NCBI RefSeq assembly: GCF_023015905.1
Contig: NZ_JALKBD010000008.1
Span: 62,001 to 126,000 of the forward strand
Direction of reading: 5' to 3'
Origin: Arenibacter sp. F20364
GTDB lineage: Bacteria; Bacteroidota; Bacteroidia; Flavobacteriales; Flavobacteriaceae
Length of the DNA stretch: 64,000 nucleotides
The notes below the pieces were generated by a model. It worked only from the letters and a program-made list of their open reading frames with translations. It had not been told where the DNA came from and ran no database searches. Positions 1 through 64,000 of the stretch are shown here, in pieces; within the stretch, counting starts at the first letter, position 1; the number at the start of each line of letters is the position of its first letter. Both the position numbers and the translations under genes were made by a program.

Positions 1-2
1 CT

Positions 3-467
3 AATTATATATATGCCGTTGGGAATCCGACCGATGATTTTGACTTAGAAAAAAATAGATACTTAAAGGCTCAGAAAAAGGCATCCGGTTTTGGCATAGT
101 TACTTTTGATACTAGAGCTAGGACAATAAAAATGGAAGCGATTCGGTTTTTGGCGGACCTTGATGTGGAATCGGATGAAAATACTTATCCCGGTTGGCCA
201 TTGACCATTGGCCAAGATGATAACGATGGCAGAAGGGCCCTGGGCTACCTGCCGAGATTACAGCTTAAGGAATCCAACCAAGTGGTCAAGATTATTAATG
301 AGGAGACCGGTGAAATAGTAAAATCGGTAAGAGTTAAGGGAAACGAGTACGTTCCTGCAGTATTCTCTTTGGCGAAGTACACCTTGGTCATAGGGGAAGG
401 CCAAAACGAAAGGGTCTTTAAAGAAGTAGTAATAAGTACGGACCCTAAACAAGTTATGGAGGTTTAG
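3..467 (+). CDS. PhoD-like alkaline phosphatase/phosphodiesterase, C-terminal part (cut by window edge)
   Basis: The reading frame is open from the first bases and stops at 465-467, so only about 154 C-terminal residues are present. The ATG at 132 is internal, because coding sequence continues upstream of it (NYIYAVGNPTDDFDLEKNRY and on). The segment GFGIVTFDTRARTIKMEA, followed by PGWPLTIGQDDNDGR and YLPRL, resembles the tail of secreted PhoD-like metallophosphoesterases of Bacteroidota and Planctomycetes, where a small beta domain follows the catalytic part. No metal ligands are visible because the catalytic domain lies outside the window. It stands 98 bp before the first of four sulfatases on the same strand, so it may belong to the same desulfation/dephosphorylation cluster. 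The family call rests on recall of the tail motif and is moderate. Confidence 0.55.
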   Translation, partial: NYIYAVGNPTDDFDLEKNRYLKAQKKASGFGIVTFDTRARTIKMEAIRFLADLDVESDENTYPGWPLTIGQDDNDGRRALGYLPRLQLKESNQVVKIINEETGEIVKSVRVKGNEYVPAVFSLAKYTLVIGEGQNERVFKEVVISTDPKQVMEV

Positions 468-565
468 ACCAAATTAAAAATATGTAGTAAGATGCGACCC
501 AAAAAATAGAAGGGTTGTACCTTACGAACTGCTAAAACCAAAATCAGTTAATATGCTATTAGAAT

Positions 566-2128
566 ATGAAAATTATTAGAAAGAATTTGTTCCAAACCGC
601 TCTGGTTGTTTTGCTTATGGTAGGATGCAAGTCCAAGGCAGAAAAAGAGGTCGCCGTTGTAGAGAATTCAAAAAAACCGAACATTGTCTTTATTTATATG
701 GATGATCTGGGCTATGGGGATATGAGTGCCTATGGCGCCACCGAGATCAGCACGCCCAATATGGATGCCCTGGCAATGGGCGGAGTGCAGTTTACCAACG
801 GTTATGCCTCCTCTGCCACCTGTACCCCCAGTAGGTATGCCATACTAACGGGCAGGTATCCTTGGCGTAACAAGGATGCTAAAATATTGCCTGGAACAGC
901 TCCTTTGATTATAGACACGGCACAAATGACTGTGCCCAAAATGTTGCAGGGAGAAGGATATGCCACTGGTATTGTGGGGAAATGGCACTTGGGTCTAGGT
1001 AGTGGCATGGTGAATTGGAACGAAAGGGTATCTCCGGGGCCCAATGAAGTAGGTTTTGATTATTCCTATATTCTGGCAGCAACCCAAGACAGGGTGCCAA
1101 CGGTGTATATTGCCGATGGTCATGTGGATGGTTTGGACCCTAACGACCCAATAGAAGTTAGCTATGATAAAAATTTTGAAGGTGAGCCTACGGGATTGGA
1201 CAATCCTGAACTAACCACCATGAAATGGCATCATGGCCACAATAACAGTATAGTGAACGGAGTGCCGCGAATAGGCTTTATGAAAGGTGGGGAGGCTGCC
1301 AAATGGAGCGATGTGGATATGGCCGACCATTTTCTGGCCAAGGCTCAAAATTATGTGAAAGAGCATAAAAGCGAACCTTTCTTTCTTTATTATGCCTTAC
1401 AGCAGCCACATGTACCACGTACACCGCATCCACGTTTTGTCGGAAAATCTGGAATGGGCCCAAGAGGAGACGTTATTTTGGAAGCCGATTGGATGATAGG
1501 GGAGTTTATGAAGACTTTGGAAGACGAAGGAATCCTTGAGAATACTTTGATCGTCTTTTCCAGTGATAACGGTCCTGTTGTGAATGATGGCTACTATGAC
1601 GACTCTGAGGAAAAACTGGGCAATCATACCCCTGCAGGAATTTTAAGGGGAGGTAAATATAGTTTGTTCGATGCCGGTACAAGGGTTCCCTTTATCACTT
1701 ATTGGAAGGGTACTATAGCCCCTAGCAAGTCAAATGCCTTGGTATGTCAACTAGACCTGCTCACCTCCATGGCAGCCTTGGTCGGAAGCGATAAAACAGG
1801 GGAGGACAGCGAGAATCTTTTGGATGCTTTTCTAGGCAAGTCTACAGATGGAAGGGAAGAGTTGGTTTTGGAGGCAACTTCTAGAACAGCCTTTAGAAAG
1901 GGCAATTGGGCTATGATTCCACCTTACAAGGGAGCGGCGATAAACAAACAGGTAAATATTGAGTTGGGCAATGCTGAGGAATATCAACTTTATAATTTGG
2001 AGAAAGATCCTAGTCAAAAGGAGAATTTGGCGAAGTCCAATCCAGAAAAACTTCAGGAATTAGTTGCGGATTTTAAAAAAATTAGAGGTAATGGGAATGA
2101 GGGTGTCCAAGAATTGGAGTTGAAGTAA
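566..2128 (+). CDS. S1-family sulfatase 1 (lipoprotein)
   Basis: Arylsulfatase-type hydrolase that removes sulfate esters, probably from a sulfated glycan at the cell surface or in the periplasm. Residues 1-21 form a lipoprotein signal with a lipobox ending at Cys21. The formylglycine motif CTPSR starts at Cys86 and is followed by YAILTGRYPW; this cysteine must be converted to formylglycine. Calcium ligands are Asp46-Asp47 (YMDDLGYGD) and Asp334-Asn335 (SSDNGP), and GKWHLG gives Lys139 and His141. Length 520 fits family S1. First gene of a same-strand run of four sulfatases, with only 8 bp between its stop and the next open frame. No sulfatase-maturating enzyme is in the window, so maturation must come from elsewhere in the genome. 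Substrate unknown. Confidence 0.93.
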   Translation: MKIIRKNLFQTALVVLLMVGCKSKAEKEVAVVENSKKPNIVFIYMDDLGYGDMSAYGATEISTPNMDALAMGGVQFTNGYASSATCTPSRYAILTGRYPWRNKDAKILPGTAPLIIDTAQMTVPKMLQGEGYATGIVGKWHLGLGSGMVNWNERVSPGPNEVGFDYSYILAATQDRVPTVYIADGHVDGLDPNDPIEVSYDKNFEGEPTGLDNPELTTMKWHHGHNNSIVNGVPRIGFMKGGEAAKWSDVDMADHFLAKAQNYVKEHKSEPFFLYYALQQPHVPRTPHPRFVGKSGMGPRGDVILEADWMIGEFMKTLEDEGILENTLIVFSSDNGPVVNDGYYDDSEEKLGNHTPAGILRGGKYSLFDAGTRVPFITYWKGTIAPSKSNALVCQLDLLTSMAALVGSDKTGEDSENLLDAFLGKSTDGREELVLEATSRTAFRKGNWAMIPPYKGAAINKQVNIELGNAEEYQLYNLEKDPSQKENLAKSNPEKLQELVADFKKIRGNGNEGVQELELK

Positions 2129-2175
2129 ACTGTTTAATGTTTCCAACCCATAATGTTAAGATAAAAAACCGAATC

Positions 2176-3708
2176 ATGAAATCACCAAGCTTTTACCCAT
2201 TGTTAATTGGAACTTTGTTCTTTGCCCTCTTAATCAATGCCCAAGCAACAGGTGAAAGACCCAATATTCTTTTTTGCATTGCGGATGATGCCTCCATGAA
2301 GAGTTTTGGCGCATATGGCGATACCTTTGTCAATACACCATCAATCGATAGCATTGCTAGGGACGGAGTTGTGTTTAACAATGCCTATAACGGCAATCCA
2401 AAATGTTCTCCTGCCAGGGCATGTATACTCACGGGGAAATATAGTTGGCAGCTCAAGGAGGCAGCCGACCACAATGGTCGTTTTCCTTCCGAGTTTAGGA
2501 CGTATCCCCAATTACTGTCAGAGGTGGGGTACGATGTTGGTTTTACTGGTAAGGGATGGGGGCCAGGGGTGTACGATACTGCAGACAATCCCGCTGGTCC
2601 GGAATACAGCAGTATAAAACTAATACCTCCTTATAAGGCTATCAGTGATGTAGACTATGCTGCAAATTTTGAATATTTTTTGAATAAAAAGGATCCAAAT
2701 ACGCCATTCTGTTTTTGGTTGGGGGCCAAGGAACCCCATAGGGCATATGAACTGGATTCTTGGAAAAAAGCAGGGCGACAATTGAAGGAAGCAACTGTTC
2801 CGCCCTTTTATCCAGATAACGATATTGTCCGTGGAGACTTGTTGGATTATGCCAATGAGGTGGAATGGTTTGATACCCAAGTGGGCAGGGCCATAAAAAT
2901 ACTTGAGGAAAAAGATTTGCTGAAGAATACCATGATCGTAATTACTTCAGATCACGGGATGCCCTTCCCAAGGGTAAAGGGGCAAATTTATGAAGAGGGT
3001 TTTCATATTCCCTTGATCGTTTATTGGAAAGGTAAAATATTGCCTGGCCGTACCGTGAACGATTTTGTCAGCTTTTCAGATTTGGCGCCTACCTTTATGG
3101 AGGTAGTAGGGGCAGAACCACATCCCCAAATGACAGGGGGAAGTCTTGTGAAACAATTGCTATCGCCAAATTCTGGACAATTGGATCCAACACGGGACCA
3201 TGTTTTGTTAGGCAAGGAACGTCATGATGTAGGTCGTTCCAATCAGGACGGCACAGATTTGGCCTATCCTGTCCGTGCCATACGTAATGATTCCATGTTA
3301 TACGTTCACAATATAAAACCGGAAAGATGGCCGGTCGGAAACCCCGAATTCGGGTATTTAAATTGCGATGGTTCTCCGACCAAAAGTTATCTTACCAACT
3401 TAAAACAGGGAGATAGGGAATATTTCCTTTTTGAGATGAATTTTGACAAAAGACCGGAACATGAGCTGTACAACATCCAAAAGGACCCACATTGCATTAC
3501 AAATTTGGCTAATCTTCCAGAGTATGCTGTTCAAGTTAAAGAACTCCGATTTCAAATGGAATCAGAGCTTAGGGCGCAGGGCGATCCCCGCACCTTGGGC
3601 AATGGGGATGTTTTTGACAATTATATCTATTACGGAAAGAGATTGGATTATAGTACGGGCCAGCGCATAAACGCAATTAAATATACAAAGCAGGGAACCG
3701 ACAAGTAA
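2176..3708 (+). CDS. S1-family sulfatase 2, sulfamidase-like
   Basis: Sulfatase with an N-terminal signal peptide (MKSPSFYPLLIGTLFFALL, cleavage near AQA). The open frame begins at ATG 2137, but the 13 residues before Met 2176 do not belong to a signal peptide, so 2176 is the preferred start (510 residues). Metal ligands are Asp37-Asp38 (IADDAS) and Asp259-His260 (TSDHGMPF). The formylglycine motif is CSPAR at Cys77: it keeps C-x-P-x-R but has Ala where most sulfatases have Ser. The DHG metal motif and the GQIYEEGFHIPLIV context resemble heparan N-sulfatase (SGSH) relatives rather than choline-sulfatase types. Sandwiched between sulfatases 1 and 3 and probably co-transcribed with 1. Actual substrate unknown. 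Confidence 0.9.
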   Translation: MKSPSFYPLLIGTLFFALLINAQATGERPNILFCIADDASMKSFGAYGDTFVNTPSIDSIARDGVVFNNAYNGNPKCSPARACILTGKYSWQLKEAADHNGRFPSEFRTYPQLLSEVGYDVGFTGKGWGPGVYDTADNPAGPEYSSIKLIPPYKAISDVDYAANFEYFLNKKDPNTPFCFWLGAKEPHRAYELDSWKKAGRQLKEATVPPFYPDNDIVRGDLLDYANEVEWFDTQVGRAIKILEEKDLLKNTMIVITSDHGMPFPRVKGQIYEEGFHIPLIVYWKGKILPGRTVNDFVSFSDLAPTFMEVVGAEPHPQMTGGSLVKQLLSPNSGQLDPTRDHVLLGKERHDVGRSNQDGTDLAYPVRAIRNDSMLYVHNIKPERWPVGNPEFGYLNCDGSPTKSYLTNLKQGDREYFLFEMNFDKRPEHELYNIQKDPHCITNLANLPEYAVQVKELRFQMESELRAQGDPRTLGNGDVFDNYIYYGKRLDYSTGQRINAIKYTKQGTDK

Positions 3709-3800
3709 ATAGTATGAAATAAACCATTTTTAATACTTTACGATATCTTTATCACTTATGGTAACCTATTAAATACAGGAGTTTTATTAACACTTACAAA

Positions 3801-5333
3801 ATGAAATATTTAAGTATAAAGCTAAGTATGTTTTTGTTGTTGGGCTTTTACTCATTTGGTCAAAAAGCAGAAAACGACAGACCCAATATTGTTATTATTT
3901 ATGCAGATGACATGGGATATGGAGACCTTCATGTCCAAAACCCCCATTCCAAGATACCCACTCCAAATTTGGATCAATTGGCCTCAGAGGGCATGCGCTT
4001 TACTGATGCCCACAGCTCATCAGGGATTTGTTCCCCCAGTAGGTATGCACTGCTTACGGGCACCTATCATTGGAGGAGGCAATTTGGTATTGTAGGTGCT
4101 TTTGGGGAGCCATTTTTTGATAAAAGTGATGTTACCCTTCCTCAAGTTTTAAAAAATAATGGATATCAAACCGCTTGTATTGGAAAATGGCATTTGGGAT
4201 GGAATTGGAATTTTATAAATGAACCCTCTGGGGAGGTAACGCAATGGGGAAGGATACGAAAATTTTATCAACCGGAGGATATAGACTGGAGTGAACCTAT
4301 TGGCGGTGGACCTTTGGATAGGGGATTTGATTATTATTTTGGTGATGGGACCATTAATTTTCCTCCCTATGCTTGGATGGAAAATGACCGCCTTGTACAA
4401 TTGCCGGAAAGTGTCATGGATGTTCATAATGTGGGCTTCGATATTGAGGAAGGGGAATGGGAATTTAGACCTGGCCCCAAGGTGGAAGGTTGGAACCCTT
4501 ATGAGGTATTGCCTACGCTTACAAAAAAAACAGTGGAATGGATTGGAAAACAGGATAGTAATAAGCCTTTCTTTTTGTATTTCGCCCTTCCTTCTCCACA
4601 TGCCCCGATAATTCCAAATGATGAATTTAAAGGGAAGTCTTTGGCAGGGCCGTATGGAGATTTTGTTTATCAAACGGACTGGGTAGCGGGTCAAGTTTTG
4701 AAAGCCTTAAAAGAAAAAGGCCTGGACGAGAATACCATCGTTATTTTTACGGCTGATAACGGACCGGAAAAGTATGCCTTCGAAAGAGCCCAAAAATATG
4801 GACATTTCAGTATGGGCGAATTTAGAGGGCTAAAACGGGATGTCTGGGAAGGTGGTCACCATGTCCCTTTTATTGTAAAATGGCCAAACCACATTAAGCC
4901 TGGGTCTGTTTCCAAGGAAGTAATATCCCAGGTAGATATCATGGCAACATTGGCATCCATTACCAATACAGGCTTACCCACAAATGCGGCACCCGATAGT
5001 TATAATTTAACCCCGCTTTTAAAAGGCAAGGCGTATAGTTCCCCCTTGCGAGAGGCCACGGTACATAATACCTACGAGAAAATCTGGGCCTTGTGTCAAG
5101 GTAAATGCCTATATATAAACGGTCCTTCTGGAGAACATTCCAAAATGCCCGAAAGTTTTAAGGAGCTTAGAGGTTACACGGATTTTGAATCGGCTGGACT
5201 ACTATTCGATATGGAAATTGATGACGAACAGAAAAATAACCTCTATGATAACTATCCCGAAATTATTATGGGTATGCAGGGTGTTTTGGAAAGGTACCAA
5301 CAACAAGGGTATTCGGTTGAACCCAGACAATAG
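3801..5333 (+). CDS. S1-family sulfatase 3
   Basis: Arylsulfatase A-like enzyme of 510 residues with a short signal peptide ([21 protein letters not shown]). Asp36-Asp37 (YADDMGYGD) and TADNGP are the metal ligands, CSPSR at Cys77 is a classical formylglycine site followed by [10 protein letters not shown], and [10 protein letters not shown] carries the active-site Lys and His. The insert with [16 protein letters not shown] is typical of exo-acting glycan sulfatases. The spacer to the previous gene is 92 bp and shows no clear terminator, so transcription may be continuous or start afresh here. It differs clearly in sequence from sulfatases 1, 2 and 4, which argues for distinct regiospecificities rather than recent duplication. 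Confidence 0.93.
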
Positions 5334-5375
5334 TAGGAATAATACAAAATGAATTTTAACCACTAAATAAATCCA

Positions 5376-6842
5376 ATGAAACTTAAGCAAGTCGTTAGTT
5401 TATCCATTATAGTGCTGTTGTACAATGCCTGTGCCGATAATAAGGAAGCAAGGGTAATAACACAGTCATCGATATCCAGACCCAACATCATACTTTTTGT
5501 TGCTGATGACCATGGGACGGATGCTTTGGGTTCTTATGGGAATAATGTAATTAAAACCCCTCACCTGGATCAATTGGCTACCGAAGGAGTACGTTTCAAC
5601 AATGCCTATTGTACCACTGCCAGTTGTGCCGCCAGCAGGTCGGTAATACTTACTGGACTGTTCGGCCACGCCACTGGGTCTTATGGGCATGTGCACGACT
5701 ATCATCATTTTAGCACCTATGACAAAGTAAAATCCCTACCGGTGCTACTTGAAAAGGAGGGTTATACCACAGCAAGAATAGGCAAGTACCACGTAGCTCC
5801 CGAATCGGTGTACCATTTTCAGGAGGAGTTAAAGGCCAACCCAAGAAACACTGTGGAAATGGCAGAAGAATGTAAAGATGTATTGGCTTCGGAAAAGCCA
5901 TTTTTTCTTTATTTCTGTACAGATGATCCCCATCGCGCAGCTTCGACCAACCCAGGGCAGTGGGATGCCCCAAATAGTTTCGGAAATAAGGTGGATGGAT
6001 ATGCCGGAGTAGAAACCATAACCTACGATCCCGAAGAGGTTATTGTACCCGATTTTTTACCGGATACCAAGGAAAGCAGGGAAGAAATTGCGCAATACTA
6101 TCAAAGTGTTTCTAGGATAGATCAAGGTTTTGGTAGGTTGATGCAGATGCTCAAGGAGTCGGGCAAGGCAGACAACACTATTGTTATTTATATATCGGAC
6201 AACGGAATGGCTTTTCCGGGAGCAAAGACCACTCTTTATGAACCGGGCATGAAATTGCCATGTATCATAAAAGATCCCTTTTCAAAATTGAAGAACACTA
6301 CATCCGATGCTATGATTTCATGGGTAGACCTAACGCCGACCATTTTGGACATGGCGAAAGTGGAAATAAAGGAAAATTCGTTTCATGGGCGTTCTTTTAA
6401 AGATGTTTTGAACGTAAAGGAACCCGAAGGATGGGATCAAATATTTGCCTCCCATACCTTTCATGAAATTACGATGTATTACCCCATGCGCGTGGTTCGC
6501 GACAAGAATTATAAGCTGATCAGAAACATAGCATGGCGCTTGGAATACCCCTTCGCTTCAGACCTGTGGGCGGCATCAACCTGGCAGGAAGTACATAGAA
6601 ACCAAAAGGAGTTTTATGGAAAAAGAAAGGTGCAGGATTACCTATTTCACCCCGAATTTGAATTATTCGATTTGGAAAAAGATCCAGATGAAATCTTGAA
6701 CTTGGCCAATGACCCGGATCATAAGGAAGTAATGGATGAAATGATCAAAAAAATGAAGGCCTTTCAAATCCAGACTCGGGATCCTTGGCTCATTACATGG
6801 GACCACGATGACTCCCTTCAGGGAACAGGTGTCAATTTATAG
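5376..6842 (+). CDS. S1-family sulfatase 4, sulfamidase-like, with CAASR motif (lipoprotein)
   Basis: Sulfatase of 488 residues with a lipobox ending at Cys19 (VLLYNAC). Metal ligands are Asp44-Asp45 (VADDHGTD) and ISDNGMAFPGAK. The formylglycine site reads CAASR at Cys84, so the usual proline is alanine; C-x-A-x-R is an accepted variant that radical-SAM maturases still recognise. The DNGMAFPGAKTTLYEPG and LYFCTDDPHR stretches are characteristic of the N-sulfoglucosamine sulfohydrolase branch. It stands 42 bp after sulfatase 3 and ends the cluster; the following 150 bp hold no convincing terminator. Function as a sulfatase is well supported. An N-sulfatase role on heparan-like glycans is an inference from the motif context only. 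Confidence 0.9.
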   Translation: MKLKQVVSLSIIVLLYNACADNKEARVITQSSISRPNIILFVADDHGTDALGSYGNNVIKTPHLDQLATEGVRFNNAYCTTASCAASRSVILTGLFGHATGSYGHVHDYHHFSTYDKVKSLPVLLEKEGYTTARIGKYHVAPESVYHFQEELKANPRNTVEMAEECKDVLASEKPFFLYFCTDDPHRAASTNPGQWDAPNSFGNKVDGYAGVETITYDPEEVIVPDFLPDTKESREEIAQYYQSVSRIDQGFGRLMQMLKESGKADNTIVIYISDNGMAFPGAKTTLYEPGMKLPCIIKDPFSKLKNTTSDAMISWVDLTPTILDMAKVEIKENSFHGRSFKDVLNVKEPEGWDQIFASHTFHEITMYYPMRVVRDKNYKLIRNIAWRLEYPFASDLWAASTWQEVHRNQKEFYGKRKVQDYLFHPEFELFDLEKDPDEILNLANDPDHKEVMDEMIKKMKAFQIQTRDPWLITWDHDDSLQGTGVNL

Positions 6843-7033
6843 CCTAATAGTGGTGACCAATTAGCGAATGGGAATGTTACGGTTTGTAAGGGTAAATATA
6901 CTTACCTCGACCTAAATGATTGACAGTGCCAGCTAATAATTTCCTTTATTGCGATGGTGTACATTAAAATTTAGAACTAAAACCATAATTGGTTAATTTT
7001 GGCTTCCATAAGGACGTTCTAATGGTTTTGAAA

Positions 7034-7864
7034 ATGAAAGTAATTATAATTTGTCTATTCTTTTTCTTATGCATACCTAAGGTGAAGGCTCAGGCAAAAG
7101 CCATGGACACGGTCACTACCTGGGAAATGCTGGGGTATGATGGAGCAAGTGCCTTTGGCGGGTTAAAGTATGCCTACTCTCGGCCGTTTCATTGGGAGAA
7201 AAAAAATTTTTTAACGGCAGGGGCCATAGTCTTGGGAACTGCTGCGTTATTTACTTTTGACGAGGAGAGTTCCGACTGGTTTCAGGGGCAGGAAGAAGAC
7301 GTGCCGGGAGTTCTTAAGGAAACCGGCTATTATCTTGGAAAACCGCTTTACAATTACTCCATCAACGGAGGGGTGTATTTAATAGGGCTTTTTACGAAGA
7401 ATGAAAAATGGAGAAAAACAGGGGTGCTCTTAATTTCATCGGCCACCACGGTGGGATTGATACAGACCGTAAGCAAAACTTTGGTGGGGAGGGCCAGGCC
7501 CATTGCCAATATGGGAAAGGCAAGTTTTGAACCTTTTAGTAAGGAGGCTGCCTATCACAGTTTTCCCTCGGGTCACACCATATTGGCATTTACCACCTTT
7601 TATGCCATAGGCAAGCAGTTTAAAAATCCTTGGGCCAAAGGCGGGTTTTACACTCTGGGCCTACTTTCCCCAGTAACCAGACTTTGGAGTGGAGCACATT
7701 GGTTGACCGATGTGGCACTGAGTATGGCGGTAAGCGTTGTGGTAGTCGATTCCATAGACAAATATCTTAATAAGGAAAGATATCCAGGGATCGATTCTAA
7801 GAACAAAATTAGCTGGAGCCTTCAAATTGGGCCAAGCAGTATTGGTTTAAGAGGCTCTTTCTAA
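7034..7864 (+). CDS. Phosphatase PAP2 family protein
   Basis: Membrane-associated or secreted acid phosphatase of the PAP2 superfamily, likely acting on lipid phosphates such as phosphatidic acid or undecaprenyl pyrophosphate. The three family motifs are present: KTLVGRARP (about 148-156), PSGH (about 178-181) and RLWSGAHWLTD with Arg216, His222 and Asp226. The open frame can be read from a TTG at 6989, but MKVIIICLFFFLCIPKVKAQ from ATG 7034 is a clean signal peptide, so that start is preferred; ATG 7022 is possible. One or two hydrophobic segments lie in the middle. A hairpin with a T-run follows 97 bp downstream (7962-8008). It stands alone on its strand and looks like a household gene rather than part of the sulfatase cluster. 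Confidence 0.88.
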   Translation: MKVIIICLFFFLCIPKVKAQAKAMDTVTTWEMLGYDGASAFGGLKYAYSRPFHWEKKNFLTAGAIVLGTAALFTFDEESSDWFQGQEEDVPGVLKETGYYLGKPLYNYSINGGVYLIGLFTKNEKWRKTGVLLISSATTVGLIQTVSKTLVGRARPIANMGKASFEPFSKEAAYHSFPSGHTILAFTTFYAIGKQFKNPWAKGGFYTLGLLSPVTRLWSGAHWLTDVALSMAVSVVVVDSIDKYLNKERYPGIDSKNKISWSLQIGPSSIGLRGSF

Positions 7865-7961
7865 GAACAGGTAAAAGGTGATTTTATGTAGTCCCTGTTT
7901 TGGAAAATAGGTGCTACTTTATCGTTTTTGTATACTACCTATTGCTAATCCTGTTTGTTGG

Positions 7962-8008
7962 AAGCCTCTATAAATATGGAATAATATATTTAGCTGAAGG
8001 CTTTTTTT
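7962..8008 (+). terminator. Probable intrinsic terminator after the PAP2 gene
   Basis: AAGCCT (7962-7967) pairs with AGGCTT (7998-8003), and the inner AAATAT/ATATTT can pair as well. A run of seven T follows at once (8002-8008). The loop is long and AT-rich, so strength is uncertain. Confidence 0.5.
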
Positions 8009-8070
8009 AGTTTTTTGTAACGGGAAATATTAAGGGATGGGCCAATTGGTCGTCATCCCCATTAATAGAT

Positions 8071-8193
8071 TTAATAGGTTCTTTTTTTAACGATTTTGTA
8101 GGTGATAAGTGCTAAGGCTATAAGCAGACAAAAAACTATTGAGATAAATGGATTATTGTCTATTAGCTTTACTATTGGGGTCACTATTTCCAT
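8071..8193 (-). CDS. Small single-pass membrane protein, 40 residues, hypothetical
   Basis: Reading the minus strand from ATG at 8193 gives 40 codons and a TAA at 8071-8073. The product starts MEIVTPIVKLIDNNPFISIV, continues with a hydrophobic stretch of about 17 residues (FCLLIALALIT) and ends in a basic tail YKIVKKRTY. An acidic or neutral N-terminus, one membrane span and a lysine/arginine-rich C-terminus are what small bacterial inner-membrane proteins look like. It lies in an otherwise empty 620-bp spacer between the PAP2 gene and the hypothetical gene at 8486. No family is recognised and no Shine-Dalgarno site is visible, which is normal for this phylum. It could be chance; the composition is the main argument. 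Confidence 0.45.
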   Translation of the reverse strand: MEIVTPIVKLIDNNPFISIVFCLLIALALITYKIVKKRTY

Positions 8194-8485
8194 ATTATTA
8201 ATTTATTTCAGAGTATCTAAAAAATAGACCAAGGTTGAACGTTTTTTTTCTTTAGATATTATACACATACAAAGGTTGCTCCAAAACTTCTTAAATAAAT
8301 TGCAAAACACTGCTAAACTTTGTTAAAACGACAGTATTGTAAGAAAATAGATGGTGTTGGATCGGGAAAAGATAGGTTAAATAAATATTGCTTATTTGAG
8401 AGGTAATATTCGAATAAGTACTAAATACAATAGCATGCCAAAAGACCGGTATAGGGGGGCTTAATTGAAATACCGGGTGTTTTAC

Positions 8486-8929
8486 TTAGTTGAGCAACCT
8501 ATTCCCTTTGTCCTTTTTCATGATTTTTGAAACCAGTTTAAAAAGGCGCGACTTAAGTTCCCTATAGCTAACAGAATATTTTCCTATTTCTGAATTTAAC
8601 TCCCAATGGGTCTCGGTATAGGCTTTTTCCATTTTCAACTGATCTACATGATCCAGCATAATTTCCAATAGGTTCTCATGGGCCTGTACTTTTTTCATAA
8701 GTACAATTACTTCCTTTTCGGCGGTTGCGATAGCCCCAATAATCTCCTTGCTTTCATTGAACACGGCGGAATCCGTTAATTGCAAAGTGTAGGATTTTAC
8801 CAAATCGTTCAAGAACAGCTGTTCGTCCCTTATGAATTTTAATTCGGACATCCATTTTAGGCTGGCTTCGTGCATTTCGCTTGGATCCAACCACTCCATC
8901 ATACTTTTTTTATTGATTGAAGCGCTCAT
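8486..8929 (-). CDS. Conserved hypothetical helical protein (147 aa)
   Basis: The protein has no signal peptide and no membrane segment. It is rich in Glu, Lys, Leu and Met, with heptad-like spacing through residues 40-110 (KEIIGAIATAEKEVIVLMKK, then LLEIMLDHVDQLKMEK), so it is probably an all-helical, coiled-coil cytoplasmic protein. I do not recognise a named domain. It is monocistronic: the next gene on either side runs the other way or is far off. A candidate Bacteroidota -7 box and an 18-bp palindrome lie 117-168 bp upstream, which suggests regulated expression, perhaps stress or stationary phase. The C-terminus is basic (SKIMKKDKGNRLLN). Confidence 0.75.
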   Translation of the reverse strand: MSASINKKSMMEWLDPSEMHEASLKWMSELKFIRDEQLFLNDLVKSYTLQLTDSAVFNESKEIIGAIATAEKEVIVLMKKVQAHENLLEIMLDHVDQLKMEKAYTETHWELNSEIGKYSVSYRELKSRLFKLVSKIMKKDKGNRLLN

Positions 8930-9045
8930 AATTTTGTGTATTAAAATGTTGTAAATGACATCTGTAATTTAATATTTTCATTATTACAGTGGTATTTATT
9001 ACCCAGTGCCAATAATTACTATTTACTTTATTGTAATATTGGGTA

Positions 9046-9053
9046 CAAACATA
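9046..9053 (-). promoter_or_regulatory. Candidate Bacteroidota -7 promoter box for the gene at 8486-8929
   Basis: On the minus strand the bases read TATGTTTG, an exact match to the Bacteroidota -7 consensus TAnnTTTG. About 19 bp further upstream there is only a weak TTTT in place of the -33 TTTG. The implied transcript start near 9040 would give a leader of about 110 nt. Confidence 0.35.
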
Positions 9054-9079
9054 AAGTTATGAAATAGGAAAATGGATGT

Positions 9080-9097
9080 AAATGACCTTGGTCATTT
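9080..9097. promoter_or_regulatory. 18-bp perfect palindrome, candidate operator
   Basis: AAATGACC-TT-GGTCATTT has 8-bp arms with no mismatch and a 2-bp centre. It lies just upstream of the candidate -33/-7 promoter of the minus-strand gene at 8486, a position typical of activator sites. It is too short and too tightly closed to be a terminator, and there is no T-run. Confidence 0.45.
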
Positions 9098-9380
9098 TTG
9101 TTGTTCCATTTACAAAACTTTTATGCTTACCACAGTGTTAACAGCGTTATATATTTTAAGGGTAGAAATACCATTTTAAGCCGTTGCAATTGTTGCGCTA
9201 AATAAATATGTTGTCTCTCCTTGTCTTTTTTTGGTAATTGGATATTAAGTACAATTGCCTAAAAATCATTAACTTAGATTGGGTAAAAGAAGTATTAACA
9301 AATTCTTACAATTTTAAATTAATGGGTCCATAGTAAGTATTTCTAATTTTGACCTACAAATATAGCAGAACATCAATACG

Positions 9381-9911
9381 ATGAAAATATTAAAATTTAC
9401 TATAATTTTGTTGGCAGTAATGTCAACGGCCGTAGCAATATCACAGACAAGAAAGGATAAAAAAATTCTTAACGATGCTGCCAAGGCAAAAAAGACCTTG
9501 CTAAAGGCCCATTCCGGCTTGCAAAGCTTATTTGATGATTCTGCTGGATACGTAATTTTTCCAAACGTTGGTAAAGGTGGACTTGTGGTAGGCGGAGCTT
9601 CAGGAAATGGAGCCGTTTATGAAGATGGAAATGTTATAGGCCTAGCCGGACTTAAAAAATTAAATATTGGGTTGCAGGCAGGTGGGCAGGCAATAATCGA
9701 GGTCATTTTTTTCGAAGATGCTGAGGCACTTAGCGAATTTAAACAAGGCAATTTTAGCTTTGCAGCAGAGGTGTCGGCGGTTGCGCTAAAGTCTGGAATA
9801 GCCTTGAACGCGAAATACAAGGATGGGGTTGCCGTGTTTGTTTTACCTAAAGCTGGTCTAATGGCCGATGCTTCGGTAGGAGGACAAAAATTTAGTTTTA
9901 GACCATTTTAG
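9381..9911 (+). CDS. SYLF (Ysc84/DUF500) lipid-binding domain protein
   Basis: Secreted or periplasmic protein with a signal peptide (MKILKFTIILLAVMSTAVAISQ). The remainder is one SYLF domain: residues 25-50 form the helix with AKKTLLKAHSGLQSLFDDS, then AGYVIFPNVGKGGLVVGGASGNGAVYEDG, which is the conserved core, and a second repeat ending VFVLPKAGLMADASVGGQKF. Eukaryotic SYLF domains bind phosphoinositides; the bacterial role is not established. The gene is followed after 67 bp by an acyltransferase on the same strand, with a small AGCATT/AATGCT hairpin between. A TAATTTTG -7-like box lies 30 bp upstream of the start codon. Length 176 is normal for stand-alone bacterial SYLF proteins. Confidence 0.88.
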   Translation: MKILKFTIILLAVMSTAVAISQTRKDKKILNDAAKAKKTLLKAHSGLQSLFDDSAGYVIFPNVGKGGLVVGGASGNGAVYEDGNVIGLAGLKKLNIGLQAGGQAIIEVIFFEDAEALSEFKQGNFSFAAEVSAVALKSGIALNAKYKDGVAVFVLPKAGLMADASVGGQKFSFRPF

Positions 9912-9978
9912 CGTATTTGGATTGTTGTAGCATTTTAAATGCTGTTGTTTTTATTGGAAGAACTTAAGACAGAACAGG

Positions 9979-10887
9979 ATGAAATACCTTTCAAGAGTTA
10001 AATTTCTGCCCTTCTATGCAGTTTCCATATTACCAATGGGGGTACTTTATGTTCTCTCGGATATGATGTATTTCTTGGTATACCGGGTAGTAGGATATCG
10101 TAAAAAGGTGGTATTCAATAACCTTAGAAATTCATTTCCTTTTAAGAGTGAAGAGGAGATCGGGCAGATTGCCAAGGATTTTTATAGGCATTTCTGTGAT
10201 ATTGTTTTGGAATCGTTTAAAAGGTTGACGATAGGGGAGAAGGAAATAAAAAAACGCTTGCTCATCAAGAATCCGGAGTTGATCCAAGAGTATGTAAATG
10301 ACCAACGAAGTATTCTCATGTACACAGGGCATCAAGGCAATTGGGAGTGGTTGGTTTTTTTGCCTTTAATGTTTCCCTATAGCTCCAATACATTTTACAA
10401 GCCTATTAAAAACAAATATTTTGATGAGCTGTTCAAAAATATGCGAGAACGTTTTGGTGTAAATTGTGTGGAATCGGACAAGGGTTTTAGGACCATTATA
10501 GATAATCATCAGAGGAAAGTACTTACCTTAAATTGTATGATCGGTGATCAAAGTCCAACTAAAAAGAGTTCCAAATACTGGTATAATTTTTTAAATCAGG
10601 AAACTGCTTTTTTTGTTGGTGCAGATAAGATAGCCAAGAAAACGGATCAGGTAGTCCTATTTCCATTTTTTAAAAAATTGCGGCGCGGGTATTATGAATT
10701 GGAATTTAAGATCATTGAAGATCACCCACAAATAAGGGACAATTTTGAGATATTGGAAAAATATGCCCAACAATTGGAACAGGCCATTATGAGTGCCCCG
10801 GAATTATGGTTGTGGAGCCATAGACGATGGAAGCTAAAAAGGGAAAATGAAGCCTCTTTGCCGGAATTGGAATATGCTTCCAAATAG
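9979..10887 (+). CDS. Lysophospholipid acyltransferase family protein (LpxL/HtrB-like late acyltransferase)
   Basis: Inner-membrane enzyme that probably adds a secondary acyl chain to lipid A, or acylates a related lipid. An N-terminal hydrophobic segment (residues 10-36) anchors it. The catalytic HX4E motif is His118-Glu123 in TGHQGNWEW, followed by FYKPIKNKYFDELFKNMRERFG, the usual second block of the HtrB/LpxL family. WSHRRWK near residues 268-274 matches the conserved C-terminal W-x-H-x-R-W. Length 302 fits bacterial late acyltransferases. It runs convergently with the transporter gene at 10976 across an 88-bp spacer. Acyl donor and exact acceptor cannot be read from the sequence. Confidence 0.88.
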   Translation: MKYLSRVKFLPFYAVSILPMGVLYVLSDMMYFLVYRVVGYRKKVVFNNLRNSFPFKSEEEIGQIAKDFYRHFCDIVLESFKRLTIGEKEIKKRLLIKNPELIQEYVNDQRSILMYTGHQGNWEWLVFLPLMFPYSSNTFYKPIKNKYFDELFKNMRERFGVNCVESDKGFRTIIDNHQRKVLTLNCMIGDQSPTKKSSKYWYNFLNQETAFFVGADKIAKKTDQVVLFPFFKKLRRGYYELEFKIIEDHPQIRDNFEILEKYAQQLEQAIMSAPELWLWSHRRWKLKRENEASLPELEYASK

Positions 10888-10975
10888 GCTGGCCATGGTT
10901 CATAACTTACCTCATCTTTTTCTTTTCGCCCAAATTGAATTAGCAAATAAATGGGCATTGGAAAGGTAGAAAATT

Positions 10976-13597
10976 TTAAATTTGGGTTCCATTCTGTTTT
11001 TTGTTTTTAAAAATCAGGCTAAATACATATCCAAATACAAAGCAGGAAACCAATCCAAAAAAGGCGTACATTAAAAAGTTTATAGAGGTATAGTTACTAA
11101 TATAGTAGATTAGTCCCCCGCTAAACACAAATCCGATCAGCGTGCCTTTGGCATTGGCTTTTTTTGTCAACATGCCCAAAAGGAACATTCCTCCCAGGCC
11201 GCCCGTAAAAAGACCCAGGTATCTGTAGAATTCATCCCATAGGGATTTTATGTTGGAACTAGCCATCCATAGTGCAAACAACACCCCTAAAATACCTGTG
11301 ATTATGGTAGCCACCCTTGCAATGCGTAGGAGGCGCAAATCGGCTATTTCGGGACGGAAGTGCTTGTAGAAGTCGCTGCAGAATGCCGTGGAAACCGAGT
11401 TTAAACTACTGCTGATGCTGGACATTGCCGCTGAAAAGATTCCTGCCACAAGCAGTCCTGACACTCCTAGAGGAAGCTCTTTAACAATGTACCACGGAAA
11501 AATGGAATCGTTGTTGGTAATGGATGGGGATAAGCGATCGGGCATCTCAGAATAAAATATAAATAATAAGGTTCCAATACCGAAGAATATTACGGTTGCC
11601 GGTAGGGTCATAATGGCGTTGGTGTAGACGGTTTTCTGTGAATCCTTGATATTTCTACTGGTCAAGTAGCGTTGAACAATGGTTTGGTCCGTTCCTTGGG
11701 TGACCAGAGCAGAAGCCAATCCTCCAATGAAAACCACCCAAAAAGTGGAGTCGGTAAAATTGAGTTCCATGTTCATAATGTTGAACTTATTTCTGTTTGA
11801 TGCATAATCTATCATTTCACTGAAATTAGCCTCTGTATGCAGCATAATCCAGATAATAGCCAAAACACTACCCCCCATTAAAACTATCACCTGCATTACA
11901 TCTGTCCAAATTACCGCTTCTATCCCTCCGAATGCAGTATATATTATGCAGAGTATGCCCATTAATAAAATACAGGCCTCAACGGGTATTCCGGTAACTA
12001 TGGATACAGCCAATGATGGCAGCAATAGGACAATCCCGATTCTGCCCAATTGAAACAAAATAAAGGAAAGACTGCCCAATGCCCTGGCCGTGTAATTAAA
12101 CCTATTCTCCAGAAATTCGTATGCTGTGGATATCCGTAGTTTGGCAAAATATGGAATAAATATATAGGCAATTACAGGGGTAATCAAAATGGCGGTCATA
12201 TTGAGCATAAAATAGGACCAATCTGTAATAAAGGCTTTGGCCGGTATAGCCATAAAGGTTATTGCGCTCAGCAAGGTTCCAAAAACACTGAGTCCCGAAG
12301 CCCACCAGGGGATACGCCCACCTCCGGTAAAGTAGTCTTCAGTAGAGCGCTGTTTCCTGGAAAAATATAGCCCTATAAGGACGGATATGCACAAATATGC
12401 CGCCAATATCCCATAATTTAGCAGTCCAAAAGGATGTGAAGCTTCCGCAATTTTGAACGCTTGTACTTTCGGCGTGCGTATTCCGGGAGATATTTCACCT
12501 GAGACGATGATGAAATTGTCCTGGTCGCTGAAAGATAGGGCCGTAACCGGAATTTTAATGTCCAGACTATCATGGACGAACCATTTTTTGGTAATGGTGT
12601 TGTAGGCCAAAATGTCCCTGCTAAAACCGGGATGTCTATTTAATATATTATTTCTTGATCGAATTAAATTTTGCCTTATGGAATCATTGTTCTCTTTGGA
12701 AATTTGTAACCCATATTGCTCCAATTGATTGAAAAGTATTTCGTCAGAACCACCGTAAATCATTAAATGCATAGATCCCATGGCTTCGGCGGAGGCCCCC
12801 ATCAATACCCTGGGCTTTTGGTCTATAAGTACTTCACCTTCTTCTTGCCAAGTATTGTTTTTGAGATTATAGGATAAATAGGTGCGGATTACTTCCGAAA
12901 GTTTTCCCTTTACTTCATTCCTTCCGCCAACCACAAATATCTTTTTAGCTTCAGTGGCTTCTTGGACCACTGCCGTATGAAGGCCCCTGGGGGGACCCGG
13001 GAAATCCGGAAGCCGTTCCCAGGAAGTTTTGGTTTTTAGATCCAGTCTTAGAAAAGCGTTGGTGCTCTTACCATTATTGATGCCCCCAATAACATAAACA
13101 TAATCTCCGTTGATAACGGTGGCAGAGTTGGATAGAGGTTCTGGGAGGTCCGGGTAGTTTATTATGGATATGTCCGAGGTATTTTTGTCGTAACTCATAA
13201 GAAAAACAGCATTACTGGTTTCTTCAATATTGTTACCGCCAATACACAGAATTCCATTGGGAAGATTTACCGATGCTCCGTAGGCTAAAGGGTATGGCAG
13301 AGAAGTTTTTGCCAATTGCCATATGTCATCTTCGAGGATATATATGGAACTGCTCCATTTTTTTTGTCCACCTTCCCAGGGAAGGGCATCGGGGAAGTTG
13401 GCTCCTCCTCCTGCGATCACTACTCCATTATGCACGCCCCCCAACATCCCTGCGAGGCCGAAGGCCTTTGGCTGATCAGGTTCGGCCGGAAGATTGGGAT
13501 AATCTTGAATGGAAAGCTTAAGGCTGTCTTGGGCAAAAGCTGGGAATGTGCCTAGGAGCACGATTATAAGTATAAAAAGCTGTTTTAATATCCGCAT
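10976..13597 (-). CDS. Fusion of NanM-like mutarotase beta-propeller with SSS-family sodium/solute symporter
   Basis: One reading frame of 873 residues from the preferred ATG at 13597 (an upstream in-frame ATG at 13624 precedes the signal peptide MRILKQLFILIIVLLGTFPAFAQ). Residues about 25-380 are Kelch-type repeats (VVIAGGGANFPDALPWEGG, LCIGGNN, VYVIGGINNGKS, IFVVGGRNE, MIYGGSDE), as in the cyclically permuted relatives of sialic-acid mutarotase NanM. From about residue 385 (LLNYGILAAYLCISVLIGLY) the protein is a sodium/solute symporter with about 13 membrane spans, including STEDYFTGGGRIPWWASGLS and GGIEAVIWTDVMQ. A periplasmic propeller joined to the carrier would convert the sugar anomer at the site of uptake. 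The neighbours (lyase, epimerase, sialidase) point to N-acetylneuraminate. A FadR-type palindrome lies 48 bp upstream. Confidence 0.88.
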   Translation of the reverse strand: MRILKQLFILIIVLLGTFPAFAQDSLKLSIQDYPNLPAEPDQPKAFGLAGMLGGVHNGVVIAGGGANFPDALPWEGGQKKWSSSIYILEDDIWQLAKTSLPYPLAYGASVNLPNGILCIGGNNIEETSNAVFLMSYDKNTSDISIINYPDLPEPLSNSATVINGDYVYVIGGINNGKSTNAFLRLDLKTKTSWERLPDFPGPPRGLHTAVVQEATEAKKIFVVGGRNEVKGKLSEVIRTYLSYNLKNNTWQEEGEVLIDQKPRVLMGASAEAMGSMHLMIYGGSDEILFNQLEQYGLQISKENNDSIRQNLIRSRNNILNRHPGFSRDILAYNTITKKWFVHDSLDIKIPVTALSFSDQDNFIIVSGEISPGIRTPKVQAFKIAEASHPFGLLNYGILAAYLCISVLIGLYFSRKQRSTEDYFTGGGRIPWWASGLSVFGTLLSAITFMAIPAKAFITDWSYFMLNMTAILITPVIAYIFIPYFAKLRISTAYEFLENRFNYTARALGSLSFILFQLGRIGIVLLLPSLAVSIVTGIPVEACILLMGILCIIYTAFGGIEAVIWTDVMQVIVLMGGSVLAIIWIMLHTEANFSEMIDYASNRNKFNIMNMELNFTDSTFWVVFIGGLASALVTQGTDQTIVQRYLTSRNIKDSQKTVYTNAIMTLPATVIFFGIGTLLFIFYSEMPDRLSPSITNNDSIFPWYIVKELPLGVSGLLVAGIFSAAMSSISSSLNSVSTAFCSDFYKHFRPEIADLRLLRIARVATIITGILGVLFALWMASSNIKSLWDEFYRYLGLFTGGLGGMFLLGMLTKKANAKGTLIGFVFSGGLIYYISNYTSINFLMYAFFGLVSCFVFGYVFSLIFKNKKQNGTQI

Positions 13598-13644
13598 GTT
13601 AGATATGTGTCTTGGTTGGGCCAATATACTTAAAATAATAGTAT

Positions 13645-13657
13645 TATGTATGACATA
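13645..13657. promoter_or_regulatory. Candidate FadR-type operator, site A
   Basis: TATGT-ATG-ACATA is a perfect 5-bp inverted repeat with a 3-bp spacer, 48 bp upstream of the propeller-transporter start. The core GTnnnAC fits the known FadR-subfamily operator pattern, and the same arms occur at sites B and C. Confidence 0.6.
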
Positions 13658-13722
13658 TTCACAAGATTTTAAATTTTAACAACTTTATTATTCGTGATGG
13701 TGGTATGGCTGTTAATATATGG

Positions 13723-14496
13723 TTACTCGTACATATCATCAGCATCGATTTCATGGAGTTCCACTAAAAATTTGGCAATAGAAGCTGTCACTGCCTTATG
13801 GAAGTTGGCTCCATTTTCTGGGCTGGCCATTTTTGGATTTCCCACGCCGGTATCTTTGGTGACGGCCGTCCATTTACGTTGGGCGGTAACCCATCCCTCC
13901 TTTAATCCTTTTATTTTGAATGTTTTAGCGTTTCCATCTCCGGCTTCATTCAAGGGCAATACCAAATTTGGGGTTAAATGCATTACAACGGCGGTTTCCA
14001 ATTCCCCGGCATGGTCCCCTGGTTCTTTAAAATAGTCGGAAGCCTTGGCGGCCTGCCACCAATTTAGGGAGCAAACGAAGACTGTAGGATGAACTATGCT
14101 CAGTTCCCTGATCATCTGTTTGAAATTATTGCCCCCATGTCCGTTTACGATAGCCAATTTCCGAATACCATTGGCCTCCATAACCTGGACCAAATCTTTT
14201 AATACGGCCATTTGGGTACTTGGGTTCATGTTTAAACAAAGATCAACATCTATTTGTCCCGTATTTACACCAAAAGGGATAGTGGGCAGAACAATCACTT
14301 TAGCACCTTGGGTCCAGGCAATTTCGGCCGATGCCAAGGCGGCGTTCTCTGCCAGAATATTGTCGGTTCCATAAGGCATATGGTAATTATGTGCCTCAGT
14401 AGCGCCCCAGGGCAATATGGCAACGGTGTAGTTTTCCTCTCGCACGGTTTTCCAATTGGTTTCCGCCAATACGTATGGTCTTGGGTTATTCTTCAT
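13723..14496 (-). CDS. Creatininase-family amidohydrolase
   Basis: Metal-dependent cyclic-amide or amide hydrolase of the creatininase family (257 residues, normal length). Visible metal ligands are Glu34 and His36 in WGATEAHNYH, Asp45 in YGTDN, His120 in VNGHGGNN, and the HAGELETA block at 162-169. No signal peptide, so it is cytoplasmic. It stands upstream of the propeller-transporter gene on the same strand (125 bp apart) and divergent from the FadR-type regulator. Family members open creatinine, deformylate purine precursors or process peptides; none of these reactions fits a sialic-acid locus directly. A role in removing an N-acyl group or opening a lactam of a modified sialic acid is speculation from context. 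Confidence 0.85.
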   Translation of the reverse strand: MKNNPRPYVLAETNWKTVREENYTVAILPWGATEAHNYHMPYGTDNILAENAALASAEIAWTQGAKVIVLPTIPFGVNTGQIDVDLCLNMNPSTQMAVLKDLVQVMEANGIRKLAIVNGHGGNNFKQMIRELSIVHPTVFVCSLNWWQAAKASDYFKEPGDHAGELETAVVMHLTPNLVLPLNEAGDGNAKTFKIKGLKEGWVTAQRKWTAVTKDTGVGNPKMASPENGANFHKAVTASIAKFLVELHEIDADDMYE

Positions 14497-14600
14497 CTTT
14501 ATGGATTTTAACTTAAAGGTTATTGATACCTAAATAAATAATCAATTTCACGTTATACTTCTACAACTTGTTACCCAACACACTTCAATTTTCATATTAA

Positions 14601-14613
14601 TATGTAAGACATA
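14601..14613. promoter_or_regulatory. Candidate FadR-type operator, site B
   Basis: TATGT-AAG-ACATA lies in the divergent spacer, 105 bp before the creatininase gene and 121 bp before the regulator gene. It could serve both, giving autoregulation. Confidence 0.6.
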
Positions 14614-14733
14614 AAACAATTTTTATGCAATTAAGGGGAAATAGTTGTAATTTTGTTATAAATTACGCAAAAATTAATCTTCTGCCTTTAAATTGAACCA
14701 GGGTAATATCGCAATTCTAATTTTCGTAAAAAA

Positions 14734-15459
14734 ATGAGTACACTAAATAAAATTGAACCTTTGGAAAACCTGTCTTTGGTGGATAAGGCGGAAATTAGAA
14801 TTCTTAAGTTTTTTAAGGAGAACAATTTAAAGCCGGGGGATGCCATTCCAAAGGAATTGGAATTTTCCGAAGCTTTTGGGGTTAGTAGAACAGTTGTGCG
14901 GGAAGCTCTCTTGCGTTTAAGAACGCTAGGGATTGTTGATTCCAAAAAGCATCGCGGCATGATTTTGACCCAGCCCGATATTATAAATAATTTTGAACGT
15001 ATCCTTGATCCCACTTTACTCGGCGATGATACCCTTAGAAACTTATTTGAGCTTCGATTGATAATGGAAATGGGAATTGCGGATTTTCTGTTTGAATACA
15101 AAACGCAAAAGGACATGGATGAACTGGAGCGAATTGTGACTTTGGAGGAAGAAACAAGTTATGAGAAGGATCGCTTTTCTTTGGACAGGGAAATTGCATT
15201 TCACGGCAAGCTTTACCAGATGTCCAACAATGCCACTGTGCAGCGGTTTCAAAGTCTTTTGTTGCCCGTTTTCGAGTATGTGTATTTGGAAGAATCCAAG
15301 AAAAACAAAACTGATTACCAATATTCTTCCGGACAATTTGTTACACATAGAATGCTAATGGACAACTTAAGGGTAGGTACCCCCGAGACCTATAGGAGTG
15401 CCATGCGCCGTCATTTGGAACCCCATTTTGATCATGCGTTAAAGAAAGGTAAAAAATAG
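14734..15459 (+). CDS. GntR-family transcriptional regulator, FadR subfamily
   Basis: 241-residue regulator. Residues about 15-78 are a GntR winged helix (EIRILKFFKENNLKPGDAIP, then FGVSRTVVREALLRLRTLGIV and the wing SKKHRGMIL). Residues 105-230 are an FCD ligand-binding domain (LFELRLIMEMGIADFLFE, and DREIAFHGKLYQMSNN carrying a metal-binding His). E. coli NanR, the sialic-acid repressor, belongs to the same subfamily, but the operator proposed here differs from its GGTATA repeats. It is embedded in the sialic-acid locus, divergent from the creatininase gene and convergent with the PhyH gene (13 bp between stops). Four matches to TATGT-N3-ACATA in the locus promoters make it the likely local regulator. 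Effector unproven; N-acetylneuraminate or ManNAc are natural candidates. Confidence 0.88.
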   Translation: MSTLNKIEPLENLSLVDKAEIRILKFFKENNLKPGDAIPKELEFSEAFGVSRTVVREALLRLRTLGIVDSKKHRGMILTQPDIINNFERILDPTLLGDDTLRNLFELRLIMEMGIADFLFEYKTQKDMDELERIVTLEEETSYEKDRFSLDREIAFHGKLYQMSNNATVQRFQSLLLPVFEYVYLEESKKNKTDYQYSSGQFVTHRMLMDNLRVGTPETYRSAMRRHLEPHFDHALKKGKK

Positions 15460-15472
15460 AACAGATGCTTTT

Positions 15473-16360
15473 TTAGGAATATTGAGGGGTATAAAGTAAA
15501 GGGAAAAATTTACCCTCCATCTTATGGCCTTTTGGAACCTTTGGAACCCCGGCCAAGAGCTCGTCGTCCGTATTGCTTACAGTGCCATCGGCAAATATGT
15601 TGAGTACAAATGCCCTTCTGCTTCTTTCCGATTTATTCTCGTACGAACCATGCACCATTAATGGATGATGAAAAGTGGCGAAACCCTTTTTCAATTCAAT
15701 GGCCGTGGGCTTAAACTCTTTTTTCTGATCTTCACTAAGATATTTCATGAGGCCATCCATATCGCCTGCCAATGACGGGGCATCCAAAAGACCCCATTTA
15801 TGGCTTTTGGGAATATAATGAAGGCAACCATTGTCCGTATTGGCATCATCCAATCCGGTCCAGCAGGTAAGGTGTTGCATGGCAATTGTTCTGGTCCAAT
15901 AGGAATAGTCTTGGTGCCAGGCTACTACACCACCATGCCGGGCTGGCTTACAAAATAATTGGTCGTGCCAAAACCTAACGGATTTGGTGTTCAACAGCTG
16001 ATGGGCCGCCATAGTAAAGGCAGGGTTCCAAAGAACGTCGTGAAATCCTGGAGTAATACGCCAATGTCCAAGGGAATGGAATAAAACCGCATTGGGGTCC
16101 TGGGATTCATTACTGTGGAATTCGTAGAACAAATGATTCCCGGGATGATCCGGGTCCATTATTTCCGCCAATTCTTGGTTTAATTTATCAACCTGCCATT
16201 CCTCCAAGAGCTTTATGCCCGAGACATAGCCAAATTCATGAAAGTGCGCCAGCTGTTCATCGGATAATTTGTATTGCTCCCATTCTGCCTCCGATTTTGG
16301 CGGTTTGAACATATCCGAAACAGGACGGTCATAATCGGCTAAGTCTTTTATAATGGACAT
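15473..16360 (-). CDS. Phytanoyl-CoA dioxygenase (PhyH) family iron/2-oxoglutarate oxygenase
   Basis: Non-haem Fe(II)/2-oxoglutarate-dependent oxygenase of 295 residues. Iron ligands are His149 and Asp151 in AWHQDYSYW and His237 in LMVHGSYENK; Arg248 in SERSRRAFVLN is the likely 2-oxoglutarate anchor. The first 40 residues lack a signal peptide, so it is cytoplasmic. Relatives hydroxylate acyl-CoAs, ectoine, small alcohols or phosphonates, and many have unknown substrates. It is the last gene of a minus-strand run with sialidase, epimerase and lyase (162 bp after the sialidase start), although no promoter or operator was seen directly before it. Its presence in a sialic-acid cluster is unusual and no known step of Neu5Ac catabolism needs it. 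Confidence 0.88.
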   Translation of the reverse strand: MSIIKDLADYDRPVSDMFKPPKSEAEWEQYKLSDEQLAHFHEFGYVSGIKLLEEWQVDKLNQELAEIMDPDHPGNHLFYEFHSNESQDPNAVLFHSLGHWRITPGFHDVLWNPAFTMAAHQLLNTKSVRFWHDQLFCKPARHGGVVAWHQDYSYWTRTIAMQHLTCWTGLDDANTDNGCLHYIPKSHKWGLLDAPSLAGDMDGLMKYLSEDQKKEFKPTAIELKKGFATFHHPLMVHGSYENKSERSRRAFVLNIFADGTVSNTDDELLAGVPKVPKGHKMEGKFFPLLYTPQYS

Positions 16361-16522
16361 ACTGCAGTTTATAATATGCTATTAACAATCATTAAATCGC
16401 CACAACCCTAATTTGGAGGGCAAACTGTTATAAATATATCCAATATTTTTCGATATATCAATTTATTGGACCCTATGAAATTATCGGGATGGTTATATAA
16501 ATGAACTGCCCCTATTAATTGA

Positions 16523-17653
16523 CTATTTCTTTTTATTTTTCGGTTTTCGGTACCTATCTTTTCCATCTGTCAGCCATTTTAGCGAAAAGCTTACGAAAGT
16601 ATTCTTCTGGTAATCGTCCTGTTCAAAAAACAGACCTATGTCCCCGTTCTCCAGGATGGTCATGGACGAATAAGCCGATTCTCCTTTGTAAATAGTTTTT
16701 CCTTCGGACCAGGTTTTGCCCTCATCATAACTTATTCTAACCGTCATGTTAACGCGATCTTTTTCACTTTTGGCATTGGAAAACAACAATCTGTTTTTTC
16801 GGTAACCATCCTCGATGGAGGTATAGCGGACTATACTGGCATTACAGCCTGGATCTATCAAGGCAGGTTCGGGTTGGGTTACCCAGCTTTTTCCTTCATC
16901 ACTGGAAATATGTACATATCTTTTTCCCTCTTTATTCGCCCTGGCGTTGATCATCCAATCCCCATTGGCCAACTCTATAATTTTGGATTCGTCCGCAGGA
17001 CTTACGGGAGTGTCTATAAAAAACCAGGATTTTCCATGGTCCTTACTGCCAAACACATGTAAGCCGTTATTTAGATTTACCATGCAATGGAGTAGGGTGC
17101 CGGATCGGGTCTGTATACCACGACCGGAGGTGATAAATTTAAAATCGTTATGCCATTCCTGTTTCGTAATTTGAGGGGTAATATCTTCAGGTTGGCTCCA
17201 GGTCTTGCCGTTATCTGCACTTTTTACCACATGTAAATAGTACACGTCCTTTTCTTTATCCAGATCCATATAATTGTAAAAAAGAAAAATTTCATTGGTA
17301 ATGGCATCTACGATCATAGAAGGGTCCGAAGCGGATTGACCTAATGGAAAATCCACAATTTTTTCAATTGCTGACCAAGTTTTGCCATTATCAGCACTTC
17401 TTCTTATCACAATATTAATGTCTTTGCTCCATTTTAGGTCGCCACAGGAAGGTACCCTTTCATCAATAGCAGCAATAATATTGCCATTGGGAGCAGTGGC
17501 CAGGGCAGGGATGCGATAACAGGACACGTCCGGATTCATCGAAGTATTGAACAGATCTTGATGGCTTATTACCCCATTGGCTATATTGAACTTTTCTTGT
17601 TGTGCAGTTGCACTACAGCTTACCAACAGAAGTGCTAAAATTGTATTTTTCAT
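16523..17653 (-). CDS. Exo-alpha-sialidase (GH33-like, BNR repeats)
   Basis: Releases terminal sialic acid from glycans. It has an N-terminal signal with a possible lipobox (LLLVSC, Cys13). The YRIP motif with Arg47 of the catalytic arginine triad is followed by the acidic segment DERVPSCGDLKWSKD. Five Asp-boxes of the S-x-D-x-G-x-T/S-W type begin near residues 86, 145, 203, 250 and 308, giving the six-bladed propeller fold. SAYSSM (Tyr328) and FFEQD (Glu344) are plausible catalytic Tyr/Glu positions. Length 376 is compact and carries no lectin domain. It lies 24 bp downstream of the epimerase gene, so the two are surely co-transcribed, and it supplies substrate for the lyase encoded first in the operon. 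Confidence 0.9.
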   Translation of the reverse strand: MKNTILALLLVSCSATAQQEKFNIANGVISHQDLFNTSMNPDVSCYRIPALATAPNGNIIAAIDERVPSCGDLKWSKDINIVIRRSADNGKTWSAIEKIVDFPLGQSASDPSMIVDAITNEIFLFYNYMDLDKEKDVYYLHVVKSADNGKTWSQPEDITPQITKQEWHNDFKFITSGRGIQTRSGTLLHCMVNLNNGLHVFGSKDHGKSWFFIDTPVSPADESKIIELANGDWMINARANKEGKRYVHISSDEGKSWVTQPEPALIDPGCNASIVRYTSIEDGYRKNRLLFSNAKSEKDRVNMTVRISYDEGKTWSEGKTIYKGESAYSSMTILENGDIGLFFEQDDYQKNTFVSFSLKWLTDGKDRYRKPKNKKK

Positions 17654-17676
17654 ATTTTATAAATTTACGATAGTTT

Positions 17677-18849
17677 CTATTTTATTATTCCTTTATTCTC
17701 CATTCTCTCAAAGGCTTTCCAACATTGGAGCATGGCTCTTGGTACATGAAAGCATCCCTTCCATTTGCCTCCTTTGAGGTTTAACAATACTTCCCCCCTT
17801 CGATTTAGATACCCAAACCATTCTCCGTGTTGTGGGTCTGAAAAATGCTGCCAGCTATAGTCGTGCACCTTGGTGTACCAAGCGGAAATTTCCGGGTTTT
17901 GGGTTTGTTCATAAGCCTTGGTAAGGGCTACCAAAGTCTCCAAATGCACCCACCATAATTTTTGGTCACATTCCAATTGTTGGGGAGGATGACCCTTTGA
18001 ATCCATAAAATAAAATATTCCGCCATATTCTTCGTCCCAACTGTATTCCAGAATTTTGACGATGGTCTCAGTAGCCTTATTTATTAACTCCTGGTCATTC
18101 CTTCTCACGGCAATATCGGTTATAAACCACATGGCTTCTATGCCATGACCGGGATTCAGCAAACGGCCGTTAAAGCTGTCTTCCAAACTGCCATCGGGCT
18201 TTGTGAATTCGTAGATTATACCGGATTTCCCATCCAGAAATACTTCCATAACCTCTCGAACCGCAAAATCTATGGTTCGCTCCACTTCATTGGGTTCCAA
18301 TATGTCTTCCAGCTCCAGAACCAAATTGGACAAGATCATGGGCAGGGCAAAACTTTTTAAAGGTCTGGCCAATGTTCCTTTTTCATATTTTCCCTTGGGG
18401 TTATCCTTTCTTTGAAGAATATTTAGATACGTTTTTTTGGCGAGTTCTTTATATTCCTGATCTTCTGCCGCTATTCCATATTGGGCAAAAGCCATGGCCG
18501 CAAAACAATCCGAAAAAATGTTATAGGGTTGTACCAAGGGTTGTCCGTTTGCGGTTAGGGAAAAATATACATTGCCTTGTGCATCCATTCCCTTATGTCT
18601 TATAAAATCGACCCCACTTTTGGCAATTTCCAACCAATTTTCCTTTGGTTCCACCTGGTTGTACAAGGTAGAGAACATCCACGCCTGTCTTCCTTGCAGC
18701 CACATAAATTTATCGGTGTCGTAAACCTTACCTTCCCTATCCAGACAGGTAAAATAGCCGCCGTTTGTACGATCAAGGGAATGCCTTTCCCAAAAGGGGA
18801 TGACGTTGTTTAGGAGATTGTCTTTATAAAGGTTGCTGTGAGGTTTCAT
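17677..18849 (-). CDS. N-acylglucosamine 2-epimerase (AGE/RENBP family)
   Basis: Interconverts N-acetylmannosamine and N-acetylglucosamine, the step after the sialic-acid lyase. The protein is 390 residues, all alpha (alpha6/alpha6 barrel), with no signal peptide. Hallmarks are [16 protein letters not shown] near residue 50, [11 protein letters not shown] near 225, [11 protein letters not shown] near 308 and the C-terminal block [14 protein letters not shown], which is very close to mammalian renin-binding protein (RENBP). Cellobiose 2-epimerases share the fold but not this tail. It sits between the lyase gene (45 bp upstream) and the sialidase gene (23 bp downstream), a compact minus-strand operon. 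A GlcNAc kinase and the NagA/NagB enzymes are not in the window. Confidence 0.9.
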
Positions 18850-18894
18850 TTGTAAAATTTAATTTTTTGGATGGCGCTTTGAAAAATGGAACAT

Positions 18895-19797
18895 TTAAAA
18901 TTTTGAAGTATAAGCCATTATTCCAAGGTCGTCTAACTCATTTTCGGCCCTTTTAAGTTCCTCAATTGAAAGGGTTGCATGTGGAAATCTACTGGGGCCA
19001 CAATCCACGCCCAAGACCTTCATAAAGGATTTGGCCGCCCCATTAAAACCACCTTTTGAATTTAGGGTATCCACGAACTTCATGGATTTTTCCTGAAGGG
19101 CCGCAGCCAACTTATGGTCGTTGTTGTGGAATGCCTCTATGATGGATAAATACAAGGGCGCCAAATGGTTGTAGGTGCTACCTACCCAGCCTTCTGCTCC
19201 CAAAGGAAGGCTCGCCAATAAGATTTCATCAAAACCAAACAGAATATTATAGGCGCCATTATCAAAATCCTTACAATATTTATAGTCTATCAGGTTATTG
19301 TTGGTAAACTTGATCCCTGCAAAGTTTGGAATTTCCCGGGAGGCCAATCCCAAAAATTCGTGCACGAGGAAATTGGCACCGGTCAATACCGGTATGTGAT
19401 AGTAATAAAAGGGAGTGTTGGGAGCGCAACTCGCAATCTCTTTGCAGTACTCCAACAAACTTTTTAACGAACTAAGTCTAAAGTAATAAGGGGCCAATGC
19501 TGCTATGGCATCTACCTTTTGGGCAGAATGTGTTGCCAAGGCTTTGGCTTCCTTTAAACTATTATGTCCAACGTGGTTTACCAGAAAAAAGTCGTTTGGT
19601 TTGTTCGCGGCCCATTCAGTGATAATATCTTTCCTTTCTTTAGTGGTTAAGGAAACAAAATCGCCAGTGGATCCGTTTACAAAAGCCCCTTTTACCTTGT
19701 TGTTTTTCAAAAATTGGCCGTATTCGGAGATTATACCCAAATTTATTGAGGTATCCTTATGCATAGGTGCATAAGTCGCGGCTATTAGTCCTTTCAT
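18895..19797 (-). CDS. nanA: N-acetylneuraminate lyase (DHDPS superfamily)
   Basis: Class I aldolase that splits N-acetylneuraminate into pyruvate and N-acetylmannosamine. Length 300 is typical. The carboxylate-binding GSTGD is at 42-46, the catalytic tyrosine is Tyr133 in YYYHIP, and the Schiff-base lysine is Lys163 in FAGIKFTNNNL. These positions match E. coli NanA (Tyr137, Lys165) closely, and the motif context favours the lyase over dihydrodipicolinate synthase. First gene of the lyase-epimerase-sialidase(-PhyH) run. A terminator separates it from the susD gene upstream, and a near-perfect FadR-type site lies 16 bp before its start, so it probably has its own regulated promoter. Confidence 0.9.
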   Translation of the reverse strand: MKGLIAATYAPMHKDTSINLGIISEYGQFLKNNKVKGAFVNGSTGDFVSLTTKERKDIITEWAANKPNDFFLVNHVGHNSLKEAKALATHSAQKVDAIAALAPYYFRLSSLKSLLEYCKEIASCAPNTPFYYYHIPVLTGANFLVHEFLGLASREIPNFAGIKFTNNNLIDYKYCKDFDNGAYNILFGFDEILLASLPLGAEGWVGSTYNHLAPLYLSIIEAFHNNDHKLAAALQEKSMKFVDTLNSKGGFNGAAKSFMKVLGVDCGPSRFPHATLSIEELKRAENELDDLGIMAYTSKF

Positions 19798-19812
19798 CTA
19801 TTTAATTTTTAT

Positions 19813-19825
19813 TATGTATTACAAA
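19813..19825. promoter_or_regulatory. Candidate FadR-type operator, site D (one mismatch)
   Basis: TATGT-ATT-ACAAA differs from the palindrome at one position of the right arm. It lies 16 bp upstream of the nanA start, a position that would block transcription or early elongation when occupied. Confidence 0.45.
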
Positions 19826-19941
19826 ATACAATTACGCACAAAGATTTCATTCTCCCAAAATAAATTAGTCAACACTTCGCAATTGGTTTAATCAATTTGG
19901 GTAATTTTTATTGGATGGTTTTAATTGTGGAATTAAAGCTT

Positions 19942-19968
19942 AAAAAGGATTCCAAAAAAATGGAACCC
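19942..19968 (-). terminator. Intrinsic terminator after susD
   Basis: On the minus strand GGGTTCC and GGAATCC form a 7-bp stem with one G-U pair around an 8-base loop of mostly T, followed by five T. On the plus strand one pair becomes an A-C mismatch, so the minus direction is the functional one. It lies 41 bp past the susD stop and separates susCD from nanA. Confidence 0.65.
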
Positions 19969-20008
19969 TTTTTTCAGCAAACAACTCAATTCAAACTAAC
20001 TCAATATT

Positions 20009-21514
20009 TTAATTGTATCCCGGAGTTTGTTCCAGTAATGGGTTTCTTCCGATCATATCCGTTGTAATGGGCAGTACCAATTTATACTCGTCACCAGGGT
20101 TTAAGAAGCTTATATTGTCCAGTACAAAGCTGTTCCCGGCCCTTCTTAAGTCCCACCATCTTTTGCCTTCACCTATAAACTCCTTATATCGCTCATCTAA
20201 GATGGCATTGGCGTTTTCTGTTGGAGATCCATTGGTGTAGGCGTGGAGGAGGGGCGCATAATTATCTCCATATGCCCTTTGGCGAATTTGGTTTATTTCT
20301 CCCGAAGGATCTTCCCCCAATAGGTTTTTGGCCTCTGCCAATAAAAGGATTACGTCCGCATATCTGTAGACTGGAACGTCATTTTCAAAAATACGCTCGG
20401 ACCCAATAACCTGCCCCAAAAATTTATTGAATACGGAACCGAAGTAGGCCGATTCATTATAGTTTGTATATCCAAGTCCGCCATTATCGTCCACATACAG
20501 CCTAATGAAAGTGGCATCCTTGCGACTGTCGTCATTGTCGTCCAGCAACAGTATTGTTTTTTCCGATTGTCCATATCTGTTGGCTCCAGCGATTACAAAA
20601 TCGCCCATGGAGTTGCCTTTGTCATTAAAAGTTGGGTTTATTTCGGTACTTCTTCCGGTAAGGCTATTGTAAAAGTTGGAAGCTTCATCCTGCTTGTACT
20701 GTATGGCAAAAATAAACTCGCTATTTCCTTCATTTCCAACACCCCATAAGTCCGAGATGTTCGGCTCCAATGCCACCCCGAAGGAAGCAACCTGCTGTAA
20801 GGCTGTTTTTGCGGCCTCAAAATCCGAAGCACCACCGCCCATTAGGTTGCCCGACCAAATATAAACATCGCCTTTAAGGGCCAATGTTGCCGCCTTGGAC
20901 CAGAAGTTTCTATTGCCTTCCCAGAAATTGTTTGATGATGCAAAAGTGCTCAAGGAGGTTTCAATATCAGCTTTGATCTGGGTCATAACCTCTGCTTGGG
21001 TTGCTCTGGCTTTGCTCAAACTAGCGGGATCCACATCGGTTATGGGTTCCAAAATGATAGGTACTCCTCCCCAGGTCTTTAGAAGGGTGTAATAGTATAA
21101 AGCCCTTAAACCGTAGGCTTGTGCCAGTAAATGGTTTTTAGCCTCTTCGTTTACAAAGCTAACATCTGGGGCGTTGGCCAGAAAATCGTTGATACGGTGT
21201 ATTCTGGTGTACAGACCTGCCCAGCCACCAAAGGGTGCCGTGGCAACGGTAATGTCCGATCTTATCAGGGATTCGTTGTTGGGCGATTCAAAGGTTCTGC
21301 CACCCCAAATATCACTTCGTATTTCACCTAATAGCCATAAGTTATCCGCAGAAGATCTTAAATTGGCATATAGGCCCGTATGGGCGGTTCTAACTCCTTC
21401 TTCTGTATCCCAAAAGCCGGCTGTGGTCAATTCACTGGGGCTGGTGAGTTCCAACTCACTTTCGCAAGCGCCCATGGTAAAGGCTATTAATAGTATGGAA
21501 ATATATTTCTTCAT
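20009..21514 (-). CDS. SusD/RagB family nutrient-binding outer-membrane lipoprotein
   Basis: Surface glycan-binding lipoprotein that caps the SusC channel. Signal peptide with lipobox ending at Cys17 (AFTMGAC). N-terminal SusD region (FWDTEEGVRTAHTGLYANLR), the TPR-like core LLAQAYGLRALYYYTLLKTWGGVP, and the C-terminal RagB domain with YRYADVILLLAEAKNLLGE and RYKEFIGEGKRWWDLRRAG are all present; 501 residues is normal. Ten bp separate it from the susC stop, so it is co-transcribed with susC. Neighbours indicate sialylated glycans or sialic acid as ligand, as for the NanU/NanO type of Bacteroidota, but specificity is inferred only from context. Confidence 0.92.
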   Translation of the reverse strand: MKKYISILLIAFTMGACESELELTSPSELTTAGFWDTEEGVRTAHTGLYANLRSSADNLWLLGEIRSDIWGGRTFESPNNESLIRSDITVATAPFGGWAGLYTRIHRINDFLANAPDVSFVNEEAKNHLLAQAYGLRALYYYTLLKTWGGVPIILEPITDVDPASLSKARATQAEVMTQIKADIETSLSTFASSNNFWEGNRNFWSKAATLALKGDVYIWSGNLMGGGASDFEAAKTALQQVASFGVALEPNISDLWGVGNEGNSEFIFAIQYKQDEASNFYNSLTGRSTEINPTFNDKGNSMGDFVIAGANRYGQSEKTILLLDDNDDSRKDATFIRLYVDDNGGLGYTNYNESAYFGSVFNKFLGQVIGSERIFENDVPVYRYADVILLLAEAKNLLGEDPSGEINQIRQRAYGDNYAPLLHAYTNGSPTENANAILDERYKEFIGEGKRWWDLRRAGNSFVLDNISFLNPGDEYKLVLPITTDMIGRNPLLEQTPGYN

Positions 21515-21524
21515 CGTTCTAATT

Positions 21525-24500
21525 TTAAAAAGTTAGGTTTAATCCAATGGTAACGGTTTTTGGGACGGGAAATGCTCCGTACTGAACACCCCCTATTTCC
21601 GGAGTTTCTCCGGTGAAACTTTTGAAGTAATGCAGGTTACTTCCCGTTACAAAAATGTTCAGTCGTTTAATGACATCATTGAAATATTCGGAGGGGACGT
21701 CATAACTGAAGGTTACTTCCCTTAGGGCCAAATAATCCCCTTTTTCCCAAAACTGACTATTACCTGCATTTAAAAGGCTGGAACTATCCCCTGAGCTTGC
21801 TCCTTCATTCCCTCTCCAAACATTTTTGGTTCCGTTTACGAAAACAAAACGTGGCCAGTCGGTATCCGTATTGGTCGGTGTCCATGAATCCAAGACTTCG
21901 GTAGGCTGGTTCAAGTTACCTTGTGTTTGTCCATAACCTTTGTTCCGGATATGGTTCCACACCAAATGTCCCGTAGCAAAATCGGTCTTTACGAACAGGT
22001 TAAAGTTCTTGTATCTAAGACTGGTGGTTAGGCCTCCCAAGAAGTCTGGAGTAGTACGTCCTATCACTTTTCTGTCCAAGCTGTTAATGATTCCATCGCC
22101 GTTTTGATCTTTCCATTTTACGTCTCCTGCGAAATGTGTGTTTTTATCTCCAGGCAGGAAGTCGTCCTGAATGTTGCTGTCGGCATCGGCTTCGGCCTGA
22201 CTAGCATAGATACCTTCCTGCTCATAGGCAATAACGAGGTCGTTGCCTACACGCTGGCCTTCCTGTAGACCTCCTACCCATTCTTCTTCCCCTGTCTTGG
22301 CATTCCAGATCAACTGTCCGTCCTGTCTGTTGAGATCGTTGGCATTTTCCGGAAGTTTCTCTACGTAATTCCTGTTGGAAGTAATGGTGGCGCCAACATT
22401 CCAGGTAAGGTTTTGGTTTTGAATTATATCTCCATTGACCTGCAGTTCAAATCCTTTGTTTCTAATGGTTCCATTGTTGGTAAGAATACTGCTAAAACCG
22501 GTGTAGTAGGGTAGTGTAAGATTGGCAAGTTTGTCTTTAATGTCCCTGGAATACACATCTGTAATGAAAGAGAGTCGGTCGTTAAAGAAGGAAATGTCCA
22601 AACCGGCATTTAGGGTGGTTGACTTTTCCCATTGTAGATCCAAGGTAGGTAATCCTGAGTTGGCATAACCGGTTTGTCCATTATATACCCCTTGGCTGCC
22701 ATAGGCCCCAAAAACACCATAATTGCTCAATACCTCCTGATTACCGTTTACACCATAGCTCAATCTCGGCTTTATCCTAGATATAGTATTGACTATATTG
22801 GAATTGGCAAAGAAATTCTCATTGTGCAGGTTCCAGCCCAAGGATACTCCTGGGAAAAAGTCGCTCTTGTTATTCCCGAGCCTAGAGGAGCCGTCATTTC
22901 TAAAGGTAAACCCAAATAGGTATTTGTTGTCATAATCATATAGTAACCTTCCAAAAGTAGAGGCAAGCACATATTCAGTTTCAAAGCTAGAAGGTATGCC
23001 ATTGGCTTCCGCTCCTGCATTCAAGGTCTCTATCAGGTCTGTGGGGGAATTTCTGGTTCCAGCAGAGGTGGTAAAGTAATTGTCCTTGAAATATTCTGCA
23101 CCAATCAGGGCATTAAGATTATGACTGCCTATACTCTTGATATAATTTAGAGTACCGGTCAGCTGATTTCTCAAGGTCCTGTCCAGACTTACCGACGCTT
23201 CCCTGCCCGTTCTTAACGGACCGGTTGTACTGCCAACTCTATAGGCTCTATTAAAGCTTTCGTTGTGGTTGTTGATGGTAAAATGGCTTCCATCTACGGA
23301 TAGAATCAGGTTGTCCAATATGCTCCAGTCGATACCCACTGAGGCCGATAACCTTTGTTCCAAATTTTTTCTGACAAATTTATCCTGATAGTATAAAGGA
23401 TTGCCAAATCCCTGGTTTTGTCCTACCGCATATATGTTGGACCAAGTGCCATCAGGGTTGTTGTCATAGGTTCTGGAGGTAGGGGCCTGGCTCTGAAATC
23501 TCCTGAATACCGTGTCATCGCCACCCAATGGACTCAAACTTAGGTTGGAATGGGAGTACAGTACATTGGAGTTTACCTTTAGGTTGTCCGTAATTCTGTA
23601 GGATCCCGTAAACTTTCCAGAGTACCTTTTAAAACCCGATCCCAGAATTAAACCGTCGTTATCCAAAAGTCCCAGGCCTAAATAATAAGAACCTTTTTCA
23701 TTTCCGCCGTCAAAGGAAAGGTAGTGGTCTTTGGTGGCACTGTTTTGGTAAATTCGATCGCCAAGAGTCTTATTGTCATAAAACAAAATGTCTTGACTTG
23801 GATTCAGGATATCCGGGATTGTGCTCCAGCCTGGTTGATTCAACAAATATTGATTGTCCGCGTTTAACAATTGCGTGGTGAAAGGGGAGCTAATGGCATC
23901 ACCGCCTGTTCCCATACTGTTGGCCCCGTCCAAAAAGGCACCAAAGGATCCAGGGTTATTAATGGCCTCGCGATACCAAGCAATTGATTGTCTGTTGTAA
24001 TTTATGAAGTCGGCCGCACCAATATATTTTTGGTCATTTCTTTCTTCATTCATACTATACTTATATTTATAGTTGATCGAGGACTTTCCTGGTTTACCGG
24101 ATTTGGTCGTCACCAATATTACGCCATTGGCGGATCTGGCCCCGTATATGGCTGTAGCCGCCGCATCTTTCAGGACTTCGATAGATTCGATATCATCGGA
24201 GTTTAGAGCATAAAAGCTGCCTGGTATCCCATCTATCAAAATTAATGGTGACCCTGTACCGTCAAAGTTGGTACCTCCGCGCAAAACTATTTGCGGGGTA
24301 GCTCCGGGTTGCCCAGTGGTGTTGGTTACCCTTAATCCGGCAATGGTACCTTGTAAGGCTGTTGCTGCGTTGGACCTAGTGGAGCTTTCTAGGATTTGGG
24401 TGTCCAGTTTTGAGACCGAGGTGGTCAAGGTGGCCCTGGTTTGGGATCCGTAGCCAGTAACGACCACTTCGTCCAGGAGGGCAGCGTCTTCTTGTAGGAC

Positions 24501-24845
24501 TGCATTTATTGTGGATTGATCGCCTACGGTAATAGATTGTGATGTGAATCCTAAATAACTGAATATTAGAACATCGCCTGTACTCGCCATAATGATGTAG
24601 TTGCCATCAAAATCACTTTGGGTCCCTGTTGAGGTCCCCTTGACCAAGACATTGGCTCCGGGTAGCGGTTGTCCGCTTCCATCGGATATGGTTCCTGTTA
24701 TTTCTTTTTGCTGGGCAAAGGTTAAGCCAAAGGTCAGTAAAAGAATAAAAGTGAATACCAAAGAAGGGGACTTTGTTGTTTTTTTGTTTTGAACGGACTT
24801 GGTAGTAGGTCGATTTCCTGTCCATGGTTTTTTAAGATGCTTCAT
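21525..24845 (-). CDS. SusC/RagA family TonB-dependent outer-membrane transporter (sialic-acid locus)
   Basis: Beta-barrel importer of 1106 residues. A long N-terminus (MKHLKKPWTGNRPTTKSV) precedes a signal peptide (FTFILLLTFGLTFAQ). Then comes a carboxypeptidase-regulatory-like domain (ITGTISDGSGQPLPGANVLV), the TonB-box/plug region (DEVVVTGYGSQTRATLTTSV, and IVLRGGTNFDGTGSPLILID with IEVLKDAAATAIYGARSANG), and the barrel ending in VTIGLNLTF with a terminal Phe. There is no STN domain, so it is not of the sigma-signalling type. Promoter region upstream holds the clearest FadR-type palindrome (site C). It forms a pair with the susD gene; together they feed the sialic-acid enzymes encoded next. 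Confidence 0.93.
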   Translation of the reverse strand: MKHLKKPWTGNRPTTKSVQNKKTTKSPSLVFTFILLLTFGLTFAQQKEITGTISDGSGQPLPGANVLVKGTSTGTQSDFDGNYIIMASTGDVLIFSYLGFTSQSITVGDQSTINAVLQEDAALLDEVVVTGYGSQTRATLTTSVSKLDTQILESSTRSNAATALQGTIAGLRVTNTTGQPGATPQIVLRGGTNFDGTGSPLILIDGIPGSFYALNSDDIESIEVLKDAAATAIYGARSANGVILVTTKSGKPGKSSINYKYKYSMNEERNDQKYIGAADFINYNRQSIAWYREAINNPGSFGAFLDGANSMGTGGDAISSPFTTQLLNADNQYLLNQPGWSTIPDILNPSQDILFYDNKTLGDRIYQNSATKDHYLSFDGGNEKGSYYLGLGLLDNDGLILGSGFKRYSGKFTGSYRITDNLKVNSNVLYSHSNLSLSPLGGDDTVFRRFQSQAPTSRTYDNNPDGTWSNIYAVGQNQGFGNPLYYQDKFVRKNLEQRLSASVGIDWSILDNLILSVDGSHFTINNHNESFNRAYRVGSTTGPLRTGREASVSLDRTLRNQLTGTLNYIKSIGSHNLNALIGAEYFKDNYFTTSAGTRNSPTDLIETLNAGAEANGIPSSFETEYVLASTFGRLLYDYDNKYLFGFTFRNDGSSRLGNNKSDFFPGVSLGWNLHNENFFANSNIVNTISRIKPRLSYGVNGNQEVLSNYGVFGAYGSQGVYNGQTGYANSGLPTLDLQWEKSTTLNAGLDISFFNDRLSFITDVYSRDIKDKLANLTLPYYTGFSSILTNNGTIRNKGFELQVNGDIIQNQNLTWNVGATITSNRNYVEKLPENANDLNRQDGQLIWNAKTGEEEWVGGLQEGQRVGNDLVIAYEQEGIYASQAEADADSNIQDDFLPGDKNTHFAGDVKWKDQNGDGIINSLDRKVIGRTTPDFLGGLTTSLRYKNFNLFVKTDFATGHLVWNHIRNKGYGQTQGNLNQPTEVLDSWTPTNTDTDWPRFVFVNGTKNVWRGNEGASSGDSSSLLNAGNSQFWEKGDYLALREVTFSYDVPSEYFNDVIKRLNIFVTGSNLHYFKSFTGETPEIGGVQYGAFPVPKTVTIGLNLTF

Positions 24846-24909
24846 AAAAAGGATGTGTTTGAGTTATCATATCTGTTAGATTTTGGGCAATATATAAATT
24901 TTATATTAT

Positions 24910-24922
24910 TATGTTATACATA
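24910..24922. promoter_or_regulatory. Candidate FadR-type operator, site C
   Basis: TATGT-TAT-ACATA extends to a 6-bp arm palindrome (TTATGT...ACATAA). It lies 65 bp upstream of the susC start. It links the transporter pair to the same regulator as the catabolic genes. Confidence 0.6.
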
Positions 24923-25041
24923 ATGCATATTAAAATTACAATTTTAACATGGCTAAATGAATTTTATGCTATTAATACATACATATTAATTTATGAGCAT
25001 AAATAATATATAATAATGTTTATATAACTGAGTTTCTATTT

Positions 25042-25141
25042 TGCCAAGGTTGAGTTGGCTGGGTATTGGGGTAAGCATGATAATTGTAATTTATAGGTGT
25101 TGGGGGGAGTATTGAGTATACGCAGATTCTAAACCTTGGCA
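25042..25141. repeat. Inverted repeat, 10-bp arms
   Basis: TGCCAAGGTT at 25042-25051 recurs as its exact reverse complement AACCTTGGCA at 25132-25141. The 80 bp between carry no gene. It may be a pair of binding sites for a looping regulator or the ends of a tiny element. Confidence 0.5.
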
Positions 25142-25260
25142 TACAGCGGGTAGGATAATGAGCATTCCCACAACCTTTTTTGTAGGTTTTACAACAAAAA
25201 TATGGTCTAGTATAAAGAAGATTCTAGATTTATACCAAACCAAAATAAAAACCAACATTT

Positions 25261-25761
25261 ATGAAAAAAGTACTAGTAACCCTCGTTTTTGCACTTTTAG
25301 GAATGGGCTTGTTTGCTCAAAAGGGGATGAAATTGGGAATTCACGGGGGGCTGCCCTTGGATGAATTTCAAGATCAGCTTAGCCTGGTTGCGGGTGTGGA
25401 CCTAGGATATAGATGGGGGTTAAGTGAAATTATAGACCTTGGGGTAATGGTAGGTTTTGTAAATGGATTTCCAGAAAAATATGATCGAGATCTCTTTGCC
25501 GAGGATTTGCCTAACATTCAATTTATGCCCCTTGCCGCTTCCATTAGATTTTGGACATCCAATTCGTTCTCCATTGGGGGAGATGTTGGTCAGGCTATCG
25601 GAATCAATGACGGTAATGACGGTGGATTGTACTATAGGCCTACAATTGCTTATTTGATGGGAGCCCAAACTGAAGTCAATTTGTCTTATACCGGTATTGC
25701 ATTGGATGGTGCTACATGGTCCACCATTAATGTAGGAGTGCTCTATACCTTCGATTTTTAA
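25261..25761 (+). CDS. Small outer-membrane beta-barrel-like protein, hypothetical
   Basis: 166 residues with a signal peptide (MKKVLVTLVFALLGMGLFAQ). The mature part alternates short amphipathic strands and glycine turns (GMKLGIHGGLPLDEF, LVAGVDLGYRWGLSEIIDLGVMVGF, FMPLAASIRFW, FSIGGDVGQAIGI, TIAYLMGAQTEVNLSYTGIAL) and ends INVGVLYTFDF with a terminal Phe, a classic barrel-assembly signal. It therefore looks like a small eight-stranded outer-membrane barrel. No specific family is recognised. It is divergent from the sialic-acid susC and stands alone, followed by 868 bp without a gene. Confidence 0.75.
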   Translation: MKKVLVTLVFALLGMGLFAQKGMKLGIHGGLPLDEFQDQLSLVAGVDLGYRWGLSEIIDLGVMVGFVNGFPEKYDRDLFAEDLPNIQFMPLAASIRFWTSNSFSIGGDVGQAIGINDGNDGGLYYRPTIAYLMGAQTEVNLSYTGIALDGATWSTINVGVLYTFDF

Positions 25762-25831
25762 GAGGATGTGCTTTAAGCCTTCTCTAAGAAATTGTATATC
25801 GTACTGCTAAATCGGAAACCTCACCTTTTTG

Positions 25832-25880
25832 TCGGGATTTATTGCTCAATCCTTGGGACGGTTCCCCAAGGGTATCCCGA
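25832..25880. other. Nested inverted repeats, predicted structured RNA or DNA element
   Basis: Outer arms TCGGGAT (25832-25838) and ATCCCGA (25874-25880) enclose inner arms CCTTGGG (25851-25857) and CCCAAGG (25865-25871). All 14 pairs are perfect, with a 12-nt bulge on the 5' side and 2 nt on the 3' side. No T-run follows, so it is not an ordinary terminator. It begins 71 bp after the small barrel gene. Confidence 0.55.
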
Positions 25881-26530
25881 GCTGGCCCTAAGGTTTAATA
25901 CCGTATATTTATTCTTCTCCATTTTACAATTATTCCTTAGTGATCTGAAACAAAAACGAAACGGATCACCTTACTTTTTGCCACTTTAGATGGGGTGCTA
26001 CAATGTTAAATTATTGTTAGCGTGCTAAAAAAATGTAATCGGTACTTCACAGGAATTGCAGTCAATGTATTTTTTCGGGATAAATCACTATAAGTAATTT
26101 AAAATCAACTAAATATCTCATAAATTAAAATTTTTGATCAAAATACTGGTTTAACTTTATTTATTACCTATACCTATTATATACAGGACTTGAAAAGAAT
26201 TCTTGTAACATAATAAAGCGCTGGTTATTAAAATGTAAAGTCAAGGTAAAATCATAAAATCGCCCAATTTTAATACCTGCATTTATATAGTTTTGCCACG
26301 AATAACCAATTCAAATAATTAGTCGGTACTCTAATTTTAGACGCAAAGTAAAGGACTTTAGTGTTTTGTTTCCAAGGGAAGAAAGGAGTTGAAATATCCC
26401 TAGAACAAAACTTGATTGGCCTGTTTTATGTTTAGGCGGGCAGCATTATTGTTCTTGTCCTTAAGGTAGTGAAATGAGATAGGTTCAAAGTGATCTAGGG
26501 AAAGTAAGAAAACTCCTATAAACTAAATCG

Positions 26531-26548
26531 TATGCAAACCTTTGCATT
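26531..26548. promoter_or_regulatory. LacI-type operator 1, upstream of second SusC
   Basis: TATGCAAA-CC-TTTGCATT matches the 18-bp palindrome found at 32742 and 59206 at 17 of 18 positions. It ends 81 bp before the SusC start. The LacI-family gene at 31684 lies in the same locus. Confidence 0.75.
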
Positions 26549-26629
26549 GTTTTTGAAGTCCTAAAAATTCCGATATCGTTAATTTATTGTTAAATTGGTT
26601 ATGACAAAACTAATTTAAACCATAAAAAT

Positions 26630-29602
26630 ATGAAGAAACTGAAATTTTTGATGTTTGCCTTTATGATAGGCACATCCATGACATCATGGGCACAGACAAC
26701 GGTTACCGGTACGGTGTCCGATGAACAGAATATACCCTTGCCCGGAGCTACAGTTCTTGAAAAAGGAACTAAAAATGGAACTACGACAGATTTTGAGGGA
26801 AATTTCACCCTACAAGTGTCGGATGAAAATGCAATTCTCGCCGTATCCTTTTTAGGGTATGCCTCCAAAGACATTCCTCTCAACGGTCAAAGTAATGTAA
26901 GTGTATCGTTAGAGGAAGATTCCTCCTTATTGGACGAAGTGGTCGTTGTGGGTTATGGGGTTCAAAAAAAGTCGGATGTAACCGGTGCTATTGGTTCTTT
27001 AAAGAGCGAAAGCTTTAATCAAGGTGTCGTTACCAACCCTGGGCAGCTATTACAAGGTAAGGTGTCGGGGGTTAATGTTACCTCTGTTAGTGGAGAACCT
27101 GGGGCGGCACAGAATATTATTATTCGTGGGGTAGGAAGTCTTAGATCCGGAACCACGCCACTTTTTGTTGTGGATGGGTTTGTTATCGACAACAGTCCTA
27201 CCGGGGTGGCCTCAAACCCGCTGAACTTTATCAACCCCCAAGACATTGCCTCGATCGATGTCCTAAAGGACGCATCCGCCGCGGCAATCTACGGGGCAAG
27301 GGCTGCCAATGGGGTAATTGCCATTACCACCAAAAGAGGGAAAACTGGGAAAACGGAAATGAATTTATCGGTATCCACGGCCATGTCATCCTTGGCGAAC
27401 GGAATGGATGTATTCACTGCTGATGAATTTAGGCAACAGGTGCCTGCAGTTGGGGGTACTTTAATTGACGGGGGCGCAAATACCAATTGGGAAGATGAAT
27501 TGACCAGAACGGGTATTTCAAAAAGGGTGAATCTCTCTATGAGCGGTAGTACAGGAGGTAAGTTCTCGTATTATGTATCCGGTGGTGTAGATGACCAAGA
27601 AGGTATATATAACAATAGTTATTTAAAAAGGTACTCAGGCAGGGTGAATTTGACCCAAAAGGCCCTGGATGGACGTTTGAATGTGGAATTCAACCTTACA
27701 GCAGCAAAGACTGTTAATGAAAGACCCAATATATCGGCAATCGTGACCGATATGTTGCAATTGAACCCCACCATTCCAGTGTTCACCAATGGTGAGCCAA
27801 CATTATTGGAAGAGCGGTTAAATCCGATTCAGCGCAATCGGCTGTACACAGATGAAGCCAACAACCATAGAATCTTGGCCAATATTGCGCCCTCTTTTGA
27901 GATTGTTGACGGTCTAACGTACAAAGTAAACTTGGGGGTAGATTATTCTGCAACAGATCGCGATATACAGAGCGAGCCTTTTGCTTTGTTGGAAGGGGAA
28001 GAATTTGGTGAGTTGGATTCCAGAACCATCACCAACAGCAATACTTTGGTGGAGAACACCTTAACCTATACTTTTAGCACAGGTGACCACAATGTGACCC
28101 TGCTGGCAGGGCACTCTTATCAAGAGACAATTTACAAACAGAAGCAGTTTGAATTGGAGGGATTTGCCCTCAATGGCATAGAGCCGAGATATCAAGACCA
28201 GATAAGTACTGAGGTGCGTCCCACGACCTTGACATCTGTGGCGTATAAAAATGAGCAACAATCATTTTTCGGCAGGATGAATTATGGGTATCAGGACAAA
28301 TATCTCTTAACGGCGACATTACGGGCGGATGGTTCTTCTAGATTTGGCGAAAACAACAAATATGGGTATTTCCCTTCAGTGGCATTGGGCTGGAATATTA
28401 GCAAGGAAGACTTTATGGCCGATAGCGAAGTGTTCAGCAATCTAAAATTAAGGGCAAGCTGGGGGCAAACTGGTAACCAGGACGGTATTCCAAGTAAGGT
28501 GAGTTTAGCCAGTTATGTGGACTCCAAGACCGAAAATGATACCTACCCCATTGGAGGAAATGAAGTGACCTTGGATGATTACCCCTTTGGAACGGTACCC
28601 GTGCGTACGGCATATCCAGACCTTAAATGGGAAGTTTCTACTCAAACCAATATTGGTTTGGATTTTGGGTTGTTCAAAAATCAGTTGACAGGTTCTTTGG
28701 ATTACTTCAATAAAGTTGCCAGTGATGTGGTACTATTTGCCAACAGGATAGACCCTATACAACCTACCGAAAAAATCTGGACCAATATTCCGGACATGGA
28801 AATTAAGAACACCGGGGTTGAATTTACCTTGGATTATAATGGAAGTTTCAGCGAGGATTTTACATATAATATTGGAGGGAACTTTGCATTCACTGATAAT
28901 AAGGTGGTCGACTCCCAATTTGAGGTGATAACCACAGGTGCGGCATCCGGAGCCGGCCAGACAGGTGCGACGATCAATGGTTACATTAATAATGAGCCCA
29001 TTGGTGCTTTCTACATGAAAGACTTTATTGGGATAGGTGCTGATGGATTGAACGAGTTCAGGGATGTTGTTCCCGATGGTGAATCTTTGGACAATGACAG
29101 GTATGCGGTCGGTAGTGCATTGCCCGATTTGATTTACGCCTTTTACATGAATTTAAATTACAAGAACTTTGATCTGGGATTAAATTTTAATGGGGTGTCC
29201 GGGAATAACATATATAACCACACCGCAATGTCGTTGTTTACCAGGGGGCAGCTCAGTAGAAACCTGAACACTACACCCTTTGCGGCCGAATTTCCCAATG
29301 AGAGCAATAGCAATTCCAATGAAGTATCTACAAGATACTTGGAAGATGGCAGTTATTTACGCTTAAACAATGCTACCTTGGGATATACCTTGAATCCACA
29401 AGATTTGGGATTAGGGGATTTAGTAAGCGGCATCCGTTTTAATATAACCGGACAAAACCTTTTCGTGTTAACCGATTATTCGGGCTTTGATCCAGAAGTA
29501 AATACCAATGCGGACATCGATGGTATTCAAACGTTCGGAATCGACCGTTTTACCTATCCTAGTCCGAGAACGATCCTGTTTGGCCTAAACGTATCCTTTT
29601 AA
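26630..29602 (+). CDS. SusC/RagA family TonB-dependent transporter (LacI/inositol locus)
   Basis: Outer-membrane importer of 990 residues. Signal peptide MKKLKFLMFAFMIGTSMTSWAQ, regulatory-like domain VTGTVSDEQNIPLPGATVLE, plug with DEVVVVGYGVQKKSDVTGAI, IIIRGVGSLRSGTTPLFVVDG and IDVLKDASAAAIYGARAANG, and a barrel ending in TILFGLNVSF. No STN domain, so control should be through transcription factors, here the LacI operator 99 to 81 bp upstream. Followed after 19 bp by its SusD partner. Because the same operator also precedes the inositol operon and a GH92 mannosidase, the cargo is predicted to contain inositol, mannose or both. Confidence 0.93.
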   Translation: MKKLKFLMFAFMIGTSMTSWAQTTVTGTVSDEQNIPLPGATVLEKGTKNGTTTDFEGNFTLQVSDENAILAVSFLGYASKDIPLNGQSNVSVSLEEDSSLLDEVVVVGYGVQKKSDVTGAIGSLKSESFNQGVVTNPGQLLQGKVSGVNVTSVSGEPGAAQNIIIRGVGSLRSGTTPLFVVDGFVIDNSPTGVASNPLNFINPQDIASIDVLKDASAAAIYGARAANGVIAITTKRGKTGKTEMNLSVSTAMSSLANGMDVFTADEFRQQVPAVGGTLIDGGANTNWEDELTRTGISKRVNLSMSGSTGGKFSYYVSGGVDDQEGIYNNSYLKRYSGRVNLTQKALDGRLNVEFNLTAAKTVNERPNISAIVTDMLQLNPTIPVFTNGEPTLLEERLNPIQRNRLYTDEANNHRILANIAPSFEIVDGLTYKVNLGVDYSATDRDIQSEPFALLEGEEFGELDSRTITNSNTLVENTLTYTFSTGDHNVTLLAGHSYQETIYKQKQFELEGFALNGIEPRYQDQISTEVRPTTLTSVAYKNEQQSFFGRMNYGYQDKYLLTATLRADGSSRFGENNKYGYFPSVALGWNISKEDFMADSEVFSNLKLRASWGQTGNQDGIPSKVSLASYVDSKTENDTYPIGGNEVTLDDYPFGTVPVRTAYPDLKWEVSTQTNIGLDFGLFKNQLTGSLDYFNKVASDVVLFANRIDPIQPTEKIWTNIPDMEIKNTGVEFTLDYNGSFSEDFTYNIGGNFAFTDNKVVDSQFEVITTGAASGAGQTGATINGYINNEPIGAFYMKDFIGIGADGLNEFRDVVPDGESLDNDRYAVGSALPDLIYAFYMNLNYKNFDLGLNFNGVSGNNIYNHTAMSLFTRGQLSRNLNTTPFAAEFPNESNSNSNEVSTRYLEDGSYLRLNNATLGYTLNPQDLGLGDLVSGIRFNITGQNLFVLTDYSGFDPEVNTNADIDGIQTFGIDRFTYPSPRTILFGLNVSF

Positions 29603-29621
29603 TCAAAAAATTCTGTCAAAA

Positions 29622-31364
29622 ATGAAAAATAGATTTTTAAATATAGCACTAGTGGTCTGTGCGTTGTTTAACTTTAACTGTACGGACCTGGAAGAAGAAA
29701 GACTGGATGAAGCTGAATTTGGAGGCCAGTCAGAAACCGTTAGCGGTGCCATTGCACCAGCTTATGGATTTGTTTCCTGGGTATGGAGGCATACTAATTA
29801 TTATGGATTACAACTTATCGCCTCCGATGAGGCAATACTACCTTTTCGAGGGGGAACCGACTGGTTTGACGGAGGTAAGTTCATAGCCACGCACCAGCAT
29901 ACCATCACCCCGACGAACGATTTGGTTGGTGCTGGTTGGAACCAGCTTACGACCAATATCTCCAGAACATTGTCGGCCATTGAAGTGCTGACTCCGTTGG
30001 CAGATGAGGGGAACGCCGAGGCTGCCGAGGCATTGTATGAAATGAAGGCCTTACGGGCATATTTGAATATGTTGATGTTGGATAGTTGGGGCCTTGTGCT
30101 TAAGAAGGAATCATCGGACCAGCTTTCAGAAGTGCTCCGGCGCGAAGAAGCCATTGATTATATTGAAAGTGAGCTGCTATCTGTCGTGGATGTCATCAAT
30201 TCCAGCAGAGGCCCCGGTAGGATAACCCAAGCTGCAGTATGGGGCTTTCTGGCAAGGTTGTACCTAAATGCCGCTGTTTATCGTGACCCCTATGGTACGC
30301 CGAACTTTACTCAGGAAGATATGAGCTTGGTTATACAGTATACGGACAACATCATCAATTCCGCTGCGTTCTCCTTGTCTCCAGAATATTTTGAACTGTT
30401 CAACGACGACAACAATAGCAATCCAGAGCTTATATTTGCTTTGGACCAACGTGGTGTGCTAAATAGGGAGCATAGCCGATGGGCATATTGGTCTATCGCA
30501 GGATCCTTGTTTCCAAGACCTGAATTTCCTAGTGCCGATGGTACCGACGGACCCGCAGTTACCTCAGACTTTTATCAAACATGGGTAGATGCCTACGGGG
30601 AAGTGGATCCTGCTGATGCAGATGCACGGTTCTATCAAAAGAATACCATTGTTCCTGATGCTCAGCTGATAGACTTTGAAGGTCGTGAGCAAGTGCTCGC
30701 TACCGAAACGGAAAACAGTTATTACTGTGTAGAGCCGAACGAATTTGAGATAGACCGTGGAATTCTACGCGGCACCTTGTGGGGGCCTAGAAAAGGAGAT
30801 GATGGCGCATTTTTGACCTGTGATACCGGAGTTAGAATTTACCCGGTTAAAAACAGACGGGGAAATGGGCCTGAATATGTAAGCCATACCCTAGACGTTG
30901 ACTTTACCAATGAAGGTTCCTTGCATCATACAGGATTCAGATGCTCCAAGTACCAGTTTAGCCGTACTTCGCCAAACGGTAACAATTTTAGTAGCGTGGA
31001 TCTAGTGTTGATGCGTTTGGCAGAGGTGTATTTGATGAGGGCGGAAGCCAAATTAAGAAGCGATGATGCAGGTGGTGCGCTTGTTGATGTAAATACACTA
31101 AGAGCCTCAAGAACCGCCCGCCCAGATCAAACTCCAGAGGCATTGGAAGCGATTGATTTGGACATAATGTTCCGCGAGCGGGGCTTTGAACTCTACTGGG
31201 AAGGCTTTAGACGTGGAGACCAAATTAGATTTGGAAAATACGAAGATTCTTGGACCGAGAAGACCGATACGGATGTAAATCACAGATTATTCCCTATTCC
31301 GCAAAGTGCAGTCGATGCCGCATCGGGTATTGATGGTTTTTTAGAGCAGAATCAAGGTTATTAA
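29622..31364 (+). CDS. SusD/RagB family outer-membrane lipoprotein (LacI/inositol locus)
   Basis: Ligand-binding lipoprotein of 580 residues paired with the preceding SusC. Signal peptide with lipobox ending at Cys20 (ALFNFNC). The SusD core is recognisable in AAEALYEMKALRAYLNMLMLDSWGLV, ITQAAVWGFLARLYLNAAVY, and the RagB C-terminus in VDLVLMRLAEVYLMRAEAKLRS and MFRERGFELYWEGFRRGDQIRFG. It is somewhat longer than most SusD proteins (about 500-550), with extra loops around residues 290-420. A strong terminator 25 bp downstream closes the susCD transcript before the lacI gene. Confidence 0.92.
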   Translation: MKNRFLNIALVVCALFNFNCTDLEEERLDEAEFGGQSETVSGAIAPAYGFVSWVWRHTNYYGLQLIASDEAILPFRGGTDWFDGGKFIATHQHTITPTNDLVGAGWNQLTTNISRTLSAIEVLTPLADEGNAEAAEALYEMKALRAYLNMLMLDSWGLVLKKESSDQLSEVLRREEAIDYIESELLSVVDVINSSRGPGRITQAAVWGFLARLYLNAAVYRDPYGTPNFTQEDMSLVIQYTDNIINSAAFSLSPEYFELFNDDNNSNPELIFALDQRGVLNREHSRWAYWSIAGSLFPRPEFPSADGTDGPAVTSDFYQTWVDAYGEVDPADADARFYQKNTIVPDAQLIDFEGREQVLATETENSYYCVEPNEFEIDRGILRGTLWGPRKGDDGAFLTCDTGVRIYPVKNRRGNGPEYVSHTLDVDFTNEGSLHHTGFRCSKYQFSRTSPNGNNFSSVDLVLMRLAEVYLMRAEAKLRSDDAGGALVDVNTLRASRTARPDQTPEALEAIDLDIMFRERGFELYWEGFRRGDQIRFGKYEDSWTEKTDTDVNHRLFPIPQSAVDAASGIDGFLEQNQGY

Positions 31365-31389
31365 CAATTAGCTTGAATTAATTTTAGAT

Positions 31390-31416
31390 AAAGGCGGACG
31401 AAAAATGTCCGCCTTT
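31390..31416 (+). terminator. Strong intrinsic terminator after susD (inositol locus)
   Basis: AAAGGCGGAC and GTCCGCCTTT form a perfect 10-bp stem around a 7-nt loop, and the T-rich tail TTTATTCTTTA follows. It separates susCD from lacI. Confidence 0.85.
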
Positions 31417-31683
31417 ATTCTTTAGGGGATGGTATGGTTTCTTAAAATTCATGAAAAATTAGCCGCTAACATTCTAATCATTAGAAGGTGCTTCCAATTA
31501 TCCTGTAGCATTATTCTCCAAGAGTTTGCCTTTAGGATTGCATTAAGAATTTTTGTTGTATTTTGTCTTGAATGTTCAATTCCATAATTTGTACTTATTA
31601 TAATTGGTGCGGTCTACAGAGCTGCATTTTATTATCAATGTGAATATGATTAGGCAAGTAAGGATAGTAAATAGAGACTTTTT

Positions 31684-32709
31684 ATGAAGAAGGGCCGCGT
31701 TACCATTAAGGACATTGCACGAGAGCTCAACATTGCTCCTTCTACCGTTTCTAGGGCATTGAACGACCACCCAGCAATAAAAAAGGAGACCAAGGTTGCC
31801 GTTAAGGCACTGGCGGAAGCATTGGATTATCAACCTAATCTACTGGCCTTGAACCTACTGCAGAAAAAATCCAATACCATTGGGGTTATTGTGCCTGAAA
31901 TTACGGGCCATTTTTTTTCAGCAATAATTACCGGGATACAGGATGTAATCGTTAATTCCGAGTACAATATCATGATTTGTCTATCCAATGAGTCTTACGA
32001 AGAGGAGATGACTATTGTAAAAAGACTGTCCAAGATTCAGATAGATGGGGTCTTGGTGTCGCCATCATCCGAGACAAAAAATTTTGACCATTTTCGGAGG
32101 CTTCAAAAAAGTGGTATCCCCGTGGTGGTTTTTGATAGGGACTGCCCGGGACTGGAGGCCGATAAGGTCTTGGTGGACGATTATTTTGGAGCGCTTCAGG
32201 CTGTAGAATATTTAATTGGAACGGGTTGCAAAAACATCGCACACTTAGGAGGCCCCCTAAACTTGAGCACCACAGACCACAGGCTTCAGGGTTATTTGGA
32301 CGCTCTTAAGAAAAACAAGATAGCTGTAAATGAAGAATACATAGTTCACGTTCCCGGGTTTTCCAATAAGGACGGAATAAAGCCTACCAAAAAGTTATTG
32401 GGACTCAGAAAACGTCCGGACGCTATTTTCGCCTACAACGACAATATCGCCATTTCTGCCATGCACATTGCCAAAAAAATAGGTTTGAATATTCCTGGGG
32501 AAATCTCCATTGTAGGATTTGATGATGAACCGCATTCCAATTATATAACCCCTTCCTTATCTACTGTTTGGCAACCTGTTTATAGCATGGGAATGCTATC
32601 CGCAAGAATTTTATTAAGTCATTTGAACGACAAGGATGCCGATCTGAAATTTCGAAGAGAAGTCTTTAAGCCAGAACTTGTTATACGGGCTTCATCCAAA
32701 GGAAATTAA
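31684..32709 (+). CDS. LacI-family transcriptional regulator
   Basis: 341-residue LacI/PurR regulator. Residues 4-50 are the helix-turn-helix and hinge (VTIKDIARELNIAPSTVSRALN, then YQPNLLALNLLQKKS). Residues 60-335 are the periplasmic-binding-protein-like effector domain (TIGVIVPEITGHFFSAIITG, GIPVVVFDRD, DAIFAYNDNIAISAMHIAKK, ISIVGFDDEPHSNYITPSLSTV). It lies between susCD and the inositol operon. The 18-bp palindrome TATGCAAA-CC-TTTGCATA occurs before all three units it would control, including one 33 bp after its own stop. Most members respond to sugars; an inositol pathway intermediate or a mannosyl-inositol is a natural candidate. Whether it represses or activates cannot be read. Confidence 0.92.
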   Translation: MKKGRVTIKDIARELNIAPSTVSRALNDHPAIKKETKVAVKALAEALDYQPNLLALNLLQKKSNTIGVIVPEITGHFFSAIITGIQDVIVNSEYNIMICLSNESYEEEMTIVKRLSKIQIDGVLVSPSSETKNFDHFRRLQKSGIPVVVFDRDCPGLEADKVLVDDYFGALQAVEYLIGTGCKNIAHLGGPLNLSTTDHRLQGYLDALKKNKIAVNEEYIVHVPGFSNKDGIKPTKKLLGLRKRPDAIFAYNDNIAISAMHIAKKIGLNIPGEISIVGFDDEPHSNYITPSLSTVWQPVYSMGMLSARILLSHLNDKDADLKFRREVFKPELVIRASSKGN

Positions 32710-32741
32710 GTGCCTCGCCAAAGCTGGGATAATTCTACCCC

Positions 32742-32759
32742 TATGCAAACCTTTGCATA
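32742..32759. promoter_or_regulatory. LacI-type operator 2, upstream of the iol operon
   Basis: TATGCAAA-CC-TTTGCATA is a perfect palindrome of 8-bp arms around CC, and flanking C and G extend it to 20 bp. It ends 91 bp before the first iol gene. Confidence 0.8.
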
Positions 32760-32764
32760 GACAT

Positions 32765-32791
32765 TTGATGTTGAATTCTTCGAAACATCAA
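32765..32791 (+). terminator. Hairpin between lacI and iol operon (terminator of lacI or leader element)
   Basis: TTGATGTT (32765-32772) pairs perfectly with AACATCAA (32784-32791) around an 11-nt loop; an AT-rich tail with scattered T follows. It begins 5 bp after operator 2, so it could end the lacI transcript or form the start of the iol leader RNA. Confidence 0.45.
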
Positions 32792-32850
32792 TTATTTATT
32801 GTTATTTGTATAAAAGTTTAAGACAATAAATAATAATATCAAAATTTTGC

Positions 32851-33792
32851 ATGAAAGTATCGCCCAAGATATTTTTTGACCATTGCTATGGCAAATATGC
32901 CATTCCAGCAGTCAATGTTTTTACCATGGAACAGGTCCTCGGACTTTTTAGCTCTGGAGAAAGGGCCAATGCCCCATTTATGGTGCAAATTACACCTGCT
33001 GCAAGGAATTATGCCCATCCCGAAATGCTCATATCCATGATCAACGCGGCGTCCAAAATATATTCCAAAGCGGTGTACTCGGTTCACCTGGATCATGGAA
33101 ATGAGGATCATGCTTTTAATGCGATAAAGTCCAACGACTATGACTCCATTATGATCGATGCGTCGCACGACAGCTTTAATGAAAACGTAAAAAGAACGAA
33201 AGCCGTTGTGCAGGAGGCACATAAAAGGAACATCGTCGTGGAAGCAGAACTAGGGGTGTTAAGCGGAGTTGAGGATGATCTGACTATAGATGAGAAGCAC
33301 GCCAAATATACCCAGCCGTCCGAAGTGCATGAGTTTGTTGAGCTAACAGGCTGCGATAGTTTGGCCGTAGCGGTAGGTACTAGTCATGGGGCCTATAAAT
33401 TTTCTGGGGGAGCTGGAATTCAGTTTAAAATATTGGAGGAAATTCAACAAAGATTGCCTAAATTTCCTATAGTGTTACACGGCGGATCTGCCGTTAATTT
33501 GGAAGAAATAAACCGCATTAATCAGGCGGGAGGGCAGTTGGACAAAGGTGCTTCAGGGGTTTCACCCGAGGGGATTGTAAAATCTATCGCCTATGGAGTG
33601 TGCAAGATCAACATAGCCACGGATACAAGACTTTTATGGGCAAGGGTTCATAGGGAATTCTTTAGGGATACTCCCGAGCTTTTCGACCCTGTAATTCCCG
33701 GGAAGGCCTATATCGGGGAATACGAGAAATTCATGCTGGAAAAATTCGATCTATTGGGGGCCACGGGGAAAGTAAGCGACATGAAATTTTAA
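32851..33792 (+). CDS. iolJ: Class II aldolase, probable 2-deoxy-5-keto-gluconate-6-phosphate aldolase
   Basis: Zinc-dependent class II ketose-bisphosphate aldolase of 313 residues. SVHLDHG (near residue 75-81) carries the catalytic Asp and a zinc His, EAELG (near 132) a metal-site Glu, GTSHGAYKF and VLHGGSAV further zinc and phosphate contacts, and VCKINIATD the phosphate-binding strand. As the first gene of an operon with iolB, C, D, A, E and G it is best read as IolJ, which splits DKG-6-phosphate into dihydroxyacetone phosphate and malonate semialdehyde. Fructose-bisphosphate aldolases share these motifs, so the substrate call depends on context. The LacI operator lies 91 bp upstream. Confidence 0.82.
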   Translation: MKVSPKIFFDHCYGKYAIPAVNVFTMEQVLGLFSSGERANAPFMVQITPAARNYAHPEMLISMINAASKIYSKAVYSVHLDHGNEDHAFNAIKSNDYDSIMIDASHDSFNENVKRTKAVVQEAHKRNIVVEAELGVLSGVEDDLTIDEKHAKYTQPSEVHEFVELTGCDSLAVAVGTSHGAYKFSGGAGIQFKILEEIQQRLPKFPIVLHGGSAVNLEEINRINQAGGQLDKGASGVSPEGIVKSIAYGVCKINIATDTRLLWARVHREFFRDTPELFDPVIPGKAYIGEYEKFMLEKFDLLGATGKVSDMKF

Positions 33793-33803
33793 GATAAAAA
33801 AAT

Positions 33804-34679
33804 ATGGAACATAATTCACATTTGCAGATCAAACCAAAATCAAAAACAGGAATTTATCATCAGATTACCCCCGCATCCGCCAATTGGGAATATCTCAATT
33901 TTGAGGCTAGGCTAATGGCCAAGGGCGAAACTTGGCAACACAACACCGAGGATAACGAAATGGTGATAGTGCTTTTGAGCGGGAATTTTAAAGTGGAAAG
34001 TGATAAGGGAAACTGGGAAACAAAAAATGGCAGGAAGGATGTTTTTAGTGGCGTAGCCCATACCCTTTATTTATCACGTAACAGTACGTTTACACTAACA
34101 GCTATGAGCGATACTTTGGACATAGGGTACGGTTGGTGTAAGGTTGAGGAAGATTTTCCGGCAAAATTCGTAACGCCAGAGGATACCCCCGTAGTAATTT
34201 TTGGAGGTGATAATGCCACGCGGCAGTTCAATGATCTGGTACCTCCAGGTTTTGGATGTAGCAAAATAGTGGTCCGTGAAGTATATACCCCTTCCGGTAA
34301 TTGGAGTTCCTTTCCTGCCCATAAACATGATGAGCGCATTGTGGATGCAAAAGGGACTGTTTTGGAACCCATACAGGAGGAGACTTATTTCTATAAGTTC
34401 CAAAAACCGGAGGCTTACGCCATACAACAAGTCTACACCAAAGACAGGTCGCTGGACGAAATAGTTAGGCCCAGACATAATGACGTGGTGTTGATACCCA
34501 AAGGTTTCCATCCTGTGGTGGCGGAGCATGGTTTTCATTGTTATTATCTTAATTTCCTGGCCGGTACGGATCAGTGCCTTGCCAATACCACCGACCCTGA
34601 TCATGAATGGATTTACGATTCTTGGACCTCCAAGGACAAAAGATTGCCGTTGGTAACGGCGGAAATGAATAAACAATAA
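33804..34679 (+). CDS. iolB: 5-deoxy-glucuronate isomerase
   Basis: Cupin-type isomerase converting 5-deoxy-glucuronate to 2-deoxy-5-keto-gluconate. 291 residues, slightly longer than Bacillus IolB. Two cupin halves are visible; the metal-binding motif is in SFPAHKHDE (near 172-180) with EETYFYKF (near 199-206) and PKGFHPVVAEHGFHCYYLNFLAG near the C-terminus, all conserved in IolB. Eleven bp after iolJ, and the next gene begins at the end of this one, so it is tightly operonic. There is no signal peptide. Confidence 0.92.
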   Translation: MEHNSHLQIKPKSKTGIYHQITPASANWEYLNFEARLMAKGETWQHNTEDNEMVIVLLSGNFKVESDKGNWETKNGRKDVFSGVAHTLYLSRNSTFTLTAMSDTLDIGYGWCKVEEDFPAKFVTPEDTPVVIFGGDNATRQFNDLVPPGFGCSKIVVREVYTPSGNWSSFPAHKHDERIVDAKGTVLEPIQEETYFYKFQKPEAYAIQQVYTKDRSLDEIVRPRHNDVVLIPKGFHPVVAEHGFHCYYLNFLAGTDQCLANTTDPDHEWIYDSWTSKDKRLPLVTAEMNKQ

Positions 34680-34685
34680 TTGGAA

Positions 34686-35699
34686 ATGAGCGATAAAAAA
34701 TTTGATGTAATTACGTTTGGAAGGTCTAGTATTGATCTTTATTCACAGAATATTGGTTCGCCATTTAATGATATTAAAGGGTTCGATGCCTTTGTGGGAG
34801 GGTCTCCGTTAAATATAGCCGTGGGCTGTGCAAGATTGGGGGTAAATGCCAGTCTGTTGACAGCGGTAGGGAACGACAAAGTGGGAGAGTTTATCCTGAA
34901 TTTCTTGAACGGGGAAGGGGTCAATACCCACTGTATCCCTGTGAAGAACGGGGCTAGAAGTAGTGCAGTTGTTCTGGGAATTGAACCTCCGGATAAATTT
35001 CCCTTGGTTTATTATAGGGACAATGCAGCGGATAGTCAAGTGGATATTGATGATGTTGACAAGGCCAATATTCCGGACTATAAAATATTATTGATCAACG
35101 GTACCGCATTAAATATAGAACCTACCAGAAGTGCTACTTTTTATGCCACCGAAATAGCCAATAGGTCTAATGTTGATGTGGTGCTCGATTTGGATTTTAG
35201 GGCGGACCAATGGCATGATTACAGGGCGTTTGGACTTACGGTCAGGGCTGTACTTCCTAGAGTGAAAATGGCTATTGGTACGGAAGAGGAAATTATTGCC
35301 GCCACCCTAATAGATTCCTCCCAGGTAACCATAAAGGAACAACAGATATCCGCCCCCGAAATAATAGGGGATATAGATGAATCCATTGCACAATTATTGT
35401 CTTCCGGAATAGAGACCCTAATTGTTAAACGTGGGGAGAAAGGTGCCAGCATTTACCAAAAGGATGGTTCCAGAGAGGATGTTCCCGGATTTCCAGTAAC
35501 AGTTTTAAATGTACTTGGAGCCGGAGATGCCTTCGCCAGCGGGTTTTTATATGGTGTCCTTCAAGGTTGGGATTTAAAGAAGGCTTGTAGAATGGGCAAT
35601 GCCAGTGGAGCTCAAGTAGTGACGAAAAAGGGCTGTGCCAACTTCATGCCTACTCTGGAAGAATCCATGGACTTTATAAAACAAAAGGGCGGATTTTAA
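34686..35699 (+). CDS. iolC: 5-dehydro-2-deoxygluconokinase
   Basis: PfkB-family kinase phosphorylating 2-deoxy-5-keto-gluconate. N-terminal FDVITFGRSSIDLYSQNIG and FVGGSPLNIAVGCARLG are the sugar-binding start; the C-terminal signature VLNVLGAGDAFASGFLYG holds the catalytic Asp and anion hole. 337 residues from ATG 34686; a TTG two codons earlier abuts the iolB stop, but ATG is preferred. RSSIDLY and the RADQWHDYRAFG stretch are specific to IolC rather than ribokinase. It lacks the C-terminal DUF2090 domain found fused in some proteobacterial IolC proteins. Confidence 0.92.
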   Translation: MSDKKFDVITFGRSSIDLYSQNIGSPFNDIKGFDAFVGGSPLNIAVGCARLGVNASLLTAVGNDKVGEFILNFLNGEGVNTHCIPVKNGARSSAVVLGIEPPDKFPLVYYRDNAADSQVDIDDVDKANIPDYKILLINGTALNIEPTRSATFYATEIANRSNVDVVLDLDFRADQWHDYRAFGLTVRAVLPRVKMAIGTEEEIIAATLIDSSQVTIKEQQISAPEIIGDIDESIAQLLSSGIETLIVKRGEKGASIYQKDGSREDVPGFPVTVLNVLGAGDAFASGFLYGVLQGWDLKKACRMGNASGAQVVTKKGCANFMPTLEESMDFIKQKGGF

Positions 35700-35710
35700 T
35701 TCTAAAAGAG

Positions 35711-37570
35711 ATGAAAACAAAAAAACTTACAGTGGCACAAGCCACGATTGCCTATCTAAAGAACCAATACGTAGAACGGGATGGGGTTCAGAACAAATTT
35801 TTTGCCGGTTGTCTTGGTATTTTAGGACATGGGAACGTAGCGGGAATAGGACAGGCCTTGCATCAGAATTTAGACTTTCCATATTATGTGGCAAGGAACG
35901 AACAGGGTATGGTGCATACGGCAGCGGCCTTTGCCAGAGTAAAGAATAGGTTGCAGACTTTTGTCTGTACATCCTCTATAGGCCCCGGAGCTACCAATAT
36001 GCTCACCGGAGCGGCAGCGGCCACCATCAATAGGATTCCTGTCCTCTTGATTCCAGGGGATATATTTGCTACCAGACAGGTGGCCCCGGTACTGCAGCAG
36101 TTGGAATCCAATCTCACCCAAGATATATCCGTCAATGATTGCTTTAAGCCTGTTTCCAAATACTGGGACAGGATCAATAGACCGGAACAATTGATTACAG
36201 CTTTGCCAGAAGTAATGAGGGTACTTACATCCCAGGCCGAAACAGGAACGGTTACCTTGTGCATACCACAGGATGTACAGGCGGAAGCCTATGATTTTCC
36301 CGTGGAAATGTTCCAGAAACGTGTTTGGTATGTGGGCAGGACCATGCCCGACAAAACGCTTTTGTCCAGGGCAATCCAACAAATAAAGGAAAGTAAAAGA
36401 CCCGTAATCATTGCAGGAGGTGGTACTATTTATAGCGATGCCACCGCAATTTTAAAAAAATTGGTCAATAGAACCGGAATCCCCGTTGCCGAAACCTTTG
36501 CGGGAAAAGGCTCTTTGGATTATAGCGAACCTCAGAATTTGGGAGCAGCAGGGGTAACCGGAACCCCTGGGGCCATAGAGATTGCAAAGGAGGCCGACCT
36601 GGTTATAGGGATAGGTACCAGATATAGCGATTTTACTACCATCTCCAAGTCGGCTTTCCAAGACCCCAATGTTCGGTTTATCAATATAAATATTACGGAA
36701 TTCGATTCCTTTAAGCATGGGGCACTGCCATTGGTAGGGGATGCCAAAGCTATATTGGAAACCCTGGACAAGGAACTTTCGAATTATGAAGTAAATGGGG
36801 AATATCGTAAAAAAGTAGAAAATTTTAATAAGAGCTGGGATCAATTTGTAGCGGAAATCTATGCGGAAAAGAATGAGTTGCCTGCGTTTCAAGGGGAGGT
36901 GATAGGAGCGGTAAATTCCTTTTCCAACCCAGAAGATATAGTGCTGTGTGCTGCTGGCAGCCTGCCGGGAGACCTACATAAATTGTGGCGTACCCGAAAC
37001 CCGAAAGGCTTCCATCTGGAATACGGTTATTCCTGTATGGGTTATGAGATTGCCGGTGGCCTAGGTGCTAAAATGGCACGCCCTGATAGCGAAATATATG
37101 TTATGGTGGGCGATGGAAGCTACCTAATGATGTCCCAAGAGATTGTTACATCGATCCAAGAAAAACAGAAAATGACCATTATTCTATTGAACAATGATGG
37201 TTATTCCAGTATTGGAAGTCTGTCCAGTTCTCTTGGAAGCGAAGGCTTTGGGACCTACTACCGATATAGAAATGAGGAGACGGACCAATTGGACGGGGGG
37301 AAGTTGCCCATAGATTATGCCGCCAATGCAGCCAGTATGGGAGCGCATGTTATTAAAGCCTCCAATGTTAAGGAATTGAATACGGCCCTTGAAACGGCCA
37401 AAACCATAGACAAGACTACGGTAATCTATATTGAGGTAGATCGTAAAAAGGCTGTGCCCGGATTTGCCTGGTGGGATGTGGCCGTAGCCGAAGTATCCGA
37501 GAAAGATGCCGTGAAGAATTCATTGAAGACCTCTCTGGAAAATAAAAAGACCCAGAAGTATTACTTATAG
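35711..37570 (+). CDS. iolD: 3D-(3,5/4)-trihydroxycyclohexane-1,2-dione hydrolase
   Basis: Thiamine-diphosphate-dependent enzyme that opens the inositol ring. 619 residues with three ThDP domains. Glu64 in ARNEQGMVH is the cofactor-activating glutamate; the diphosphate/Mg motif is GDGSYLMMSQEI with NNDGYSSIGSL near residues 475-505. FFAGCLGILGHGNVAGIGQAL is the IolD-specific N-terminal signature and distinguishes it from acetolactate synthase. It follows iolC by 11 bp and precedes the transporter by 19 bp. Confidence 0.93.
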   Translation: MKTKKLTVAQATIAYLKNQYVERDGVQNKFFAGCLGILGHGNVAGIGQALHQNLDFPYYVARNEQGMVHTAAAFARVKNRLQTFVCTSSIGPGATNMLTGAAAATINRIPVLLIPGDIFATRQVAPVLQQLESNLTQDISVNDCFKPVSKYWDRINRPEQLITALPEVMRVLTSQAETGTVTLCIPQDVQAEAYDFPVEMFQKRVWYVGRTMPDKTLLSRAIQQIKESKRPVIIAGGGTIYSDATAILKKLVNRTGIPVAETFAGKGSLDYSEPQNLGAAGVTGTPGAIEIAKEADLVIGIGTRYSDFTTISKSAFQDPNVRFININITEFDSFKHGALPLVGDAKAILETLDKELSNYEVNGEYRKKVENFNKSWDQFVAEIYAEKNELPAFQGEVIGAVNSFSNPEDIVLCAAGSLPGDLHKLWRTRNPKGFHLEYGYSCMGYEIAGGLGAKMARPDSEIYVMVGDGSYLMMSQEIVTSIQEKQKMTIILLNNDGYSSIGSLSSSLGSEGFGTYYRYRNEETDQLDGGKLPIDYAANAASMGAHVIKASNVKELNTALETAKTIDKTTVIYIEVDRKKAVPGFAWWDVAVAEVSEKDAVKNSLKTSLENKKTQKYYL

Positions 37571-37589
37571 ACCATAACCAACCAAACTT

Positions 37590-39188
37590 ATGAATTCTGA
37601 CATCATCATTATTTTAACTTCGTTCCTGATTTTTACGGGAGGGGTTGCATTTTTCACATGGTACAGTCTTAGAAAAACAAACTTAACATCCTCCGATGGC
37701 TATTTCTTGGGAGGTAGAAGTCTTACCGGAATCGTTATTGCAGGTTCCATGTTATTGACAAACATTTCCTCGGAACACCTTATTGGGATGAACGGTAATT
37801 CCTATGTAAATGGTTTTATCGTTATTGCCTGGGAAGTTACTTCCTCGATAGCACTGGTAATTGCGGCCATTTTCTTTGTCCCCAAGTATTTGAAAATGGG
37901 ATTGACCACCATACCCCAATTTTTGGAAAATAGATTTGATGGGATGACCAGGACTATGGTAGCCGCCATTTTAATATTTTCATTTGTAGTTACCCTGCTA
38001 CCGATCGTGTTGTATTCCGGGGCAATAGGTATTGAAAGCTTATTTGGGGTTTCAGAACTATTGGGGATAGATAAGACAGAAGGCCTATGGGTGACCGTTG
38101 TAATTATTGGGGTGATAGGGTCCATATATGCCATCTTTGGAGGTCTAAAGGCCGTGGCCTATTCTGATACCATTAATGGATTTGGACTTCTGCTCGGTGG
38201 CTTGTTGATACCGATATTGGCTTTGATGGCCATTGGCGACAATAATATTGTGGACGGCTTGGTAAAGGTGTACAAATACGCTCCTGAGAAATTCAATGTA
38301 GTTGGTGCTAGGGATTCTGTCTTGCCATTCGAAGTCTTGTTTACGGGCTTGATCATCAATCAGCTCTATTTCTGGGGGATGAACCAAACCATAATCCAAA
38401 GGGCTTTGGGGGCGAAAAATTTGAAGGAAGCCCAAAAAGGACTTCTAATAACTGGACTTTGTAAGATATTGATTCCCTTGATCATTGTTCTGCCAGGAGT
38501 TATTTGTTATTATTATTTTCAGGATACCTTTTTTGACCAACAGGACACGGTGTATCCCCAACTGGTAAAAAAAGTACTGCCGATTTGGTTGATAGGGTTT
38601 TTTGCAGCCGTAATCATGGGTGCAGTACTGAGCACCTTTAATTCGGTATTGAACTCTGTGGCTACTTTATTCAGTATGGATATTTATAAAAAGCACATTG
38701 CCAAGAATGTCAGTGATACCAAGCTGGTGAAGATAGGAAAGGTTACCTCGGCGATTTTGGCGGTAGCGGCCATCTTTGCAGCCCCCATGGTGGCCAATGC
38801 TTCGGACGGATTGTATCAATTGCTGCAGGAGCTTAACGGGATATTTTTTATTCCTATTGCCTCCATTTTGTTGGCAGGCTTCTTTATGAAAAGAGTTTCG
38901 GCAATGGGTGCTAAAGTGGCCCTGATATTTGGACTTTGTTTTTATATTTTTATGACCTGGGGCTATACTGGCCACGGTATTCATTTTGTGCATTTATGGG
39001 GAATTGAGTTCTTGCTGAATGTAGCCATAATGTATTCGGTATCTTACTTTTATCCGAATAGTAACCAGTATGAAATTACCGATGTTGGCGCTGTCAACCT
39101 GAAGACTTGGAAGTATACCATACCCATGTCCATTGGTTTATGCGCTGTTACAGTACTAATCTATATTTTGCTCTGGAACAACCAGTAG
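37590..39188 (+). CDS. SSS-family sodium/solute symporter, probable myo-inositol transporter
   Basis: Sodium-coupled inner-membrane symporter of 532 residues and about 14 membrane spans. DGYFLGGRSLTGIVIAGSMLLTNISSEHLIG is the usual first SSS block (SGLT branch), followed by GGLKAVAYSDTINGFGLLLGG and the sodium-site region GAVLSTFNSVLNSVATLFSMDIYKK. It sits inside the iol operon between iolD and iolA, so the cargo is almost surely inositol or an inosose. It belongs to the same superfamily as the transporter half of the sialic-acid fusion protein at 10976 but has no propeller domain. Confidence 0.88.
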   Translation: MNSDIIIILTSFLIFTGGVAFFTWYSLRKTNLTSSDGYFLGGRSLTGIVIAGSMLLTNISSEHLIGMNGNSYVNGFIVIAWEVTSSIALVIAAIFFVPKYLKMGLTTIPQFLENRFDGMTRTMVAAILIFSFVVTLLPIVLYSGAIGIESLFGVSELLGIDKTEGLWVTVVIIGVIGSIYAIFGGLKAVAYSDTINGFGLLLGGLLIPILALMAIGDNNIVDGLVKVYKYAPEKFNVVGARDSVLPFEVLFTGLIINQLYFWGMNQTIIQRALGAKNLKEAQKGLLITGLCKILIPLIIVLPGVICYYYFQDTFFDQQDTVYPQLVKKVLPIWLIGFFAAVIMGAVLSTFNSVLNSVATLFSMDIYKKHIAKNVSDTKLVKIGKVTSAILAVAAIFAAPMVANASDGLYQLLQELNGIFFIPIASILLAGFFMKRVSAMGAKVALIFGLCFYIFMTWGYTGHGIHFVHLWGIEFLLNVAIMYSVSYFYPNSNQYEITDVGAVNLKTWKYTIPMSIGLCAVTVLIYILLWNNQ

Positions 39189-39222
39189 CACTACCATGAT
39201 CAATAATATTAAATAATAAAAA

Positions 39223-40698
39223 ATGGAAATTTTAAAAAATTATATCGATGGTGCTTGGACCCCAAGCACATCCAACGAAACAATAGATATTGTAAACCCG
39301 GCCACCCAGGAAATCTTGGCCAAGGTGCCTTTTGGAAAGGATACCCAAAAGGATGTTGATTTGGCAGTAACTTCGGCCTCCAAAGCTTATCTTGAATGGA
39401 GTAAGGTTCCTGTACTTAAAAGGGTTCAGGTGCTATATCGCTTAAAGGCCCTTATGGAGGAGAATACCGAAATTCTTGCCGAAATTATCACCAATGAGTC
39501 CGGGAAAACATATGGGGAATCCGTAGGGGAAATCCAAAGGGCAATAGAAAATATCGAAGTTGCCTGTGGTACTCCTATGTTAATGGCGGGCGATGTTATT
39601 GAGGATATTGCTAGTGGAATAGACGAGATGATGATTAGGCAGCCCATTGGGGTGGCGGCCTGTATTACGCCTTTCAACTTTCCTAGCATGATCGTTTTTT
39701 GGTTCTTGCCCTATGCCATTGCCACAGGTAATGCCTTTGTAGTGAAGCCATCTGAGAAGGTACCCATGACCATGATGAAGATTTTTGAGTTTTTGGACCA
39801 ATTGGATATTCCAAAGGGACTGGTTAGCCTTGTGCACGGCGGTAAGGATTCCGTAGACGCAATCTTGGAGCACCCCTCCATAAAAGCGGTGAGCTTTGTG
39901 GGCAGTACTCCTGTAGCCAGATATATTTATTCCAAGGGTACCGCCAATGGTAAGAGGGTACAGGCTCAAGGAGGAGCCAAGAATCCAGTAGTGGTGCTGC
40001 CGGATGCGGATATTGAGATGTCCACCAAAATCATTGCTGACTCCGTTTATGGTTGTGCAGGACAAAGGTGTTTGGCTGCCTCTACGATCATTACTGTGGA
40101 TGACCAAAAAAGACAGATAAAGGATGCCCTTTATGAAACGGTTAAATCCCGAACTACCGGTTATGGTCTCGACAGGGAGGTAAATATGGGGCCTGTAATT
40201 ACTCCGGAGAGTAAGATGAGAATAACAGGATTGATCCAGAAAGGAATAGATGAGGGTGCCAAAGTGCTTCTGGATGGGAGAAATACTTCCATTGCAGGGT
40301 ATGAGAAAGGAAACTTCCTAAACCCTACAATTTTGGAGAATGTTGCCTTGGATAAGGAGCTTATTAGGACGGAGATTTTTGGTCCTGTGATGAGTCTGAT
40401 ATCCATGAAAAATATAGATGAAGCCCTAAAATTTGTCAATAGTGGCAATTATGGGAATATGGCCTGTTTATTTACGGGTAGTGGTGCCAATGCACGACGG
40501 TTTAGAAATGAGGCCGATGCCGGAAATATTGGAATCAATATAGGGGTCGCGGCACCAATGGCCCAGTTCCCATTTAGTGGTTGGAAGGATAGCTTCTTTG
40601 GCGACCTGCACGGGCAGGGCAAACATGCTATCGAATTCTTTACGCAGACCAAGGTAATTATTGAGAGATGGCCGAATATTTGGTCAAGAAAATTTTAA
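39223..40698 (+). CDS. iolA: CoA-acylating malonate/methylmalonate-semialdehyde dehydrogenase
   Basis: Oxidises malonate semialdehyde, the iolJ product, to acetyl-CoA with loss of CO2. 491 residues. Catalytic Cys283 lies in AGQRCLAAS. The usual ALDH glutamate motif LELGG is replaced by AQGGAKNP (248-254), the mark of CoA-acylating members that lack the general base. PFNFPSMIVFWFLPYAIATGN and GNIGINIGVAAPMAQFPFSGWKDS are MmsA/IolA hallmarks. It ends with the NAD fold intact and lies 34 bp after the transporter gene. Confidence 0.93.
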   Translation: MEILKNYIDGAWTPSTSNETIDIVNPATQEILAKVPFGKDTQKDVDLAVTSASKAYLEWSKVPVLKRVQVLYRLKALMEENTEILAEIITNESGKTYGESVGEIQRAIENIEVACGTPMLMAGDVIEDIASGIDEMMIRQPIGVAACITPFNFPSMIVFWFLPYAIATGNAFVVKPSEKVPMTMMKIFEFLDQLDIPKGLVSLVHGGKDSVDAILEHPSIKAVSFVGSTPVARYIYSKGTANGKRVQAQGGAKNPVVVLPDADIEMSTKIIADSVYGCAGQRCLAASTIITVDDQKRQIKDALYETVKSRTTGYGLDREVNMGPVITPESKMRITGLIQKGIDEGAKVLLDGRNTSIAGYEKGNFLNPTILENVALDKELIRTEIFGPVMSLISMKNIDEALKFVNSGNYGNMACLFTGSGANARRFRNEADAGNIGINIGVAAPMAQFPFSGWKDSFFGDLHGQGKHAIEFFTQTKVIIERWPNIWSRKF

Positions 40699-40710
40699 TG
40701 AAATTATAAA

Positions 40711-41616
40711 ATGATGAAAATCGCAAATGCTCCATGCTCATGGGGCGCCTTGGAATTTGACCTGGAAGAAAAATCCGAAGAGATAGGATTTGAACAGGTG
40801 CTGGACGAAATAAAGGAAACCGGATATATAGGCACGGAGTTAGGGGACTGGGGCTATATGCCTACTACTCCCAGTCTACTCAAAGTGGAATTGGATAAAA
40901 GGCATTTGGATCTTTTGGGTGCTTTTGTTCCCGTAGCTTTGGCCAAAGCTGCCAACCATGATGCAGGTGTTGTTTCTGCCTTAAAAGTAGCGGAACTTAT
41001 GTTCAATGCCGGCTACACGAATTCTTTTATTGTTTTGGCAGATGACAATGGTTCCGTTCCCGAACGCACTAAAAATGCGGGAAGAATTACTCCTGCTATG
41101 GGACTCTCGGAAGAACAGTGGAAAGTATATGCCGCAGGTGCAGAAAGGATAGCGAAGGCAGTGAAGGATGCCTACGGTATAAGGACGGTATTTCATCATC
41201 ACTGTGCCGGATATGTAGAAACCCCTGAAGAAATAGATAAACTCATGGCCCTGACCGATACGGAATTGTTGGGATTGTGTTTGGATATGGGACATTATGC
41301 CTTTGGAGGAGGTGATCCTGTAAAGGCCCTGAAAAAGTATGGCAAAAGAATTTGGCATGTGCATTTTAAGGATTATAGTCCTAAAGCGGCCAAAGCGTCC
41401 CGGGAGGCCAACGGGGATTATTTTGATGCTATTAAAAGGGGGGTATTCTGCGAACTAGGAAAAGGTGCGGTAGATTTTCAATCCATTGTAAAGATACTGG
41501 AAGAAATGAAATATAACGATTGGATAGTAGTGGAGCAGGACATTCTACCGGGCATGGGAAATCCCAAAATATGTGCACAGGCCAATAGGGATTACATAAA
41601 ATCCTTAGGGTTATAG
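40711..41616 (+). CDS. iolE: Inosose dehydratase (xylose-isomerase-like TIM barrel)
   Basis: Dehydrates scyllo-inosose to 3D-(3,5/4)-trihydroxycyclohexane-1,2-dione, the substrate of IolD. 301 residues, AP-endonuclease-2/TIM-barrel fold. IANAPCSWGALEF opens the first strand; metal-site residues lie in FHHHCAGYVETPEEID (near 152-167), CLDMGHYAFGGGDP (near 190) and IWHVHFKDYS (near 213), followed by ELGKGAVDF and VVEQD. This set is typical of IolE rather than the isomerase IolI. The start may be either of two adjacent ATG codons (40711 or 40714). Confidence 0.87.
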   Translation: MMKIANAPCSWGALEFDLEEKSEEIGFEQVLDEIKETGYIGTELGDWGYMPTTPSLLKVELDKRHLDLLGAFVPVALAKAANHDAGVVSALKVAELMFNAGYTNSFIVLADDNGSVPERTKNAGRITPAMGLSEEQWKVYAAGAERIAKAVKDAYGIRTVFHHHCAGYVETPEEIDKLMALTDTELLGLCLDMGHYAFGGGDPVKALKKYGKRIWHVHFKDYSPKAAKASREANGDYFDAIKRGVFCELGKGAVDFQSIVKILEEMKYNDWIVVEQDILPGMGNPKICAQANRDYIKSLGL

Positions 41617-41659
41617 ACAAATCAAAGTTTACGAAACAATTTTAAAGAAATATACATCA

Positions 41660-42670
41660 ATGACTAAAGTTAAATTCGCGGTAGCAGGGTTGGGAAGGAT
41701 AGGAAAGATCCATTTGGAAAACCTGCTGCAGATGGAAAATGTGGAAGTGGTGGCTGTAATGGATCCTATGGAGGAATGCCGGAAATATGCAAGGGAAAAG
41801 AAAATACCCAACATAACCAACACCTACGAGGAGCTATTGATGGTGGCCCCTTTCGATGCGGTGGTCATCTGTTCCCCTACCGATACCCATGCCAATTATG
41901 TTGAAATGGCGGCGAAAGCTGGGTTACAGGTTTTTTGTGAGAAACCTTTGGATTTATCCATGCAGCGGGTAGTTGAGGTTTTAAAAGTGGTCAAGGAAGC
42001 TGATATTAAGTTGATGTTGGGTTTTAATCGCCGATTCGATAAGGAGTTTAGAAAAGTTCATGAATTGGTAAAGCAGGGTGCCGTAGGGCAGCCCCACTTG
42101 GTAAAAATAACCAGTCGGGATCCGGGAGCGCCACCGGTAAGCTATATTAAACAATCTGGAGGTCTATTTTTAGATATGACCATACACGACTTTGATATGG
42201 CCAGATTTGTAGTGGGCAAGGAAATCGAAGAGGTCTATGCCAAAGGAGCAGTCCTTGTGGATCCAGCTATAGGCGAGGCAGGGGATATAGATACTGCTGT
42301 GGTTACCTTGACCTATACGGACGGTACCATGGCCGTTATAGACAATAGTAGGGAAGCCGCTTATGGCTATGACCAAAGAATAGAGGTGTTCGGATCCAAA
42401 GGAATGGCACAGGCAGACAATAATTATGAAGATTCACATAGGTTGTATACCCATAAAGGAATCCAAGGTTCACTACCGTTGCACTTTTTTTTGGAAAGAT
42501 ACGCCGAGGCCTATAAAACCGAAATGTCGAGTTTTGTGAAGAGTTTGAAGAATGGGGATGCCGTTGCGGTGGACGGTATAGATGGATTAAAGTCCCTGCA
42601 AATTGGCCTAGCGGCCATAAAATCATTAAAAGAAAAAAGACCTGTAAAAATTGAGGATATAGGGAATTAG
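41660..42670 (+). CDS. iolG: Inositol 2-dehydrogenase (Gfo/Idh/MocA family)
   Basis: NAD-dependent oxidation of myo-inositol to scyllo-inosose, the entry step. 336 residues. Rossmann motif AGLGRIGKIHLENL at 9-22, catalytic lysine Lys95 in FCEKPLDLS, and Asp172 and His176 in LDMTIHDFDMAR; this Lys-Asp-His set agrees with Bacillus subtilis IolG. It is the last gene of the operon, so the first enzyme of the pathway is encoded last. A weak GC-poor hairpin follows (42670-42712) before a 294-bp spacer. Related dehydrogenases act on other sugars, but the operon fixes the role. Confidence 0.92.
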   Translation: MTKVKFAVAGLGRIGKIHLENLLQMENVEVVAVMDPMEECRKYAREKKIPNITNTYEELLMVAPFDAVVICSPTDTHANYVEMAAKAGLQVFCEKPLDLSMQRVVEVLKVVKEADIKLMLGFNRRFDKEFRKVHELVKQGAVGQPHLVKITSRDPGAPPVSYIKQSGGLFLDMTIHDFDMARFVVGKEIEEVYAKGAVLVDPAIGEAGDIDTAVVTLTYTDGTMAVIDNSREAAYGYDQRIEVFGSKGMAQADNNYEDSHRLYTHKGIQGSLPLHFFLERYAEAYKTEMSSFVKSLKNGDAVAVDGIDGLKSLQIGLAAIKSLKEKRPVKIEDIGN

Positions 42671-42964
42671 CCTCTGTAAAATTCCGAAAATCTAAAATCA
42701 AATTTTATAGGCATAGTAAAGAAATTTGATTCTTGGTTAAATTGTAATTTTTTGTTAAATTGGGGTGAATTTGTTTTGTCAATGGTAGGGGATGTTGTTG
42801 GGAAAGGGAAACAAATTAGATGACATGTATTATAGATATAGAATGATCATAGTGGTGGCGATGAAGATTTAATAGAATCTATGGGCCATGTGATAAATAG
42901 ATGATTCTGTCTAGTGTCTAGGTAATTAAATTGATCTATCCGGATATTTAAACCTATTTATAAG

Positions 42965-43546
42965 TTGAAAAAAGGTCAGCCCAATATCAACAATGAATTT
43001 TTTCTTTCCCTATTGGAAAAGGGAGAGAAATGTGCATTTGAGACCTTGTTCAGACTCTACTATACCAAATTGGTAAATATAGCCAAAGGTTATCTAGTGT
43101 ATCATCAGGAGGCCGAGAACATTGTCCAGAGTGTATTTCTGAAATTATGGGAAAATAAAGGGTCTCTAAAGGAGGTTACCAATATTAATAACTACTTGTA
43201 TACCATGACCAAGAATTCTTGCTTGGACCAATTGAAGCACGAAAAGGTTAAGAGGAACTACATAGATAATAGTTATCGCATAAAATCCGAAATTCAATAT
43301 AAATTTATTCAAGATGAAGCAGCCTCCCTGTTACTTGAAAACGAATTGGAAAGCAAAATTATTCATAGTATAGAATTACTACCTGAAAAATGCAAAAATA
43401 TTTTCAAGAAGAGCCGACTAGAGGGCTTGAAGCATAGTGAAATAGCAGCACAGATGGGTGTTTCCCACAAAACGGTAGATAACCATATTGCCACTGCCCT
43501 GAGGCATATGAGGTTTCATTTAAGGGAATTTATCTCAATTTCATAA
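42965..43546 (+). CDS. ECF-type RNA polymerase sigma factor (FecI-like)
   Basis: 193 residues. Region 2 is AFETLFRLYYTKLVNIAKGYLV with ENIVQSVFLKLWENKGSL, and region 4 is LPEKCKNIFKKSRLEGLKHSEIAAQMGVSHKTVDNHI. A stop lies upstream in frame (42932) and there is no ATG before the conserved part, so the start is the TTG at 42965 (MKKGQPNINNEF), an uncommon start codon. It is followed after 60 bp by a FecR anti-sigma gene and then an STN-type SusC, the standard trans-envelope signalling cassette of Bacteroidota. It should activate the SusC/SusD pair when substrate binds outside. Confidence 0.92.
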   Translation: MKKGQPNINNEFFLSLLEKGEKCAFETLFRLYYTKLVNIAKGYLVYHQEAENIVQSVFLKLWENKGSLKEVTNINNYLYTMTKNSCLDQLKHEKVKRNYIDNSYRIKSEIQYKFIQDEAASLLLENELESKIIHSIELLPEKCKNIFKKSRLEGLKHSEIAAQMGVSHKTVDNHIATALRHMRFHLREFISIS

Positions 43547-43606
43547 TAAATTTATTATCCAGCACTAGGTGTAAATCTTTTCTAAATCGTCTATAAAGGG
43601 TAACAC

Positions 43607-44755
43607 ATGACGATGCTAGATCAAAAAATATACAAATACTTAAGGGGTACTGCAACTTCAAAGGAGGAAAAGGAAGTTCAGGACTGGATTGTTTCTTCGG
43701 ATCAAAATGCGAAAAGATTCTTTGAGATCAAGGCCAAATATGTGGCATCCACCTTGGATGAAACGGATGTAGATTTAGATCCCTCCTTCCAAGGTATTGT
43801 CAATGCCCAAAAAACAACCTCCAGAAATGGACGTCGTCTTCCACTTGCTATTTTGAAATCGGCTGCTATTTTAACAATTCTTGTAGGGCTAGGTTTTATA
43901 TTTAGGAATACTATTGTTGATTCCCGTACTGCACCAGTTATTCCTGGTGATGCCATTATATTACAGTTGGAAAATGGAAATATTGAGGTAATCTCAGAAG
44001 GGGGAGAGGCCAAGGTTGTAGATTCTGAAGGCAATGTATTGGGGGCCCAACAAGGGGCACAGTTAGTCTATAAGAACAATGGGACTTCAAAAGAGGAGAT
44101 AACCTACAATACGCTCACGGTTCCCTATGGTAAGAGATTTGATCTGTTGCTTTCCGATGGAACCCAGATAACTCTTAATTCTGGAACATCCCTCAAATAT
44201 CCAGTACAATTCTTAAAAACAAAAAACAGGCAGGTTTTTCTGGATGGGGAAGCTTTTTTTAATGTAGCCAAGGATTCGTTAAATCCCTTTATAGTAAATA
44301 CCAATGGACTTAATGTGCGTGTTTTGGGGACAAAATTTAATTTATCCTCCTATCCGGAAGATCAATATGTCAATACTACGCTTGTAGAGGGGTCGGTTTC
44401 TGTTTACAATAAACAGGACACTTTTGATTCTTCCAATGCTTCTTTATTGGAACCTGGATTTAAAGCGGAATGGAACAAATACAATAAACAGATTTTAGTC
44501 GAAGAGGCTGATATAGCCATGCATACCGATTGGTTGAACGGGAAAATCATTTTGAGACATGTTCCCTTTAAGAACATAGTAAAGAAATTGGAACGGCACT
44601 ATAATGTGGAGATCGTGAACAATAATCCCGAACTTGATGAAGAATTGTTTACGGCAAGTTTTGATGTTGAAACCATTGACCAAGTGTTTAAAACCTTTAA
44701 CCTCACCTATGAAATGAATTATAAGATCAACGACAGACAAATAATTATCAACTAA
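43607..44755 (+). CDS. FecR-family anti-sigma factor
   Basis: 382-residue inner-membrane anti-sigma factor. The N-terminal 80 residues (IYKYLRGTATSKEEKEVQDWI) form the cytoplasmic sigma-binding part, residues about 82-105 are the membrane span (LPLAILKSAAILTILVGLGFIF), and the periplasmic FecR domain follows (TVPYGKRFDLLLSDGTQITL, RQVFLDGEAFFNVAKD, GLNVRVLGTKFNLSSY). The C-terminal DUF4974 part (VPFKNIVKKLERHYNVEIV) contacts the STN domain of the partner SusC. It lies between the sigma factor and the SusC gene, separated from the latter by 178 bp that hold a minus-strand terminator. Confidence 0.92.
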   Translation: MTMLDQKIYKYLRGTATSKEEKEVQDWIVSSDQNAKRFFEIKAKYVASTLDETDVDLDPSFQGIVNAQKTTSRNGRRLPLAILKSAAILTILVGLGFIFRNTIVDSRTAPVIPGDAIILQLENGNIEVISEGGEAKVVDSEGNVLGAQQGAQLVYKNNGTSKEEITYNTLTVPYGKRFDLLLSDGTQITLNSGTSLKYPVQFLKTKNRQVFLDGEAFFNVAKDSLNPFIVNTNGLNVRVLGTKFNLSSYPEDQYVNTTLVEGSVSVYNKQDTFDSSNASLLEPGFKAEWNKYNKQILVEEADIAMHTDWLNGKIILRHVPFKNIVKKLERHYNVEIVNNNPELDEELFTASFDVETIDQVFKTFNLTYEMNYKINDRQIIIN

Positions 44756-44850
44756 CTAACAAACAAAACAACTGCCAATGAATTAGACTTTCTAAAATTT
44801 AAATGGATCACAAATATTTTGCAAGCACTTAAATTGTAAGGTATAAAAGC

Positions 44851-44886
44851 AAAAAAAAAATCGGAAAGTGCGCCAACACTTCCCGA
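44851..44886 (-). terminator. Strong minus-strand terminator in the SusC leader (antisense RNA end)
   Basis: Read on the minus strand, TCGGGAAGTG pairs with CACTTTCCGA (10 bp, one G-U pair) around the loop TTGGCG, then ten consecutive T. On the plus strand the T-run becomes a preceding A-run and one pair is lost, so only the minus direction works. No minus-strand gene lies upstream; a transcript starting in or just before the 5' end of the susC gene would end here. Confidence 0.7.
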
Positions 44887-44933
44887 TGAAATGTGATTAA
44901 ATGAATTAACCACGTAAAAAACACTACAAAAAT

Positions 44934-47900
44934 ATGAAAAACCTAATTAGGCTGGGGAGGGAATCCCATTTTCAGCTACAATATGATTTGAAAATGAAGC
45001 TAACTACATCGTTGTTATTGATTGTATCGCTTTTTCAAATTCATGCTAACGAAACTTATGGTCAAAAGACCAAAGTTACCTTGAACCTCGAAAATGTAAG
45101 CATTGAAAGTGTATTGAACAGAATTGAGTCGCTTACAGAATTCAAATTCATGTATAATGATAAGGAGGTAGATTATAAAAAAATTGTCTCCGTGAGCGCT
45201 GATAAAGAATTGGTAACTACAATTCTTGATAGAATTTTTTCTGAGATGCACATTACCTATGAGGTATTGGATAAACAGATAGTGCTTAAACCGGAAAAAA
45301 ATATTCCCCACCCAACTAGGGACGAAGAAAGAAAGGTTGAGTTGTATCAGCCATTTAAGGTAAATGGTACTATTTTGGATAATGACGGGACTCCATTACC
45401 GGGAGCGAACGTTCTGGAAAAAGGAACGACCAACGGTACCCAGTCCGATTTTGACGGTAATTTTTCCATAGAGGTAAATGGGCCAAACGCAGTTCTAGTA
45501 GTTTCTTATATAGGTTTTACTACAACGGAAATGGCACTAAACGGGCAGACCAATGTTTCTATTACCTTGGAAGAGAGCGCTACCGGTCTAAGTGAAGTAG
45601 TAGTAACGGCTTTGGGGATTAAAAGGGAAAAGAAGTCCCTGGGATACGCATCCCAAGAGCTTGATGGCGAGCAGGTATCCGCGGCCAGGGAGCCCAATCT
45701 TTTGAACGGCATTTCCGGAAAGGTGGCCGGTCTACAGATTACCAATAGTCCTTCCGGTCTGGGAGGTTCTGCCAGAGTATCCATTAGAGGCGATGCTTCC
45801 TTGAACATCAATGGCAACTCTCCCTTGTTCATAGTCGATGGAACGCCTATCAGCAACGAAATTGTTGGTTCCAGTGGTTCGGGCACACAGGATGTGGATT
45901 ATGGAAACGGAGCTTCAGAAATAAATCCGGAGAATATAGAATCCATCAACGTTCTTAAAGGGCCTGCCGCTGCTGCATTATATGGGGCCAGAGCAGCAAA
46001 CGGGGCCATTATTATAACCACCAAGAAGGGGATTACCAAAAAAGGTCAGTTGGGTGTTTCCATCAATTCCGGTATCACCATGGAAAGTGTCCTGCTTTTG
46101 CCCGATTGGCAAAATGAATATGGACAAGGTAACAACCAGCAATTTGCATTTGTTGATGGGAGTGGTAGTGGTATAGCCGATGGTGTCGATGAGAGTTGGG
46201 GACCTAAATTGGATACCGGCCTTATGATCCCACAATTCGATTCGCCTCGTGAGGACGGAACTCGGGGTGGGGATTATCTAGTGAGCGATTCCCCTATAAT
46301 TCCAACTCCTTGGGTTTCCAATCCTGATAACACTTTGGATTTTTTCAATACCGGTTACACCAAAACCAATAGCATTGCCATTTCAAAATCGGGTGACCTT
46401 GGAAATATTAGATTCTCTTACCAAAATCTGGATCAGGAGGGCATTGTGCCGAATACGGACCTTAGAAGAAATACCTTCAATTTGAATACGGGCCTTAACC
46501 TGACTGATAAACTGACGATCAATACCAATGTAAATTATATAAAATCCGATAGTGACAATAGGCCTTCCCTAAGTTATGGTACGGAAAGTATCATGTACCT
46601 TTTTATTTGGTATGGAAGGCAATTGAATACGAACAGTATGAGGGATTATTGGATGCCGGGCAGGGAAGACTTGCAGCAGTTCAACTATAATTACAATTAT
46701 CATGACAACCCCTTCTTTAACGTATATGAAAATACCAATTCACAGAACAAGGATAGGGTGTACGGAAATATTAGCGCCAACTATGCCATAAACGATAATT
46801 GGAATTTAATGGTGAGGACCGGAAGGGATTTTTACCGCGACCTAAGGGGCAAAAAGAGGGCCTTCAGTACCCAGCGTTTTCCTCTGGGATATTATAGGGA
46901 GGACAATGTGTTTTTTGAAGAGTCCAACACGGATTTCTTGCTTTCATATGATAAGACCTTCAAAGAAAAATGGAACGTAAATATATCGGCTGGTGGCAAC
47001 CAATTTCGCCAAAAACAAGAGTATACCCAAACTGTGGCCCCACAGTTGATCAACCCCGGGGTCTATTCCTTTAACAATACCAGAAGGCCGCTGGAAGTAT
47101 ATACGAACAACGAACAGAAGAGGATCAACAGCCTCTACGGTTTTGCCAGGTTTGCCTATGATAATCTGCTTTTTTTGGATGTGACAGGGCGGAACGATTG
47201 GTCCAGTACCCTGCCCACGGATAACAATTCCTATTTCTATCCATCGGTTACGCTGAGTGCTATAGCCAGTGATATGTTCACAATGCCCGAATTTGTGTCC
47301 TTTGCAAAATTGCGGGCGGCATATGCAGAGGTAGGTAATGATACGGACCCCTACAAACTTTCAAGCTTCTTTACCAATGAAACACCGTTTGGGGACAATC
47401 CCATTCTAACGGAATCTTCGCTGATCCCCAATGCAGCTCTAAAACCGGAAATTACCTCTTCCTATGAGATTGGTGCCGATATCCGTTTGTTCCAGAGCAG
47501 GTTGAATTTGGATGCCACCTATTATGACGGTCGCACCAAGAACCAGATCATACCTATAAGTACTGATATTTCAAGTGGATATACCAGTAAGTTGATCAAT
47601 GCCGGTGAGGTCAGGAATTATGGGTTCGAGGCCATGTTGAATGTTGTACCCGTTAGGACGGAAAACTTTACTTGGAACACCATGTTCAACTATTCCAGAA
47701 ACAGGAGCGAGGTTACCGATCTGGGTGGGATAGATTATACGCTTACAGAGCGGAACAGTGTCTTTATCCAGGCTAGGGAAGGCGGTTCCATCAGTGCCAT
47801 TTATGGTAGGGGATTCCAACGTGTAGAAGACGAGAACAGTGAGTATTACGGGCAAATGATCGTAAATAACAGCGGTATCCCCATTAGAACGGACGATCTG

Positions 47901-48455
47901 GTGTACCAGGGCGATTACGCCCCCGATTATACCTTGGGGATACTGAACAGCTTTAAGTATAAGTCCTTGGATCTTGGGTTTATGTTCGATATTCGGCAAG
48001 GGGGCATAGTAGTGTCCAGGACCAAAACCATAGGCTCCACCTCCGGGCAGTTGAAAGAGACTTTGGAAGGTAGGGAGACCGGAATAGTGGCGGACGGTGT
48101 ATTGGAGACCTCACCGGGCGTATATACCCCCAATACCATTAATGTGGATGTCAGGACCTACAACAACCGCTACTATGAGCGGGATAACGTAGAGGCTGCC
48201 AAGTACGACGCCTCCTATACGAAATTGCGAGAAGTCACCTTAGGGTATACGCTGCCCAAGCGTATTATTGATAAACTCCCCGTAAGTAAGGCAAGGTTGT
48301 CGTTGACAGGAAGAAATTTGGCGCTATGGACGGACAACCCCCATTTTGATCCGGAAACCGTCTCGGTTGCCGGTGGTACCCTGCAGCCCGGTATAGAGAA
48401 TATGTCCTATCCCAGTACCAGAACATACACGCTGAATTTACAAATCGATTTTTAA
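44934..48455 (+). CDS. SusC/RagA family TonB-dependent transporter with STN signalling domain
   Basis: 1173-residue outer-membrane importer. After a long N-terminus and signal peptide (MKLTTSLLLIVSLFQIHANE) comes the STN domain, residues about 45-120 (VTLNLENVSIESVLNRIE, ITYEVLDKQIVL), which signals to the FecR protein. Then the regulatory-like domain (VNGTILDNDGTPLPGANVLE), the plug (SEVVVTALGIKREKKSLGYA, VSIRGDASLNINGNSPLFIVDG, INVLKGPAAAALYGARAANG) and the barrel ending YTLNLQIDF. Control is by the ECF/FecR pair encoded upstream and perhaps by an antisense RNA over its start. Cargo unknown; it stands between the inositol and the amino-alcohol operons. Confidence 0.93.
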   Translation: MKNLIRLGRESHFQLQYDLKMKLTTSLLLIVSLFQIHANETYGQKTKVTLNLENVSIESVLNRIESLTEFKFMYNDKEVDYKKIVSVSADKELVTTILDRIFSEMHITYEVLDKQIVLKPEKNIPHPTRDEERKVELYQPFKVNGTILDNDGTPLPGANVLEKGTTNGTQSDFDGNFSIEVNGPNAVLVVSYIGFTTTEMALNGQTNVSITLEESATGLSEVVVTALGIKREKKSLGYASQELDGEQVSAAREPNLLNGISGKVAGLQITNSPSGLGGSARVSIRGDASLNINGNSPLFIVDGTPISNEIVGSSGSGTQDVDYGNGASEINPENIESINVLKGPAAAALYGARAANGAIIITTKKGITKKGQLGVSINSGITMESVLLLPDWQNEYGQGNNQQFAFVDGSGSGIADGVDESWGPKLDTGLMIPQFDSPREDGTRGGDYLVSDSPIIPTPWVSNPDNTLDFFNTGYTKTNSIAISKSGDLGNIRFSYQNLDQEGIVPNTDLRRNTFNLNTGLNLTDKLTINTNVNYIKSDSDNRPSLSYGTESIMYLFIWYGRQLNTNSMRDYWMPGREDLQQFNYNYNYHDNPFFNVYENTNSQNKDRVYGNISANYAINDNWNLMVRTGRDFYRDLRGKKRAFSTQRFPLGYYREDNVFFEESNTDFLLSYDKTFKEKWNVNISAGGNQFRQKQEYTQTVAPQLINPGVYSFNNTRRPLEVYTNNEQKRINSLYGFARFAYDNLLFLDVTGRNDWSSTLPTDNNSYFYPSVTLSAIASDMFTMPEFVSFAKLRAAYAEVGNDTDPYKLSSFFTNETPFGDNPILTESSLIPNAALKPEITSSYEIGADIRLFQSRLNLDATYYDGRTKNQIIPISTDISSGYTSKLINAGEVRNYGFEAMLNVVPVRTENFTWNTMFNYSRNRSEVTDLGGIDYTLTERNSVFIQAREGGSISAIYGRGFQRVEDENSEYYGQMIVNNSGIPIRTDDLVYQGDYAPDYTLGILNSFKYKSLDLGFMFDIRQGGIVVSRTKTIGSTSGQLKETLEGRETGIVADGVLETSPGVYTPNTINVDVRTYNNRYYERDNVEAAKYDASYTKLREVTLGYTLPKRIIDKLPVSKARLSLTGRNLALWTDNPHFDPETVSVAGGTLQPGIENMSYPSTRTYTLNLQIDF

Positions 48456-48466
48456 TTGCATAAAAG

Positions 48467-50047
48467 ATGAAAAACATACATATATCAAAAAAGGGTTTCT
48501 TCACGATGTTTCTTTTGGCAGCTTTTATGGGTTGTACGGAAGACTTTGAAGAAATAAACCAAAATCCCAACTTTCCAGAGCAAGCTTCCTCGGAACTGCT
48601 CTTACCGGGGGTTTTAAGACAAATGGCCTATAATTGGGGGAACCAAGGATGGGAAGAGGGTTTTACCGTGGTCCAATATGGAGCGCGACTGCAGTTTACC
48701 TCAGGGGATATATATCAGTGGTCCCCTACCAGTGACCCTTATAATGACGCTTATGACGGACTGCGCGATATTGAGAATATTATTCGCGATACCAGGGAAA
48801 ATCCGGATCGCCAAAATTATTACGGTGTTGGGCTTATCGTAAAATCATGGATCTATTCCTACCTTACGGATGCTTATGGCGATGTGCCCTACGCGGACGC
48901 CGTAAAGGGGATCACGGATGATAATATTACCCCGGAATTTACGCCCCAACAGGAAATTTATGACGGTCTTTTGGCCGACTTAAAAGCAGCCAATACAGCA
49001 TTGACCGGAACACAGAATATATCCGGGGATATTTTGTACGGTGGGGATGTTTTGAAATGGAGGAAGTTTGCCAATTCGCTCAGGCTCCGTCTGTTGATGA
49101 GGATCAGTGATGTGGACCAGGCCAAAGCTACGGCCGGTATGGTAGAGATTATGGGAGACCCAACAACATACCCCATATTTGAAAGCAATGGGGATGCAGC
49201 GCTCTTGCAATGGAATTCCGATAATCCACAACCCAAATACAATACAAGATCCGGTAGTTTTGATGAGGTTAGGCTGAGCCTTACCCTGGAGACCAGATTG
49301 AAGGATCTGAACGATAGAAGGCTTATTGTTTTTGCGCAGCCTACTTCCAATTCCGGAAAGGGAATCTATTCTGACAATCTGGATGATTATGTAGGTATGC
49401 CCAACGGCCTGGATGATGAGGCCGCCCTAGGATACAGCCCTACCGGAAACCCCGATGAGGTGGGGTCCAATTTTATTTCGCGAATTGGTATTTTATTGGC
49501 GTGCAGGGCCTGTAATGTAGAGCTTGCTTCCCCAACGGCTTCACAGACCATTATAATGGATTATTCCGAGCTACAGTTTATCCTTGCAGAGGCCAGGGAA
49601 AGAAATCTTATCACCGTAGGTGATGCCGCCACTTACTATGAAAATGGTATCCGAGCGTCCTTTTCGTACTACTTGGATAGGATCGTTGCCGGCGGATGGA
49701 ACGAAATTGCTGCAGATCTTCAAGCTTTTGACCTGGATGCCTATATAGCGCAGACTACAGTGGCCTATACCGGAACAACCGCTGAAAAGTTGGAAAAGGT
49801 AGCCCTTCAAAAATGGATAGCTCTCTTTTATACCGGTTTTGAAGCGTGGTCCGATTGGAGGCGTACCGGAATGCCGGAAGTTATACCAGGTCCGGATGCC
49901 GTAAACGATAAAAAGGTCCCGGTAAGGTTCCAGTATCCCAATTCCGTAAAATCAACCAATAATGCCAACTACCAGCAGGCTGTTACCCGAATGGGCGGGG
50001 ACGACCTAAACACGAGATTATGGTGGGATGTTGCCGATAATAATTAA
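48467..50047 (+). CDS. SusD/RagB family outer-membrane lipoprotein (SusD-like group 2)
   Basis: 526-residue partner of the preceding SusC, 11 bp downstream. Lipobox ends at Cys23 (AAFMGC). The N-terminal part TEDFEEINQNPNFPEQASSELLLPGVLR and the block IVKSWIYSYLTDAYGDVPYADAVKG are typical of the SusD-like group often found with STN-type SusC proteins. It also has WRKFANSLRLRLLMRISDVD and QKWIALFYTGFEAWSDWRRTG near the C-terminus. An intrinsic terminator follows 38 bp downstream, so the uptake pair is a separate transcript from the permease operon. Confidence 0.92.
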   Translation: MKNIHISKKGFFTMFLLAAFMGCTEDFEEINQNPNFPEQASSELLLPGVLRQMAYNWGNQGWEEGFTVVQYGARLQFTSGDIYQWSPTSDPYNDAYDGLRDIENIIRDTRENPDRQNYYGVGLIVKSWIYSYLTDAYGDVPYADAVKGITDDNITPEFTPQQEIYDGLLADLKAANTALTGTQNISGDILYGGDVLKWRKFANSLRLRLLMRISDVDQAKATAGMVEIMGDPTTYPIFESNGDAALLQWNSDNPQPKYNTRSGSFDEVRLSLTLETRLKDLNDRRLIVFAQPTSNSGKGIYSDNLDDYVGMPNGLDDEAALGYSPTGNPDEVGSNFISRIGILLACRACNVELASPTASQTIIMDYSELQFILAEARERNLITVGDAATYYENGIRASFSYYLDRIVAGGWNEIAADLQAFDLDAYIAQTTVAYTGTTAEKLEKVALQKWIALFYTGFEAWSDWRRTGMPEVIPGPDAVNDKKVPVRFQYPNSVKSTNNANYQQAVTRMGGDDLNTRLWWDVADNN

Positions 50048-50084
50048 TGGTGCAACCAAGAAAAAGCAAATTATAAATCTATTG

Positions 50085-50114
50085 AACCATAGGGATTTTT
50101 CCCTATGGTTTTTT
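50085..50114 (+). terminator. Intrinsic terminator after the third SusD
   Basis: AACCATAGGG and CCCTATGGTT form a perfect 10-bp stem around ATTTTT, followed directly by TTTT. It separates the SusC/SusD transcript from the permease gene at 50216. Confidence 0.85.
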
Positions 50115-50215
50115 GTTAAAAAAATATAGTTTGATTCAATTTAATAGGGTGATGTTTTTTGTAAATCATTGTATATTAGTCAACAATTAATCAAACCAAA
50201 ACTAAGAAAATTGAT

Positions 50216-51706
50216 ATGGGCAAAGGCGTGAAGTACAAGAAAATGGACAAATCCTATTTTGAATCCAGGGAACTCAAACGGCACGCCGGTGTTTGGTCCT
50301 TATGGGCCTTGGGTGTTGGAGCGGTGATTTCCGGACATTTTTCCGGATGGAACTTAGGATTGGCTTCCGGAGGATGGGGAGGAATGTTTGTCGCTACTTG
50401 TATTGTAGCCATTATGTATGTTGGACTTACCCAAAGTGTCGCTGAAATGTCTCCCGCCCTGCCGCATACTGGCGGAGCATATTCTTTTGCAAGGTCGGCC
50501 ATGGGACCCTGGGGCGGATTCTTCACTGGCTTGGTAGAAAACTTGGAATTTATACTTACTCCTGCCGTTATTGTTTTTTTTCTAAGTAATTATATGCAGG
50601 GCATCTTTGAAACGGCACCGGAGATGTTGCCTTTTTGGTGGTTCGGATTTTATACCATATTTACAGTTTTGAATATAGTAGGTGTGGAACTCTCTTTCAA
50701 ATTTACGGTAGCACTCACCTTATTGGCTTTAGGATGTTTGGGCATATTTTGGGTATCTTCTATTGGAAGTGCCGATTTTATGACTTATGCCTTGGATATT
50801 AAGGCTGGAGCGGATGGGAGTGCTGAACATTTGGAGGGAGGGGGCGGTTCCCTTTTTCCAATGGGATGGGAAGGAGCGCTCAAAGCAATGCCCTTTGCGG
50901 TTTGGTTGTTTTTGGCCATTGAACAGCTGCCCTTGGCGGCGGAGGAATCCATGGATCCAAAGAAAGATATGCCCAAGGGTTTGACCTATGGTATTATCAC
51001 CTTGATTATTTCGGCCTTTTTAATTCTTTGGCTCAATGCCTCCATACCTTTAGGGTCATACGCCCTTTCCCAATCTGGGGAACCCTTATTGGACGGCTTT
51101 AAGGTGCTCTACGGAGATAATATTGCCAAGCTTCTGGCCTTGGTAGCTTCCATTGGGCTGTTGGCATCTTTCCATACCATTATTTTTGCTTTTGGAAGGC
51201 AGATTTATTCATTGTCCAGGGCAGGGTATTTTCCGGTGTTACTTTCATTGACACATAGCAAAAGAAAAACGCCCTACACAGCCTTGATTCTTGGTTCTCT
51301 CATTGGATTTACGGTTTTAATGGTTACCAAGTTTTTGGCCGGGAATGAAAGTGAGGTATTTATTGGAGGCGCCTTGCTCAATATTGCTGTTTTTAGTGCC
51401 ATGTTATCGTATATTCTACAATGTGGTTCCTTTTTGTTATTACGCAAGAATAAGCCGGATCTGGTAAGACCATATATTAGCCCTTTTGGGAAACCAGGTG
51501 CTTGGGCCACTATTTTTCTGGCCAGTGTAATCATCTATTTTCAACTACAGGATCAATCTTATAGAACTGCCGTTTTTATATCCATAGGGTATCTAATTAT
51601 CGGGTTGGTATACTTTGGGGTTCAAGGGAGACACCGATTGATACTCTCGCCTGAGGAAGAATTTGCCTTGGAGCACGAAGCACAGAAAGCAATGGTAAAA
51701 AACTAA
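50216..51706 (+). CDS. Ethanolamine-type amino-acid/amine permease (APC superfamily)
   Basis: Inner-membrane permease of 496 residues with about 12 spans. The N-terminus RHAGVWSLWALGVGAVISGHFSGWNLGLASGGWGGM and AEMSPALPHTGGAYSFARSAMGPWGGFFTGL are close to the ethanolamine permease family (EutP/EatA type) within the APC superfamily. AIEQLPLAAEESMDPKKDMPKGL is the conserved cytoplasmic loop. It is followed by a gamma-glutamyl ligase, two dehydrogenases and an amidotransferase, which supports an amino-alcohol or amine substrate. The gap to the next gene is 235 bp, so a second promoter there is possible. Choice of ethanolamine is from family resemblance. Confidence 0.85.
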   Translation: MGKGVKYKKMDKSYFESRELKRHAGVWSLWALGVGAVISGHFSGWNLGLASGGWGGMFVATCIVAIMYVGLTQSVAEMSPALPHTGGAYSFARSAMGPWGGFFTGLVENLEFILTPAVIVFFLSNYMQGIFETAPEMLPFWWFGFYTIFTVLNIVGVELSFKFTVALTLLALGCLGIFWVSSIGSADFMTYALDIKAGADGSAEHLEGGGGSLFPMGWEGALKAMPFAVWLFLAIEQLPLAAEESMDPKKDMPKGLTYGIITLIISAFLILWLNASIPLGSYALSQSGEPLLDGFKVLYGDNIAKLLALVASIGLLASFHTIIFAFGRQIYSLSRAGYFPVLLSLTHSKRKTPYTALILGSLIGFTVLMVTKFLAGNESEVFIGGALLNIAVFSAMLSYILQCGSFLLLRKNKPDLVRPYISPFGKPGAWATIFLASVIIYFQLQDQSYRTAVFISIGYLIIGLVYFGVQGRHRLILSPEEEFALEHEAQKAMVKN

Positions 51707-51941
51707 ATTATACAGCTCTAGCTAGGTATTATTCAATAATTTTATGGAGCATTTTTATGAAGGGATGGCAATAATGTAAACAGGGATATGTGACCGTTAA
51801 TATATTTTCAACTATATCTAAGGCATATCACTAAATATTGGAATAAGGATAACCGAATCAATTAAAAAAGCTGAAAAATGTAATCTTAAATGTCCATGAC
51901 AGGGGACTTATAGGTTAATAGTTCACAATAAAAATAAACAG

Positions 51942-53318
51942 ATGAAAAAGGAAGCACCAAAAATGACCATAGAATCGGTTAGAAGTTATATAAACGAACA
52001 TCAAATTGAAAATATTAAGTTGGCCGTGGTGGATGTCGATGGTGTTCTCCGCGGGAAATATGTAAATTCAAAAAAATTTCTATCTGCTTTGGATAAAGGT
52101 TTTGGGTTTTGTAGTGTCATCTTTGGTTGGGATTCCAATGATGTTCTATATAACAACGATTCCTTTACTGGCTGGGCAGATGGTTTTACCGATGCAAACG
52201 CTACGATAGATGCATCCAGTATGCGTATGTTGCCCACGGAGGATTTTAAGTCCGTTATTTTTTTGGTAGATTTTTCAGAGAGCAGTGCAGCAAGTGTTTG
52301 TCCAAGATCTATTCTGCGGAAAACCTTGGAGAGATTGGGAAACTTGGGGCTTAAGGCAAGTGCTTCTTTTGAGTTCGAATTTTTCCTTTTTAATGAATCC
52401 CCTAAATCTGTTCGCGATAAGAATTACCATAATTTGGAACCAATGACGCCAGGTAACTTTGGGTATTCCATATTGCGCAGTTCTACCCATGCCAGTTTTT
52501 ATCACGAAATAATGGAACTCTCCAGGGAGATGGGCATGCCCCTTGAAGGTTTGCATACAGAGACTGGTGCAGGGGTGCTCGAAGGGGCCCTTGAGTACTC
52601 TGAAGCCTTAAGGGCAGCCGATAATGGAGCTTTGTTTAAAAATTTTATTAAAGTTTGGGCGCAACAAAACAATTTAATGGCCTGCTTTATGGCCAAGTGG
52701 TCTTCCGATTATCCGGGGCAATCCGGTCATATTCATATTTCATTGCAAAATAAGGACGGTTCCTCTGCATTCTTCGATAAAAATAAATCCGAAGGCATGT
52801 CCGATGTGATGCGATGGTTTATTGGAGGGCAACAAAAACTAATGCCTGAATTTTTGGCTATGGTAGCCTCTACATGCAACAGCTATACGAGACTCATTCC
52901 GGGTTTTTGGGCACCCACTGCGGCTTCCTGGGGCGTAGACAATAGAACCTGTGCCCTCAGGGCCATTCCAGGATCCGAAAAATCGCAAAGAGTGGAATAT
53001 AGGGTATCCGCAGCTGACATTAATCCCCATTTGGCACTGGCAGCCGCTATTGGTTCCGGGATATGGGGAATAGAGAATAAAATTGAACCTACAAAAGGGG
53101 TAGATGGAAACGCTTACGATGTAGACTTTTCCCAGGAACTGCAGTTGCCCAGGACCTTGTCCCAAGCTGCCGAAAAATTCAAGAACTCGAAAATTGCACG
53201 GGACCTGTTTGGTGATATATTTGTGGATCATTATGCTTATACCCGACTATGGGAAGATCAACAACAACTGGGAGCTATAACAGACTGGCAATTAAAACGT
53301 TACTTCGAAATAATATAA
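51942..53318 (+). CDS. Glutamine-synthetase-like gamma-glutamyl-amide ligase
   Basis: 458-residue member of the glutamine synthetase superfamily. Metal/ATP motifs are FEFEFF (143-148), ETGAGVLEGAL (207-217), SGHIHIS (261-267), NSYTRLIPG (313-321), NRTCALRA (334-341) and RVEYR (350-354). The sequence is of the PuuA/IpuC/GlnA4 type, which joins glutamate to an amine instead of ammonia; true GlnA proteins have different loops. Members are known to glutamylate putrescine, isopropylamine/alaninol or ethanolamine. With an ethanolamine-type permease before it and two dehydrogenases after it (6 bp to the next start), the product is predicted to be gamma-glutamyl-ethanolamide. The amine is inferred. 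Confidence 0.85.
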   Translation: MKKEAPKMTIESVRSYINEHQIENIKLAVVDVDGVLRGKYVNSKKFLSALDKGFGFCSVIFGWDSNDVLYNNDSFTGWADGFTDANATIDASSMRMLPTEDFKSVIFLVDFSESSAASVCPRSILRKTLERLGNLGLKASASFEFEFFLFNESPKSVRDKNYHNLEPMTPGNFGYSILRSSTHASFYHEIMELSREMGMPLEGLHTETGAGVLEGALEYSEALRAADNGALFKNFIKVWAQQNNLMACFMAKWSSDYPGQSGHIHISLQNKDGSSAFFDKNKSEGMSDVMRWFIGGQQKLMPEFLAMVASTCNSYTRLIPGFWAPTAASWGVDNRTCALRAIPGSEKSQRVEYRVSAADINPHLALAAAIGSGIWGIENKIEPTKGVDGNAYDVDFSQELQLPRTLSQAAEKFKNSKIARDLFGDIFVDHYAYTRLWEDQQQLGAITDWQLKRYFEII

Positions 53319-53324
53319 AAGAAA

Positions 53325-54710
53325 ATGATAAATACAATAACACCTATAGACGGCACTATTTATTATTCTGCCGAAGAGCACGGTCCAAAGGATATTGAAC
53401 AGGCCTTAAATTTGGCTGAAAATGCATTTCCGATTTGGTCCGATCTTTCCATTGTCGAACGTGCGGAATACATAACAGCATTCGTTGAAGCCATTGTTGA
53501 GGATAAGAATGATATCGCCCTCGAAATAACCTGGCAAATGGGGAGGCCCGTGGGTCAATCCCCCGGAGAGATAAAGGGTTTTGCAGACCGTGCCCATTAT
53601 ATGATAGGAATAGCGGAAGAGGCTTTGGGCGACTATAAAGTTGTAGATGCCGAGAATCCGGATAAAAGATGGGTAGAGCGTGTTCCAATCGGTGTGGTTA
53701 GTGTGCTGAGTCCTTGGAACTATCCATTCTTGACCTCTGTAAATGCTATTGTTCCAGCTTTAATGGCGGGCAACGTAGTTGTTTTAAAGCATTCGTTCCA
53801 GACACCATTGGTGGCGGAACGTTATGCCAAGGCAGCAACCAAGGCTGGACTGCCAAAAGGAGTATTTCAGATACTGCAGCTGAACCATAAAAATACCGCC
53901 CAGTTAATTGCCGATTCCAGAATAGACGGAGTGTACTTTACAGGCTCCGTACAAGGTGGAGTAGCCGTTCAGAATTCCTTGACAAACAAATTTATACCCT
54001 GTGGTTTGGAATTGGGAGGAAAGGATCCTGCCTATGTCATGGCCGATGCCCATTTGGAAAATAGTGTAGAAAATTTGGTGGATGGGGCTTTTTTTAACAG
54101 TGGGCAGTCCTGTTGTGGTATTGAAAGGATTTATGTTCATGAAACGCTTTACGACAGGTTTGTTGATGGATTTGTAGCTCTTACCAAGCAATACAAATTA
54201 GGGAATCCTTTGGATGCCGAAACCAATTTGGGACCAATGGTAAAGACAGATGCGGCCAATTATGTCAGAAAACAAATAGAGCAGGCCCTGGGTAAAGGGG
54301 CAAAATCCTTGGTGGCCGAATCTTTGTTTGCAGCATCCAAAAAAGATACGCCTTATTTATCTCCGCATGTACTGGTCAATGTGGATCACAGTATGGAGGT
54401 AATGACCGAGGAGAGTTTTGGACCCGTAGTTGGGATTATGAAGGTGAAGAATGATGAGGAGGCATTAAGTTTAATGAATGATTCCCAATATGGACTTACC
54501 GCTTCCCTTTGGGCAAACGATATGGATAGGGCTATTGATCTGGGGAGGAAAATTGAGACCGGTACCGTTTTTATGAACCGTTGCGATTATTTGGATCCTG
54601 CACTGGCTTGGACGGGCGTTAAAAATTCCGGCAAGGGCGTTACATTGTCAAAAATGGGATACGACCATGTTACCCGGGTAAAATCATTCAATTTTCGAAA
54701 AGGGAAGTAA
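53325..54710 (+). CDS. NAD(P)-dependent aldehyde dehydrogenase
   Basis: 461-residue ALDH. SPWNYPF (129-135) contains the oxyanion-hole Asn, Glu229 in GLELGGKDP is the general base and Cys263 in SGQSCCGIERIY the nucleophile, so it forms a free acid rather than a CoA ester. EESFGPVVGIMKV and the C-terminal NSGKGVTLSKMGYDHVTRVKSFNFR complete the fold. Translation start lies 6 bp after the ligase stop, strong evidence for an operon. Proposed role: oxidise the gamma-glutamyl-amino-aldehyde made by the next gene product to gamma-glutamyl-glycine. Substrate from context only. Confidence 0.88.
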   Translation: MINTITPIDGTIYYSAEEHGPKDIEQALNLAENAFPIWSDLSIVERAEYITAFVEAIVEDKNDIALEITWQMGRPVGQSPGEIKGFADRAHYMIGIAEEALGDYKVVDAENPDKRWVERVPIGVVSVLSPWNYPFLTSVNAIVPALMAGNVVVLKHSFQTPLVAERYAKAATKAGLPKGVFQILQLNHKNTAQLIADSRIDGVYFTGSVQGGVAVQNSLTNKFIPCGLELGGKDPAYVMADAHLENSVENLVDGAFFNSGQSCCGIERIYVHETLYDRFVDGFVALTKQYKLGNPLDAETNLGPMVKTDAANYVRKQIEQALGKGAKSLVAESLFAASKKDTPYLSPHVLVNVDHSMEVMTEESFGPVVGIMKVKNDEEALSLMNDSQYGLTASLWANDMDRAIDLGRKIETGTVFMNRCDYLDPALAWTGVKNSGKGVTLSKMGYDHVTRVKSFNFRKGK

Positions 54711-54752
54711 AAAATTTTAGATCAGTTTATAAAATTTAAAAAATAAGAATTA

Positions 54753-55925
54753 ATGCAATTAGCAAATACAAATTGGAATTATCCTACCACCATCTGGTTT
54801 GGAAATGGTAGAATAAACGAAATATCGCAGGCATGCAAAAAATTGGGAATCAACAACCCTTTATTTGTTACCGATGAAGGCTTGGTAAAACTGGATATTG
54901 TTGAAAATACCGTAAACATTCTAAAAAGGGATGGGTTGAGTTTCACGTTATACAGTGATGTACAGGGAAATCCAACCGAAAAAAATGTGATGGACGGGGT
55001 GGCCCATTATTTGAAAAACAAGCATGATGGAGTCATTGCCTTTGGAGGTGGTTCCGCCATTGATGCAGCCAAGACTATAGCCTTTATGTCCGGCCAAACA
55101 AGGTCCCTTTGGGATTTTGAAGATGTGGGCGATAACTGGAGTTATGCAGATCCTGCCGGAATTGCTCCAATAATTGCAGTCCCTACCACGGCTGGTACTG
55201 GTTCCGAAGTGGGAAGGGCTTCAGTGATATTGGATGAAAAACTGCATACCAAGAAAATCATTTTTCACCCCAAAATGTTACCGGCAATCGTGATATCGGA
55301 TCCTGAACTTACTTTGGGCCTGCCACCACATATTACGGCTTGGACAGGGGTAGATGCTATGGTGCATGCCATTGAGGCCTATTGTGCTCCAGGGTACCAC
55401 CCTATGGCCGACGGTATTGCCATTGAAGCTATCCGAATTATTGTCAAGTTTTTGCCAATAGCAGTTAAGGACGGAAAAAATTTGGAAGCCAGGGGACAAA
55501 TGTTGGTAGCAGCATCCATGGGCGCAACCGCCTTTCAAAAAGGATTGGGCTCCGTGCATTCCGTTGCCCATCAATTGGGAGCATTGTACAATAAACAGCA
55601 TGGCCTGCTCAATGCCATAATATTGCCTTATGCCCTTAAACAGAATAAGGCGGCTATTGAGGATAGAATGGTGCATTTAAGCAAAGTTCTTGGACTGGAA
55701 AAGGAAGGTGCCGATGCTTTTATCGATTATATAATTGGCCTTAGAAAAACTTTGAATATTCCGCATACGCTTAAGGAAATTGACATTAATGGGGACAATG
55801 CCAGGGAGATCGGGGAAATGGCCTATAAGGACCCATCAACGCCTTCCAATGCAAAACCTGTTAATGCAAAAGATTTGGAGCAACTTTTTAGGGCCGCGGT
55901 GTCTGGAGATATAAACGGACTATAA
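54753..55925 (+). CDS. Iron-containing alcohol dehydrogenase
   Basis: 390-residue group III alcohol dehydrogenase. NAD site GGGSAIDAAKT (98-108), PTTAGTGSEVGRASV, and four metal ligands Asp201, His205, His269 and His283, whose spacing matches E. coli FucO. GSVHSVAHQLGALYNKQHGLLNAIILP is diagnostic. It lies 42 bp after the ALDH gene and 2 bp before the amidotransferase gene. In the proposed route it would oxidise the hydroxyl of gamma-glutamyl-ethanolamide to the aldehyde. A putrescine route would instead need a FAD amine oxidase, which is missing here, so an amino alcohol is the better fit. Confidence 0.88.
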   Translation: MQLANTNWNYPTTIWFGNGRINEISQACKKLGINNPLFVTDEGLVKLDIVENTVNILKRDGLSFTLYSDVQGNPTEKNVMDGVAHYLKNKHDGVIAFGGGSAIDAAKTIAFMSGQTRSLWDFEDVGDNWSYADPAGIAPIIAVPTTAGTGSEVGRASVILDEKLHTKKIIFHPKMLPAIVISDPELTLGLPPHITAWTGVDAMVHAIEAYCAPGYHPMADGIAIEAIRIIVKFLPIAVKDGKNLEARGQMLVAASMGATAFQKGLGSVHSVAHQLGALYNKQHGLLNAIILPYALKQNKAAIEDRMVHLSKVLGLEKEGADAFIDYIIGLRKTLNIPHTLKEIDINGDNAREIGEMAYKDPSTPSNAKPVNAKDLEQLFRAAVSGDINGL

Positions 55926-55927
55926 GC

Positions 55928-56725
55928 GTGAAATTATTAATAGTAGAAGGTAATAACGAACAGACACGTCTGCAGCGGGGAGCTGCTGGGATTAAACCCT
56001 ATCATCTGACGTTTCAGGAAATGCTAAGGGTTTTGGTCCCTAAGGCTAAGACCGATTTTGCTTTTCCTGCAGATGGTACAGGCGGATTGCCAACAGTTGC
56101 GGAATTGAAGCGGTATGATGGTGTTTTATGGACAGGGAGTTCTTTAAGTGTCCTTGATGATATTCCGGATGTTCTTGGGCAACTTAATTTTGCCGATGGG
56201 ATTTTTGAAAGCGGCGTGCCGTTCTACGGCAGCTGTTGGGGGATGCAGGTGGCCACAGTAGTGGCTGGGGGAAAGGTGGCATTAAGTCCTAATGGATTGG
56301 AGTTTGGGATATCCAAGCCTATAGAAGTAACTGCTTCTGGAAAGGAAAGCCCTTTTTTTAAACATCGAAAAACGCCATTTACTGCCCTGTGTATTCATTA
56401 TGACGAGGTGGCAGAAGCACCTGAAAATGCTATTATTTTGGCCAGCAACGCACATTCCAAGGTGCAGGGCATGACTTTTGACTATAAGAATGGATCATTT
56501 TTTGGGGTACAATACCATCCTGAATTCAATACCTCGGAAATGGCTTTGATAGCTTCATTTTTATCTGAAAAATTAGTCAAAAGCACTGCTTTTGATTCCT
56601 CGAAAGAAGTTCAGGATTTTTGTTCGCAATTGAGGGAGCAAAAAGGCCTTCCGTTAGAAATAAGCGATTACCATCTCCATACCCAAGAAATAATGGCTTG
56701 GTTAAGACATATATCTGGAGAATAA
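55928..56725 (+). CDS. Class I glutamine amidotransferase-like hydrolase, probable gamma-glutamyl-amide hydrolase
   Basis: 265 residues from a GTG start at 55928, 2 bp after the dehydrogenase stop. The GATase1 triad is Cys103 in YGSCWGMQ, His197 and Glu199 in VQYHPEF, as in GMP-synthase-type amidotransferases. No synthetase domain is attached, so it should act as a stand-alone gamma-glutamyl hydrolase, a role played by PuuD in putrescine catabolism. Here it would release glycine and glutamate from gamma-glutamyl-glycine and close the cycle. Last gene of the operon; a 12-bp hairpin terminator follows within 24 bp. Confidence 0.85.
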   Translation: MKLLIVEGNNEQTRLQRGAAGIKPYHLTFQEMLRVLVPKAKTDFAFPADGTGGLPTVAELKRYDGVLWTGSSLSVLDDIPDVLGQLNFADGIFESGVPFYGSCWGMQVATVVAGGKVALSPNGLEFGISKPIEVTASGKESPFFKHRKTPFTALCIHYDEVAEAPENAIILASNAHSKVQGMTFDYKNGSFFGVQYHPEFNTSEMALIASFLSEKLVKSTAFDSSKEVQDFCSQLREQKGLPLEISDYHLHTQEIMAWLRHISGE

Positions 56726-56748
56726 AAGACATAATTAATAAAATATAT

Positions 56749-56782
56749 AGAGGATGGTTTTAAAATGTGGAAACCATCCTCT
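56749..56782. terminator. Bidirectional intrinsic terminator
   Basis: AGAGGATGGTTT and AAACCATCCTCT make a perfect 12-bp stem around a 10-nt loop. A T-rich tail exists on both strands (TTTGTACTTTTT on plus; ATATATTTTATT on minus). It serves the convergent ends of the amidotransferase gene and the GH92 gene. Confidence 0.85.
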
Positions 56783-56830
56783 TTGTACTTTTTGGAATAT
56801 TTAAAAATTTAAATAAGGCTACTTCCGTTT

Positions 56831-59092
56831 CTAATTGTTTTTGAAGGCAGTTGGGTTTGGACTGTTTCCCATTTCAAATTCGAGGACATTACCGTTCATT
56901 ATTTGGGTATAGGTAATAAAGGGTTCCTCTACCACCTTTCCATCCAAAGTAAGCGATTGAATGTATTTGTTGGTTTCAGAAAGGTTGTTGGCAATTATTT
57001 TAAAGGATTTTGGTACTCCATCCTTGAGTAATCTGAGGGTGAATTCGGGAAATTGTGGTGCTCCAATGGCAAAAATTTCGGTTCCGGGGGTGACTGGATA
57101 AAATCCCATAACTCCAAAAACATACCAGGCCGACATTTGTCCGCAATCATCGTTTCCGTTGATTCCCAGAGGATGATTCCTATAATTTATGGTTGAGGTA
57201 TGCTTACGTATAAGCTCTTGGGTTTTCCAGGGTTGCCCGGCATAGTTAAATAGGTAGGCATAGTGATGCCCAGGTTCGTTATCGTGCCTGTAGTGCTGCC
57301 CATCAAAGTTTTCATTTAATTTGGCAGCAAACTTTTCCTTTCCGCCAAAGAGTTCAATGCTTCCTTCAATATCGTGCATGGCGCCGAATAAATAGGTCCA
57401 TCTACCTCCTTCGGTAAAACCTTCTTGTTCATTTTTGTCCCAATCCCCATTGTACAATCGGGCGTTTAAGAATCCCGTTTCCTTGTTGTAGAGGTTTTTG
57501 TAATTCTTGCTCCATCCCATTAATCGCTCATAGTCTTCCATTTTTCCCAGGTCCTTGGCCATTTGGGCAATACTATAATCATCAATTCCAAACTCGATAG
57601 TTCTAGTAACGGATTCCCTAGTTTTATCCGCAGCTACATATCCTAAGGAATGATAATAGGTGAGTCCGCCCCTGGCCTCATATAAGGTACCTTCATCCCT
57701 ATCTCCCCAAGCCTTTTCTGTGTCTCTGTAAGGCGGGTGCATTGCATTTTTTCTAACAGCTTCGTAAGCTAGATTCAGGTCGTAATCCCTAAAGCCCTTT
57801 ATATAAGCATCTGCAATTACGGCATCGGCATGGGTGCCAGTCATGATATTGGTATAGGTGGGATTAGGCCATTTTGGCAACCAGCCTCCTTCCTGGTACA
57901 TCTGCAATAATGACTGAACCATGGGGCTTACCCTTTCGGGATGTGTAAAATGTAATAGGGGATGCAGAGCCCTAAAAGTATCCCAAAGGGAGTAGTCGTT
58001 ATAAGAAACCCCTTCATGGACCTTGTCATCGAACGGACTGTAGTAGCGTCCGTACTCGGAAAACTCTCTAGGGAACAACATGGTGTGGAATAAGGCGGTA
58101 TAGAAAATACTTTTTTGATCTTCGGTAGCCCCATTAACGGTTATTCTTGATAGATTTTCCTGCCAAATGTCCTTGGTGTTTTTCACTACTGCGTTAAAGT
58201 CCCAATCCGGTATTTCCTTGGATAAATTTTCTCGGGCCTGTTCCAAACTTATAAAGGAAGTGGCAATTTTAACCTTGACCTTTTCGTTTTTTTCTGTTTT
58301 AAAACTGATATATCCACCCATTCTTGCGCCGGTCTGTTCTCTGCCCATTTCAATAATGTCCGGTTCGGTTCTAAAAGAATTCCATGTTCCAAAACGTTCA
58401 AAGGATTTGTCGAATTGAATTATAAAGTAGCCCTTAAAGTTTTTAAGCTCAGGTCCCAAATGGGAAGACATGCGTTCTGGGTTATACCCCGTAATCTCCT
58501 TTTTATTTTCATCAATATTGATATAACCGTGAAAAGCCTTCTTGTTTTCGGTAATATTGATCCCCTGGATAATGATATGGGATTCATCCGATTTTGGAAA
58601 GGTAAATTGAAAGATGCCACAGCGAGAGGCAGCTGCTATTTCTCCTTTTATTTTTTGTCCCTTATTGCCCATGGAAACACTGTAGTAATTCGGTTTTGAT
58701 ATCTCCTCTTTATGGTTAAAGGGAAGGGCCCTGTCTTTGGGGAGAAGCTTTAGTTTACCCAGCTGAGGCATAACGGATACGTAACCATAATCGCCCATCC
58801 ATACCGTGGGTTGATGTGTTGCCATAAAACCTTGAATGGTATTGTCCTCATAAACGTATGGCATTTCACTTATCTTGTTCTCACGTGTCTGGGCTACAAA
58901 ATTGGTCATAGCAAATGGGGTTCCCACACAGGGCATAGTACCGCCACCGTCCCTGCCTTCCATAAAACCGGCAGATGGTGTGCCAATAAGTGGGTTTACG
59001 TAATCAACTTCAATTTTATTTTGGGCAGGTAAAATTGTGGTCCATAATATTAATGGAAGGAGGGTGTACAATAATTTCTTATTTGTTTTCAT
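56831..59092 (-). CDS. GH92 family alpha-mannosidase
   Basis: Calcium-dependent exo-alpha-mannosidase (most GH92 enzymes cleave alpha-1,2 links). From ATG 59092 it has 753 residues with a signal peptide (MKTNKKLLYTLLPLILWTTILPAQ); an upstream in-frame ATG at 59104 adds only four residues. VDYVNPLIGTPSAGF opens the mature enzyme, and NEPGHHYAYLFNYAGQPWKTQ, GNDDCGQMSAWYVFGVMGFYPV and IGAPQFPEFTL are the GH92 catalytic-domain hallmarks. Its promoter region carries the perfect 18-bp LacI operator that also precedes the inositol operon. This ties mannose release to inositol use. It is convergent with the gamma-glutamyl operon. Confidence 0.93.
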   Translation of the reverse strand: MKTNKKLLYTLLPLILWTTILPAQNKIEVDYVNPLIGTPSAGFMEGRDGGGTMPCVGTPFAMTNFVAQTRENKISEMPYVYEDNTIQGFMATHQPTVWMGDYGYVSVMPQLGKLKLLPKDRALPFNHKEEISKPNYYSVSMGNKGQKIKGEIAAASRCGIFQFTFPKSDESHIIIQGINITENKKAFHGYINIDENKKEITGYNPERMSSHLGPELKNFKGYFIIQFDKSFERFGTWNSFRTEPDIIEMGREQTGARMGGYISFKTEKNEKVKVKIATSFISLEQARENLSKEIPDWDFNAVVKNTKDIWQENLSRITVNGATEDQKSIFYTALFHTMLFPREFSEYGRYYSPFDDKVHEGVSYNDYSLWDTFRALHPLLHFTHPERVSPMVQSLLQMYQEGGWLPKWPNPTYTNIMTGTHADAVIADAYIKGFRDYDLNLAYEAVRKNAMHPPYRDTEKAWGDRDEGTLYEARGGLTYYHSLGYVAADKTRESVTRTIEFGIDDYSIAQMAKDLGKMEDYERLMGWSKNYKNLYNKETGFLNARLYNGDWDKNEQEGFTEGGRWTYLFGAMHDIEGSIELFGGKEKFAAKLNENFDGQHYRHDNEPGHHYAYLFNYAGQPWKTQELIRKHTSTINYRNHPLGINGNDDCGQMSAWYVFGVMGFYPVTPGTEIFAIGAPQFPEFTLRLLKDGVPKSFKIIANNLSETNKYIQSLTLDGKVVEEPFITYTQIMNGNVLEFEMGNSPNPTAFKNN

Positions 59093-59205
59093 GTAGTTGA
59101 TCAATAAGCTTAAACTTTTAGGGAATCATAAAAGATAATGGGAGAAGGTCCTTATCAAAAAAACAATAAAATATTGATAATGGGAAAGATAGGGTGATAT
59201 TTATA

Positions 59206-59223
59206 TATGCAAAGGTTTGCATA
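59206..59223. promoter_or_regulatory. LacI-type operator 3, upstream of GH92 mannosidase
   Basis: TATGCAAA-GG-TTTGCATA is the exact reverse complement of operator 2. It lies 113 bp before the GH92 start and 372 bp before ppc, so the mannosidase gene is the likely target. Confidence 0.75.
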
Positions 59224-59319
59224 AATCCCATTATGGAAATAATTGAAGACGTATTTATAGGTCAAGGAAATCTTAAATAATTTTTTTTGTGACAAAATAG
59301 GTGTTAACTAGCCCAAACT

Positions 59320-59353
59320 AAAAAGAGCCTTGCCAGTCCGACAAAGCTCTTTT
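59320..59353 (-). terminator. Hairpin between divergent GH92 and ppc genes
   Basis: AAAAGAGCCTTG and CAAAGCTCTTTT pair over 12 positions; on the minus strand all 12 pair (one G-U), on the plus strand one position is a C-A mismatch. Five T follow on the minus strand. No gene ends here on either strand, so it may insulate the GH92 promoter, end a short antisense RNA or act as a leader attenuator. Confidence 0.5.
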
Positions 59354-59595
59354 ACGAGAACACTATATGAAAATGAAAAAATTACTTTTTTTTATTACAC
59401 TGTAAATGTACCTTGTTAGCTTCCGCTATGGAAATTTTTGTTGTGAAGTCTGTTGATTATGAGGTGTCCCCAATAAATTTTGATGTTTGGCACATAATTC
59501 CTCTTTCAAATCTAAAAATATGCCGATATTTAAGGTTTGAAATTCATGTTCCTATTTTTATAGGGGATGTTTATGTAGAATGTAATTAGAGAAGT

Positions 59596-62142
59596 ATGCT
59601 TCAATCAGAGAGATTAGACGAATTTAAAAAATCGGTCCAGAACAAGTTTAATATATACAATAGCTTGTTCCTCAATTTACCGTACCAAAATATTGAAAAT
59701 GTAGGAATGCTCATTCCTCTACTACTGCATCAGTCCGAAAAGGGATTGAAATCAGGGAAGAATCCGCAGGAAATTTTGGATGCTTTTTTTCAAAACTACG
59801 CCAATATAGATTCGGAAAAGGATAGGATAGATTTTATGTTCAGGATTATTCAGTATGTAGAAAGACAGGTGGTATTGTATGACAGTGTTGAGGATGCTGC
59901 TTTCCCAAAGCTTCAGAAACACAGTAGTTCCCTGACTATTGGGGATTATTTTCAGTTGGTGGACAAAAATAAAAGTTGGGACCAAATATCGGAAAAACTG
60001 TCTACATTCAGTGCCCGTATTGTTTTAACGGCACACCCCACACAGTTTTATACTCCGGCAGTCTTGGATATCATAAGTAATTTACGGAGTCTAATTTTAG
60101 AAAACAAAATCAATGACATTGATCTGGTGCTTCAGCAATTGGGGCTAACCTCTTTGATCAATGCCAAAAAGCCCACTCCTTTGGATGAGGCAAAAAACAT
60201 AATTTATATTCTAAGAAATGTGTATTATGATGCTGTTGGGGAATTATATGCCTATATCAAGGATAATATTGGCAATATGGATTTCAACAATCACAATATC
60301 ATGAAATTAGGGTTCTGGCCCGGAGGGGATAGGGATGGGAACCCTTTTGTTACATCCAATATTACCAAGGATGTTGCTGATGAGTTGCGAATTACCTTAA
60401 TGAAATGTTACTATCACGATGTAAAAAATTTGCAACAAAAATTGACCTTTAGGGATCTTCAAGATGTGATTTCCAATTTAAGGGGGCGCTTGTACAATAC
60501 TATGTTCGATGCTAGCAAGATACTGCGCTACGACGAAATTATTGAACCCCTTCTGGAAATTAGGTCGGTGCTGGTTGAAAAATACCACAAGCTTTACCTA
60601 AAGGATTTGGACCAACTTATAGATAAGGTAAAAATTTTTAGGACACATTTTGCCACCTTGGATATTAGGCAAGACCATAGTGTACACACACAAGTGGTTG
60701 AAGCTATTCTAAAGGCGAATGGATTTGTTTCAGAAAATATTGGGGAATTGGATAAACAGGAATTAATAGATATTCTACTCCATAAGGACATCGATCTACA
60801 AGTGCAGAACTATGACGAGGATATAGTAAAGGAAACCATACAGAATATTCTACAATTAAGGGGTATTCAGGAGAAAAATGGCGAAGAGGGATGTAACCGT
60901 TATGTTATAAGTAATTCCGAGGATGTTTTTTCCGTGCTTTTTGTGTATGGTCTTTTTAGATGGTGCGGTTGGGAATCTGATAAGATAACCTTCGATATTA
61001 TTCCGTTGTTCGAAACCATGAAAGGAATGGAAAGTTCTGAAAATACGATGAATGAACTGTTTGACATTCCGGAGTATATAAAACATGTGGGCCAACGCCA
61101 GAATAAGCAGACCATAATGTTAGGGTTTTCAGATGGTACCAAGGACGGTGGATATGTAAAAGCGAATTGGGAAATATTCAAAACCAAGGAGAAACTTTCC
61201 GCTGTATGTGATCAGAATGATATTAAGGCTATATTTTTTGATGGTCGTGGAGGACCACCGGCACGTGGAGGAGGAAAAACCCATAGGTTTTACGCTGCAC
61301 AAACGAAAGATATTGCCAATAATGAAATTCAATTAACCATTCAGGGGCAGACCATAACCAGTACTTATGGGACTAAGGAGCAGTTTATCCACAATTCTGA
61401 GCAATTATTGACAGCAGGCCTTTCCAATAATTTGTTTGGAAAAGAGAATGTTATTTCAAAGGAATCAAGAGAACTAATGGAAGCCTTGTCGGATCTAAGT
61501 TTCGAGAAATACGATGCTTTAAAACAACATGACAAGTTTATTGCTTATTTGGAAAACAAGAGTACCCTAAAATATTACCAAAAGGCAAATATTGGAAGTA
61601 GGCCAGGAAAAAGGGGGCATAAGAAAAAACTGGAGCTCACGGATTTAAGAGCTATTTCATTTGTAGGTTCTTGGAGTCAGCTTAAACAGAATGTCCCAGG
61701 CTATTTTGGTATCGGAACTGCTATTAAGATTTTAAAGGATCAAGGAAAATTGGACGATTTGAAAAATCTATTCAAAGAAGTTCCGTTGTTTAAAGCGCTG
61801 ATGCTCAATAGTATGATGTCCCTTGCCAAGTGTTATTTTGAACTTACCAGTTATATGAAGGATGATAAGGAATATGGTGATTTCTGGAACATTCTATATG
61901 AGGAATATTTGCTTTCCAAAGAAATGTTATTACTTATTTCAGATTCCAAGGTTTTGATGGAGAAAGAGTCGGTTTCGCGTGAATCGGTTAAAATTAGGGA
62001 AAATATTGTATTGCCCTTATTGGTCATTCAACAGTTTGCCCTCCAGCAAATGAGCAGGGATACAGAATATAAGGAGCTATATGAAAAAATAGTAATTAGG
62101 TCCTTATATGGAAATATTAATGCGAGTAGGAATTCCGCATAA
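59596..62142 (+). CDS. ppc: Phosphoenolpyruvate carboxylase
   Basis: Adds bicarbonate to PEP to make oxaloacetate, an anaplerotic step. 848 residues, near the usual bacterial length. Catalytic His147 lies in LTAHPTQF; GFWPGGDRDGNPFVTS, MLGFSDGTKDGGYVKANW, the mobile loop FFDGRGGPPARGGG and GSRPGKRG are all intact. The C-terminus is SRNSA instead of the common RNTG, a small deviation at a site that contributes to the active centre. Monocistronic, with a long upstream region shared with the GH92 gene. It looks like core metabolism rather than part of the glycan loci. Confidence 0.95.
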   Translation: MLQSERLDEFKKSVQNKFNIYNSLFLNLPYQNIENVGMLIPLLLHQSEKGLKSGKNPQEILDAFFQNYANIDSEKDRIDFMFRIIQYVERQVVLYDSVEDAAFPKLQKHSSSLTIGDYFQLVDKNKSWDQISEKLSTFSARIVLTAHPTQFYTPAVLDIISNLRSLILENKINDIDLVLQQLGLTSLINAKKPTPLDEAKNIIYILRNVYYDAVGELYAYIKDNIGNMDFNNHNIMKLGFWPGGDRDGNPFVTSNITKDVADELRITLMKCYYHDVKNLQQKLTFRDLQDVISNLRGRLYNTMFDASKILRYDEIIEPLLEIRSVLVEKYHKLYLKDLDQLIDKVKIFRTHFATLDIRQDHSVHTQVVEAILKANGFVSENIGELDKQELIDILLHKDIDLQVQNYDEDIVKETIQNILQLRGIQEKNGEEGCNRYVISNSEDVFSVLFVYGLFRWCGWESDKITFDIIPLFETMKGMESSENTMNELFDIPEYIKHVGQRQNKQTIMLGFSDGTKDGGYVKANWEIFKTKEKLSAVCDQNDIKAIFFDGRGGPPARGGGKTHRFYAAQTKDIANNEIQLTIQGQTITSTYGTKEQFIHNSEQLLTAGLSNNLFGKENVISKESRELMEALSDLSFEKYDALKQHDKFIAYLENKSTLKYYQKANIGSRPGKRGHKKKLELTDLRAISFVGSWSQLKQNVPGYFGIGTAIKILKDQGKLDDLKNLFKEVPLFKALMLNSMMSLAKCYFELTSYMKDDKEYGDFWNILYEEYLLSKEMLLLISDSKVLMEKESVSRESVKIRENIVLPLLVIQQFALQQMSRDTEYKELYEKIVIRSLYGNINASRNSA

Positions 62143-62737
62143 ATAAGATTCTAAAGGACAATTGGAAATATAAAGGGGACATTTAAGGGTTGTTTATGAA
62201 GGTGTTCCATATTTTGGGAATGTTCACTTTTATACAAAATTTTCTTTTGTGCCCTATAAGTATCTTTATGGTCTTTAAGCTATAAGAAATATTGGCTTTA
62301 GGTTGATCCAATTGATTATTTGACCATTTTTATGAAGTGCTTTATATTTCATTTTTAGTAAGCTCAATATAAGATAGTTGGAAGCGTAATTGCAGAAAAT
62401 TCATTAAATTGATTAAAATTTTAGGTAAAATATAAGTTTTCAGTTTTGAAATCGTTTTTATTTTACGGTTCTTTCGGTTATGTTTAACCGTACAATGCTT
62501 GTGGCCATAATATATTGGGGCGACAGCAATACGTAAATATGTTACGACTTCAAGGTATTCCCCCCTCTCCTTCATAGTTGCGATTTGATAGGGAACGAAT
62601 GGCATGTACAAGACCATGTAATATTTGTTCAAGTTAAGATGAAATAAGTTTGTAAGTCTTTCACGCTAAAGTTCAATGTAATTTTATCGTGTAGAGAATG
62701 TTTAATGATGTTTATACTTTAATTTGGGGAGGTCTTT
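62143..62737. other. 595-bp gene-free region
   Basis: No supported gene. It contains alternative small hairpins around 62464-62492 (TACGGTT/AACCGTA and CGGTTA/TAACCG share the same 3' arm). A 96-codon minus-strand frame (62342-62632) has an unconvincing composition and no recognisable start context. Confidence 0.5.
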
Positions 62738-64000
62738 ATGCCGAGAAACAATAATACTGTGTTGCAAAATGCATTTGACGATCTACTGAAAAAAGAACGT
62801 AATTTTTTCAGTTTTTCCGAGGAAAGTTTAATGGACGGCTTATGGTTTTGGAACATAAATAATCCAGAAGCTGGTGGTATAAGTAATAAACTATCCCAAT
62901 TTCTCGGCTTTTCCCCAAAGACGGGGCAGGACCCTATTACAATCGATTTTTTGTCCTTGGTTCATAGTGATGATATAATGATCATGCAAGATGCCTGTCA
63001 AAAGCATATCACCAATAAAGCCACTTTCCCATTTAACGTAGAAGTAAGAATAAATCACCAAAAGGGGCATTCCTTGTGGTTCAATCTTAGGGGGAATATG
63101 GTATCCGAGAACTCGGGAGACGGTCAAGGTCTTATGGGAATGGCCGTCTGTATACATAAGTATAAAGAAAGGGAAAGGCAGTTAAGAGTTGAGAAGGAAT
63201 ACTTTAAGAATGTTGTAAAAGGTGCCAATCTAGGGATTTGGGAAGGCAATCTTATTTCTGGTAGTGTGGTATGTAATGATAAGTGGGCTGACATTATTGG
63301 TTATACCTTGGATGAATTGGATCCATTGACTTACGATACTTTTTTGAGCCTTGTTCATCCAGAAGATGTTGACCAAATAAACAGAACCCTTGAAAAACAT
63401 GTTAAGGAGAAAGGAATTTATGAGATAGAATTTAGAATGCTCCATAAAATGGGGCATTTGGTGTGGGTCTTAAGTCGTGGAGAGATCACCCGGTATGGTG
63501 CAAACGACCTTCCTGAAATTGTGTCCGGAATTCATTATGATATAACCGATCGTAAAGTCAATGAAATATTGTTGAAGAAGTATAAAGATCTTCTTGAACG
63601 CTCAAGTGAAACTGCAAAAATTGGATATTGTGAAGTTGATCTAAAGGAAAATAATATTTTTTGGAGTAAAGTTAATAGGCAAATACACGAGGTGTCAGAA
63701 GATTATAGGCCAACATTGGAAGCTGGTATAGATTTTTATTTGCAGGGTGAAAGTCGTGAACGCATAAAAACAGTTGTTTCACAGGCTATGGAAAACCCCA
63801 TGGAATTTGATGAACAATTGCAATTAAAAACGCAGAACGGAAAGGTTAAATGGGTCAGGGTTATAGGTGTTTCAGAGCACCGGGGCAACGAGTGTGCAAA
63901 GTTGTACGGACTTATACAGGATATTGATCAAATTAAAAAAGTTCAGCTAGAAATCAGGATTCGGGAGGAGCAGTTTAGACAGACCTTTAACCATGCGGTT
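62738..64000 (+). CDS. Multi-PAS sensor protein, N-terminal part (runs off the window)
   Basis: The frame is open from ATG 62738 to the last base, 421 codons without a stop, so the protein is cut. It holds at least three PAS/PAC units: about 20-150 (LWFWNINNPEAGGISNKLSQFLGFS, FLSLVHSDDI), about 160-275 (GIWEGNLISGSVVCNDKWADIIGYT, LVHPEDVDQINRTL, ending HYDITDRK), and about 285-400 (RSSETAKIGYCEVDLKENNIFW, ending GLIQDID). A fourth starts at EEQFRQTFNHAV. No membrane span is seen, so it is a cytoplasmic sensor, most likely a histidine kinase whose output domain lies beyond the edge. The start has GGAGG at 62728-62732, five bases before ATG, a rare Shine-Dalgarno site in this phylum. Confidence 0.85.
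   Translation, partial: MPRNNNTVLQNAFDDLLKKERNFFSFSEESLMDGLWFWNINNPEAGGISNKLSQFLGFSPKTGQDPITIDFLSLVHSDDIMIMQDACQKHITNKATFPFNVEVRINHQKGHSLWFNLRGNMVSENSGDGQGLMGMAVCIHKYKERERQLRVEKEYFKNVVKGANLGIWEGNLISGSVVCNDKWADIIGYTLDELDPLTYDTFLSLVHPEDVDQINRTLEKHVKEKGIYEIEFRMLHKMGHLVWVLSRGEITRYGANDLPEIVSGIHYDITDRKVNEILLKKYKDLLERSSETAKIGYCEVDLKENNIFWSKVNRQIHEVSEDYRPTLEAGIDFYLQGESRERIKTVVSQAMENPMEFDEQLQLKTQNGKVKWVRVIGVSEHRGNECAKLYGLIQDIDQIKKVQLEIRIREEQFRQTFNHAV

Follow-up and report, generated by a model that had tools for sequence, protein, structure and literature searches.

The window analyzed here is a stretch of 64,000 nucleotides from Arenibacter sp. F20364 (NZ_JALKBD010000008.1, positions 62,001 to 126,000). 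It carries five intact co-directional open reading frames (ORFs) between 50216 and 56725, encoding a permease, a ligase, an aldehyde dehydrogenase (ALDH), an iron-type alcohol dehydrogenase (Fe-ADH), and a class I glutamine amidotransferase (GATase)-fold protein; genes for an ECF sigma factor, a FecR-like protein, and a SusC/SusD pair (SusCD) lie upstream.

42965..43546, + strand: ECF sigma factor that probably regulates SusCD (Pfam Sigma70_r2/r4)
43607..44755, + strand: FecR-like anti-sigma factor (Pfam FecR, 1.1e-16; FecR_C, 2e-18)
44934..48455, + strand: SusC-like TonB-dependent outer-membrane transporter with STN-like signalling domain (Pfam Plug, TonB barrel)
48467..50047, + strand: SusD-like surface lipoprotein, PF12771 (Pfam SusD-like_2, 4e-95)
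50084..50111, + strand: terminator-like hairpin between the SusD and permease genes (12-pair stem and T run; pattern match)
50216..51706, + strand: APC permease, Eat-type, probable ethanolamine importer (Pfam AA_permease; TIGR00908)
51942..53318, + strand: glutamine synthetase (GS)-like gamma-glutamyl-amine ligase, probable gamma-glutamylethanolamide synthetase (PF00120, 8e-95)
53325..54710, + strand: aldehyde dehydrogenase, probable gamma-glutamyl-aminoacetaldehyde dehydrogenase (PF00171)
54753..55925, + strand: iron-type alcohol dehydrogenase, probable gamma-glutamylethanolamide dehydrogenase (PF00465/PF25137)
55928..56725, + strand: class I glutamine-amidotransferase-fold hydrolase, probable gamma-glutamylglycine hydrolase, GTG start (PF00117, 5e-16)
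56749..56782, + strand: terminator-like hairpin 3′ of the hydrolase gene (13-pair stem and T run; pattern match)

Gene order and its conservation

The gene order given in a preliminary description of this DNA is supported by Pfam, with every match above cut-off (AA_permease, Gln-synt_C, Aldedh, Fe-ADH, and GATase); the spacings of 6, 42, and 2 bp that it reported from ligase to hydrolase were correct on remeasurement, and the permease gene lies 235 bp upstream of the ligase gene. The hairpin at 50084–50111 suggests that the permease and SusD genes may belong to separate transcription units; terminator-like patterns overall showed no excess (8 found, 8.1 expected from shuffles).

The five-gene order is kept in all eight whole-fetched loci of type A, the window's type (four genera, the window's included; tblastn), and ligase identity among them is 73–96%. 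G804 has the five genes in the window's order, read from two adjoining stretches, and G010 has the four enzyme genes in order with the permease adjoining. Gene-order listings skipped overlapping ORFs, missing, for example, one ligase (L067) and one ALDH (L073), and the main counts were redone by tblastn; the G014 flank, at a contig edge, lay outside the neighborhood reading.

The ligase–ALDH–Fe-ADH order is shared with 62 of the 67 Chromohalobacter/roseobacter-type loci (from a set of 80) that had 3.5 kb or more beyond the ligase, by tblastn; the ALDH or Fe-ADH was not found in place in L121, L124, L158, L160, and L173. A gammaproteobacterial plasmid of L. lytica carries ligase–ALDH–Fe-ADH–GATase, and Photobacterium GJ3 has an ethanolamine permease (552.9 bits) followed by ligase–ALDH–Fe-ADH. 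The Eto-type ligase of C. salexigens is Csal_0679 (5dm3), which by its tag adjoins the ethanolamine-binding Csal_0678 (PMC10132767, available sections); in the near-identical C. israelensis, the binding-protein gene stands directly before the ligase gene. A second type of operon encodes dehydrogenases that are more distantly related and a PuuD-like hydrolase (Peptidase_C26); all 12 of its loci fetched carry the same set of functions, and its permease passed the ethanolamine cut-off in the three tested; L084 (ligase 41%, the only labeled partner a weak Fe-ADH match) was excluded from the types.

A predicted route for ethanolamine

The five genes most likely specify a route that degrades ethanolamine by gamma-glutamylation. 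In it, the Eat-type permease would carry ethanolamine over the inner membrane, and the GS-like ligase would couple it to the gamma-carboxyl of glutamate, using ATP; the Fe-ADH and then the ALDH would take the alcohol through the aldehyde to gamma-glutamylglycine, which the class I amidotransferase-fold enzyme would split into glycine and glutamate, so that the glutamate would be recycled. This route of gamma-glutamylation, alcohol–aldehyde–acid conversion, and hydrolysis had been proposed in the preliminary description and is still the best reading of the sequence comparisons (permease model, ALDH clade, Fe-ADH identity, and non-GS ammonium site). The accompanying claim that the B12-dependent ethanolamine ammonia-lyase is avoided agrees with the genome that contains the window, where the EutB model (PF06751) matched nothing; an E. 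coli control was positive. Gene set, order, catalytic motifs, and relatedness are read from the DNA itself, and we infer from them what the enzymes act on, the individual steps, and the part played by SusCD.

The best model for the permease is the ethanolamine permease TIGR00908, at 344.5 bits (next model, 100.6; cut-off, 381.75). The permeases of all three type A relatives tested likewise fall below this cut-off, which counts against the ethanolamine reading; seven homologs tested, drawn from clusters of type B1, type C, and Photobacterium, all score 421–553 bits. Trees of 57, 50, and 37 rows were built from 10 of the 80 loci with Bacteroidota and reference rows, rows with a gene missed by automatic picking being excluded, and they carry a long-branch warning that includes PuuA, IpuC, and the Shinella ligase. 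The ALDH falls on a 100/100 branch with Eto, L. lytica, Photobacterium, and four of five type C ALDHs, which excludes PuuC, PatD, BetB, GabD, Sad, AldA, and the type B1 ALDHs; it is 47–57% identical to ALDHs of the compared Eto loci and 31.1% identical to PuuC. Its catalytic motifs contain E229 and C263, which we take to have the catalytic roles. The Fe-ADH (49–57% identical to Eto-cluster ADHs, 34% to EutG/FucO) lies on a 100/100 branch that excludes EutG, FucO, and YiaY, the three outside references in that tree, and the same branch holds the type B1 ADHs. Candidate metal-ligand motif positions are D201, H205, H269, and H283, presumably the ligands, after FucO. The hydrolase has class I amidotransferase triad motif positions C103, H197, and E199, and is only 28.6% identical to its L. 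lytica counterpart across 161 residues.

The same chemistry could have another primary amino alcohol (alaninol, 3-aminopropanol, or serinol) as its natural substrate, which we consider unlikely. Such a substrate would suit the permease score under the ethanolamine cut-off, the 36% identity of the ligase to a Paenarthrobacter aurescens TC1 protein whose gene is annotated as ipuC, for gamma-glutamylisopropylamide synthetase, and dehydrogenases whose specificity is unreadable from sequence; the ethanolamine permease model is nevertheless far ahead of the next, the ALDH clusters with Eto ALDHs, and phospholipid-type phosphoesterase genes adjoin relatives' operons (below).

The ligase retains the GS metal ligands (E144, E146, E207, E214, H263, and E352) together with G259, R317, and R354. 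Its ammonium site differs from that of GS (Y179 to F173, E327 to W323), as do N264 (P258) and D50 (N71, in a part where the alignment is uncertain). It reaches neither the GlnA equivalog model (216.8 bits; cut-off, 429.15) nor the PuuA model NF045547 (196.7 bits; cut-off, 650), and is 30.5% identical to PuuA and only 29–33% identical to 20 Eto-cluster ligases. Grouping it with the Eto ligase from its best structure matches (11zs and 5dm3) was contradicted by the tree, where window-type and Eto ligases form two separate clades, each 100/99. Deducing the substrate from the ligase clade was likewise abandoned; the clade is mixed, containing type B2 ligases with other partner genes and a 48%-identical ligase from Rhodobacteraceae M382 that adjoins a class III aminotransferase gene and spermidine/putrescine transport genes, so the ligase subfamily alone leaves the substrate unfixed.

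The neighbors of the M382 ligase would fit a Puu-like route for polyamines, or one for other amines, with the Fe-ADH as a bystander, but this is highly improbable for an operon that lacks an amine oxidase or aminotransferase and has its Fe-ADH within it in all eight type A loci, with a ligase remote from PuuA in identity and model score and an ALDH outside the PuuC clade. An ordinary GS lying by chance beside unrelated dehydrogenases is scarcely credible, despite the GS fold and structure matches titled glutamine synthetases, in view of the GlnA score, the replaced Y179 and E327, and a gene order kept between genera and on a gammaproteobacterial plasmid.

Upstream SusCD genes and a possible ethanolamine source

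For the ethanolamine pathway, the ECF sigma/FecR/SusC/SusD set would most likely serve in import and sensing of an ethanolamine-bearing compound such as glycerophosphoethanolamine. The STN domain of the SusC-like protein scores 28.3 bits, marginally below the cut-off of 28.4. Of the other same-genus genomes read, 8 of 12 have the set ahead of the permease gene, as do both type A genomes from genus g232, and SusD orthologs lie near the operon in G320, G112, G407, and G804. As a point against, two of the 13 genomes from the window's genus, G010 and G016, lack SusCD between the permease and inositol genes.

Flavobacteriaceae operons of the window type and the second type tend to adjoin SusD genes and, in six loci, phosphoesterases, an association that is new here. 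SusD genes, counted down to distant homologs (26–30%) at an equal threshold for loci and controls, occur near 10 of 20 loci and in 1 of 40 control stretches (Fisher p 2.2e-5), and phosphodiesterase, phosphatase, or phospholipase C genes, with queries drawn from the counted loci, occur in 6 of the 20 loci and none of the 40 controls (Fisher p 7.7e-4); neither p value is strict, because the genomes are related and the control positions were hand-chosen. Five of the six phosphoesterase-positive loci were also matched by another locus's query; the phospholipase C locus L081 was matched by its own query alone. Among the head groups of membrane lipids, ethanolamine is a major one. The SusD and phosphoesterase neighbors point to phospholipid head groups as the ethanolamine source, with SusCD perhaps as its importer.

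Against the ethanolamine reading, no phosphodiesterase or acid-phosphatase homolog of the relatives' type was matched beside the operon in the 13 same-genus genomes read, and a phosphodiesterase search of the genome that holds the window gave no match at E 1e-10, the search having been run without a positive control. A GDPD/alkaline-phosphatase homolog (59%) is present on another contig, and the 20 kb around it has no match to SusCD or operon queries. We also considered and rejected a locus for GPI-anchor glycans, which the upstream inositol genes, the downstream GH92 gene, and the more distant upstream sialic acid genes would suit: in G010 the stretch from the operon to PEPC lacks the GH92 gene, and the roughly 19–20 kb read upstream in G320, G112, G407, and G359 gave no match to inositol genes. 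A GH92 homolog (44%) further upstream in G407 runs counter to this rejection.

A joint reading, which is quite possible but which we hold only tentatively, is that in Flavobacteriaceae the operon supplies the cytoplasmic steps of a locus for using a non-glycan cargo, coupled to SusCD and sensed through the ECF sigma factor. Lipid head groups bearing phosphoethanolamine would be bound by surface SusD, imported via SusC, and dephosphorylated in the periplasm, and gamma-glutamylation would then consume the ethanolamine; the trait would have been assembled at least two times from separate enzyme sets. If the SusCD link is true, it offers a testable cargo for SusCD pairs otherwise classed as glycan importers, and places in one locus the means to recover phosphorus, nitrogen, and carbon from phospholipids.

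Comparison with known systems

Gamma-glutamylation of ethanolamine has already been published for Phaeobacter EtoX clusters (PMC10132767, available sections) and Streptomyces GlnA4 (PMC6529630), and a Chromohalobacter route comes from a C. salexigens study as cited in PMC6529630 and in the available sections of PMC10132767. According to the latter, the four enzymes and the binding protein increase in Phaeobacter on phosphorylethanolamine, and about 94% of etoX matches in an ocean survey are alphaproteobacterial. Searches limited to open-access papers turned up none that describe this gamma-glutamylation, or a link between SusCD and the use of ethanolamine, for Bacteroidota.

The EtoX-linked cluster (Csal_0678/0679; Phaeobacter MED193_10026-10056) has the same ligase–ALDH–Fe-ADH order, and the same four reactions are proposed for it. 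In contrast to the window, its ligase belongs to a different GS-like subfamily (about 30% identity), its transport is by TRAP EtoVWX rather than an Eat-type permease, its hydrolase is of the N-formylglutamate amidohydrolase family (PF05013, in the cluster examined) rather than a class I amidotransferase, and its regulator is RpiR where the window has SusCD/ECF/FecR. Surveys with a TRAP-based marker, etoX for example, would overlook those Bacteroidota that rely on an Eat permease and, probably, SusCD.

The Streptomyces coelicolor GlnA4 cluster (SCO1610–1615) likewise has a gamma-glutamylethanolamide synthetase route with an ALDH, and its ligase, like the window's, is without the GS ammonium-site residues; a permease is present in other Streptomyces, and the legend of Fig. 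2 calls one gene a glutamine amidotransferase (PMC6529630). It differs in having a short-chain dehydrogenase in place of the Fe-ADH and a hydrolase that the Discussion assigns to the formylglutamate amidohydrolase family (PMC6529630).

The parallel with the Puu and Ipu pathways drawn in the preliminary description, with an alcohol dehydrogenase for the amine oxidase, fits the gene content, with no PuuB oxidase among the five operon genes; the route itself had already been published. The E. coli Puu pathway has gamma-glutamyl protection, an ALDH, and an amidotransferase-fold hydrolase in common with the window, but uses the amine oxidase PuuB where the window has an alcohol dehydrogenase. The isopropylamine (Ipu) pathway of P. 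aurescens TC1 shares the GS-like ligase, but P450, ferredoxin, and ferredoxin-reductase genes adjoin ipuC, and none is in the window's operon. The PusCD phosphate-utilization systems of Flavobacterium combine a SusCD-like pair with phosphoesterases, an arrangement also present in several relatives of the window, but the word ethanolamine is absent from the available text of that paper (PMC8115612), and the window itself has no adjacent phosphoesterase. With an Eto-like ALDH, Fe-ADH, and gene order but a different ligase subfamily, hydrolase family, and transporter, the window's operon is, on sequence comparison, a mosaic variant of a known pathway.

Gene cluster and predicted enzymes

The preliminary description had read a permease, a ligase, two dehydrogenases and an amidotransferase as a gamma-glutamylation route for ethanolamine or another amino alcohol. 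All five open reading frames are present as it described them, on the forward strand between 50216 and 56725, with successive intergenic gaps of 235, 6, 42 and 2 bp:

50216-51706, + strand: permease
51942-53318, + strand: glutamine synthetase (GS)-like ligase
53325-54710, + strand: aldehyde dehydrogenase (ALDH)
54753-55925, + strand: iron alcohol dehydrogenase (Fe-ADH)
55928-56725, + strand: class I amidotransferase

Hairpins with T runs (12 pairs before and 13 pairs after; pattern match only) flank the five genes, which suggests that they may constitute a transcription unit of their own. Immediately before the five genes, and also on the forward strand, come those encoding a sigma factor of the ECF type, a FecR protein, SusC and SusD. 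A search of the 5.7-Mb genome containing the window for EutB, of the B12-dependent pathway, gave no match (the E. coli positive control was matched).

Residues C103, H197 and E199 of the amidotransferase were found in the usual motifs, as were E229 and C263 in motifs of the ALDH, and we take these to be catalytic; the Fe-ADH metal ligands are presumably D201, H205, H269 and H283, a motif assignment after FucO. The ligase retains all six GS metal ligands, together with glycine G259, arginines R317, R335, R340 and R354, and histidine H265; relative to GS, N264 is replaced by P258 and, at the ammonium site, Y179 by F173 and E327 by W323. The same kind of ammonium-site loss is described for GlnA4 and PauA7 in a Streptomyces paper (PMC6529630).

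Further upstream (32851-42670) are myo-inositol catabolism genes (IolB-, IolC-, IolD-, IolA- and IolG-like, named by Pfam family and gene order) and an SSF symporter, with their own SusCD pair and LacI regulator at 26630-32709. The IolG-like gene adjoins the ethanolamine locus in 13/13 same-genus genomes read; the predicted substrates of these side-by-side loci, inositol and ethanolamine, are both phospholipid head groups. A probable sialic acid utilisation locus (10976-24845) encodes BNR sialidase-like, NanM-SSF fusion, GlcNAc 2-epimerase, DHDPS family and SusD proteins.

Distribution and operon types

At a threshold of E 1e-60, with one match per listed genome, 14 of 40 near relatives carry the ligase, every one a member of the window's genus (window included); it was absent from four of 17 other members of that genus. 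Searches at the same threshold, with up to four candidates scored per genome, found it in 25/397 family and 52/395 phylum genomes.

Loci of the window's kind (type A; ligase 73-96% identical in other genomes) have the order permease-ligase-ALDH-Fe-ADH-amidotransferase in all eight fetched whole. Type B1 has permease-ligase-Fe-ADH-PuuD-like hydrolase-ALDH in 12/12 loci (ten Flavobacteriaceae, two from one other family); the hydrolase examined is a Peptidase_C26. Of three genomes from one genus, two have type A and the other has type B1, so the two types can stand in for each other. In a type C locus (L102), the ligase is accompanied by a short-chain dehydrogenase (SDR), an ALDH, a class I amidotransferase and a permease.

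Among the models, the NCBIfam ethanolamine permease (TIGR00908) fits the window permease best, at 344.5 bits, which is below its cut-off of 381.75; the next model scores 100.6. Permeases of three type A relatives score 348-376 bits, and all seven others (six of types B1 and C, and that of Photobacterium) exceed the cut-off, at 421-553 bits.

In type B2 the ligase has two other partners, each matched in 11/11 loci: a HAD-IIA phosphatase and a 347-residue protein that looks kinase-like by eye and matches no Pfam or NCBIfam model. No permease or dehydrogenase was labelled near the ligase. These ligases (L088, 7088-8985, and ten more) are about 46% identical to the window's; could such loci encode an undescribed amine pathway?

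Outside the Bacteroidota, Legionella lytica plasmid pLlyPCM2298_1 carries ligase-ALDH-Fe-ADH and a gene annotated as GMP synthase, of the amidotransferase kind (28.6% identity to the window's over 161 residues); Photobacterium GJ3 has permease-ligase-ALDH-Fe-ADH, and Rhizobium Vaf10 a GMC oxidoreductase upstream of ligase-ALDH. B. vietnamiensis G4 has the ligase, ALDH and amidotransferase, with no annotated alcohol dehydrogenase within the stretch read. Ligase and ALDH are thus the constant members, and the enzyme for the alcohol-oxidising step may be an Fe-ADH, a GMC oxidoreductase or an SDR, which is consistent with an amino-alcohol substrate.

A window-clade ligase in Rhodobacteraceae M382 (L206, 7134-15998) accompanies a class III aminotransferase, an N-formylglutamate amidohydrolase, an ALDH and a spermidine/putrescine ABC transporter; this is likely a polyamine version.

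SusCD and phosphoesterase neighbours

Among the new findings, the recurrence of SusCD and phosphoesterase genes near two operon types is the most useful. Upstream flanks were read in 13 same-genus genomes (window included), and in nine of them the permease is preceded by the orthologous ECF/FecR/SusC/SusD set. Two (G004 and G008) have a different SusCD pair, the SusD being 66% identical to one that neighbours a type B1 operon; an ECF, a FecR and a 65% SusC are retained in G008 as well. The remaining two (G010 and G016) have no SusCD between permease and inositol genes. In other genera, orthologous SusCD genes lie near the operon in G320, G112, G407 and G804, and not in G359.

In all five of these genomes outside the genus a phosphoesterase adjoins the permease: a purple-acid-phosphatase-like protein in G320, an alkaline-phosphatase-superfamily, phosphodiesterase-like protein in G112 and G359, and both in G407 and G804. 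Their N-termini are mostly signal-peptide-like by eye. Within the genus, neither family was found beside the operon (0/13). One type B1 locus (L076) has, after the ALDH, a purple acid phosphatase, a member of the same phosphodiesterase family and a GDPD/alkaline-phosphatase fusion; another (L081) has SusC, SusD and phospholipase C before the permease. By tblastn of the fetched stretches, a SusD homologue occurs in 10/20 type A and B1 loci versus 1/40 control stretches taken from the same 20 genomes, and a phosphoesterase of these families in 6/20 versus 0/40; neither was detected in 11 type B2 or six type C loci.

In Flavobacterium, phosphate depletion is reported to induce SusCD-like PusCD pairs that lie beside phosphoesterases, with nucleic acids and lipid head groups suggested there as likely sources (PMC8115612). 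With this precedent, we infer from the genomic company that the natural substrate is most likely ethanolamine derived from phospholipid head groups, a cargo that would also be plausible for SusCD.

Class III aminotransferase-fold genes near the type A loci of G016 (L068, 3222-4574) and G407 (L195, 15046-16389) pass the NCBIfam model for (R)-1-hydroxy-2-aminoethylphosphonate ammonia-lyase PbfA; could they connect these loci with phosphoethanolamine's phosphonate analogue? G407 and G804 have, flanked by SusD and the phosphatase, a protein (L195, 4529-5806) with a signal-peptide-like start, only weak ComEC similarity and no Pfam family at 1e-5; it is MBL-like by eye.

Relation to known ethanolamine pathways

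The pathway deduced in the preliminary description has already been published. Proteins listed for Phaeobacter MED193 on phosphorylethanolamine include an ethanolamine gamma-glutamylase, gamma-glutamylethanolamide and gamma-glutamylacetaldehyde-amide dehydrogenases and a gamma-glutamylglycine amidohydrolase; a single operon encodes them together with an ethanolamine-binding TRAP protein, and its genes are called closely related to Chromohalobacter salexigens counterparts (PMC10132767). Streptomyces coelicolor GlnA4 was shown to be a gamma-glutamylethanolamide synthetase required for growth on ethanolamine, the remaining steps being proposed (PMC6529630).

The best PDB sequence matches of the window ligase are 11zs, a Brucella protein, and then 5dm3, of C. 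salexigens (Csal_0679), both titled glutamine synthetase. Chromohalobacter israelensis (L106) encodes a protein near-identical to 5dm3; there, genes for a regulator, a PF05013 protein (N-formylglutamate amidohydrolase family), two membrane subunits and a binding protein come, in that order, before ligase, ALDH and Fe-ADH. Regulator and transporter were named by eye and from the Phaeobacter gene order, and Paracoccus TOH counterparts carry the annotations RpiR, N-formylglutamate amidohydrolase and TRAP. The window's order ligase-ALDH-Fe-ADH recurs in 62 of the 67 Eto-type loci (Chromohalobacter/roseobacter-type, EtoX-linked) with enough downstream sequence, out of 80 collected, and where it does the window Fe-ADH is 49-57% and the ALDH 47-57% identical to theirs.

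In the ALDH tree the window, Eto, four of five type C, L. lytica and Photobacterium proteins form a 100/100 branch, outside which fall E. coli PuuC, PatD, BetB, GabD, Sad and AldA, the window's own IolA and the type B1 ALDHs. Window and Eto Fe-ADHs also share a 100/100 branch, separate from EutG, FucO and YiaY; since it includes type B1 enzymes and the outside references are only these three, the identities (34% to EutG and FucO, 37-42% to type B1) tell more than the tree. In the ligase tree, Eto ligases share a clade with those of type C; the window's belongs to another, with those of L. lytica, Photobacterium, B. vietnamiensis and M382 (48-54% identical), Shinella (37%) and the B types (42-49%).

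With its predicted enzyme activities, the cluster would follow the same scheme as the Eto and GlnA4 routes. The Streptomyces cluster is resembled, in gene content, by type C (L102). To the Eto clusters the likeness is one of descent in the dehydrogenases, whereas the ligase comes from a separate clade; judged by sequence, the window cluster is a variant, not seen before, of a known pathway.
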